IMG/VR virus record: IMGVR_UViG_3300044846_004907
Coordinates: 1-39,232 of that record
DNA: 39,232 nucleotides
Source of the DNA: a virus
Strand: one strand, 5' to 3'
Shown here piece by piece: positions 1 through 39,232 of the stretch. A program made the position numbers and the translations under genes. The first letter of the stretch is position 1. Each line of letters begins with the position of its first letter. The notes beneath the pieces were generated by a model. The model ran no database searches and had not been told where the DNA came from. It saw only the letters and a program-made list of their open reading frames with translations.

Positions 1-1140
1 TTTGAAACGCCAGAAACTGTATTATTACTTCCACCTACAAGAATTTGAGTTCCGTTAATATTACTATATGACCCACTTATTATTGCCGAATCAGTGGTCG
101 TACCAGATATAGTATTATATAAACCATTCAATATTGAGCTTCTCGTAACCGAATCTGTGGTACAATTGTACCATCCTGCAGCAATTAAGACATTGTTTCC
201 AGTACTTTTAATTTGATTACCACAACCATTCAATATTGTAGATAACCCAGCTGCGGACTGACTACTACAAATTTTATTTTCACATCCAGAACCAACAAAT
301 GAAAAACAAGAATTACATATGGTGTTTTCCCGACCACCAACAATTGAGTTCCATGAACACCCATAAGTTCCGCTATAACTAGTATTACTTATCGTATTAG
401 TTCTACCCCCAACTATAACCGCACCTGCGGTATTTTTAATGAAATTTCCATTTCCACCTCCAATAAATGAACGGTCAGTTTCGCACATTGTGTTTGAACT
501 ACCTCCAACTATTGTGTTAAAGCTCATTGTCTGTGTTGACGTTATAGATATTGAACATATGTTTGAACCAGTACCACCAACAATCAAACTGCCACAACTG
601 CAGGATATTTTGTTACTACCACCTCCACCGATTAAACTACATCTTGTGTTAATTAAACAGTTACTTGTTCCACCCGCAATCACATTATTTCTAATTGGTC
701 CTATCATTCCATACTCTGAACAAGTCAGGTTATTTGAACCACCACCAATGAATGATGCGAAAGAATCTTGTATACAGTTATAATACCCACCAACATTTAC
801 GGAACAGTGACTATTTAAAACTTTGTTACCTTCTCCACTACCAATAACGGAATTACATGAACCACCAATACCATTACGATATCCATTTCCTATGTGTCCA
901 TAACAACTTTCACATACATAGTTACATTCACCAGCAGTAATTGATGCATAATCTGTAAAAGAATAAATGTAATTACAACATCCCCCACCCATAACTCCAA
1001 ATTTTGAGTAAGTTTGGTTACACGCTCCTCCAACTATAGATGAACAATCACCATACGCATTATTGTTAAGATTAATTCTAACAGACGAATCAACACCAGT
1101 ACCAACTTGTATTACTGCAGAACCGCCACCACCACCGCCA
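1..1140 (-). repeat. GGxxN-repeat domain 2 of fibre, cut by window edge
   Basis: After GDGGGGGGGS comes SAVLQVGTGVDSSVRINLNN, closely parallel to the start of domain 1. Further units follow, such as SSIVGGACNQT, ASFIGGGSNNLT, NSIVGGRENTI and QILVGGSNNTVSG at the edge. Cysteines are unusually frequent here (for example SCSCGS and NSCFSFVGSGC). The end of the domain is not in the window. Confidence 0.75.
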
Positions 1141-4100
1141 CCATCGTACATCACTAATTTACCATTAGCTTCAACACATACCGCCTTTCCTGGTGTGTCT
1201 AAGTTAGCAACATACACATCACCACAAGAACACATGTTGTTCACATACATTGTAAGTGGTGAACTAGTTGTTAATTCACAACCAAATGCGTATGAATTTT
1301 CAGCGTTTATCGTATTAGCAACTCCGAATGTTGCGGAATAATTTGAACATACTGTATTACCATAACCACCCAATATTGATGAGTATGACGCCGAATCAAT
1401 AAATTGACCAGGACCATTTAATATTGTTGAGTAATAAAGTGATGATGTAATACTATTATTAACAATCCCACTTCCAGCACCATTCAATATTTGGTTAAAG
1501 TAATTTTTAAATATTGGTGTCTGTTGTTCGTTACTACAGATAAATAATTTTTCACCATTTAAAATGGTTGAAAAATCAGAACAACTAACATTAGAAACAT
1601 TACTATTAATTATATTTCCAAAATTTGACTTACATATTGAGTTTGCGAATCCGTTACCAACTGATGAATATGTTGACCCAGTAATTGTATTACGTTGACC
1701 ATTAACAATAGAAGCGTTGCTTGTATCTTGTGTAATGTTACAATAACCTGCGGATATCGTTGCGTAATTACCATTGGCAAAGTTTTTAAATCCACCTAAT
1801 ACACTACTGTAAGGTCCTGATATAAAGTTACAATATCCGCCACCTATTACTGAATAAGGAGATTTTAGTAGAATTGAATGATTGCACCCACCACCAATAA
1901 ATGTATAGTCAGAATATGTAACATTTTTAAATCCACCAACAATACTACTATATCCACCTTGAGCAACGTTACCTACACCACCAACAACCGCACTGAAATC
2001 ACAATATGCAATATTATTTACACCACCTAAAGATGCCGAATAACTACCTAAAGCACTGTTACCAACACCTGTTCTAACAGTTGATAATAATCCAGTTCCA
2101 AGTACTTCAACTCCACCGCCAGCACCTCCACCGTCAATTGTGATACTAACATCATTGTTTTTACCTATAGTTGTTGTAACACCAGCTCCTAAGAAATTTA
2201 AAAGAGACGGTTGTGTTGTTAATGTAATACCTTCATCTTGAATTGTAATGTTAGGACTAATTCCTGAAGTACCATTAACACCTGATGTACCATTCGCTCC
2301 GTTAACACCTGATGTACCATTCGCTCCGTTAACACCTGATGTACCATTATTACCATTAACACCTGATGTACCATTATTACCATTAACACCAGATGTTCCG
2401 TTAGCACCTGCAGCTCCGTTCACACCAGATGTTCCGTTATTACCATTAACACCTGATGTACCATTCGCTCCGTTAACACCTGATGTACCATTATTACCAT
2501 TAACACCAGATGTTCCGTTAGCGCCGTTCACACCAGATGTACCATTATTACCATTAACACCTGATGTACCATTATTTCCATTAACACCTGATGTTCCATT
2601 AACCCCTGATGTTCCTGAACCTCCACCACCTCCGGTACTTCCTGTAAACACCACATAAACAGCATTTAGTTGGTTAAATGCGTAATATCCGGTACCTGAA
2701 AAAGTTAATGATGTCGGATTTTCACTCAATGATGTTAGTCCATTATAAATTGGGAATATCGCACCTGTTCCGCTAGAACCCGATGTTCCATTAACCCCTG
2801 ACGTTCCATTAGCACCACTAGTACCTGAAGTACCAGATGTTCCTGATGCACCATTTGTACCAGATGTTCCTGAAGCACCGTTAGTACCGGATGTTCCTGA
2901 AATACCATTTGTTCCTGAAATACCATTTGTTCCTGAAATACCATTTGTTCCTGAAATACCACTAGTACCTGAAATACCACTAGTTCCATCAATACCGCTA
3001 GTACCACTAGTACCTGCGAAACCAGAACCTCCGCCAACTGAATTAATTTCAACAACAACATTATCGCCTATTGTAGTCGCAGTAACACCATTACCAACAA
3101 AGGCCAATGATGTTGGATTTTGCGTTAATGGTACGTATGGTTCATTTAAACTTGAACCAGATAATATTGGGAATGACGAACCTGAGCCTGATGTTCCTGA
3201 AGAACCATCACCGCCAGCGGCTCCATCCAAATTAGTATACCAAGAATTGTAAGTACCTGTACCGTCAATTTGAGTGACAACAAGTATAAGGTCACCAGTC
3301 ACACTATCATAACTTGATGTTACACCATGTATTGCAGTTCCAAACGAATTAGACACTAAAATATTTTGGTTAGTAGTATATTCTAAACCAATCATTTGAG
3401 GTCCACCTAAGTTAATACTACTACCAACAGATAAAGTATCTAAATCAAATACATAATCAGTAAATCCTAAATATTGAGGTGTTCTACCGCTTGAACCTGA
3501 TGTTCCACTGGAACCTGATGTGCCATTTTCGCCTGATGTTCCTGATGTACCACTATTACCTGACGTACCGCTAGTACCATTTTCACCACTAGTACCATTT
3601 TCACCACTAGTGCCAGAAGTACCTGATGTACCATTAGTACCTGATGTACCATTAGTACCTGATGTACCATTAGTTCCGGAAGTACCTGTAGTGCCAGATG
3701 TACCATTAGTTCCGGAAGTACCTGATGTTCCATTAGCACCTGAAGTACCATTAGTGCCAGATGTACCATTAGTACCTGATGTACCTGTAGTACCAGATGT
3801 TCCATTTGTTCCTGATGTACCTGACGTACCAGATGTTCCATTTGTTCCTGATGTACCTGACGTACCATTTTCACCTGAAGTACCATTAGTACCTGATGTA
3901 CCTGTAGTACCAGAAGTACCAGAAGTACCTGTAGTACCAGATGTACCACTTGTCCCGCTTTTACCCGATGAACCACTTGTACCGTTTTCGCCAGATGTAC
4001 CGCTAGTACCTTGTAAACCTGAAGTTCCTGAAGAACCATCTCCACCTGCTGCTCCATCTAAATTAGTAACCCAAGTGTTGTATGTTCCTGAACCATCAAT

Positions 4101-7100
4101 TTGTGTAACTTCAACAACTAAAACACCAGTATTTGCAGTATATCCTGTAACTACCCCATGTATAGCATTTCCAAAAGAATTAGACGCAATAATTGATTGA
4201 TTTGTAGTATATTCTAAACCAATTAATCCAGAACCTGATAATGTTATTTGTTGTCCGACTATTATTGTATTTAAATCAAAAGTATCAGTACTATTACCAA
4301 CGTATTGAGGTGTTTGACCTGATGTACCATTTTCACCTGATGTACCTGATGTACCATTTTCACCTGATGTACCATTCGTACCTGAAGTGCCTGACGTACC
4401 TGAAGTTCCAGATGTTCCGGTAATACCTGAAGAACCACTTGTTCCATTTTCACCAGATGTTCCATTTGTACCTGAAGTTCCACTAGTTCCATTTGTACCT
4501 GAAGTTCCACTAGTTCCATTTGTACCTGAAGTTCCACTAGTTCCATTAGTTCCACTAGTACCATTAGTTCCACTAGTGCCACTAGTTCCATTAGCACCCG
4601 ATGTTCCATTAGTACCAGAAGTTCCTGATGTTCCATTAGTACCAGAAGTTCCTGATGTTCCATTAGTACCAGAAGTTCCATTAGTACCAGAAGTTCCACT
4701 AGTTCCATTTGTACCTGAAGTTCCATTAGCTCCCGATGTTCCATTAGTACCACTAGTACCATTAGCTCCCGATGTTCCATTAGTACCACTAGTACCAGAA
4801 GTACCTGATTCACCATTAGTACCGGATTTACCAGAAGTACCACTAGTACCCGATTCCCCACTCGTACCATTTGTACCACTAGTACCCGATTCCCCACTCG
4901 TACCATTTGTGCCACTAGTACCTGATGTTCCTGTTGTACCATTAGTACCAGAAGTACCGGATGTACCACTTTCACCTGAAGTTCCAGATGTACCTGTAAC
5001 ACCCGAAGAACCACTAGTTCCATTTTCGCCAGATGTACCACTAGTACCTTGTAATCCTGAAGTACCTGAAGAACCGTCACCACCCGCAGCTCCATCTAAA
5101 TTTGTCAACCATGAATTATATGTTCCAGAACCTAAAGTGTCTGTAACATATAGAATTAATTCACCAGTTGAGCCAGTATATCCTGACACCATTCCATATA
5201 TTACATTACCAAATGAGTTTGATAAAAATATGTTTTGGTTTGTCGTATATTCTAAATTAGTTGACGTAGTCAAACTAATAGTATCACCTGATTGTAAATT
5301 TTGAATTGTAAATGTATTAGTTGAGCTACCTATAAATTGAGGTGTCGCTCCTGATGTTCCAGCTGAACCTGATGTACCTGATGTACCTGATGTTCCAGCC
5401 GAACCTGAAGTACCCGATGTTCCAGAAATTCCAGATGTACCATTTTCACCTGATGAACCAGATGTTCCACTTGTACCATTTGTACCGCTAGTACCAGATG
5501 TCCCACTTGTACCATTAGTACCAGATGTTCCACTAGTTCCACTAGTTCCTGACGTACCATTTGTACCAGATGTTCCACTTGTACCATCCCTACCTGAAGT
5601 ACCATTAGTCCCTGATGTTCCCGCAGAACCACTAGTTCCTGATGTCCCTGATGTTCCCGTAGAACCGCTAGTTCCTGAAGTGCCAGATGTTCCTGATGTT
5701 CCCGCAGAACCTGACGTTCCTGAAGTACCAGATGTTCCTGATGTTCCCGCAGAACCTGACGTTCCTGAAGTTCCAGATGTACCAGCCGAACCTGAAGTAC
5801 CTGAAGTACCAGATGTTCCTGATGTACCTGCAGAACCACTAGTTCCTGATGTTCCTGATGTTCCAGATGTACCAGCAGAACCACTAGTTCCTGATGTTCC
5901 ATTAGTACCAGATGTTCCATTTCCACTACTTCCACTTGAGCCAGATTCACCACTACTTCCACTTGTTCCCGTAGAACCAGATGTCCCACTTGTCCCATCC
6001 CTACCTGAAGTACCTGATGTTCCGGCAGAACCACTAGTTCCTGATGTTCCTGATGTTCCAGATGTACCAGCCGAACCTGAAGTACCCGATGTTCCCGATG
6101 TTCCTGAAGTTCCAGCCGAACCTGATGTTCCTGATGTTCCTGAAGTTCCAGCCGAACCTGAAGTACCCGATGTTCCTGATGTACCCGATGTACCAGCCGA
6201 ACCTGATGTTCCTGAAGTACCAGTCGTTCCACTTGTACCAGCAGAACCTGATGTTCCTGATGTACCACTAGTTCCCGCAGAACCACTAGTTCCTGAAGTT
6301 CCAGATGTTCCTGAAGTTCCAGCCGAACCTGATGAACCTGATGAACCTGATGAACCAGACGAACCAGACGAACCCGATGTACCAGACGAACCTGATGAGC
6401 CAGAAGTTCCGCTAGTCCCATTTGTTCCTGATGTACCTGAAGTACCTGATGTACCAGAAGTACCTGCTGAACCTGATGTTCCTGCTGAACCTGATGTTCC
6501 TGCTGAACCTGATGTTCCGGATGAACCTGATGAACCTGATGTTCCGTTGGTTCCGGATGTACCTGATGTTCCGTTGGTTCCAGAAGTTCCTGATGAACCT
6601 GATGTCCCACTAGTACCAGATGTTCCAGATGTACCATTTTCACCTGAAGTACCCGCAGAGCCTGATGTACCTGATGTACCTGATGAGCCATCACCACCAG
6701 CGGCACCATCTAAATTTATAACCCAAGAACTATAACTTCCAGAACCGTCTGTGTCCGTAACTTCAAAACAAAAATTACCTGTTGATGCAGTATACCCAAT
6801 TACTGTACCATATATTGCATTACCATAACTTGCTGAAACTACAATATTTTGATTTGTAGTGTAATCTAAATTAATACCTACAGGATTAACGAAACAATAA
6901 ATATCTAAAGGTTGGAGTGTATTAATTGATATTTCTTCCGATACGTTAACTCTATATTGAGGTGTTCTACCGCTAGACCCTGAACTTCCTGAAGTACCTG
7001 AGCTTCCTGAACTTCCTGAAGTACCTGAGCTTCCTGAGCTTCCTGAAGTACCAGAAGTGCCGGTTGTACCAGATGTACCTGAAGTACCACTCGTGCCAGA

Positions 7101-10037
7101 AGTACCAGTTGTACCAGATGTACCGGTTGAACCTGAACTACCTGAACTACCTGAAGTACCTGAACTACCTGAACTACCTGAAGTACCTGAAGTACCTGAA
7201 GTACCGGTTGTACCAGATGTTCCGGTTGTTCCCGATGTACCACTAGTTCCTGATGAACCACTTGAGCCAGATGAACCTGATGAACCACTTGAACCAGATG
7301 AACCTGACGAACCACTTGAACCTGAAGTACCGGTTGTACCACTAGTTCCTGAAGTTCCACTTGTCCCACTAGTTCCCGCAGAACCTGACGTTCCTGAAGT
7401 TCCCGCTGAACCTGACGTTCCTGAAGTTCCTGATGTGCCAGCAGAGCCACTAGTTCCTGATGTTCCACTTGTCCCACTAGTTCCCGCAGAACCTGAAGTA
7501 CCTGCGGTACCACTAGTTCCTGAAGTTCCAGCCGAACCTGACGTTCCTGAAGTTCCACTAGTTCCAGCGGAACCTGATGTTCCAGATGTTCCACTTGTAC
7601 CACTAGTTCCAGCGGAACCTGATGTTCCTGAAGTTCCACTAGTACCACTAGTTCCAGCAGAACCTGACGTACCACTTGTACCATCTCTACCTGATGAACC
7701 TGAGGTTCCTGAAGTTCCACTTGTACCAGTAGAACCGCTAGTTCCTGATGTTCCATTAGTTCCTGATGTACCTGATGAACCTGATGTACCTGATGTACCA
7801 GTCGTTCCTGCAGAACCAGATGTTCCTGAAGTACCAGTTGTTCCACTAGTCCCTGCCGAACCTGAAGTACCTGAAGTACCAGTCGTTCCACTAGTTCCTG
7901 CTGAACCTGATGTACCAGATGTTCCTGAAGTTCCAGCCGAACCTGATGTTCCTGAAGTTCCTGACGTACCACTAGTTCCAGCAGAACCTGAAGTACCTGA
8001 AGTACCAGTCGTTCCACTAGTTCCTGCTGAACCTGATGTACCAGATGTTCCTGACGTACCCGCAGAACCACTAGTTCCTGACGTACCAGCAGAACCACTA
8101 GTTCCTGAAGTTCCTTGTAAACCTGAAGTCCCACTAGTTCCCGCAGAACCTGAAGTACCTGACGTTCCGCTAGTTCCACTAGTTCCAGCGGAACCTGACG
8201 TTCCACTAGTTCCACTAGTTCCTGCAGAACCGCTGGTTCCTGATGTTCCATTTGTACCGCTAGTTCCTGCAGAACCGCTGGTTCCTGATGTTCCATTTGT
8301 ACCGCTAGTTCCCGCAGAACCTGATGTTCCTGATGTACCACTTGTACCCGCAGAACCACTTGTACCCGCAGAACCGCTAGTTCCTGACGTGCCCGCGGAA
8401 CCGCTAGAACCTGAACTGCCTGATGTTCCTGATGTACCTGAAGAACCGCTAGAACCTGAACTACCTGAAGAACCGCTAGAACCTGATGTTCCTGATGAAC
8501 CACTAGTTCCTGATGAACCGTCACCACCAGCAGCCCCGTCTAAATTAGTTAACCAACTAGAATATGAACCGCTACCAGTTTTATCTGTTACTTCAACTGA
8601 TAACGCTCCGGTACCAACAATATAACTTTGTACTATACCATATATAACATTACCAAATGAGTTTGAAATAAATATATTTTGATTAGTAACATATTCTAAT
8701 CCTGCGGACGTGGTTAGTGATAGGGTTGAGCCAATATTTGTTGTACCAATATTAATACTATTAGTAGATGTACCAATAAATTGTGGTGTAACTCCAGATG
8801 AACCTGATGTCCCATTTTCACCAGATGTTCCATTTGCACCTGAAGTACCATTAGTTCCTGACGTTCCAGCTGAACCTGACGTTCCAGAAGTTCCATTTGT
8901 ACCGCTAGTTCCCGCAGAACCTGAAGTTCCAGCTGAACCTGAAGTCCCAGCCGAACCTGATGTACCTGAAGAACCACTAGTCCCAGATGTACCAGCCGAA
9001 CCTGAAGTACCTGATGTTCCACTTGTACCACTAGTCCCAGTTTCACCTGAAGACCCAGAACTACCTGAAGACCCAGAACTACCTGAAGACCCGCTAGACC
9101 CAGAACTACCTGAAGACCCAGATGTACCACTACTTCCTGAAGACCCAGATGTACCACTACTTCCTGAAGTACCATTTTCACCTGAAGAACCTGAAGACCC
9201 ACTTGAACCTGAACTACCGCTAGTTCCGGCAGTACCGCTGGTTCCAGCCCCAAACCCTGTAATGTTTACTGAGTTTGCATTATTATCATTTAATGTTAAT
9301 GTATATGTTTGAGGGTTGTATGTACCACCAGTTATCGCAGTAAACCCTGTCACACTTATAGTATTACCACCACCAATATAATTTAATGATAATGTATAAT
9401 TAGCAGCATTATATGTACCACCAGTAATATGATATCCTCTAAAAACTTTCCAAACCGCATCTTGTCTAGTTGCACCATTAACACCTTCAATATTATTTGA
9501 TGTCCATCCTGAAACTAATATTTTACCAGGTATTGCCGACGCTGCGGTTCCTGTTGTCGCACTATAAATTGTATTGCTAGCAAAATCCCAAGATGAACTT
9601 CCAACATCAACAGCATTTTGAAACTTGGTAGCATAATCATCTATAATATATTGATAAACAGTATTTGTTTCCCTAACATAGACCAACATTCCAAGTTTTC
9701 TTCTTCCACTTGATACGAAATCACTATTTAGAACTACTTGAGCTCTTCTTGTAAGTCCCGCACTTGGGGCGGATTTAAACTGAATCGGAATTGTATTTGT
9801 ACTTACAGTATTGTATGTTCCATTAGTTGCAACTATAAATGTATTCGGTTCACTAGGTAGTGTTAATAATAAATCACTAAGGTTTGATACTTCTTGGTAT
9901 CCACCAACATTCCAAAAATTAAAAGTATACCCTTGTATACTATTAATTGGGTCAGCCGGTGATAGAGACACCGGAAAAATAGGACCTGACGCAAGATTTG
10001 ATGTAGTTGGAAAAATTGTATATGGTACTAAAGGCAT
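1..10037 (-). CDS. Giant collagen-like tail fibre / adhesin, 3' end outside window
   Basis: ATG at 10037-10035 opens a frame (plus-strand triplets starting at multiples of 3) that I followed to base 3 without a stop, so at least 3345 residues; the C-terminus lies beyond the left edge. The protein begins MPLVPYTIFPTTSNLASG. Approximate order: N-terminal domain 1-262 ending in two GGTYNxxxYTLxLN repeats; Gly-X-Y blocks at 263-414, 506-1022, 1117-1562, 1654-1905, 2000-2182, 2338-2425 and 2467-2590; five ~92-residue modules separating the first blocks; three shorter TSLxFxGxGVT modules; then GGxxN-repeat domains from ~2643 to the edge, with a poly-Gly hinge near 2966. Known for such families: collagen-like shafts and repeat heads are common in phage tail fibres. 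I infer a host-contacting fibre, probably trimeric. It is the last visible gene of the structural run, 54 bp after the Thr/Pro-rich gene. No signal peptide or membrane segment seen. Exact fibre type is uncertain. Confidence 0.9.
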   Translation of the reverse strand, partial: MPLVPYTIFPTTSNLASGPIFPVSLSPADPINSIQGYTFNFWNVGGYQEVSNLSDLLLTLPSEPNTFIVATNGTYNTVSTNTIPIQFKSAPSAGLTRRAQVVLNSDFVSSGRRKLGMLVYVRETNTVYQYIIDDYATKFQNAVDVGSSSWDFASNTIYSATTGTAASAIPGKILVSGWTSNNIEGVNGATRQDAVWKVFRGYHITGGTYNAANYTLSLNYIGGGNTISVTGFTAITGGTYNPQTYTLTLNDNNANSVNITGFGAGTSGTAGTSGSSGSSGSSGSSGENGTSGSSGTSGSSGSSGTSGSSGSSGSSGSSGSSGSSGSSGSSGETGTSGTSGTSGTSGSAGTSGTSGSSGTSGSAGTSGSAGTSGSAGTSGTNGTSGTSGSAGTSGTNGTSGANGTSGENGTSGSSGVTPQFIGTSTNSINIGTTNIGSTLSLTTSAGLEYVTNQNIFISNSFGNVIYGIVQSYIVGTGALSVEVTDKTGSGSYSSWLTNLDGAAGGDGSSGTSGSSGTSGSSGSSGSSGSSGSSGTSGTSGSSGSSGSAGTSGTSGSAGTSGSAGTSGTSGTSGSAGTSGTNGTSGTSGSAGTSGTNGTSGTSGSAGTSGTSGTSGSAGTSGTSGTSGTSGSAGTSGTSGLQGTSGTSGSAGTSGTSGSAGTSGTSGTSGSAGTSGTTGTSGTSGSAGTSGTSGTSGTSGSAGTSGTSGTSGSAGTSGTTGTSGTSGSAGTSGTTGTSGTSGSAGTTGTSGTSGSSGTSGTNGTSGTSGSTGTSGTSGTSGSSGRDGTSGTSGSAGTSGTSGTSGTSGSAGTSGTSGTSGTSGSAGTSGTSGTSGSAGTSGTSGTAGTSGSAGTSGTSGTSGTSGSAGTSGTSGTSGSAGTSGTSGSAGTSGTSGTSGTSGTTGTSGSSGSSGSSGSSGSSGSSGSSGSSGTSGTSGTTGTSGTTGTSGTSGTSGSSGSSGTSGSSGSSGSTGTSGTTGTSGTSGTSGTSGTTGTSGTSGSSGSSGTSGSSGSSGTSGSSGSSGRTPQYRVNVSEEISINTLQPLDIYCFVNPVGINLDYTTNQNIVVSASYGNAIYGTVIGYTASTGNFCFEVTDTDGSGSYSSWVINLDGAAGGDGSSGTSGTSGSAGTSGENGTSGTSGTSGTSGSSGTSGTNGTSGTSGTNGTSGSSGSSGTSGSAGTSGSAGTSGSAGTSGTSGTSGTSGTNGTSGTSGSSGSSGTSGSSGSSGSSGSSGSSGSAGTSGTSGTSGTSGSAGTSGTSGTSGSAGTSGTTGTSGTSGSAGTSGTSGTSGTSGSAGTSGTSGTSGSAGTSGTSGTSGTSGSAGTSGTSGTSGTSGSAGTSGTSGRDGTSGTSGSTGTSGSSGESGSSGSSGNGTSGTNGTSGTSGSAGTSGTSGTSGTSGSAGTSGTSGTSGTSGSAGTSGTSGTSGSAGTSGTSGTSGTSGSAGTSGTSGTSGTSGSTGTSGTSGTSGSAGTSGTNGTSGRDGTSGTSGTNGTSGTSGTSGTSGTNGTSGTSGTSGTNGTSGTSGSSGENGTSGISGTSGTSGSAGTSGTSGTSGSAGTSGATPQFIGSSTNTFTIQNLQSGDTISLTTSTNLEYTTNQNIFLSNSFGNVIYGMVSGYTGSTGELILYVTDTLGSGTYNSWLTNLDGAAGGDGSSGTSGLQGTSGTSGENGTSGSSGVTGTSGTSGESGTSGTSGTNGTTGTSGTSGTNGTSGESGTSGTNGTSGESGTSGTSGKSGTNGESGTSGTSGTNGTSGANGTSGTNGTSGANGTSGTNGTSGTSGTNGTSGTNGTSGTSGTNGTSGTSGTNGTSGANGTSGTSGTNGTSGTNGTSGTSGTNGTSGTSGTNGTSGTSGTNGTSGENGTSGSSGITGTSGTSGTSGTSGTNGTSGENGTSGTSGENGTSGQTPQYVGNSTDTFDLNTIIVGQQITLSGSGLIGLEYTTNQSIIASNSFGNAIHGVVTGYTANTGVLVVEVTQIDGSGTYNTWVTNLDGAAGGDGSSGTSGLQGTSGTSGENGTSGSSGKSGTSGTSGTTGTSGTSGTTGTSGTNGTSGENGTSGTSGTNGTSGTSGTSGTNGTSGTTGTSGTNGTSGTNGTSGANGTSGTSGTNGTSGTTGTSGTNGTSGTNGTSGTNGTSGTSGTSGENGTSGENGTSGTSGNSGTSGTSGENGTSGSSGTSGSSGRTPQYLGFTDYVFDLDTLSVGSSINLGGPQMIGLEYTTNQNILVSNSFGTAIHGVTSSYDSVTGDLILVVTQIDGTGTYNSWYTNLDGAAGGDGSSGTSGSGSSFPILSGSSLNEPYVPLTQNPTSLAFVGNGVTATTIGDNVVVEINSVGGGSGFAGTSGTSGIDGTSGISGTSGISGTNGISGTNGISGTNGISGTSGTNGASGTSGTNGASGTSGTSGTSGANGTSGVNGTSGSSGTGAIFPIYNGLTSLSENPTSLTFSGTGYYAFNQLNAVYVVFTGSTGGGGGSGTSGVNGTSGVNGNNGTSGVNGNNGTSGVNGANGTSGVNGNNGTSGVNGANGTSGVNGNNGTSGVNGAAGANGTSGVNGNNGTSGVNGNNGTSGVNGANGTSGVNGANGTSGVNGTSGISPNITIQDEGITLTTQPSLLNFLGAGVTTTIGKNNDVSITIDGGGAGGGVEVLGTGLLSTVRTGVGNSALGSYSASLGGVNNIAYCDFSAVVGGVGNVAQGGYSSIVGGFKNVTYSDYTFIGGGCNHSILLKSPYSVIGGGYCNFISGPYSSVLGGFKNFANGNYATISAGYCNITQDTSNASIVNGQRNTITGSTYSSVGNGFANSICKSNFGNIINSNVSNVSCSDFSTILNGEKLFICSNEQQTPIFKNYFNQILNGAGSGIVNNSITSSLYYSTILNGPGQFIDSASYSSILGGYGNTVCSNYSATFGVANTINAENSYAFGCELTTSSPLTMYVNNMCSCGDVYVANLDTPGKAVCVEANGKLVMYDGGGGGGGSAVIQVGTGVDSSVRINLNNNAYGDCSSIVGGACNQTYSKFGVMGGGCCNYIYSFTDYASITAGECNYVCESCYGHIGNGYRNGIGGSCNSVIGSGEGNKVLNSHCSVNVGGYYNCIQDSFASFIGGGSNNLTCSEYGMIGPIRNNVIAGGTSNCLINTRCSLIGGGGSNKISCSCGSLIVGGTGSNICSISITSTQTMSFNTIVGGSSNTMCETDRSFIGGGNGNFIKNTAGAVIVGGRTNTISNTSYSGTYGCSWNSIVGGRENTICNSCFSFVGSGCENKICSSQSAAGLSTILNGCGNQIKSTGNNVLIAAGWYNCTTDSVTRSSILNGLYNTISGTTTDSAIISGSYSNINGTQILVGGSNNTVSGVS
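1141..2111 (-). repeat. GGxxN-repeat (YadA-head-like) domain 1 of fibre
   Basis: Starts VEVLGTGLLSTVRTGVGNSA and carries many short units of the form S-x-[IV]-x-G-G-x-x-N, for example SASLGGVNNIA, SAVVGGVGNVA, SSIVGGFKNVT and SVIGGGYCNFI. This spacing is typical of trimeric beta-roll heads such as YadA-like adhesins. It ends VANLDTPGKAVCVEANGKLV before a run of glycines. Confidence 0.75.
2112..2268 (-). repeat. Short module B, copy 3
   Basis: About 52 residues with ITIQDEGITLTTQPSLLNFL, GAGVTTTIG and a Gly-rich end (IDGGGAGGG) that leads into the first GGxxN-repeat domain. Confidence 0.65.
2269..2635 (-). repeat. Collagen-like block VII
   Basis: About 123 residues of GTSGVNGNN and GTSGVNGAN units. 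This near-perfect 9-residue period makes the DNA here a 27-bp tandem repeat. Confidence 0.9.
2636..2763 (-). repeat. Short module B, copy 2
   Basis: About 42 residues with FPIYNGLTSLSENPTSLTF, then AVYVVFTGSTGGGGGSG. It has the same FPI and PTSLxF features as copy 1 but is shorter. Confidence 0.65.
2764..3026 (-). repeat. Collagen-like block VI
   Basis: About 87 residues with a regular GTNGIS / GTSGIS pattern followed by GTNGAS, so X-position residues include Asn and Y-position residues include Ile and Ala. Confidence 0.9.
3027..3195 (-). repeat. Short module B, copy 1
   Basis: About 56 residues containing PTSLAFVGNGVTATTIG and NVVVEINSVGGGSG. It shares the PTSLxFxGxGVT pattern with two later copies; such segments are common linkers in phage fibre proteins. 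Confidence 0.7.
3207..3489 (-). repeat. Inter-collagen module A, copy 5
   Basis: About 94 residues starting TPQYLGFTDYVFDLD, with GLEYTTNQNILVSNSFGTAI and ending GTGTYNSWYTNLDGAAGGDG. It is followed by a different module (B) rather than by a long collagen block. Confidence 0.85.
3490..4036 (-). repeat. Collagen-like block V
   Basis: About 182 residues of Gly-X-Y, mostly GTS, GTN and GEN with a GKS near the N-terminal end. Confidence 0.9.
4037..4320 (-). repeat. Inter-collagen module A, copy 4
   Basis: About 95 residues starting TPQYVGNSTDTFDLN, with GLEYTTNQSIIASNSFGNAI and ending GSGTYNTWVTNLDGAAGGDG, then GSSGTSGLQGTSG as after copy 3. Confidence 0.85.
4321..5076 (-). repeat. Collagen-like block IV
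   Basis: About 252 residues of Gly-X-Y in which GTN and GTS alternate (GTNGTSG), unlike the GSA/GSS-rich blocks II and III. GES and GKS units add a few charges. Confidence 0.9.
5077..5350 (-). repeat. Inter-collagen module A, copy 3
   Basis: About 91 residues starting TPQFIGSSTNTFTIQN, with LEYTTNQNIFLSNSFGNVIY and ending GSGTYNSWLTNLDGAAGGDG, followed directly by GSSGTSGLQGTSG. Confidence 0.85.
5351..6689 (-). repeat. Collagen-like block III, with a triplet interruption
   Basis: About 446 residues of Gly-X-Y, including runs of GSS and GSA. At 5916-5933 the sequence reads G-S-S-G-N-G-T-S-G, so one residue of the triplet register is missing. GRD units occur at two places. Confidence 0.9.
6690..6970 (-). 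repeat. Inter-collagen module A, copy 2 (most divergent)
   Basis: About 94 residues starting TPQYRVNVSEEISIN, with LDYTTNQNIVVSASYGNAIY and ending GSGSYSSWVINLDGAAGGDG. The N-terminal half differs most from the other copies (an extra LDIYCFVNPVGIN segment with a cysteine), while the TTNQNI and GSGSYSSW parts are conserved. Confidence 0.85.
6971..8520 (-). repeat. Collagen-like block II (longest)
   Basis: About 516 residues, roughly 172 Gly-X-Y triplets, mainly GTS, GSS and GSA with single GLQ and GRD units; fibre residues ~506-1022. The last ~45 triplets towards the C-terminal end are dominated by GTS and GSS. Antisense frames here stay open only because of the repeat. Confidence 0.9.
8521..8795 (-). 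repeat. Inter-collagen module A, copy 1
   Basis: About 91 residues starting TPQFIGTSTNSINIG, with GLEYVTNQNIFISNSFGN in the middle and GSGSYSSWLTNLDGAAGGDG at the end. It is one of five related copies between the collagen blocks. Confidence 0.85.
8796..9250 (-). repeat. Collagen-like block I
   Basis: About 150 residues of Gly-X-Y, rich in GSS, GTS and GSA, with GEN inserted; fibre residues ~263-414. GSS dominates its first third. Confidence 0.9.
9250..9430 (-). repeat. Two GGTYN/VTGF repeats in fibre N-terminal domain
   Basis: Two tandem units of about 30 residues read GGTYNAANYTLSLN..ISVTGF and GGTYNPQTYTLTLN..VNITGF, just before the first Gly-X-Y block. Repeats of this GTYN...L.VTGF kind are familiar from tail-fibre and tail-associated proteins of phages, which supports a tail-fibre role for the gene. 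Confidence 0.7.
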
Positions 10038-10041
10038 ATTT

Positions 10042-10067
10042 TTAAGTATTTTTATATAAATACTTAA
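10042..10067 (-). promoter_or_regulatory. AT-rich hairpin just upstream of giant fibre gene
   Basis: Bases 10042-10051 and 10058-10067 form a perfect 10-bp inverted repeat (TTAAGTATTT with its complement) around a 6-base loop. It lies 4 bases upstream of the fibre ATG in the 54-bp gap after the Thr/Pro-rich gene, so it could affect translation start or mRNA stability. It includes TATTTAT (minus strand, 10062-10056), seen near other structural genes. It lacks a GC-rich stem and a downstream T run on the minus strand, so it is not a standard terminator. Confidence 0.45.
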
Positions 10068-10091
10068 TATAAAATTAAATTATTAAAAAAT

Positions 10092-13000
10092 TTAAGTTTT
10101 ACTAAACCCTTTAATGTACGCTTTAACTAATGGTAATGTATTTGGAATTACTATTCCAGGATTTGTAAAATATACTGCAACATAGTTTCCTGCGGGAATT
10201 GAATTACCTGAACCTATTGTAAATTGAGGTGTAATATATGTTGTAGTGTAATTACTATTTAAACCATAATTACATGATTGTAAAGACTCCCCATTTGACT
10301 TAACAGATATAATATATTGAGATATTGAATTACCAATACCTAATACCGGTAAAAGTATCGCAATTTGATATTGTACAGATGCCGTAAATCCTTGTGATGA
10401 TGGGCTTAATTCAATAGTTCTAAAACAATATTGAGGTATTGAACATCCAAAACTATCAGTAATTGGTGTCGCCGATTGATTAATTACGGAATTAAATGGA
10501 ACAACCCAATTTCCGTCACCGCTTGAAAAACCTGGATATCTTAAAAATTTATCCCAAACATAACTAATATTATATGATGGGGATGAATTGGCTGAACCAC
10601 TTTGATTATTTAGTCCGTACCACCCATCAAAATTATTTCCATCACCAGAAGGTGAGTTTTGATTGTCAGGCGTACAAGAATCATATCCATCAACAGAGTT
10701 ACATCCAAAACTTCCATAGTTATTACTCCACATGTAATATGCCATATCGTAGTCATCTGTTTCAACCTGAGGTTCAGCAATAAAACGAGCACTATAAATA
10801 GTTGGAGGAGTCGCAGTTGGAGTCATAGTATTAGTATTAGTATTTGTTTGAGTATTAGTAGGTGTAGATGTTAATGTACTTGTTTGTGTATTTGTTTGTG
10901 TCAACGTATTAGTTGGTGTAGATGTTAATGTATTTGTTTGTGTGTTAGTTTGTGTCAACGTATTAGTAGGTGTTTGTGTGTTAGTTTGTGTCAACGTATT
11001 AGTCGGTGTATTTGTACTAGTGGAAGTATTAGTAACTGTTGATGTAATAGTATTAGTTGGTGTTTGAGTAACTGTTGCTGTAATAGTATTAGTTGGTGTT
11101 TGAGTAGACGTTGCAGTATTGGTCACGGTAGATGTAATTGTATTGGTCACGGTAGATGTAATTGTATTAGTAGGCGTTTGAGTAACCGTAGGTGTATTAG
11201 TAGGCGTTTGAGTAACCGTAGGTGTATTAGTTTGAGTACTAGTTATTGTATTAGTTGGGGTATTTGTTGATGTTTGAGTATTAGTAATAGTATTTGTAGG
11301 TGTATTAGTTTGAGTATTAGTTTGAGTATTTGTTTGAGTTTGAGTATTAGTAATAGTATTAGTAGGTGTCTGAGTAACAGTTGAAGTAATGGTATTAGTC
11401 GGAGTATTTGTCACCGTTTGTGTTAATGTTGAAGTCCTTGTAATAGTGTTTGTTGCGGTAATAGTACTTGTTTGGGTCGCAGTATTAGTAGGTGTTTGAG
11501 TAGTGGTAGGTGTTTGAGTAGGTGTCTGTGTAGTAGTTGATGTTTGAGTATTTGTTATCGTATTTGTAGGGGTCTGTGTATTTGTTGGAGTTTGAGTAAT
11601 TGTTGGAGTCTGTGTATTTGTTGGAGTTTGAGTAATTGTATTAGTATTAGTTTGAGTATTAGTGACCGTTGAAGTTATAGTTGGAGTAACTGTCATGGTA
11701 ACCGTTGAAGTTATAGTTGATGTTGGTGTTTGCGTACTTGTTTGAGTATTAGTTTGTGATGGTAAAGGAGTGTCTGTTGATGTTGCGGTAGGTGTTAATG
11801 TTAACGATTCAGTTACTGACGGTGTAATTGATTCAGTGACAGTTGGGCTTGCTCCAGGTGTTCCTGTATTACTAGCAGTAATTGATGGTGTTGGGGTGTT
11901 AGTTTCAGTTTGAGTGACTGTTGGTGTTACGGTTTGAGTACTTGTCGTGGTTGGTTGTGGAGTATTTGTAGGTTCTTGAGTTGGTGATGCGGATAATGTC
12001 GCAGTTTTACTAGCAGTATATGATGCGGTATTAGTATTTGTTTGAGTATTTGTAATTGTACTCGTATTTGTTGGTGTTTGTGTATTTGTTGGTGTTTGAG
12101 TAATTGTTGGAGTAACTGTTGATGTTTGTGTGTTTGTTGGTGTTATCGTATTTGTTTGTGTCAATGTACTTGTTGATGTTATAGTTGGAGTATTTGTTGA
12201 TGTTATAGTTGGTGTCGGTGTTGGTGTATTTGTAGATGTTTGAGTGACAGTTTGTGTTTGAGTATTTGATATAGTAATAGTTGGTGTTCTAGTAACTGAT
12301 TCAGTAGGAGTTATAGTTGATGTTTGAGTATTAGTTGGTGTGTTAGTATTTGTTTGTGTATTAGTCGGAGTTTGAGTATTAGTTATTGTATTAGTTTGAG
12401 TTTGTGTATTAGTATTTGTATTAGTATTTGTTGGAGTATTTGTCAATGTGGACGTAACCGTAGATGTTATAGTATTAGTTGGTGTTTGAGTTATTGTTGG
12501 AGTAACAGTTGGTGTTATTGTACTAGTTGAAGTTTGAGTAGTAGTGTTTGTCGGAGTTTGAGTAGTGGTGTTTGTATTAGTTTGAGTATTTGTTTGAGTA
12601 TTTGTTTGAGTGTTTGTATTTGTTTGAGTGTTTGTTTGTGTATTAGTTTGAGTATTAGTTTGAGTATTGGTAGGTGTAAATGTTGGTGTACTTGTATTTG
12701 TGGGTGTTTGTGTTTGAGTTTCAGTATTTGACAATGTAATAGATTGTGTAACAGTTGCAGTCGCGCCAGGTGTTCCTGTATTACTAGCAGTGATTGATGG
12801 TGTTGGCGTGTTTGTCTCAGTTTGAGTAACCGTTGGAGTAACAGTTTGCGTAAGAGTATTTGTTGGTGTAGATGTTGGAGTCACCGTGGATGTAGCTGTT
12901 ACAGTATTTGTAGGTGTAGATGTTAGAGTGTTTGTTTGAGTGTTAGTCTGAGTATTTGTAGGTGTACTTGTTAAAGTACTTGTTTGGGTTTGAGTATTAG

Positions 13001-14018
13001 TTGGCGTATGTGTTGGAGTTTCAGTAGGTGTTGATGTCATTGTTGGGGTTACAGTTTCCGTTTGTGACAGGGACGGTGAAACACTTCTAGTAACAGTTCT
13101 AGTAACACTAGCAGTAACGGTTGATGTAATTGTTGAAGTCACTGTAGGGGTTACTGTCTGTGTCGGAGTATTTGTAGGCGTATTAGTTGATGTTTGAGTA
13201 ACTGTTGATGTTTGAGTAACTGTCTGTGTTGGGGTACCTGTCGCTCCCATTGTTCTGGTTGGAGTTATAGTAACAGTGTTTGTTTGCGTGTTTGTTTGAG
13301 TAATTGTTGATGTAATAGTAGGAGTTACTGTAGATGTTATAGTATTTGTAGGTGTATTAGTTGATGTCTGAGTATTAGTCGGAGTTGTTGTAGTTGTATT
13401 AGTTGGTGTGTTAGTTTGAGTGACTGAAGGAGTTGGAGTATTAGTAGGTGTTTCAGTTTGAGTAACTGTGTTAGTCGGAGTGTTTGTGGTAGTTGGAGTT
13501 CTTGTAGGTATAGCCGTAGCAGAATTTGTCTGAGTTTGTGTAATAGTATTAGTAGGTGTCTGAGTATTAGTTGGTGTAAATGTTGGAGTATTAGTTTGAC
13601 TAGGTGATGGTGTTTCAGATGGAGTGTTAGTCGGTGTTAAAGTATTTGTTGGTGTAACGGTATTAGTCGGAGTTTCAGTCGCGGTTACAGTGACTGACGG
13701 TGTCGGAGTATTCGTTGGAGTTTCAGTGGGAGTTGCGGTATTGGTTGGGGTAATACTTGGTGTTAAGGTATTAGTTTGAGTTGGCGTTTGGCTAGGGACA
13801 ACTCCTTGTCTAATTTCCTTAATTATACAATCACCGCAAATAATTTTTATTAAAATCTGTGGTGCGTTATTTAATTCTGTCGGCACATTAAAAACTACTG
13901 CGGGTGGAACAGTTGTCGTTATAGTGCCCGCACTATAACAATTAAATTCATAAACATCACAAATATAAACAAAATAAGGTGGTACTCCGTTTATACTATC
14001 TATAATAATCTGACTCAT
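10092..14018 (-). CDS. Thr/Pro-rich stalk protein, putative tail fibre or adhesin
   Basis: 1308 residues, ATG at 14018, 4 bp after the SprB-repeat gene. Three parts are visible. Residues ~1-72 are a small domain with SINGVPPYFVYICDVYEFNC and a second CGDC cysteine pair; its GxPPY core resembles the SprB-type repeats of the preceding gene. Residues ~73-1070 are almost only Thr, Pro, Asn, Gln, Ser and Val, in dipeptide steps such as TPTNTQT, with no glycine except in short GTPGA or MGATGTP interruptions. Residues ~1071-1308 are a normal-composition domain, probably beta-rich, with cysteines (FGCNSVDGYDSC) and aromatic residues. I infer an extended, mucin-like stalk that presents a C-terminal binding domain. 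Thr-rich stalks of this kind are often glycosylated in other systems; nothing here proves that. Family not recognised. Confidence 0.85.
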   Translation of the reverse strand: MSQIIIDSINGVPPYFVYICDVYEFNCYSAGTITTTVPPAVVFNVPTELNNAPQILIKIICGDCIIKEIRQGVVPSQTPTQTNTLTPSITPTNTATPTETPTNTPTPSVTVTATETPTNTVTPTNTLTPTNTPSETPSPSQTNTPTFTPTNTQTPTNTITQTQTNSATAIPTRTPTTTNTPTNTVTQTETPTNTPTPSVTQTNTPTNTTTTTPTNTQTSTNTPTNTITSTVTPTITSTITQTNTQTNTVTITPTRTMGATGTPTQTVTQTSTVTQTSTNTPTNTPTQTVTPTVTSTITSTVTASVTRTVTRSVSPSLSQTETVTPTMTSTPTETPTHTPTNTQTQTSTLTSTPTNTQTNTQTNTLTSTPTNTVTATSTVTPTSTPTNTLTQTVTPTVTQTETNTPTPSITASNTGTPGATATVTQSITLSNTETQTQTPTNTSTPTFTPTNTQTNTQTNTQTNTQTNTNTQTNTQTNTQTNTNTTTQTPTNTTTQTSTSTITPTVTPTITQTPTNTITSTVTSTLTNTPTNTNTNTNTQTQTNTITNTQTPTNTQTNTNTPTNTQTSTITPTESVTRTPTITISNTQTQTVTQTSTNTPTPTPTITSTNTPTITSTSTLTQTNTITPTNTQTSTVTPTITQTPTNTQTPTNTSTITNTQTNTNTASYTASKTATLSASPTQEPTNTPQPTTTSTQTVTPTVTQTETNTPTPSITASNTGTPGASPTVTESITPSVTESLTLTPTATSTDTPLPSQTNTQTSTQTPTSTITSTVTMTVTPTITSTVTNTQTNTNTITQTPTNTQTPTITQTPTNTQTPTNTITNTQTSTTTQTPTQTPTTTQTPTNTATQTSTITATNTITRTSTLTQTVTNTPTNTITSTVTQTPTNTITNTQTQTNTQTNTQTNTPTNTITNTQTSTNTPTNTITSTQTNTPTVTQTPTNTPTVTQTPTNTITSTVTNTITSTVTNTATSTQTPTNTITATVTQTPTNTITSTVTNTSTSTNTPTNTLTQTNTQTPTNTLTQTNTQTNTLTSTPTNTLTQTNTQTSTLTSTPTNTQTNTNTNTMTPTATPPTIYSARFIAEPQVETDDYDMAYYMWSNNYGSFGCNSVDGYDSCTPDNQNSPSGDGNNFDGWYGLNNQSGSANSSPSYNISYVWDKFLRYPGFSSGDGNWVVPFNSVINQSATPITDSFGCSIPQYCFRTIELSPSSQGFTASVQYQIAILLPVLGIGNSISQYIISVKSNGESLQSCNYGLNSNYTTTYITPQFTIGSGNSIPAGNYVAVYFTNPGIVIPNTLPLVKAYIKGFSKT
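11854..11935 (-). repeat. 82-bp internal duplication in stalk, copy 1
   Basis: Encodes TVTQTETNTPTPSITASNTG followed by TPG. It matches the copy 912 bp away, with scattered mostly third-position differences, inside a repeat where other segments are less alike. Confidence 0.7.
12766..12847 (-). repeat. 82-bp internal duplication in stalk, copy 2
   Basis: Same encoded segment as copy 1, offset by exactly 912 bp (304 codons). Both copies carry the rare GTPGA interruption, so this is a specific duplication and not the background TxTx pattern. Confidence 0.7.
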
Positions 14019-14022
14019 CTAA

Positions 14023-16248
14023 TTAACAAATTACACCCCCAATTGAGTTACAGTTTATGTCGTATTCTATTACAACTTGAATACTTATTTGTTCGTCACC
14101 ATAACCAGGATTAGATATTATTGTAATAGAATTTGTTTCAATATCAATATTAATTACATCAATTTCAGGTATAGTTGTCGCAACAACATCTAAAATATCA
14201 ACATAATCTTGTATTGATGGAACGTCATTTAAACTTTCCGTAATGTAGAATGGGAACGCATAAGTTTCTGTTCCCACAACTATTTGAACATAGAATGTTG
14301 CAGAATTAAAAATACAATTACTACCATCTTGGGTTAAATCAACATATCCCGAATATAACATATTTGTAAAATTAAATGTACAATTAGTTTCGGATGTATC
14401 TAAAGCCGAAGAATATGAATAGGTTACCGATGAATACACAATTTGATTACAACTAACTGTGGCGTTTTGTCTAGTTACACAACCAGTATCTGAAGTTACT
14501 GTTAAGGTATATGTACCTGCAGTTAAACCTGTTAAATAAACACCAGTTTGACCATTTACATTATCACTCCATTGTAAATTATAACTACCCGCAGTATCTG
14601 TTATTAATGCGGATATTGTACCAGAATTACCGTTCAAACAACTTGTAGCATAAAGATACATTTGTATTGGTGGTGTGTATTCAACATAAGTTTGAGCTGA
14701 TTGATTACAACCACTTTCTTCACTAACAACCACAGTATAAAAACCAGTATTTAATCCTGAAAATGTATAAGTTGTTGCGGTTGTTGGAGGTGTGGATAAA
14801 CCATTACTTAATGAATATGTATAATATTGTGACGTACCATTTGATATTTGAGCAGTAACCGTACCTGAATTAGTTGGAGTACATAATGTTGCAGTACTAC
14901 TTACCGATAAATTAAAAGGTGGTGTATTATTAACATTAATTGTCTTAGTTAATGGACAAGTATTTTGTAAATCAGTAACCAATAATGTATACGTATCCGA
15001 ACTTAATGTAGTAAATGTTTGAGTTGCTAAATTTGTAGTATATGTTGTAGAACTACCGTAAGAATTTGTTAGGCTGTAAGTATATGGTGGTGACCCTCCC
15101 TGAACCCCAATAGTAACTGACCCCCCACTTGGGTCACATGTTGATTGACTGATTGTTTCTGATATATAAACAAATGTGTTTGGTGTTTGTAATAATTGTG
15201 TTGCAGTATATGAACAAAATCCTAAATCAACTACATTTAATGTGTATAGACCCGCAGATAGATTAGTAAATGTCACTTGTTGAGATGCACTATTAATTAT
15301 TTGGCCATTACTTAAAAGATAGGTATATGGGGATGTACCTCCACTAATATTAAAAGTTATTGAGCCATTATTAGAAGAACAAGTTGGGTTGACATATGTT
15401 ATAGATGATATACCTATAGGTGGTGAATTTGTAATTTCAACACTTTTAGTAATTGAACATCCATCATAAGATGTTACTGTTACAGAATAATTTCCACTTG
15501 TTAATCCTGTAACATAACTTAAAGTAGTATCACCTGTTATGTTATTAGACCATTGGTATGTAAATGGTTGTGAACCTGTTAATCCTGTTATGTACGCCCT
15601 ACCAATAGACAAATTACATGCAGTAGTGTCAACAACTTGGAATCCAAAATCTACGGATGTCCCTGAATGTACAATAACACTATCCGTTGTTGTATTACAT
15701 CCACCATCACTAATAATGTCCGCATAATACACACCATATGGTAGATTTATTATTGGTGTTGATAATAAATCAGTAGCGCCTGAACTAAAGAAAGCATTAT
15801 CTTTATATACGTAATAATCAATGCTACCCGTATTAGTTGGTATGGTTATTTCAAATGTCCCATTATCCAATCCACAAGTGGTTCCTGAAACATTTATTAT
15901 ATTACTATAACTGTTACCGGAAGAAATAATAAATTGGTACGGACCATATATTACATTAACGGGAGCACTAGCATCAGTTATTGAGAAGTCATATGTCCCC
16001 CCACTTAATCCAGTAACAGTATATGAATAATAAGGTTGCGTCGGTCCTGTTGGTGGGTTTGGGTCGTTTGGAGGTATTGGATTAATAATATTAGTAATAG
16101 TAATACTACTAGTAATTACCCCTAATTGATTTGGGTTAAGCCAATTAAAAATATATGGAGGCGCAATACCACCAATAGTTAGATTAAAAATCCCCGAACT
16201 ATTATTTGAACAATCACCAGTAACGTATATCCTATAATCTACAGCCAT
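14023..16248 (-). CDS. SprB-repeat protein, putative phage adhesin
   Basis: 741 residues. The ATG at 16248 shares one base with the stop of the preceding gene (TAATG), pointing to coupled translation. It contains about seven repeats of 75-90 residues with the SprB signature: a G-T-[SI]-x-[FA]-x-[IV]-x-G-G strand, then [SP]PYTYxxSNG, then GLxxGxYTLxVTDxxGC. Examples lie near residues 225 (GSQPFTYQWSN), 303 (GGTSPYTYLLSNG), 385 (GGSPPYTYSLTNSYG), 475 (YYTYSLSNG) and 555. Paired cysteines between repeats suggest regular spacing. SprB repeats are known from cell-surface gliding adhesins of Bacteroidota. Residues ~615-741 form a separate C-terminal domain ending IEYDINCN, resembling the C-terminus of the upstream 981-residue protein. 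I infer a baseplate-attached adhesin; its exact position in the virion is unknown. Confidence 0.85.
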   Translation of the reverse strand: MAVDYRIYVTGDCSNNSSGIFNLTIGGIAPPYIFNWLNPNQLGVITSSITITNIINPIPPNDPNPPTGPTQPYYSYTVTGLSGGTYDFSITDASAPVNVIYGPYQFIISSGNSYSNIINVSGTTCGLDNGTFEITIPTNTGSIDYYVYKDNAFFSSGATDLLSTPIINLPYGVYYADIISDGGCNTTTDSVIVHSGTSVDFGFQVVDTTACNLSIGRAYITGLTGSQPFTYQWSNNITGDTTLSYVTGLTSGNYSVTVTSYDGCSITKSVEITNSPPIGISSITYVNPTCSSNNGSITFNISGGTSPYTYLLSNGQIINSASQQVTFTNLSAGLYTLNVVDLGFCSYTATQLLQTPNTFVYISETISQSTCDPSGGSVTIGVQGGSPPYTYSLTNSYGSSTTYTTNLATQTFTTLSSDTYTLLVTDLQNTCPLTKTINVNNTPPFNLSVSSTATLCTPTNSGTVTAQISNGTSQYYTYSLSNGLSTPPTTATTYTFSGLNTGFYTVVVSEESGCNQSAQTYVEYTPPIQMYLYATSCLNGNSGTISALITDTAGSYNLQWSDNVNGQTGVYLTGLTAGTYTLTVTSDTGCVTRQNATVSCNQIVYSSVTYSYSSALDTSETNCTFNFTNMLYSGYVDLTQDGSNCIFNSATFYVQIVVGTETYAFPFYITESLNDVPSIQDYVDILDVVATTIPEIDVINIDIETNSITIISNPGYGDEQISIQVVIEYDINCNSIGGVIC

Positions 16249-19193
16249 TAATTACAATTCATATTTATTTGAGTTATTACTTTAAAGTCACCAACCTCCC
16301 CGTTTAAATAATTATCAGAATAAGACGTAATGTAGATTAAATTTAAGTCATCATTAAATTCAACAACAATACCCACCGCACTAAATTGTTGTGTCAGATA
16401 ATTAATACCTTGCGCAATTAAATCATTCCATTCTGTAATTGTTGGTATTATTTGCGGGTTATAGAATTTGTCCCCAATGTATTCAAAATTAGTAACATTT
16501 GTACCGTCACTAAATGTGAAACTAAAACCATAAGTAATATCAAGAACATTAAATGTTGTACAAGACTGAGCACTTGATATTTGATTAACAGCGGTCGTTA
16601 CAATACTTTGTAGTTGTGGAATTTGTGGTGTTGATATTTCATAATTATGCGTAACACATTCTGTTGATTGTAAAGTTCCGTAAGCAATTGGATTTGGGAT
16701 TCTTCTTGTTGCAGTTTGACAACCCCTTTGTCTCCTATATATAAATTTTTGTCTATGGAAAATTGAATTTTCAAATTTAATACCTGTAGTCCATAAAGTT
16801 GTTGCAGGGACAAATTGGTCAATTAATTTTATCCAAAAATCCCCAATACCATTAATATATGAAATCATGTTTTGATAATTAAAATTATCGTTCTGTATTT
16901 GAACATCCTGATAAGATGTTAGATATTTCCAATATATTGATTGTAGGGTTGGGTAACCGCTTGTTTTACCATCAGAAGAAGACATTCTGTTTCTAACATT
17001 TATCATGTTTCTCCAAAAAGTTCTTGAAAATTCATAGAATGTGTCAATTTGAGGTTTGGGGTCAATGAATGTTGAATCAACTCCGCCAGGTTGTGGATAT
17101 GGGGTTGATAGTCCAGTGTATGGTATAGGATAATTTTGAGTTCTTGACAAATACCAAACATCATAAACTAAAGCCTGCGCTGGATTTAAACATATTTCGG
17201 TATTTTTAACATTAAGTGTTAATCGGTCTTCTTCCCTAATATAATAAGAATTATATATCCCGTCACGACTTATTCGGCTTCTATCCGCAGATGACCAACT
17301 TTTTTTATTATCATTTTGTATTTTTAAATTAAATCCAAGATTCATAAAAGGAAACTTCCTGAATCTTTCCAAATATTTTTGTCCGTATGTAAATGGTTCT
17401 AACGATGTTTGTGCACTAAATGTATTTCCAATAAACACACTATTAGTAGTATCTAAAACTTCCAAACTTCTATGTTGTGGCGTTGACTCATACCATCCTT
17501 CACCTTGTTGGAAAAAGTATTCGTTAGTATTTGTAGGAGCTTTTGGGTATCCTTCACTGTCAAATGGGTAATCTTCAATAGTCGCGCTTACGTCAATAGT
17601 AGATGTACTTGCAGTATAACCAGTATACTTGTTCCCGTAGAAGTTATATACCTTAGTATCATCATAGGATGGTATACTTTCAGATAATGTCCCACCTTCA
17701 ATTTGAGCAAATAATTCATCAAATCTACCAAGGTCAATATTTGAATCCGCCAAATAAACATTTTCATTAAATTCTAAAAGAGCGTTTGGGACACCTATAA
17801 AATTCATTAAGAACTCTATTGATTTTCTTGTTCCTTTAGATTTAAAAAGGTATGCGGAATTTAATATTAGATTACGATAGTATTGATAATTTAAATCGTT
17901 AATTGTTTGACTAGTTGAATATGCCGGAAAAGCATTTTTTGTGGTACCGTAAAGTGAATCTAAATAATTTTTATTAGTAATTGGAGATATATTAGTCCCC
18001 CATCCTAAAGTTTTTGCAAGATTTGGTAATAATTGTGAAGGTATGTCATCCCCAATGTTATAATTAACAGATACCACAGTTTGGATTCCATCAATATATT
18101 TTTTAGTTTCATCAAAACTTCTTCCGTAAATTTTTAAAACTTTGTCAACTTTTTGGTCAGATGTGTCAAATTCAGGAAATGCCTGAGTGATATAAAATCT
18201 TGCAATTAAATTTGTTTGATTTTGGTCAAAATTAAATGCAATTTCCTGTAGTTTTTCAATATAGTTCAGATATCCATTACTTGATATATCAATGTTCCAT
18301 ATTCCATTTAAAGGCCAAGTTATTGTTTGAAAACTTGTAAATACTGTCCCGTCATCCCCAATAATTGGGACTTGAAACTTTGCGGTATATTTTGGAGTTA
18401 CTTGTCTGTTTAATAAAATTTCTTGTACTTCATCTAATTCAAGATTATAAACTTCATTTATAATTGTATCATTTAACCTAATAATGAAACTTTCATAAAT
18501 TGTTGTCTGTCCCGAAAAAGGATTACCTTTAATATACAATGTAAAATTACCACTATTAAGATTTGCAGTTGGAATAAAATTAACGACGTTATAGGTTGAC
18601 CCACTTATTTCTAAAATATAACTTAAAAACTTTTCAGTAAAATTTCTATAAACTGAAACATCATAGTCATAGTTTTCAATATTAGATGTGGAATTAGTTG
18701 TAAAATCAATTTGAAATGGATTATTTATTAAATCAATTTCAAAATTAATCTTAGTTACATCTTCATCTGAAAAATAAGTAATCCCACTTGCAGTATATCC
18801 TGTTGTAAAATCAGTTCTATATTTACTAATTTCTAATGCCGCTGGAAAGTAATTTATTATCCCTTGAACCGCGTCAGACAATCTTTTAGATAACGGACCA
18901 TAACTTGTAAAATTTAAAACATTAGTTTGGTCAAAATTTGGTTTTATTCTAAAATTTTTACTGAATATATCCAAACTTTTTTGAACCGATTCAGTACCTA
19001 AAGTAGTCAATGATATTGGGTCTGAAAATATTCCTGTGTCAAATTCTCTGTTAGTTTTTGACGCAATACCTGTAGTAAACGTAAAATTACCTTGCGTAAG
19101 TCCTCCGCCTTGGACTAATTGTAATCCAACTAAATTATCTGAAAATGTACCGGCTCCAGATGGTTTTTGTGGTGGACACTTATACGTTGCCAT
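16248..19193 (-). CDS. Baseplate / tail protein with gpI-like core
   Basis: 981 residues; ATG at 19193 overlaps the preceding stop by one base (TAATG), and its own stop overlaps the next ATG the same way. Residues ~340-470 carry a pattern I associate with the P2 gpI / tail protein I group that is related to the T4 gp7 wedge: LLPNLAKTLGWG near 391, then YYRNLILNSAYLFKSKGTRK and SIEFLMNFIGVP near 454. N-terminal parts (MATYKCPPQKPSGAG; SVQKSLDIFSKNFRIKP) are not recognised. A Trp/Tyr-rich region covers 600-830. Residues ~870-981 end INMNCN and look like the end of the next protein. Known role of the family: linking wedge or tube proteins to fibres. The assignment to gpI/gp7 is a weak-homology judgement; another baseplate role is possible. 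Confidence 0.7.
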   Translation of the reverse strand: MATYKCPPQKPSGAGTFSDNLVGLQLVQGGGLTQGNFTFTTGIASKTNREFDTGIFSDPISLTTLGTESVQKSLDIFSKNFRIKPNFDQTNVLNFTSYGPLSKRLSDAVQGIINYFPAALEISKYRTDFTTGYTASGITYFSDEDVTKINFEIDLINNPFQIDFTTNSTSNIENYDYDVSVYRNFTEKFLSYILEISGSTYNVVNFIPTANLNSGNFTLYIKGNPFSGQTTIYESFIIRLNDTIINEVYNLELDEVQEILLNRQVTPKYTAKFQVPIIGDDGTVFTSFQTITWPLNGIWNIDISSNGYLNYIEKLQEIAFNFDQNQTNLIARFYITQAFPEFDTSDQKVDKVLKIYGRSFDETKKYIDGIQTVVSVNYNIGDDIPSQLLPNLAKTLGWGTNISPITNKNYLDSLYGTTKNAFPAYSTSQTINDLNYQYYRNLILNSAYLFKSKGTRKSIEFLMNFIGVPNALLEFNENVYLADSNIDLGRFDELFAQIEGGTLSESIPSYDDTKVYNFYGNKYTGYTASTSTIDVSATIEDYPFDSEGYPKAPTNTNEYFFQQGEGWYESTPQHRSLEVLDTTNSVFIGNTFSAQTSLEPFTYGQKYLERFRKFPFMNLGFNLKIQNDNKKSWSSADRSRISRDGIYNSYYIREEDRLTLNVKNTEICLNPAQALVYDVWYLSRTQNYPIPYTGLSTPYPQPGGVDSTFIDPKPQIDTFYEFSRTFWRNMINVRNRMSSSDGKTSGYPTLQSIYWKYLTSYQDVQIQNDNFNYQNMISYINGIGDFWIKLIDQFVPATTLWTTGIKFENSIFHRQKFIYRRQRGCQTATRRIPNPIAYGTLQSTECVTHNYEISTPQIPQLQSIVTTAVNQISSAQSCTTFNVLDITYGFSFTFSDGTNVTNFEYIGDKFYNPQIIPTITEWNDLIAQGINYLTQQFSAVGIVVEFNDDLNLIYITSYSDNYLNGEVGDFKVITQINMNCN

Positions 19194-20098
19194 TATGCGA
19201 TTATATTTTCAAAGTTTTTAGAAAAATCAATATTATTACCTCTGTTTTGACGAACTTCATAAAGTAATTCGTTAAATTGGTCTCTTATTTCATATAAGTT
19301 ATATTGTTGATATATGTTATTGTTATTGTCGTAGATTGTATATATACCGTCATCAATTGATTTAGTTTGATTACCATACAAAGCAATTGCTAATGTTGAA
19401 GCGTCGTGTTCAACAATTTCCAACTCAACTATTGATGGGTCAAAAAAAGTATTAGTAACAATTATATTTTGGTCAGGAACACCTATGTATGGTGTTGCGT
19501 TAGGTTTTGAACTTGGCGATGTACTAGGTGTTAAGGTGCAAAACATTAAATTACTAACGGTATCAACGTATCTATATCTTATAGATTTTTGATTTGTTGT
19601 AGTTAAGTTTTGGGCAACTGGTTCACAGTAAAAATTAGAAGTAATAACTCTAAAAAAATTAGGAACTTTAGTTCCGTCAGAATTTAAATATTCAACTCTA
19701 AATCCAACAAGTCCCTGAGCCACAAATTTATTTCTATATTCTGTAGGTACTGAATTAATATCAATAACAATTCCCCTAACATTTGGTAAGGAACTTAAAA
19801 CACCGCAATCTAATATTGTGGTTCTGATTTGAGCGGGTCTAATTAATAATGTGTAAATACCCAAAGCGTTGAATTGGTCAGCGGGTAATTTTAAATTATA
19901 TAACCCGCCCAATATTTCATTTTCACTACCACCAGTTTCCGCATTATTAAAAAATGGTGTTAGATATTGTAAACTATCTAATTTTGTTAGTGTAAAATTA
20001 CTAGTGTCGTCTCTTGATGGTGTATAATTTAATATGATTTCTACGTCTTGTGGGCTAACGTCCGCAAGTCTTGTTGTTCCGTAATTACCTGTAGCCAA
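19193..20098 (-). CDS. Unrecognised phage structural protein
   Basis: 301 residues beginning at TTG 20098 (MATGNYGTTRLADVSPQDVE). The in-frame stop at 20117-20119 upstream and the lack of an earlier ATG favour this TTG start. No catalytic motif or membrane segment is visible; there is a short Ser/Pro/Thr stretch (TLTPSTSPSSKPNATP) near the middle and an Asn/Tyr-rich segment (YDNNNNIYQQYNLY) near the end. Its stop shares a base with the following 981-residue gene, which ties it to the baseplate run. I infer a baseplate or tail component; I do not recognise the family. Confidence 0.75.
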   Translation of the reverse strand: MATGNYGTTRLADVSPQDVEIILNYTPSRDDTSNFTLTKLDSLQYLTPFFNNAETGGSENEILGGLYNLKLPADQFNALGIYTLLIRPAQIRTTILDCGVLSSLPNVRGIVIDINSVPTEYRNKFVAQGLVGFRVEYLNSDGTKVPNFFRVITSNFYCEPVAQNLTTTNQKSIRYRYVDTVSNLMFCTLTPSTSPSSKPNATPYIGVPDQNIIVTNTFFDPSIVELEIVEHDASTLAIALYGNQTKSIDDGIYTIYDNNNNIYQQYNLYEIRDQFNELLYEVRQNRGNNIDFSKNFENIIA

Positions 20099-20111
20099 TT
20101 TAGTAAAATTT

Positions 20112-20144
20112 ATTGTTTATTACTATAAATAGATAATGAACAAT
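20112..20144 (-). promoter_or_regulatory. Intergenic hairpin with TATTTATA core
   Basis: In the 52-bp gap between two structural genes, 20112-20122 pairs with 20134-20144 (one G-T position). After a one-base bulge, 20123-20125 pairs with 20130-20132, leaving a 4-base loop. The core on the minus strand reads CTATTTATAG. A six-T run follows on the plus strand only, so it does not look like a terminator for the genes here. It may be an mRNA processing or stability element, or part of a promoter. Confidence 0.4.
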
Positions 20145-20150
20145 TTTTTA

Positions 20151-21239
20151 CTATTGTAAAGAAACTATATTAAAGAAACCATAGCCGTATTTGACAAGTT
20201 CAGGTACTGTGTCAACTTCACCAATTCTTTTAAAGTTTTCAAAAACTGAATTTTTACCCCTTTCAATGTACAATGAAGAATATATTTGAGGTTCATCAAT
20301 TACATTAATCATCCCTTCATTTTTTGTTATTCCTGATGCAATAATCATATCTGATGTAATACCTGAAGATAACGCAATAAAAATACAACTAACAGTATTT
20401 CCAACTTGATAGTTAATATAATTTATATCATTTATTGTATAAGCGGTATATCCCCTACCAATTTCACTAATATATCCAGCACCTCCACCGTCAATATCAA
20501 CAATTTCACCTACTCTCGGGTATCCGTATTCATATAAATCCCTTATTCTTGATGTACAGTCACCTGAAATTACAAATGGCACACTTACATAATTTGAACT
20601 GACTTGTGACTCAATATTATTTTCTGAATCTCCGGTAAAAATAAAATTATAACTACTTGGTATTCCGCTCCAAGAGCCGCCAGTTTCTACAAAAGTCACA
20701 GTTCCTAATGGGTTGTCAATTTCAACATTTGAAAATGGTACGTACACATCTTTACGAGCATATATTGTTCCCCATGCGTTTGTTTGTTTTAAAGTTATGG
20801 TGTACTTAGTTTGAGCAGTGATGGCTGAACTATAGTCATGGTGAACAGACTCGGGAGCAAAAACTGTAATATTTTCTGAAGTTCCGTCACCCCAATCAAC
20901 ATTGTATGTTGTTTCCCTTGTATAATTTTTTTTATCTGAAGATGTATTGTAAAAATAAAAATGATAAGGATTTTCAGTAGTTGAACTAAAAATAAAATTT
21001 GTAGTAATATTTTCTTGTAATATATTTCCATCAAATACATCATAGAATCCTAAATCATGATAAGTATTTTTTAAAACAATCGGGATGGTTAACCCTGTTA
21101 ATAATGAACTTCCATTAGTACCACCTGTTAATATTTGTGTTAACCCACTATAAACACCAAAAGTATAACCACTATAGGTTTCACTTATAATGTCAGATTT
21201 TAAAACTTCAGGTGATATTTTTATTTGATATATTTCCAT
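20151..21239 (-). CDS. PKD-like domain protein, putative tail component
   Basis: 362 residues, ATG 21239 (MEIYQIKISPEVLKSD), one base after the upstream stop; ends with TAG, the only non-TAA stop among the complete genes here. Residues ~85-168 look like a PKD-type beta-sandwich: TYNVDWGDGTSENITVF at ~111-127 with the WGDGT hallmark, HHDYS at 133-137, and alternating strands KYTITLKQTNAWG after it. PKD domains serve as adhesion or spacer domains on surface proteins. The C-terminal half (YPRVGEIVDIDGGGAGYISE and SSLYIERGKNSVFENFKRIG) is not recognised. Gene position suggests a virion protein. The PKD call is motif-based; other Ig-like folds are possible. Confidence 0.75.
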   Translation of the reverse strand: MEIYQIKISPEVLKSDIISETYSGYTFGVYSGLTQILTGGTNGSSLLTGLTIPIVLKNTYHDLGFYDVFDGNILQENITTNFIFSSTTENPYHFYFYNTSSDKKNYTRETTYNVDWGDGTSENITVFAPESVHHDYSSAITAQTKYTITLKQTNAWGTIYARKDVYVPFSNVEIDNPLGTVTFVETGGSWSGIPSSYNFIFTGDSENNIESQVSSNYVSVPFVISGDCTSRIRDLYEYGYPRVGEIVDIDGGGAGYISEIGRGYTAYTINDINYINYQVGNTVSCIFIALSSGITSDMIIASGITKNEGMINVIDEPQIYSSLYIERGKNSVFENFKRIGEVDTVPELVKYGYGFFNIVSLQ

Positions 21240-21240
21240 T

Positions 21241-22014
21241 TTATTCAGGGTTTATATATTCATACCAATACAATTTACTAAGTTTAGTTGTCTGTCCAAC
21301 CTTATTTAGACTATATTTGTAAGTATTATAATTAATATTAACTTCATAATAATAGATATCATTAGGTATCTTTGTCTTAACTGAAAAGTTTGATTGTGGA
21401 GTATTTGTAAACTGAATAAAATTTCCAGTTTTAGCCTCAAAATATTTTGCAGTCATATAGAATTTATTGATATTAACAACACTAGTATTTTTATACCAAT
21501 AAATAAAATACCCTTGTTTATCACCATAAAAATCTAAAATGTACTTTGGGATTTTTAAATCAAAAGTTTTATCGTATGCGGAATCATAATAAGGGGTTTC
21601 TTGGTATTCGCTCTGTAATATTATTGTCAAATAATTTTTTTGACTAGTTGGGTCTAATGTGTCATATAAATCAATTTTAAAAAAACTATTTTTAAAAGAA
21701 TTATACTCATTATAAATTTCTAAAAAGGTAAATTTATTTGATTCAATAAAACTATTAACCCATGTGTTACCTGACTTAAAAAAATTAAAATTATATTCAA
21801 CTGATGAATCAAAAGTACCATTAATATTCATAGTCTCTTTAGAATATCTTTCAACTTCATAATCTGTAGGGCTTCCAATGATTTCTGTAATAATGTCGGT
21901 AGCGAGTACATTTACACTATCTTCACGGTTCAAATAATCCCATTTAATATCTAATGGAATTAAAATATTTTTATCTGATAGTTTTTCAGTTATTTTTATT
22001 TTATTCACAATCAT
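21241..22014 (-). CDS. Unrecognised structural-region protein, 257 aa
   Basis: ATG at 22014 (MIVNKIKITEKLSDKNILIP) lies inside the end of the upstream gene, a 14-bp overlap. The protein is rich in Tyr, Asn, Lys and Phe, soluble in appearance, with no signal peptide, membrane segment or catalytic motif I can name. Alternating hydrophobic residues (FNFFKSGNTWVNSFIES; YYYEVNINYNTYKYSLNKVG) suggest beta structure. It is tightly packed between the 639- and 362-residue genes, so it probably belongs to the same tail assembly set. No function proposed. Confidence 0.75.
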   Translation of the reverse strand: MIVNKIKITEKLSDKNILIPLDIKWDYLNREDSVNVLATDIITEIIGSPTDYEVERYSKETMNINGTFDSSVEYNFNFFKSGNTWVNSFIESNKFTFLEIYNEYNSFKNSFFKIDLYDTLDPTSQKNYLTIILQSEYQETPYYDSAYDKTFDLKIPKYILDFYGDKQGYFIYWYKNTSVVNINKFYMTAKYFEAKTGNFIQFTNTPQSNFSVKTKIPNDIYYYEVNINYNTYKYSLNKVGQTTKLSKLYWYEYINPE

Positions 22015-23920
22015 CAGTCAGTGGTTGATTTGGATTATTTGAAATTAAATTAACATTTGAACCTTCAGGTATAATTCTAAAAGTAAAATTAGAAAATGGG
22101 TAGTGAGCGCCATTTAAAAATGGGTAATCAACACCATTACCTTCAGTATCCAAAAACCCATAATCATATATGTCCCTCCATATATATTGACTAGTAGATT
22201 TTCTAAAATATGCGTAATCAGGTAAATCACCAACAGGTAAATTATATGTGTTATTACCGCCACTTTCTTCAATGTAATCTGAAAAAACTTTTATTTTAAA
22301 ACTATAATGTGGTTGGTAATAAAACCCAAGTTGGTTGTTAACATCCCCGCCTATGTTAAAATTTTCAGGATTGTATTTAAATTTATGATAATAATTTGAT
22401 ACGACCCTTTCAGTTTGTTCAATATTATTCCATTCACAAAAATCCCCGTAAATAATCCCACCTTGATATAAATCAGAATTATAGTAGAATTTTTTGGTTT
22501 CATTTGAACTGGCCACAAATACATTAGTATTTAAAAACGATTGTACCTGTTGAGTTATGGGTCTTCCGTCAACTGAAATCGCAACAACATTATTTGTTAC
22601 AGGGGTACTGGTTTGGGTTGTATAACCTTCTATTGTATAATTCTTAGAATAAAAATTAACAGGTATATTAGAATTAGACAATGACTGGTTTTCTTTCCAC
22701 CAATCATTCAATTGTGGTCCTAAATTAAATTCCCACCCATGTTTTAATGCGGTAGTATTTGTACTATATGGTTTATTAAACCATCCCATATAACCTTTAT
22801 TTATTATTGTTAAAAATAATTCACTAATAGGCCTATTTAAATTATCGGTTAGTCCGTTGATGTCCAAATCTTCAGAACACGATATATTATAAGATTGACT
22901 ATCTTCCTTTACCGAAACTCTAGAAACTTGGTTGGGAGTTAATTGTTTTGATTCAAATTTTTTAACAATCCTAAACCCATTTTTTTCAAATCCCGCATTT
23001 GTAACAACTGCTTTGTTTGAATTTGTTAATATTTTGTGAACCCTAACATAGTATCTTGATAAACCATCTTCTTGTGATGTGTTAGGTATAAATTTCTTAA
23101 ATGTTCCGTAGGTATTTAATCCTAAAGCGGGACAAGAATACCCAACATTATATACATTAAAAATGTAATCTTCCGAACCACTAGTTCCGTTACCTAAAGA
23201 ATAAACTGTAAAATATGATAAACCATTACAAGTACCGTTAATTTTAATTGAGTCCCCCGCTAAAAGTCCGTGTGGCATTTCACATTTAAATTGTAACATA
23301 GGTTTACCATTTATTTTATTACTACTTAAAAAGTATGGTATCCCGTCACTACATTTCCAATTAAAATTAGTCCCACTAACTGTTGTAATTTGCATCATTA
23401 CTTCAGTTGTACTACTAAATGGATAGGTATAATAAAAATTCCAATTATAATTAGATATTTTAGATTTTTCTAAATTAATATGTTCATTTGGTGGTGCAGT
23501 ATATCCACTTACACCAAAATCAGTTCTTAAAAATGAAAATTCGTTATATTGAGGTATTCCCGGCCAAGGTATCACGTCAAAAAAAGATGTTTGTGACAAT
23601 TTTGAATTTAACGCATCTGTATAAAATAAATTATTATTAAAAGGTGGGTACGGTTTATTAGGGTTGTTAGTTGAGCCAACAGTAACCCCACTGTAAGCAT
23701 TATCAAATAAAAGCGATACTTTGCATATTGGTCTAAATTTTGTTGATTTTTGTCTTTCATTGTCAAAAGTTTCCGCAAGACTAACCACAGAACTCCTATC
23801 AAATTCGTCAACTTCTTTAACTGTTGAACTTAAAGGAATTTCAACATTAATACCAACATCATTTGCCCCCTTATATCTGGCACTACCTTTTAGGAATATT
23901 ATATTTTTGTCGTTATTCAA
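22001..23920 (-). CDS. Unrecognised baseplate/tail-region protein, 639 aa
   Basis: The frame opens at TTG 23920, immediately after an in-frame stop (23921-23923), with no nearby ATG. The 8-bp overlap with the upstream gene (TTGAATAA) fits coupled translation. The protein starts MNNDKNIIFLKGSARYKGAN. Notable segments are KFRPICKVSLLFDNAYSGVT near residue 70, a Tyr/Pro/Asn-rich middle and WRDIYDYGFLDTEGNGVDYP near the end. No membrane segment or enzyme motif seen. Likely beta-rich structural protein by composition and context. The start codon is the least certain part: TTG is the only reasonable candidate that keeps the N-terminus. Confidence 0.75.
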   Translation of the reverse strand: MNNDKNIIFLKGSARYKGANDVGINVEIPLSSTVKEVDEFDRSSVVSLAETFDNERQKSTKFRPICKVSLLFDNAYSGVTVGSTNNPNKPYPPFNNNLFYTDALNSKLSQTSFFDVIPWPGIPQYNEFSFLRTDFGVSGYTAPPNEHINLEKSKISNYNWNFYYTYPFSSTTEVMMQITTVSGTNFNWKCSDGIPYFLSSNKINGKPMLQFKCEMPHGLLAGDSIKINGTCNGLSYFTVYSLGNGTSGSEDYIFNVYNVGYSCPALGLNTYGTFKKFIPNTSQEDGLSRYYVRVHKILTNSNKAVVTNAGFEKNGFRIVKKFESKQLTPNQVSRVSVKEDSQSYNISCSEDLDINGLTDNLNRPISELFLTIINKGYMGWFNKPYSTNTTALKHGWEFNLGPQLNDWWKENQSLSNSNIPVNFYSKNYTIEGYTTQTSTPVTNNVVAISVDGRPITQQVQSFLNTNVFVASSNETKKFYYNSDLYQGGIIYGDFCEWNNIEQTERVVSNYYHKFKYNPENFNIGGDVNNQLGFYYQPHYSFKIKVFSDYIEESGGNNTYNLPVGDLPDYAYFRKSTSQYIWRDIYDYGFLDTEGNGVDYPFLNGAHYPFSNFTFRIIPEGSNVNLISNNPNQPLTDDCE

Positions 23921-26900
23921 TTATTAAATCAGCATTAACATATTTTTTTATGAACTTGTCCATCGCAGAATATCCCTTATTCAATCCAAAATAAAAATAA
24001 TAAGGTGCTCCAAATACAAACATACCAGAATATGAATCAGGTATATTAGCAATAGGTTCACCGTTTGTATCATAATTATCTTGAACACCTAAATAAAAGT
24101 TAGTTTTAGTTACATTTGTTCCAGGTCTAAAGTATCTTGATTGTGGACTAAATCTATCTAATTTTTGATATCTATAACTGAAAAATTCATCATTGAGCCC
24201 ATCATCAGATAATGTATTAGTGAAAAAATTATTATTTTGATTTCCAAAAATTATATTGTTACCACTTAAATCCAAATCCCACAAATAAAAAGGAACTATC
24301 TGTGTTTTATTACCGGTTATTTCAGCCATATCATAGGATACTTCGGAAACGACACCATTTGATTTGTAGATATTTCGCCTTGGAGATATATAATCTCTAT
24401 CTTGAGTACTTCCTGTAAAGAAGATACCAAACACGGGATTATTATAAGATGGTCCAACATAGACATAGTCACCAACATAGTTATCGGCAGAAAATTCACG
24501 GATACCAAATTGAGAATTAGTGCCTAAAGATTGAGCGTAATCGGCGTCAATTTGTCCAGGAATTATTTGGACATTACCTGTAGCTTTCCATCTTTTATTA
24601 TTAAAAAATGCAGATACTGTAGGCTCACTATTACCTTCTTTTTGAATAGTCGGAACTATCATAGAAAGTAAACTAACATTAACAAGTCTAGACACAACAA
24701 ACATTTGAAATAATTCAAAATTATCTTGTAATGTCGTTGTTGGTATTTTTGATACAACGTACCCATCATAATCATCATTAAAAACTAATTCTTGTGTCCA
24801 TTCAACTTTGGGACCCAAGTCAGCAATTGTTGTTGGGAATAACAATAATTTTTCATTTCCGGTATTTGTCTCAGCACCTTTGTCATTTCGTTTCCCAATA
24901 AATTTTCCAATGTTTAAATTTGGACTAACAGATAAGAATGGACTGCTTCTGTAATAAAAATTATTAGTAGCTTCGTGAAAATAAATCAAATCTTTACAAA
25001 AAGTACTGTAAGGTTGGTTGTTAGAATCAAAAAATCTATTTGATTTAAAAGAAAACGCATAAAGAGTTCCATTAATCCATTGATTTGAGAATGATTGAGC
25101 AAATATTTCAAAACACGCAGACAAACTAATTTTCACTCTAGTAACCCATTCAAGTAAATATTGTATATCTTTAGGTAAACTCTCAAATGCCGATGAAACA
25201 AAATTATAACATCCTTGACCATATCTAAAATATTTTTCATTTCCACTTGGGTCCATAATTAAGTTAGCATCAGGTTTAATTATTGGAGTTCCGTCAGGTT
25301 CGGTAGTATAACAATCAAGTGTTACCGCTTTAGTACAGTCATAGGTAGATTCCAAAACTTCCTGATATGGGACAAATTGGGATAATATATCCGCTTCCGT
25401 AATCGCTTCTTGAGTTATATTTTCTTGTGATTCAGAACCTCCTCCATCGTCAACTAAAAATAAAGCGAAAGTTGAATTCTGATGTAATAAAAGACTATTT
25501 ATTCCCGCATACTGCTCATTAGTTGAACCAGGCATTCTATCTGTTCTAACAACATTTTTAAAACGACTATTAAAATTCCAATTAAAAACAACATTATTTT
25601 CTGTCCAATAAGTCCCATCACCACTAAATACGGCATATGTTGGCGATGTATAGAACATACCGAATATGTCCATACTTCTAACACTATTACCGTTACAGTC
25701 AAATGATTCAGATAGACTGAAATATGGACTATTGTAAACTGACATTCCTTCAACATACTCTGACCCAAGATATCCTAATAGAAATCCATTAACACTTAGT
25801 TCGTCGTTTGGCGTCATTGATATTAGAACAGATGTTGCACCTCCATTGTCAGGTTCAGAATTACACCAAATCCCAGTATGTGGCGAAAACTGAAATGGAT
25901 TGTTATTTCTTTTAATTCTTAAATATCCATTATGTGTTTCCGTTTGACCTACAAAATTACCAAAATTATAAGGAAGTCCAGAATTCCATGTCATCCATCC
26001 CCAAGATAAATCACCACTATCATAAAGTTCTGAATCAACCGCCGAATAATAAGCTGGCATTCTTGATGTAAATCCACTATACGAGCCAGGATTGTAAAAA
26101 AAGGTATAACTATTATAAAATATTGTTTTATTAACAGGACAACTGTTATCCGTATCAGTAGTGTTTAGAACATGGTGATGTCTACATAATTTTAAACCAG
26201 CTTGTATGGGTATATTCATTCTAAAATTACCTCTAATAGTAAAATTATCGTCCCAATTATTTATATCTTTTTTACCAAATATGTTTGACAAAGATATTTT
26301 CATGTCAACTCTTGGTGAATGCATGTCAACGCCTCTCATTAAAATGACAACCACCATGTCTTCAATTCCGTCAACACAATTTGGAAACTTTGCTCTCCCT
26401 GCATCTCTTCTCATATAATCCCTACAACATCCAACATTTTTCGCGCGACTATACTCCCACATTTGGGAAACCGCATCATAACCTATTGTCATATATCTCA
26501 AGTATCTTCTAGCATAAGACCTATATGGGGTTGTTCTAGATGAGTTTGCTATTGGTGAAAAATAACTTTCAGGTTTTTCAGTTGTTTCTGTTTTACGTAC
26601 AAAATCAGATACTGTCATTGCGGTAATAACTTGGAAGTACTCTATGTCGGACTTAAATGATGTTGTTGCCGCAAACTGTCCATCTATTATTTGCGTGACC
26701 CCAGTTAATCCATATGTAACATATGTTGTTGTAAGATTTTCTTCAGGATTACTTGGGTTGGCATATTTAACACTTAATACCGGAAAATTAGTTCTTGTAC
26801 CATAAGACCCACCAAATCCGGTTTCGTCATTTTTACTATTTGGGTCATTTGACAACTGCGGGTCTTGGAATGTAATGATTGACCCCGATGGATATATTTC

Positions 26901-29480
26901 AGAGCCTGGGTCTAATAATAACATCATTACATTATCTTTATGAATTTTTTCATTATATGAATCAGGTAAATTAGAATCCGGAAACCATTTTACCCTGATT
27001 TGGTTAAACTCATCCGACGGACCATCAGGGTTAATTGCCGAAGCTTTAAAGTATTTATCCTTTCCATTAAATAAATTCAAACTTTCCCCCCATGGTAAAC
27101 TATAAGAATAAAGTTCTGTTTCAGAACCATTGTCTTGGTCAACACTTGATGCTGTGGGTGTCCTTTTACGAAAACCTGTGTAATTACTACCAGCAATTAA
27201 TTCATTAAATTGGTCTTCTTTATCGTTTGGATTGTCAGAAGGACCTCCAAGTTCATATCCACCACTAGATAAAGTTTCAGGTTGTGTTGGTCCAGTCAAT
27301 GGGTTAGGATAAGAAGTTCTTGTGTAAGTATCACTATCAGTACAATCAACTAAGACTGAAGATTGTCTATCTTGAGCTGCCGCCAGTAATTGAGGTGAAA
27401 AACTAATTTTATCTTGTGTTGAGCATTTACAAAATTCGCATCCATCTTCAGTAAATAATAACAACGGTATCCCTAAATTTGTTAATGGATTTTTTCTTTT
27501 TGGTGGTACGTATTTTGGTGGACATTCTTTTTCAGATTTACCAGCCTTTCTTCTTAACCAATTAACCGCGTTACAAATACCTCTAACAATTTTTCTTAAA
27601 ACTTTTAAAAAAGCGTCAATTGCCTTTATTACCACCCCATAGATAAACGCCAATACATGCAGAATTGCAATATAAATTATTAATTGGTATTTAAATAAAC
27701 TTATAACAAAATTTATAATAATAAAAAATATATCCAATCTATAATAAGCGTCGTTCACAGGAAACTTATTATGTGTAGCTTCACATTTTTCATCATTAAC
27801 ATACTTTATTTGATTAGTATTCCAAAGTAATCTTGATGTTTGATATCTATCCATAAACTGACTTACAGTATAAACTTTGTTATATTGCATTTCATAAAAT
27901 GTATCTTCACAATCAATAGCTTCGTCAGGATTTGCATAGTCATTCCAATCTAAACTAAACGCATAAGAACCTTCTAATAAAAATCTTTGATACTTAATTA
28001 CTTGGAATTCAAAAATCGCATCAATACTTTCATCTGTTCTTTCAAACTCCAAAAAGAATGTTGTATTAACTCCAGGTTTTTGGATTAAGTACGACCCATA
28101 ATAAGTTTCAGTATTCGCACTTATTTTTAAATTTTCAACATTTGTTCGTTTGTTAAAATAATAAACTTGCCCTTGTGATGAATTTAAATTAATAACTAAA
28201 GTATTTTCATTAACATTATATGTTGTAATGGATTCGTAGAAATCTCCTTTATTTGGGTCAATACTTGGGTTTATCCATCCTCTTTCTTTAATGTTTGGAA
28301 CTAAAAAATATCCCCTTCTGTCTTCTAAGGATAATTGTGGAGATTGTTGCCATTTGATTTTAAATCTACATTTGGATTTTGTAGGTATACCTATTTCAGG
28401 ATTTAAACTTATTTTTCTATCACCATTTTCATCAGTATACACATAATCCATATTCATGGGTATATCGGTAACCCACGTCCCATCGCCATCAATAATATCT
28501 CCACCATTTTCTAATGGAGCAACTTCCAATATTGGTCTTCGGTTATCATCTAAAAAAACAGTTTGTCTAATCGCACTAATTGAACCAGGTCCTGTGACTA
28601 TATCACACATGTTACCCGCCTTAAATTTAACCTTACACTTACCGTCAGGATTTAAAATTGAACTCCTAAACCCAACTTTATTTTTTTCAGTTGTAGATAT
28701 TAATGAACCCATAAACACCGCAGCAGGTGTTATTCTAATTCCTTTTTCCGAAGTAATATCAAAATCGGCTCTACCAATACTATAATTACAAACTTCAGGT
28801 TGTCCAAAAAATGGTGCAACATTCACAATCTTTCTGATTGTTACAATCTGTGGTAGTTCGTCATAGTTTGTTGAAAACTTAAAATTCGTTCCGTCAATTT
28901 GGTCTTCAGTCGCAATACCTAATCTAACTAAATCTTGTGGTGTTAATGAAAACTCACCAATATCAGAAAGGTCAACTTGCATGAATAATTCTTGATTACC
29001 CAATGGTAATCCAATCATCATAAAATCACCTGAACTGTTTGTCTGAACAGTATATCTATAATACTTGTCGTAAACCTCAATAACATTTTTATCAGTTAAA
29101 GCATCTATTCTATCGGGGAATGTTCCAACGGGTACGTGTCCTGAGTGTGATTTAGTGTATGGTAATAAATTATATTTATACCCATCATCATTAATAGTTT
29201 CAATTGTCTTAAATGGATATAACGAAGATATTACTTCATTGTATTCATCAACAGCATCTAAAGGTATAAAAATAGATATTTTAGCATTAGGTAATCCAAA
29301 ACCATTATTAACAAATACTCTACCACAAACAACACCGAAATCGGCACAAGTCCTTGTATAGATTTCTTCGGGTTGGATTGATAATGATAATACTTCTAAA
29401 GTGTCAAATTTTTGTTCTAATTTGACCTGTATATTTGTATCAACATTTAACTGAGTTCTTATTCTGTAATTAGACGGCAT
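23913..29480 (-). CDS. Very large baseplate-region protein with internal membrane-like hairpin
   Basis: 1855 residues, ATG 29480, follows gp6 by 54 bp, the place held by wedge gene 7 in T4. Residues ~40-80 (TRTCADFGVVCGRVFVNNGF, then GLPNAKISIFIPL) resemble a carboxypeptidase-regulatory-like / transthyretin-type beta-sandwich. Residues ~584-620 are strongly hydrophobic in two stretches (FFIIINFVISLF and LIIYIAILHVLAFIYGVVI). Next come a basic amphipathic segment (~621-650: LKVLRKIVRGICNAVNWLRR) and a Cys cluster (GCEFCKCST near 680). A second Cys/Arg region (NVGCCRDYMRRDAGRAKF) lies near residue 1010. The rest is Tyr/Asn/Ser-rich and likely beta. I infer a virion protein that may contact or insert in membrane. 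Homology to gp7 is positional only. No frameshift seen. Confidence 0.8.
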   Translation of the reverse strand: MPSNYRIRTQLNVDTNIQVKLEQKFDTLEVLSLSIQPEEIYTRTCADFGVVCGRVFVNNGFGLPNAKISIFIPLDAVDEYNEVISSLYPFKTIETINDDGYKYNLLPYTKSHSGHVPVGTFPDRIDALTDKNVIEVYDKYYRYTVQTNSSGDFMMIGLPLGNQELFMQVDLSDIGEFSLTPQDLVRLGIATEDQIDGTNFKFSTNYDELPQIVTIRKIVNVAPFFGQPEVCNYSIGRADFDITSEKGIRITPAAVFMGSLISTTEKNKVGFRSSILNPDGKCKVKFKAGNMCDIVTGPGSISAIRQTVFLDDNRRPILEVAPLENGGDIIDGDGTWVTDIPMNMDYVYTDENGDRKISLNPEIGIPTKSKCRFKIKWQQSPQLSLEDRRGYFLVPNIKERGWINPSIDPNKGDFYESITTYNVNENTLVINLNSSQGQVYYFNKRTNVENLKISANTETYYGSYLIQKPGVNTTFFLEFERTDESIDAIFEFQVIKYQRFLLEGSYAFSLDWNDYANPDEAIDCEDTFYEMQYNKVYTVSQFMDRYQTSRLLWNTNQIKYVNDEKCEATHNKFPVNDAYYRLDIFFIIINFVISLFKYQLIIYIAILHVLAFIYGVVIKAIDAFLKVLRKIVRGICNAVNWLRRKAGKSEKECPPKYVPPKRKNPLTNLGIPLLLFTEDGCEFCKCSTQDKISFSPQLLAAAQDRQSSVLVDCTDSDTYTRTSYPNPLTGPTQPETLSSGGYELGGPSDNPNDKEDQFNELIAGSNYTGFRKRTPTASSVDQDNGSETELYSYSLPWGESLNLFNGKDKYFKASAINPDGPSDEFNQIRVKWFPDSNLPDSYNEKIHKDNVMMLLLDPGSEIYPSGSIITFQDPQLSNDPNSKNDETGFGGSYGTRTNFPVLSVKYANPSNPEENLTTTYVTYGLTGVTQIIDGQFAATTSFKSDIEYFQVITAMTVSDFVRKTETTEKPESYFSPIANSSRTTPYRSYARRYLRYMTIGYDAVSQMWEYSRAKNVGCCRDYMRRDAGRAKFPNCVDGIEDMVVVILMRGVDMHSPRVDMKISLSNIFGKKDINNWDDNFTIRGNFRMNIPIQAGLKLCRHHHVLNTTDTDNSCPVNKTIFYNSYTFFYNPGSYSGFTSRMPAYYSAVDSELYDSGDLSWGWMTWNSGLPYNFGNFVGQTETHNGYLRIKRNNNPFQFSPHTGIWCNSEPDNGGATSVLISMTPNDELSVNGFLLGYLGSEYVEGMSVYNSPYFSLSESFDCNGNSVRSMDIFGMFYTSPTYAVFSGDGTYWTENNVVFNWNFNSRFKNVVRTDRMPGSTNEQYAGINSLLLHQNSTFALFLVDDGGGSESQENITQEAITEADILSQFVPYQEVLESTYDCTKAVTLDCYTTEPDGTPIIKPDANLIMDPSGNEKYFRYGQGCYNFVSSAFESLPKDIQYLLEWVTRVKISLSACFEIFAQSFSNQWINGTLYAFSFKSNRFFDSNNQPYSTFCKDLIYFHEATNNFYYRSSPFLSVSPNLNIGKFIGKRNDKGAETNTGNEKLLLFPTTIADLGPKVEWTQELVFNDDYDGYVVSKIPTTTLQDNFELFQMFVVSRLVNVSLLSMIVPTIQKEGNSEPTVSAFFNNKRWKATGNVQIIPGQIDADYAQSLGTNSQFGIREFSADNYVGDYVYVGPSYNNPVFGIFFTGSTQDRDYISPRRNIYKSNGVVSEVSYDMAEITGNKTQIVPFYLWDLDLSGNNIIFGNQNNNFFTNTLSDDGLNDEFFSYRYQKLDRFSPQSRYFRPGTNVTKTNFYLGVQDNYDTNGEPIANIPDSYSGMFVFGAPYYFYFGLNKGYSAMDKFIKKYVNADLIIE

Positions 29481-29489
29481 ACCTTTTTT

Positions 29490-29516
29490 TGATAAATAGT
29501 TTAAGCACTATTTTCA
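29490..29516 (-). promoter_or_regulatory. Hairpin upstream of the 1855-aa gene
   Basis: Bases 29494-29500 (AAATAGT) pair with 29507-29513, extended past a one-base bulge by 29490-29492 with 29514-29516; the loop is 6 bases. The minus strand then reads AAAAAAAGGTATG, so the hairpin ends about nine bases before the start codon and precedes a weak AAGG ribosome-binding stretch. The 3' arm on the minus strand includes ACTATTTATC. Confidence 0.4.
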
Positions 29517-29534
29517 AAAAATAAATGAACTTGT

Positions 29535-31376
29535 TTAGCTGAAATTAACCGTAGTCAAGTTTTTAATTCTAACAACAATATCTGTTTGTGGGAACCTTAC
29601 TTGTAGTATTTGACTTGGTTCACAATAAATTGTATCTTCAATTAATTTAATTTGTCTAGTTTGAGTATTAGAATATGTTTGACTAACCTGTCCTGACGAA
29701 TAATTTCCACCGACTTTATTGTAAACTAAAATTTCAGTAATTGAAATGACCCCGTTTATTTTTTGAATCTCGGATTTTAATTCAGACATATATAAATCTT
29801 GCCCCATTTCCCTAACACTTGGGGATAAGTAAGTTGATACCGTATTAATGATATTTGAAATTATTGAACCTGAATTTTGAGACGCGTCTAATACCGCATA
29901 TATTTCAAATGACAGGTCAATTACACTTGCCGCTAAAGTATATATGTAATCATTAATCATACGATAGTTACTCAAATAGGTTGCAACATTTTGTAATAAA
30001 ATATTAGATATAGAATTTGTTAAAGCTCCGCTTGTATCGTAAGATAATAAATTAATCTTTATCTTATTATCTTCTTCAGTTATTGCAACTTTGGCAGGTG
30101 CTCCAAATTGTGATGGCATTTTTCTAATTAAAGTTTCATAGTCATTGATGGTTACCGCTCTGTTTTGTGATGAAAAATTAAAACCAACAAGATTTCTTAC
30201 TTCTTCCACAGATGGGAAATTTGCTCCACCAATTGCAGCGGTCACATTATTACAACCTAATGAATTAATAACCGAATTTTTAATTGTTTGTGATGTTCCA
30301 CCATTTATAACAAAGTTAACCGTACCTACTTGATTTATAGTGCCAGGTCCTAAATTAGTTCCTAACCCACCACCAACTCTATACTGAATAAATAATGTTT
30401 TATTTGCAGGTAATATTGACCCCAAAGAATAGTTGTTTTGGTATTTTGATAAGTCCAAAGGTGTTCCATTTCTAGCATATTCACGAAGTAATTCGTCAGT
30501 TGATTGACTTCCACCACCAAAGGTTATTTTAAAGAATCCTTCAGCAGTATATTCGGTAATAAATCTGTCACTAGTTTGAATATACTTACCAACTTTAATC
30601 CCTGTTGAATCTTTTGGTTTAGTTGGGTCTTCAACAAATATCCTATCCTGAGCCAAAGCGTCAACCTCATACCATTTGTTTGCAGTCCCTAAAAATTCTT
30701 CAGGTGTTGGTATGTTAGCATAATTTGTGCCATCTTTCAAAAGAACATTAGTAACACCTAAAACATTTCTTTCAGGTAAAAATAATTCGTAAAAAGGTTT
30801 AGATTCTACATTTGTTATTACTTTTTTAAACACTTTTGTAGTTCCGTTAACAACAGGTTCCCTTTTTACAATTGTATAATTAATTAATTGGTTATTCGCA
30901 TCAAAATTTGGTATTTTTAATCTGTTTGGAAATCCTTCATTATTGTATGGTGATGCAAAATCAATGTCATATAAATTTTCAAAAACTTGACCAGCACCTG
31001 TAATTTGTGAACCCCTTCTTAAAACACCACAATAATCTAAATTTTCAGCATCCCCATCTGCCGGTACTATGATTGAAAAATCAACTAACGCAACTGATGG
31101 TCTTTGTCCCGGAACTCTTAAACCATATGTTCTAGCAATATTATAAACCGATGACTTTTGTTGGGCAAACTGTAATACCGTTTCCTGTAATGTTCTATCA
31201 ATTTGATTATTTAGATTATCCGTAACCGCAGCATTTAAATCTAAAAACACTGAAAAAATAGAAGCGTCGTTTGTATTCTGAATTAAATCAGGATAGTATG
31301 ATTTTACAAAATTTACTAATTCAGTTCTTACTGACTGAAAATCTCTTACAGAATATGATAATTGTTTGTTTGGCAT
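29535..31376 (-). CDS. 6: Baseplate wedge protein gp6-like
   Basis: 613 residues against about 660 for T4 gp6. The N-terminus SYSVRDFQSVRTELVNFVKS and the helix DLNAAVTDNLNNQIDRTLQE fit the gp6 / baseplate J group. A central region with FKITFGGGSQSTDELL and EYARNGTP and a C-terminal part with NDYETLIRKMPSQFGAPAKV and SPSVREMGQDLYMSELKSEI also fit. In T4, gp6 dimers form the core ring of the baseplate wedges around the hub. It starts at ATG 31376, one base after the gp25-like stop, the same 25-6 order as in T4. There is no Shine-Dalgarno sequence; the leader is AT-only for about 15 bases. Confidence 0.9.
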   Translation of the reverse strand: MPNKQLSYSVRDFQSVRTELVNFVKSYYPDLIQNTNDASIFSVFLDLNAAVTDNLNNQIDRTLQETVLQFAQQKSSVYNIARTYGLRVPGQRPSVALVDFSIIVPADGDAENLDYCGVLRRGSQITGAGQVFENLYDIDFASPYNNEGFPNRLKIPNFDANNQLINYTIVKREPVVNGTTKVFKKVITNVESKPFYELFLPERNVLGVTNVLLKDGTNYANIPTPEEFLGTANKWYEVDALAQDRIFVEDPTKPKDSTGIKVGKYIQTSDRFITEYTAEGFFKITFGGGSQSTDELLREYARNGTPLDLSKYQNNYSLGSILPANKTLFIQYRVGGGLGTNLGPGTINQVGTVNFVINGGTSQTIKNSVINSLGCNNVTAAIGGANFPSVEEVRNLVGFNFSSQNRAVTINDYETLIRKMPSQFGAPAKVAITEEDNKIKINLLSYDTSGALTNSISNILLQNVATYLSNYRMINDYIYTLAASVIDLSFEIYAVLDASQNSGSIISNIINTVSTYLSPSVREMGQDLYMSELKSEIQKINGVISITEILVYNKVGGNYSSGQVSQTYSNTQTRQIKLIEDTIYCEPSQILQVRFPQTDIVVRIKNLTTVNFS

Positions 31377-31377
31377 T

Positions 31378-31845
31378 TTATATATTAATTATTACAAAAT
31401 CTTTAGAATTAAATACATCACTTGTTACTGTGTATTCAACCCTAACTTTAGCGGTATATTCCTTAGTTCCTAATCCGGGTATACGATATATTCTACTATC
31501 CAAATTAGGGTCAGTGTTTAAATCGGCAGAATCAGTTTCCCCCAAGTTTTCAAGTGAATCAACAATAATATTAGTTATTTGTAAATTAGGAATATACTTT
31601 TCAACTGAATCTCTAATTTCACTTTCAATATCATTAAATGTTGGTCCGTCTAATGGCTCAAAAATATATTCATACAATCTAGTTCCAAAATCAGGTAAAA
31701 AATATCTTGACCCTTTTCTTGTTAATAGTAGATGTATTAAATTACTTTTTATTTCTTGATTTGGCTCGGTAGACAAATCTAAATAAGTTCCAGTTAAGGA
31801 ATCTTTAAAAGGAAAATTTATACCGTATGTAATACCGTTTGCCAT
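31378..31845 (-). CDS. 25: Baseplate wedge protein gp25-like
   Basis: 155 residues from ATG 31845 (MANGITYGINFPF). A TTG six bases earlier (31851) is also in frame, but the MANG start fits better. The GPW/gp25 signature is clear: LIHLLLTRKGSRYFLPDFGT followed by RLYEYIFEPL, matching the RKGSR..F.PEFG region of T4 gp25. The family has a lysozyme-like-fold history but acts as a structural wedge protein that contacts gp6 and the sheath at the inner baseplate. It is the first gene after the nrdA terminator, so it probably opens the structural transcription unit. Confidence 0.9.
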   Translation of the reverse strand: MANGITYGINFPFKDSLTGTYLDLSTEPNQEIKSNLIHLLLTRKGSRYFLPDFGTRLYEYIFEPLDGPTFNDIESEIRDSVEKYIPNLQITNIIVDSLENLGETDSADLNTDPNLDSRIYRIPGLGTKEYTAKVRVEYTVTSDVFNSKDFVIINI

Positions 31846-31890
31846 ATTCAATAAATATAATGTCGTGTTTTTTTCAGTAAATCATTATGA

Positions 31891-31917
31891 AATAAAAATC
31901 CCGACACAAGTCGGGAT
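31891..31917 (-). terminator. Rho-independent terminator after nrdA
   Basis: On the minus strand, ATCCCGAC-TTGT-GTCGGGAT forms a perfect 8-bp stem with a 4-base loop (31917-31898), followed at once by TTTTATTT. It starts 4 bases past the nrdA TAA. It is the only GC-rich hairpin plus T tract found in the gaps and it separates replication genes from structural genes. Confidence 0.9.
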
Positions 31918-31921
31918 AATT

Positions 31922-34354
31922 TTAAGATGAACATCCAAAACAATCAAAATCACTATTTTCAGGTTTTGGAGGTAAATTCATATAACTATAATCTACCTTT
32001 GGTGGTTCAGGTGTCGGATTTGGTTTGTTGATTTTTGATATGTCAACGGCTAAATGTTTTGCCCCTGTTGAGATTGCCTTTGTTCTAACATAATAGCAAA
32101 GTGTTTTCAATCCCTTTTCCCATCCATAAAAATGTGATGATGAAATCTTTGACAATGTTGGGTTACCCATATAGATGTTCATTGATTGTGATTGGTCAAT
32201 AAATGGTGCTCTGTCGGCCGCCATTTCAATCAATGACTTTTGTGAGATTTCCCAAATTGTTTTATACTTGTTAATCAAGTGTTCAATTCTTTTAACTTTT
32301 GAATTGTATTTCTTATCTTCTTGGTCAAGATAGTTGTTGAAGTTAATGTTTTGAATTGAACCTTCGCACATTATGATTTCATTCTTTAAGTCCTCACACC
32401 AAATTCCAATCTTTTCAAAGTCGTTAATTAAGTACTTGTTAACAATCATAATTTCGCCACCAACTACACGTCTGTTAAAGATTGCCGAGTGAGCTGGTTC
32501 AGTCATTTCGTATGAACCTGTAATCTTCGCCGAAGATGCTACAGGCATTTGAGCCGTGAATAATGAGTTACAAACACCATAATCTTTAACTTCTTCTTTT
32601 AATGAGTTCCAATCCCATCTTCCTGACAAATCACCTTCATTAAGTCCCCACATATCAAATTGGAATATTCCTTCTGACATCGGTGAACCATTAAAGAAAT
32701 CATATGGTTTATATTCTTCTGACTTACATAAACTACAACTTTCAGTAATTGCTGCAAAATAAATTGTTTCAAATATTTCTTTATTCAACTTACGAGCTTC
32801 ATCAGATGTGAAGATATAATCCATCAAATAGAATACATCTGCAAGCCCTTGTGTTCCAATTGCAATTGCTCTTTGTTCCAATCCACCCTTACGACCTTTT
32901 TCAGTTGAGTAGTTGTTGATATTAACAACTTTGTTTAATGCTCTTACAACTTTACGAGTTTCTTCATACAAACCTTTAAAATCAAACTCACCATCTTTCA
33001 CATAGTTCTTCAATACCATAGATGAAAGAGTACAGATAGCTGTTGTTTTCTCATCTGTATATTGGTAAATCTCGTTACAAAGATTTGATTGTTTGATTAC
33101 ACCAATGTTCTGATGATTTGTCTTTTTGTTAGCATTGTCTTTAGAACAAAGATATGGTACACCCGTTTCAATTTGAGATTCAATAATCTTGTTCCAAATT
33201 TCTTGAGCCTTAACTTTCTTACCGAGACCTAACTCAACCGCCTTATTATAGTTAGTTTCATACTCATCACCAAAAGACTCTTGTAATGGTTTGATACCCG
33301 CTTTAACGATATCATTAGGACAGAACAAATACCAATCGTCGTTATTCTTAACAGCATTCATAAAGTTGTCAGGAATCCAAAGTGCGGTGAATAAATCACG
33401 AGCTCTTAATTCCTCAGCACCTGTGTTCTTTTTAATATCCAATAAATCAAAGATATCTTTATGCCAAGGTTCCAAGTAAATTGCCGCAGAACCTGGTCTA
33501 CGTCCTTGTTGGTTAAAGAAACGAAGTGACTCGTTAACAATCTTCAAATACTTCAACAACCCTCCAGCGTATCCACCTGAAGATGTAATACGACTCTCCT
33601 TACTACGAATGTTAGACATTGATAATCCGATACCCGCAGCATCTGATGAATAGGTTGAGATGTCTCTCATAGTATTCAACAAACCTTCACGAGAATCTGA
33701 ATCGTTGTAATGAAGAACACAAGATGCCAATTGTGGAACCTTTGTTCCCGCATTAATCATAATTGGGGTCGCTGGAGATATTCTCTGACTTGACAATGCC
33801 CGATAGTATTCAACCGCTTCTTCAAATGTATTAGTAACCCAAAGAGCAACTCTCATATACATATGTTGAGGTCTTTCAACAACTTTACCACTTGGTAATT
33901 TCAACAAATACATTTCAGAAAGTGACCTCCAAGCAAAATAGTCAAAGTTATAATCATTATCGTGATTAATTACTTCGTCAATATTACTGGGTCCGTATGA
34001 TTCAACAATTTCCATTAATTCGTTACTTACAATACCATCAACATGTAAAGTATGCATAACGTTTGAGAAACTTGGGTCAGTTTCTTTGTGGTATGATGAA
34101 ATCGCAACTGATGATGCCAAACGAGAGTAATCATGGTGACTACCTGTAAAAGCCGCAGCAATTTCATAGATTAACTTATCCAAATCTTTGGTAGTAATAA
34201 CCCCTTCAGTTGGGACTGAAGTGATTACTTTAATAAAGATTTCATCGGAATTAACATTCAACCCTTTTGAGGCTCTTTTAATTCTTTGGTAAATTTTTTG
34301 TGGATTAAAGGACGCATCCTCCCCACCACGTTTTTTAATTCTTAATGACATCAT
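31922..34354 (-). CDS. nrdA: Ribonucleoside-diphosphate reductase large subunit (class Ia)
   Basis: 810 residues, ATG 34354 (a second ATG follows directly). It reduces ribonucleoside diphosphates to deoxy forms with NrdB. An N-terminal ATP-cone-like region (~1-95: KKRGGEDASFNPQKIYQRIK) suggests allosteric activity control. Expected residues are present: C212 (QLASCVLHYNDS) and C441 (TTAICTLSSM) as the active-site pair, N424-x-C426-x-E428 (NLCNEI) for radical chemistry, Y754-Y755 (TLCYYVRT) for radical transfer, and a C-terminal C805-x-x-C808 (DCFGCSS) redox pair. So it looks fully functional, with no intein or split. It lies 19 bp downstream of nrdB and ends at a strong terminator. Order B then A is the reverse of many bacterial operons. 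It supplies dNTPs for phage replication. Confidence 0.97.
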   Translation of the reverse strand: MMSLRIKKRGGEDASFNPQKIYQRIKRASKGLNVNSDEIFIKVITSVPTEGVITTKDLDKLIYEIAAAFTGSHHDYSRLASSVAISSYHKETDPSFSNVMHTLHVDGIVSNELMEIVESYGPSNIDEVINHDNDYNFDYFAWRSLSEMYLLKLPSGKVVERPQHMYMRVALWVTNTFEEAVEYYRALSSQRISPATPIMINAGTKVPQLASCVLHYNDSDSREGLLNTMRDISTYSSDAAGIGLSMSNIRSKESRITSSGGYAGGLLKYLKIVNESLRFFNQQGRRPGSAAIYLEPWHKDIFDLLDIKKNTGAEELRARDLFTALWIPDNFMNAVKNNDDWYLFCPNDIVKAGIKPLQESFGDEYETNYNKAVELGLGKKVKAQEIWNKIIESQIETGVPYLCSKDNANKKTNHQNIGVIKQSNLCNEIYQYTDEKTTAICTLSSMVLKNYVKDGEFDFKGLYEETRKVVRALNKVVNINNYSTEKGRKGGLEQRAIAIGTQGLADVFYLMDYIFTSDEARKLNKEIFETIYFAAITESCSLCKSEEYKPYDFFNGSPMSEGIFQFDMWGLNEGDLSGRWDWNSLKEEVKDYGVCNSLFTAQMPVASSAKITGSYEMTEPAHSAIFNRRVVGGEIMIVNKYLINDFEKIGIWCEDLKNEIIMCEGSIQNINFNNYLDQEDKKYNSKVKRIEHLINKYKTIWEISQKSLIEMAADRAPFIDQSQSMNIYMGNPTLSKISSSHFYGWEKGLKTLCYYVRTKAISTGAKHLAVDISKINKPNPTPEPPKVDYSYMNLPPKPENSDFDCFGCSS

Positions 34355-34373
34355 AGTTTATAAAGATAGTAAA

Positions 34374-35321
34374 TTAAAAGTCATCAGTAAAGGAGAGGGT
34401 CTCATTTAACTTTGCTTTTTGATATTCAACTGTTCTAGATTCAAAGAAATTACCTTTTGTTTCAACGGCAATTTGCTCCATAAATTTAAATGGTTGTTCA
34501 ACATTAAATTGTTTTTTACATCCCATTTTAACAAGTAGGCCATCTACCACAAATTCCAAATATTGTTTCATCAAATTTTGATTCATTCCAATAAGAGATA
34601 CCGGTAATGATTCTGTGATAAATTCTTTTTCAATTTCAAGTGCTGACAATAGAATTTCTTTAATTCTTTTTTCACTTGGTTTATCTTCAACGTGGTTATT
34701 TAATAAGTGAATTGCAAAGTCACAATGCAAGTTTTCATCTTTAAAAATTAAAGAATTGGCATTACACAAACCTTGCATAATACCACGTGACTTTAACCAA
34801 AAGATTGAACAAAATGAGCCTGAGAAGAAAATACCTTCAACCGCCGCAAAGGCCACCAATCTTTCTTGGAAAGACGCATTTTCAATCCAATCCAAAGCCC
34901 ATTTAGCTTTCTTTTGGACTGCTGGTAGATTATCCAATGCTGTGAAACACTTTTGCTTTTCTTCTTCATTTGAAACATAAGTGTCAATCAATAACGAATA
35001 CATCAAACTATGAATGTTCTCCATAGCAAGTTGCATCCCGTAGAAAAATTTAGCTTCAGGGTATTGTACTTCACGGTAGAAATTTTCTGCCAAATTTTCA
35101 TTTACAATACCATCGGAAGCTGCAAAAAATGAAAGAATATTTTTAACAAAATATTGTTCGTTTTCTGATAAATTTTCCCAATCTCTAATATCACCACTCA
35201 AATCAATCTCTTCAGCCGTCCAAAACGCAGCTTGGTGCATTTTATAAAATTCCCATATATCATTATATTGAATTGGGAATATTACAAATCGGTTTGGGTT
35301 TTCTACTAATATTTTTTCCAT
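34374..35321 (-). CDS. nrdB: Ribonucleoside-diphosphate reductase small subunit (class Ia)
   Basis: 315 residues, ATG 35321. The diiron-tyrosyl radical set is complete: D40 (EEIDLSGD), E101-x-x-H104-x-x-x-Y108 ([10 protein letters not shown], where Y108 is the radical tyrosine), E162 (AVEGIFFSG), and E196-x-x-H199 ([10 protein letters not shown]). The C-terminal tail FTDDF is acidic and aromatic like tails that dock to the large subunit. Length is a little short of cellular R2 proteins (about 350-375), mainly at the N-terminus. It sits between the helicase and nrdA in a compact run. Because Y108 is present, this is class Ia-type and not the Tyr-less class Ic. Confidence 0.97.
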
Positions 35322-35347
35322 AATTTAATCTTGTTGTGTTTTAATAA

Positions 35348-36718
35348 TTATACTTGTTGTTGTTTTCTTTTTTCCATAATTTCTTTAATTCTATTCTTAT
35401 TTCTTTCTTCTTTTTGTTCTTCAAGACCTAAGAATGTTGTGGTACTTTCAGTATCAATTTCTAACATTTCGTTGTTGAACTTACAGTTTTCAAATACTAC
35501 CCCATCTTTACCAATACGTGATTTTGTAATTGCAATTGTCGCCAAATTTAATTCTTTTTGTTGTAGTGATTTCGCAACCGTTATAATTACGTGCCCTACT
35601 TGTGCTTTCTTAATAGAACCACCCATTTGGTCAGTAGTTACAACATCGGATGAAATAGAACTTCTGTTACCTTGTGTTGCCGTCCATCCTGCAATATCCA
35701 ATTCATGACACATTGCTTCAAAAGCCCTCATCACAGAACCTTCAGATTTCCATTCATCTTCCAACGCCTTTTCAGGTGTTACACAATCAATATAATCCAA
35801 AATCAATACATCAATCTTTGTCCCATCTGCAACCATCTTACGAATTTGATTTTTAATCTGACCCATAGTCATTGTGTCTGATGGTAACTTTTTAAGTATC
35901 AACTTGTTTGGCATAGTAGTTTTAATTTCTTCAATCTTTTTAAATACTACATCTTTGTGATTACTTAAATCATCAGGTGCAATTCCTGTCCAACATGTAA
36001 AATGTTTTCTTTGGATAACCTTTTTGTTGTCTTCAAAAAATATCTGTAATACATTAAACCCAAGATTAAATGCGTGGTTAGCAATCTTAGTTGTTAGGGT
36101 TGATTTACCAACACCTGTTGGTGCGAGTATCACACCGATTTCCCCTTTCGCCAGTCCACCTTTAAGTAAGTTGTCAATACCAGGTATCCCCATAGGTATT
36201 GGGTGTCTGTAATCCTCTGCAAGTACGTCATCTAAATCTTCAAACACTTCACCAGTTCCTCTATCAACATTACCAACTTGTAATGCTTCACGAACCATTT
36301 CTTCCAAAGTGTCATAGTTTTCAAATTCTCCGTGGTCAATAATCTTTTTTGCCTTGTCCATCACTTTCTGTAACTCTTGTTGTTTACAGAACTTTAAAGC
36401 CTTTTCCTGAACGAATAGACATCCACTATCATCAATATTCTTGATGTCAGAAATTGTGTCAAGAGTTATCTTTAACAATAACTCTTGAGCAATTTCACTT
36501 TTTGCAACTTGGGTTAAGGTATCAAAACTTGGCGAATGCTCAAACTTTTGATAGTATTCCTTAATCATTTGAACGATAAGTTTAAAGTATTTGTTTTCAA
36601 AATAGGATGGTTCTAAAACACCGATGATGGAATGGGCAAAATCTTTGTCAACGATAAGCTGATTTAATAATTGTAACTGAAATTCGTTACCCAAGTATTC
36701 AAAATTTTTGTCCGCCAT
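35348..36718 (-). CDS. 41: Replicative DNA helicase, DnaB/gp41-like
   Basis: 456 residues, ATG 36718, close to T4 gp41 (475). An N-terminal domain (~1-150) resembles the DnaB primase-interacting region. The RecA-like motor follows: Walker A at 199-206 (APTGVGKS, with Ala for the first Gly), Walker B at ~303-308 (VLILDYID) and a sensor-like TATQGNRSS near 350 followed by SRIGKDG. It drives 5'-3' unwinding at the fork as a hexamer with primase. It is one of few genes here with a clear purine-rich ribosome-binding stretch (AAAAGGAAAT before ATG). Neighbours are an unknown 150-residue gene upstream and nrdB downstream. A gp41-type helicase fits better than a host DnaB because of its size and T4-type neighbours. 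Confidence 0.92.
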   Translation of the reverse strand: MADKNFEYLGNEFQLQLLNQLIVDKDFAHSIIGVLEPSYFENKYFKLIVQMIKEYYQKFEHSPSFDTLTQVAKSEIAQELLLKITLDTISDIKNIDDSGCLFVQEKALKFCKQQELQKVMDKAKKIIDHGEFENYDTLEEMVREALQVGNVDRGTGEVFEDLDDVLAEDYRHPIPMGIPGIDNLLKGGLAKGEIGVILAPTGVGKSTLTTKIANHAFNLGFNVLQIFFEDNKKVIQRKHFTCWTGIAPDDLSNHKDVVFKKIEEIKTTMPNKLILKKLPSDTMTMGQIKNQIRKMVADGTKIDVLILDYIDCVTPEKALEDEWKSEGSVMRAFEAMCHELDIAGWTATQGNRSSISSDVVTTDQMGGSIKKAQVGHVIITVAKSLQQKELNLATIAITKSRIGKDGVVFENCKFNNEMLEIDTESTTTFLGLEEQKEERNKNRIKEIMEKRKQQQV

Positions 36719-36741
36719 ATTTCCTTTTTAATTAAATATCT
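36719..36741 (-). promoter_or_regulatory. Shine-Dalgarno-bearing leader of helicase gene
   Basis: The minus strand reads AATTAAAAAGGAAATATG into the helicase start. AAAAGGA is a usable ribosome-binding stretch about 4 bases before ATG, in contrast to the AT-only leaders of most other genes here. Confidence 0.5.
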
Positions 36742-37194
36742 TTAAACAAGGGAGTAACCCATCAAATTGTAAGTTAAATTTTTTGACGAAAAAGTTTCAG
36801 TCAAAGAAGACAAAATATTTTTCAAATACGGTCTGATATCAACAGTATATCTAATTTTTGGCGGGTATGGTTTTGCATCAAAAACTTGATGGAATACTAT
36901 GTTATCTCCGTTTTTAATGTAGATGTTAAAGTATTCAGGTCCATCAGTGAATGAAGTATTTAATACTTCAGGGTCTTCCATGATTTGGTACTGATTATCC
37001 AACATATAAACCACACTTTTCATTTTAAAGTCGTAGTTCATTTGGTTTACAAATGAATCAATTAAATCTAATAACTCAACAGATTTATGAGCCCTTGGAT
37101 TAAATCCTTTCACATTAAAAAATCTTTGAACAATAAAATTGTTGTTCACCGTCATCAGAAACTCAAGTTTCGTAATGTCTTGTTGTTCTTTCAT
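36742..37194 (-). CDS. Conserved-looking protein between nuclease and helicase genes
   Basis: 150 residues, ATG 37194 (MKEQQDITKLEFLMTVNNNF), 5 bp after the nuclease stop. No enzymatic motif is visible. Segments include VQRFFNVKGFNPRAHKSVEL, YFNIYIKNGDNIVFHQVF and PPKIRYTVDIRPYLKNILSS. It is soluble, mixed alpha/beta in appearance. T4 places the helicase loader gene 59 close to rnh, so a helicase-associated role is possible by position. The length (150 against 217) and the sequence do not let me call it gp59. Function unknown. Confidence 0.8.
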   Translation of the reverse strand: MKEQQDITKLEFLMTVNNNFIVQRFFNVKGFNPRAHKSVELLDLIDSFVNQMNYDFKMKSVVYMLDNQYQIMEDPEVLNTSFTDGPEYFNIYIKNGDNIVFHQVFDAKPYPPKIRYTVDIRPYLKNILSSLTETFSSKNLTYNLMGYSLV

Positions 37195-37199
37195 AATTT

Positions 37200-38201
37200 T
37201 TAGTTTTTACTTTTTGTTTTTTCTTTTCTTGTTAATTTCATAAATGGTTTTAAAAAATATGTCCATGAATCATCACCTTTTGGTAGGTACTTGAATAGTC
37301 CATCATCAACCATATATCGGATTACATTCTTATAACTTCTACCTTCGGTTTCTAATGTTTCATTGACAATTTGACTAATTTCTTCTTTGTCTTCGTCTTT
37401 CAATAATGGATTAGATAAATCCACAATCTGTTCATTAACTACATAAAATTCGTTTTCAAAAATACCTGACTTTGTTTTTCCTGTTAGTAAATTCTTCAGT
37501 GTCTGATTATCCTTTTGTTCTTTCAAAAGTTCTTCAGCCCTTGTTAAAATATCGGTGTAAGATACGGGTTTTTCAAGTATCTCAGGAAAAAATTTAACTA
37601 ATGTTTTTTCACCCAAAAGGTAAATCCCTTCAATATTATCACTTTTGTCACCAGTCATAATTTTTAATGTCTTAACATTATAGTGAGGAAATGAAAAGTC
37701 ATCAAATTTAATAGTGTCACCATTTTTAAAAGTACTTTTTAATGATGGCGAATATACAGATACTTTTTCAGAAATCAGTTGTGTTAAATCTCTATCTGAA
37801 GAAAAAATTAATTTATCTTCATTTTCAGAAACCTGACAATAGTAAGCAATCAAATCATCAGCTTCTCTTCCTGAGATTTCAATCTGTCTTACATAGATTT
37901 CTTCAAGATATTGTTTAATACGATTTTTTTGCCTTAGGTAGGACATGAAGATTGCGTCCTCCATAACTAATTTTCGGTTTTGTTTGTATTTGGGGTAAAG
38001 AACTCCACGAATACTTGTGGAGTCTTCACCATCCCAAAATACAACTACCTTATCAAAATTTTGTTCATCAATAAACTTTCGTAAAGTATTAATGAAGTGA
38101 TAAATTGCTCCGATATGCTCCCCGTTGTGAAAGTAATCTTTCACCCCATGAAATCCAATCTTCATCAAATTATTCCCGTCAACAAGGAGAGTTCTTTTCA
38201 C
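37200..38201 (-). CDS. rnh: 5'-3' exonuclease / flap nuclease, T4 RNase H-like
   Basis: 333 residues, GTG start at 38201 (only start between the upstream stop at 38208-38210 and the conserved N-terminus). The FEN/PIN acidic cluster is visible: D8 (LLVDGNNL), D57 (VVFWDGED), D115-D116 (GREADDLIAY), D136 and D138 (SSDRDLTQL), D185 and D188 (TGDKSDNIEGI). The last segment starts the helix-hairpin-helix part typical of the family. T4 RNase H (305 residues) removes RNA primers and short DNA flaps from Okazaki fragments. The position between uvsX and the helicase gene supports a replication role. A basic C-terminal tail ends the protein (KLTRKEKTKSKN). Other 5'-exonucleases of this fold cannot be fully excluded. 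Confidence 0.9.
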   Translation of the reverse strand: MKRTLLVDGNNLMKIGFHGVKDYFHNGEHIGAIYHFINTLRKFIDEQNFDKVVVFWDGEDSTSIRGVLYPKYKQNRKLVMEDAIFMSYLRQKNRIKQYLEEIYVRQIEISGREADDLIAYYCQVSENEDKLIFSSDRDLTQLISEKVSVYSPSLKSTFKNGDTIKFDDFSFPHYNVKTLKIMTGDKSDNIEGIYLLGEKTLVKFFPEILEKPVSYTDILTRAEELLKEQKDNQTLKNLLTGKTKSGIFENEFYVVNEQIVDLSNPLLKDEDKEEISQIVNETLETEGRSYKNVIRYMVDDGLFKYLPKGDDSWTYFLKPFMKLTRKEKTKSKN

Positions 38202-38211
38202 AAAGAATTAA

Positions 38212-39210
38212 TTAAAATGGTTCGTTTTCGTTTTCAAATGATTCTTCAGATTCATCAAGGACTATTTCACCAGTACCTGAAAGAATGGCGTTCCAATATT
38301 GTGAATATTGTTTTTTGTATTCTTCTAAAGCTTCTTTAGTATCTGAAATATATCCTTGTGGTGTTGCAATAATCTTACCATCTTTATATCCCAATCCGTT
38401 AATATGGTTCTTTAAAACCGATATTTTAGTTCGGATAGCGTAAGATACCGTCCTACCATTTTTAGTTGCAGTAATGTGATTAATACCAGCATTTTTTTGA
38501 TTTCCGAACAAGAATACAAGAGCGGATGCTAACCAAAGGGCTTCACCACCTTTTGCTTTAATTTGTGGTTGTCCAAATGGATTGTCAGGTAATTCAACCC
38601 AAGGCTGATTAACAACAACCATAGTATTATAATATGGGTAATCTTCTTTTTTAGATTTAGTAATACGAGCATGAATACCCATACCAATTTTATCTGCCAA
38701 AGTAGATGCGTTATGTTGTTTACCACCTTTACCATCAAATGTCATCTTACAAGGAATAGAACCAACTGAATCCCACAATATACAAAGTGAGTATGGGATG
38801 TTTCCTTTTTCTTGTTCATCTAATAACTCATTGATGTAATCAGTTACTTGTTCAATGTAATCAAAATTATCATTAAAGATGAAATTACCATCCCATTCAC
38901 CGTTTGTCATTTCAGCTTGGAGTCCTAACTCCACGGCGTGTTCCCACGACCATTTCTTTTCAGTAATAATGAAAACGGGTAAATGCCCCTTCTTCTGAGC
39001 CGAAACAGCGGCTTTAACCAAAGCTGTGGTTTTAGAAGAGTTTGAATGGCCGAGGAACATATTGATGTTACCCAAAGCAGGACCAGGTAAACCACAAGCA
39101 CTATGAAAAGCTTCGTCGACTTCATAGAACTCCGTATCCTTGTACTTAGTTTTTGTAGAATATTTGTTTTTGATTGCATCAAGAGAAAATTCTTTTTTCT
39201 TTATTGCCAT
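38212..39210 (-). CDS. uvsX: RecA-like recombinase, UvsX type
   Basis: 332 residues, ATG 39210 (MAIKKKEFSLDAIKNKYS). A single RecA-like core: Walker A at 54-61 (GHSNSSKT), where Ser replaces the usual Gly before Lys, as T4 UvsX also departs from the consensus (GPSKSFKS). Walker B is at ~143-147 (CILWDSVGSIP), a conserved PVFIITEKKWSWEHA strand-helix lies at ~78-92, and VVVNQPW near residue 200 could be the sensor region. The C-terminal tail is acidic (LDESEESFENENEPF), like the regulatory tails of RecA/UvsX. It would form filaments on ssDNA for recombination-dependent replication and repair. It is the first complete gene from the right edge; 22 bases beyond it hold no visible promoter. Confidence 0.93.
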   Translation of the reverse strand: MAIKKKEFSLDAIKNKYSTKTKYKDTEFYEVDEAFHSACGLPGPALGNINMFLGHSNSSKTTALVKAAVSAQKKGHLPVFIITEKKWSWEHAVELGLQAEMTNGEWDGNFIFNDNFDYIEQVTDYINELLDEQEKGNIPYSLCILWDSVGSIPCKMTFDGKGGKQHNASTLADKIGMGIHARITKSKKEDYPYYNTMVVVNQPWVELPDNPFGQPQIKAKGGEALWLASALVFLFGNQKNAGINHITATKNGRTVSYAIRTKISVLKNHINGLGYKDGKIIATPQGYISDTKEALEEYKKQYSQYWNAILSGTGEIVLDESEESFENENEPF

Positions 39211-39232
39211 AAGTGTCTATGCGTTTAAATTG

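Follow-up and report, generated by a model that had tools for sequence, protein, structure and literature searches.

A hydrophobic segment in the baseplate locus of an uncultured virus proved to be real, conserved and unannotated. The DNA analysed, called the window below, is an IMG/VR virus record of 39,232 bases, and the feature (positions 27541-27740, minus strand) translates as RLDIFFIIINFVISLFKYQLIIYIAILHVLAFIYGVVIKAIDAFLKVLRKIVRGICNAVNWLRRKA, residues 581-646 of a 1855-residue open reading frame (23913-29480, minus strand) with hundreds of homologues. We see about an even chance that this protein is a membrane-active element of the virion baseplate which, from the slot of gp7 and in the manner of phi29 gp9, would insert into the host envelope at infection.

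Gene slot and family of the 1855-residue protein

The 1855-residue gene, its parts and the three genes named next all lie on the minus strand. Directly upstream is a gp6-like (Baseplate_J) wedge gene (29535-31376; PHROG 219, E 1e-14; PF04865), preceded by a gp25-like baseplate wedge gene (31378-31851; PHROG 261, E 4e-17), and directly downstream is a gene for 639 residues (22001-23920), which synteny marks as a regular partner. Of the 120 homologous loci long enough on that side to include it, 111 have a gp6 homologue no more than 300 bp upstream of the family gene; for the 639-residue gene, 70 of 77 loci have a homologue at most 300 bp away on the downstream side. Distant relatives, L122 to L126 among them, keep this gene order, with a gap of more than 300 bp within it in some. 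The 1855-residue gene occupies the slot held in T4 by gp7, after the gp25 and gp6 genes. Membership of the gp7 family by sequence was rejected: hmmsearch between T4 gp7 and the 1855-residue protein gave no match, hhalign gave a probability of 0.1, and the Pfam domains Gp7_helical, Gp7_5th and Gp7_6th, all detected in T4 gp7, were not detected in the window protein.

A tail sheath gene (PF04984, E at most 0.001) was present in 6 of 8 and 7 of 8 large records with homologues, 13 of 16 in total, a count made on these large records. Because of these sheath genes, the phages that carry the family are taken to be contractile-tailed; the largest record with a homologue measures 355 kb. The sheath matches behind L106, L051, L046, L011 and L037 are frames of about 1,090-1,310 residues, compared with about 660 residues for T4 gp18.

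A scan with the single protein found homologues on 36 viral contigs, an alignment-based scan confirmed at least 589 contigs and a scan that included distant members at least 563, two sets that may overlap and are not summed. Neither Pfam nor PHROG returned a family match for the 1855-residue protein. Searching 50,697 GenBank phage records (a set from which records very close to the window were possibly omitted) with the window protein and four homologues gave no protein match, and a PDB sequence search with the window protein family gave none at E below 0.5. The closest entry of the structure library BFVD came from Myoviridae sp. ctPuP5, a protein itself uncharacterised, with 38% identity across 406 columns. 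The most conserved part is the N-terminal beta-rich domain, residues 1-409 (28254-29480), which shares 52-56% identity with many relatives and had no confident fold match in the PDB; the best 50 Foldseek PDB matches of residues 1-700 were for the most part generic beta folds of pilin, Ig-like and dioxygenase type, their query TM-scores being about 0.1, and no gp7 chain was among them. The C-terminal part is conserved as well: its NQWINGTLY motif (residues 1466-1474; 25059-25085) is shared by 58 of 81 long homologues and recurs in distant members. Seven homologues came from the genome collection, four of them on contigs titled Bacteroidales, Paludibacteraceae or Bacteroidota (L122, L125, L126 and L127) and the other three on contigs titled Wolfebacteria, Prochlorococcus and Mycoplasmatota; the host is likely a member of the Bacteroidota. 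The proteins thus described make up a widespread, unannotated structural family that can serve as a marker for tracing this phage lineage in metagenomes.

The rest of the window gives further context. Positions 31922-35321 hold the genes for the two subunits of a class I ribonucleotide reductase, with the baseplate genes on one side and helicase, exonuclease and UvsX-like genes on the other, and the large subunit found its best named-phage matches in Tenacibaculum and Cellulophaga phages. The best matches of gp6 were from a huge phage, a Microcystis phage and Flavobacterium phage immuto. An open-ended reading frame of at least 3345 residues (3-10037) has many collagen-like and tail-fibre PHROG matches. 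A 981-residue frame (16248-19193) matches a protein of 1265-1404 residues downstream of gp6 in immuto, Mel-JY01 and LR756508, which indicates that immuto, Microcystis phage Mel-JY01 and LR756508 share a baseplate core with the window; a homologue of the 1855-residue protein was undetected in the stretch read of these outgroup phages with related gp6.

Conservation and predicted structure of the hydrophobic segment

Residues 584-618 are the most hydrophobic stretch of the window. The best 19-residue hydropathy, 2.69 at residues 600-618, is the top value among the 17 larger open reading frames of the window, and residues 578-596 reach 1.71 over the same span. Among 569 background frames of at least 300 residues in the fetched loci, 1.8% reached 1.9 and 0.2% reached 2.2, and none of the 94 frames of at least 700 residues reached 1.9; for the 123 homologues the corresponding figures were 94% at 1.9 and 88% at 2.2. 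Since the homologues exceed the background frames in this way, the hydropathy of 584-618 is far above chance.

Every homologue from the first two scans whose sequence spans the region has a hydrophobic stretch after an FPxND-type motif, and in most of them this stretch precedes YPDCxxCxC. In the distant scan, the best 19-residue value of proteins of at least 600 residues was at least 1.6 in 75 of 75 and at least 1.9 in 68 of 75, the maximum being taken over the whole protein and falling in most cases shortly after the FPxND-type motif. Substitution patterns point to the nature of the constraint: of 2,133 differences from the window at residues 584-596 and 600-617, 2.3% were to Asp, Glu, Lys or Arg, compared with 13-14% expected from single-base codon changes and 23% observed over residues 1-409, and 63 of 92 sequences have no charge at all in these 31 positions. 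Residues drift, hydrophobicity stays and charge is excluded. The region differs in length among relatives: in some it reaches about 140 residues and contains as many as four uncharged runs of at least 14, in others there is a single uncharged run of 50 to 76 residues, and runs of 30-76 occur in many. The L028-L034 group has a weaker segment with four charges in each member. The hydrophobic helix is absent from two compact homologues on MAG contigs, one of 766 residues (L121:2870-5107) that keeps an FPxN motif at the site where the helix would start, and a very divergent one of 732 residues (L127:9956-12139).

Structure prediction placed this segment in a helix. The AlphaFold model used here covers residues 1-700 and was built with 92 sequences (mean pLDDT 81.3, pTM 0.71); an earlier model of residues 1-1180 from 31 sequences was poor (pLDDT 46), with its C-terminal part badly modelled, and is also helical at the segment, which lends weak support. 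In the model used, residues 1-409 have pLDDT values mostly of 75-95 and beta domains extend up to about residue 540, with low confidence at 541-561 and 574-582. These two stretches fall within a putative linker, residues 541-582 (27735-27860), which holds C566 and the conserved FPxND motif. The helical module predicted after it, residues 584-646 (27543-27731), consists of a helix at 584-595, a break of one residue and a helix at 597-646; ten-residue pLDDT means are 77-91 from residue 591 on and 60 for residues 581-590. According to this model, the helix lies outside the beta domains and not in their core.

Sequence periodicity gave a second view of the hydrophobic helix part, residues 584-617 (27630-27731), which D583 immediately precedes and which is supported by hydropathy, charge exclusion and a 100-degree periodicity. 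Column-averaged hydropathy over 584-617 followed a period of 100 degrees in 55 non-redundant sequences (p 0.0002), and a distant clade, represented by 35 non-redundant members, showed the same period along about 40 residues (p 0.0002); both p values come from column permutation on the chosen segment and carry no correction for that choice. The polar stripe lies at positions 590, 594, 597 and 608, which in the clade of the window are S/N/Q590, N/T594, T/K597 and His608; this last residue, in the middle of the hydrophobic stretch (27657-27659), is His in 80 of 92 sequences. An HxxxW-like pattern seen at His608 in some relatives was discarded, as the Trp is not constant. In the distant clade (L166-L195) the hydrophobic stretch spans about 45 residues with Asn at roughly every seventh or eighth position on one helical face, and 34 of 35 members have Asn at one position of the stripe. 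With its narrow stripe on an otherwise largely hydrophobic surface, the helix reverses the pattern of a soluble amphipathic helix.

Four cysteines bracket the helix. C566 (27783-27785) lies on its near side and C681xxC684xC686 (27423-27440) on its far side, where the model has strands at 673-677 and 680-684, a pair predicted at low confidence. All four are present in 83 of 92 sequences and probably form a metal-binding clasp.

These results bear on the original prediction, which had read the region as two membrane-spanning stretches forming a hairpin, followed by a basic amphipathic helix and a cysteine cluster, and had taken it for a possible membrane-inserting or genome-delivery element. A membrane-type segment in a protein of the baseplate locus was borne out by the hydropathy of 2.69 and its retention in nearly all relatives, losses being confined to the compact, divergent L121 and L127, and the cysteine cluster proved to be both real and conserved. 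That the two stretches are separate membrane spans is uncertain, as the first has only about 13 residues and no loop lies between them. The hairpin was not supported, since a single helical phase over 584-617 argues for one long, perhaps kinked, helix and not a tight hairpin, and AlphaFold likewise predicts a long helix broken at one residue. The amphipathic basic extension (residues 619-647; 27540-27626) is real in the window but specific to its subgroup and not conserved in the family. The functional reading accordingly keeps its conserved membrane-type segment and loses the hairpin and the conservation of the basic helix. The possibility that structure prediction would bury the segment in a soluble domain was not borne out either, the helix being modelled outside the beta-domain core.

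Possible roles of the helix

As we picture it, the 1855-residue protein would be a structural part of the baseplate in the gp7 slot, carried by the virion and probably present in six copies around the tail. Each copy would bear a module made of the long hydrophobic helix with its narrow polar stripe, the four-cysteine clasp at its base and a flexible linker to the beta body, and as long as the virion is free the helix would lie folded against surfaces of partners. Opening of the baseplate on the host could then let the helices swing out and insert into a membrane of the envelope, the outer membrane being the one met first, and the inserted helices might associate through their polar stripes, either to dock the baseplate or to form a helix barrel around the path of the tube. 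We favour membrane insertion because of the combination of hydropathy, conservation, charge exclusion, polar stripe, structural model, gene slot and sheath genes. Which membrane is used bears on the plausibility of this scheme. Alpha-helical insertion into an outer membrane is rare. The T4 protein of the wedge slot stays outside the outer membrane, so that action on the inner membrane would require an unusual route.

The mechanism also gains from what was found in the tape measure proteins. The only helical tape-measure candidates of two large relatives, putative assignments picked by position, size and composition, have hydropathy maxima of 0.85 and 1.01 and no hydrophobic segment, whereas T4 gp29, the tape measure of T4, has one that reaches 2.2. 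One of the candidates without a hydrophobic segment is a helical protein of 633 residues (L134:4789-6687; G005 44789-46687). The gp29 segment has been proposed to act in channel formation at the membrane (PMC11948020, citing Hu et al. 2015). A stronger form of the idea is doubtful in our judgement: across a very large uncultured lineage of contractile-tailed phages, the baseplate ring would itself be the membrane-breaching device, its six gp7-slot proteins driving long hydrophobic helices with polar stripes into the envelope, where these would build a barrel encircling the route of the tube and take over what the tape measure does at the membrane. Against the insertion mechanism in general stand the two homologues without the segment (L121 and L127), the charges in the L028-L034 group, and gp7 itself, which shows a predicted membrane segment in a soluble wedge protein.

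This last point leads to the reading that the helix is structural and packs on itself or on partners inside the baseplate, for example at the centre of a bundle, without ever meeting lipid. Wedge proteins do form helical core bundles (PMC10457771), T4 gp7 is a soluble wedge protein despite the membrane segment noted in RefSeq, and the L028-L034 group tolerates charges. However, the T4 segment is conserved by residue, whereas here residues drift and hydrophobicity stays; uncharged runs of 30-76 residues, up to four per protein, are more than a soluble bundle requires; and a mostly hydrophobic surface with a narrow polar stripe, on a module that the AlphaFold model puts outside the beta core, fits such packing poorly. 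On balance we regard a buried helix as unlikely.

Somewhat improbable too, in our view, is that the helix serves assembly, tying nascent baseplates to the inner face of the cytoplasmic membrane of the producing cell in the way of Cis13 and being freed at lysis with no part in entry. Translation would insert such a hydrophobic segment into the membrane of the producing cell unless it were shielded, which favours this anchoring role. The number of uncharged runs varies among relatives, as that of an anchor could, and the membrane helix of Cis13 is a direct precedent in a relative of phage tails (PMC8894136). However, a free virion has to leave the membrane and no release device was seen; by a rough count the uncharged runs are odd in number in some relatives and even in others, so that in some of them the two large soluble flanks would end up on opposite sides of the membrane; and a polar stripe with a near-invariant His or Asn exceeds what an anchor needs. 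It is very improbable that the product is a non-structural membrane protein, such as an assembly factor or a host-takeover protein, whose gene stands in the baseplate cluster by chance: the Pfam, PHROG and PDB searches gave no homology to a known structural protein, as this reading would have it, but even very distant relatives preserve the gp6/1855-residue/639-residue order, and in its size and beta-rich build the protein resembles a structural one.

Comparison with known tail systems

How contractile phages cross membranes after the sheath has fired is an open question, and earlier work focused on the tube and the tape measure. A membrane-type helix in hundreds of uncultured phage contigs, and in none of the isolates searched, makes the baseplate ring a possible further site of membrane contact, and the conserved helix offers a defined fragment on which this can be tested.

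The protein of T4 that holds the same slot provides one comparison. It had been predicted that a membrane-like feature would not be expected in T4 wedge proteins, and the T4 record contradicts this: RefSeq annotates gp7 (gene 7, L144:7061-10159, NC_000866) with the words 'C-terminus is predicted integral membrane domain'. The segment lies at residues 886-904, between Gp7_5th and Gp7_6th, with a hydropathy of 2.07, and it is kept nearly residue by residue (RFVHPVGFGFI...) in five other gp7 proteins that are 33-62% identical to that of T4. Both proteins are large, follow gp6 directly and have one hydrophobic segment, but they differ in the position, length and mode of conservation of that segment. 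Because it is residue-conserved and less hydrophobic, the gp7 segment is a feature of another kind.

Transmembrane segments occur in the tape measure proteins of TP901-1, diffocin, phiCD508 and T4 (gp29), for which a role at the host membrane has been proposed (PMC5099701, PMC10996793, PMC11948020). These proteins share with the 1855-residue protein the presence of hydrophobic helices in a tail protein; unlike it, they occupy the interior of the tail tube and consist mostly of helix, whereas the protein studied here is rich in beta structure and its gene belongs to the wedge block. That it is itself a tape measure was rejected, given that residues 1-540 are modelled as beta-rich and the gene lies beside gp25 and gp6; a separate helical tape-measure candidate sits elsewhere in the large records. 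Cis13, whose membrane helix is required to anchor the contractile injection system of Anabaena to the thylakoid (PMC8894136), is likewise associated with the baseplate of a contractile machine, but it is tail-fibre-like with a C-terminal helix, and its machine remains in the producing cell with no exit of a virion.

The closest parallel for the mechanism we favour is the tail knob protein gp9 of phi29, present in six copies, whose hydrophobic, pore-forming L loops exit the knob at genome release and rearrange into a helix barrel that is hydrophobic on the outside and surrounds a channel of 32 angstroms (PMC6542822). No homology to gp9 was detected, either as a PDB sequence match below E 0.5 or among the best 50 Foldseek matches. 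The likeness consists in a hydrophobic insertion, which in the 1855-residue protein would be located at the tail tip as judged from gene position. Phi29 is short-tailed and gp9 forms its tube, whereas here the protein takes the gp7 slot of contractile-tailed phages, and the exit of the gp9 loops is a described event to which a corresponding step may exist in the 1855-residue protein. Taken with these systems, the element belongs to a kind already known, the membrane-active parts of phage tails, at a site where none was expected.
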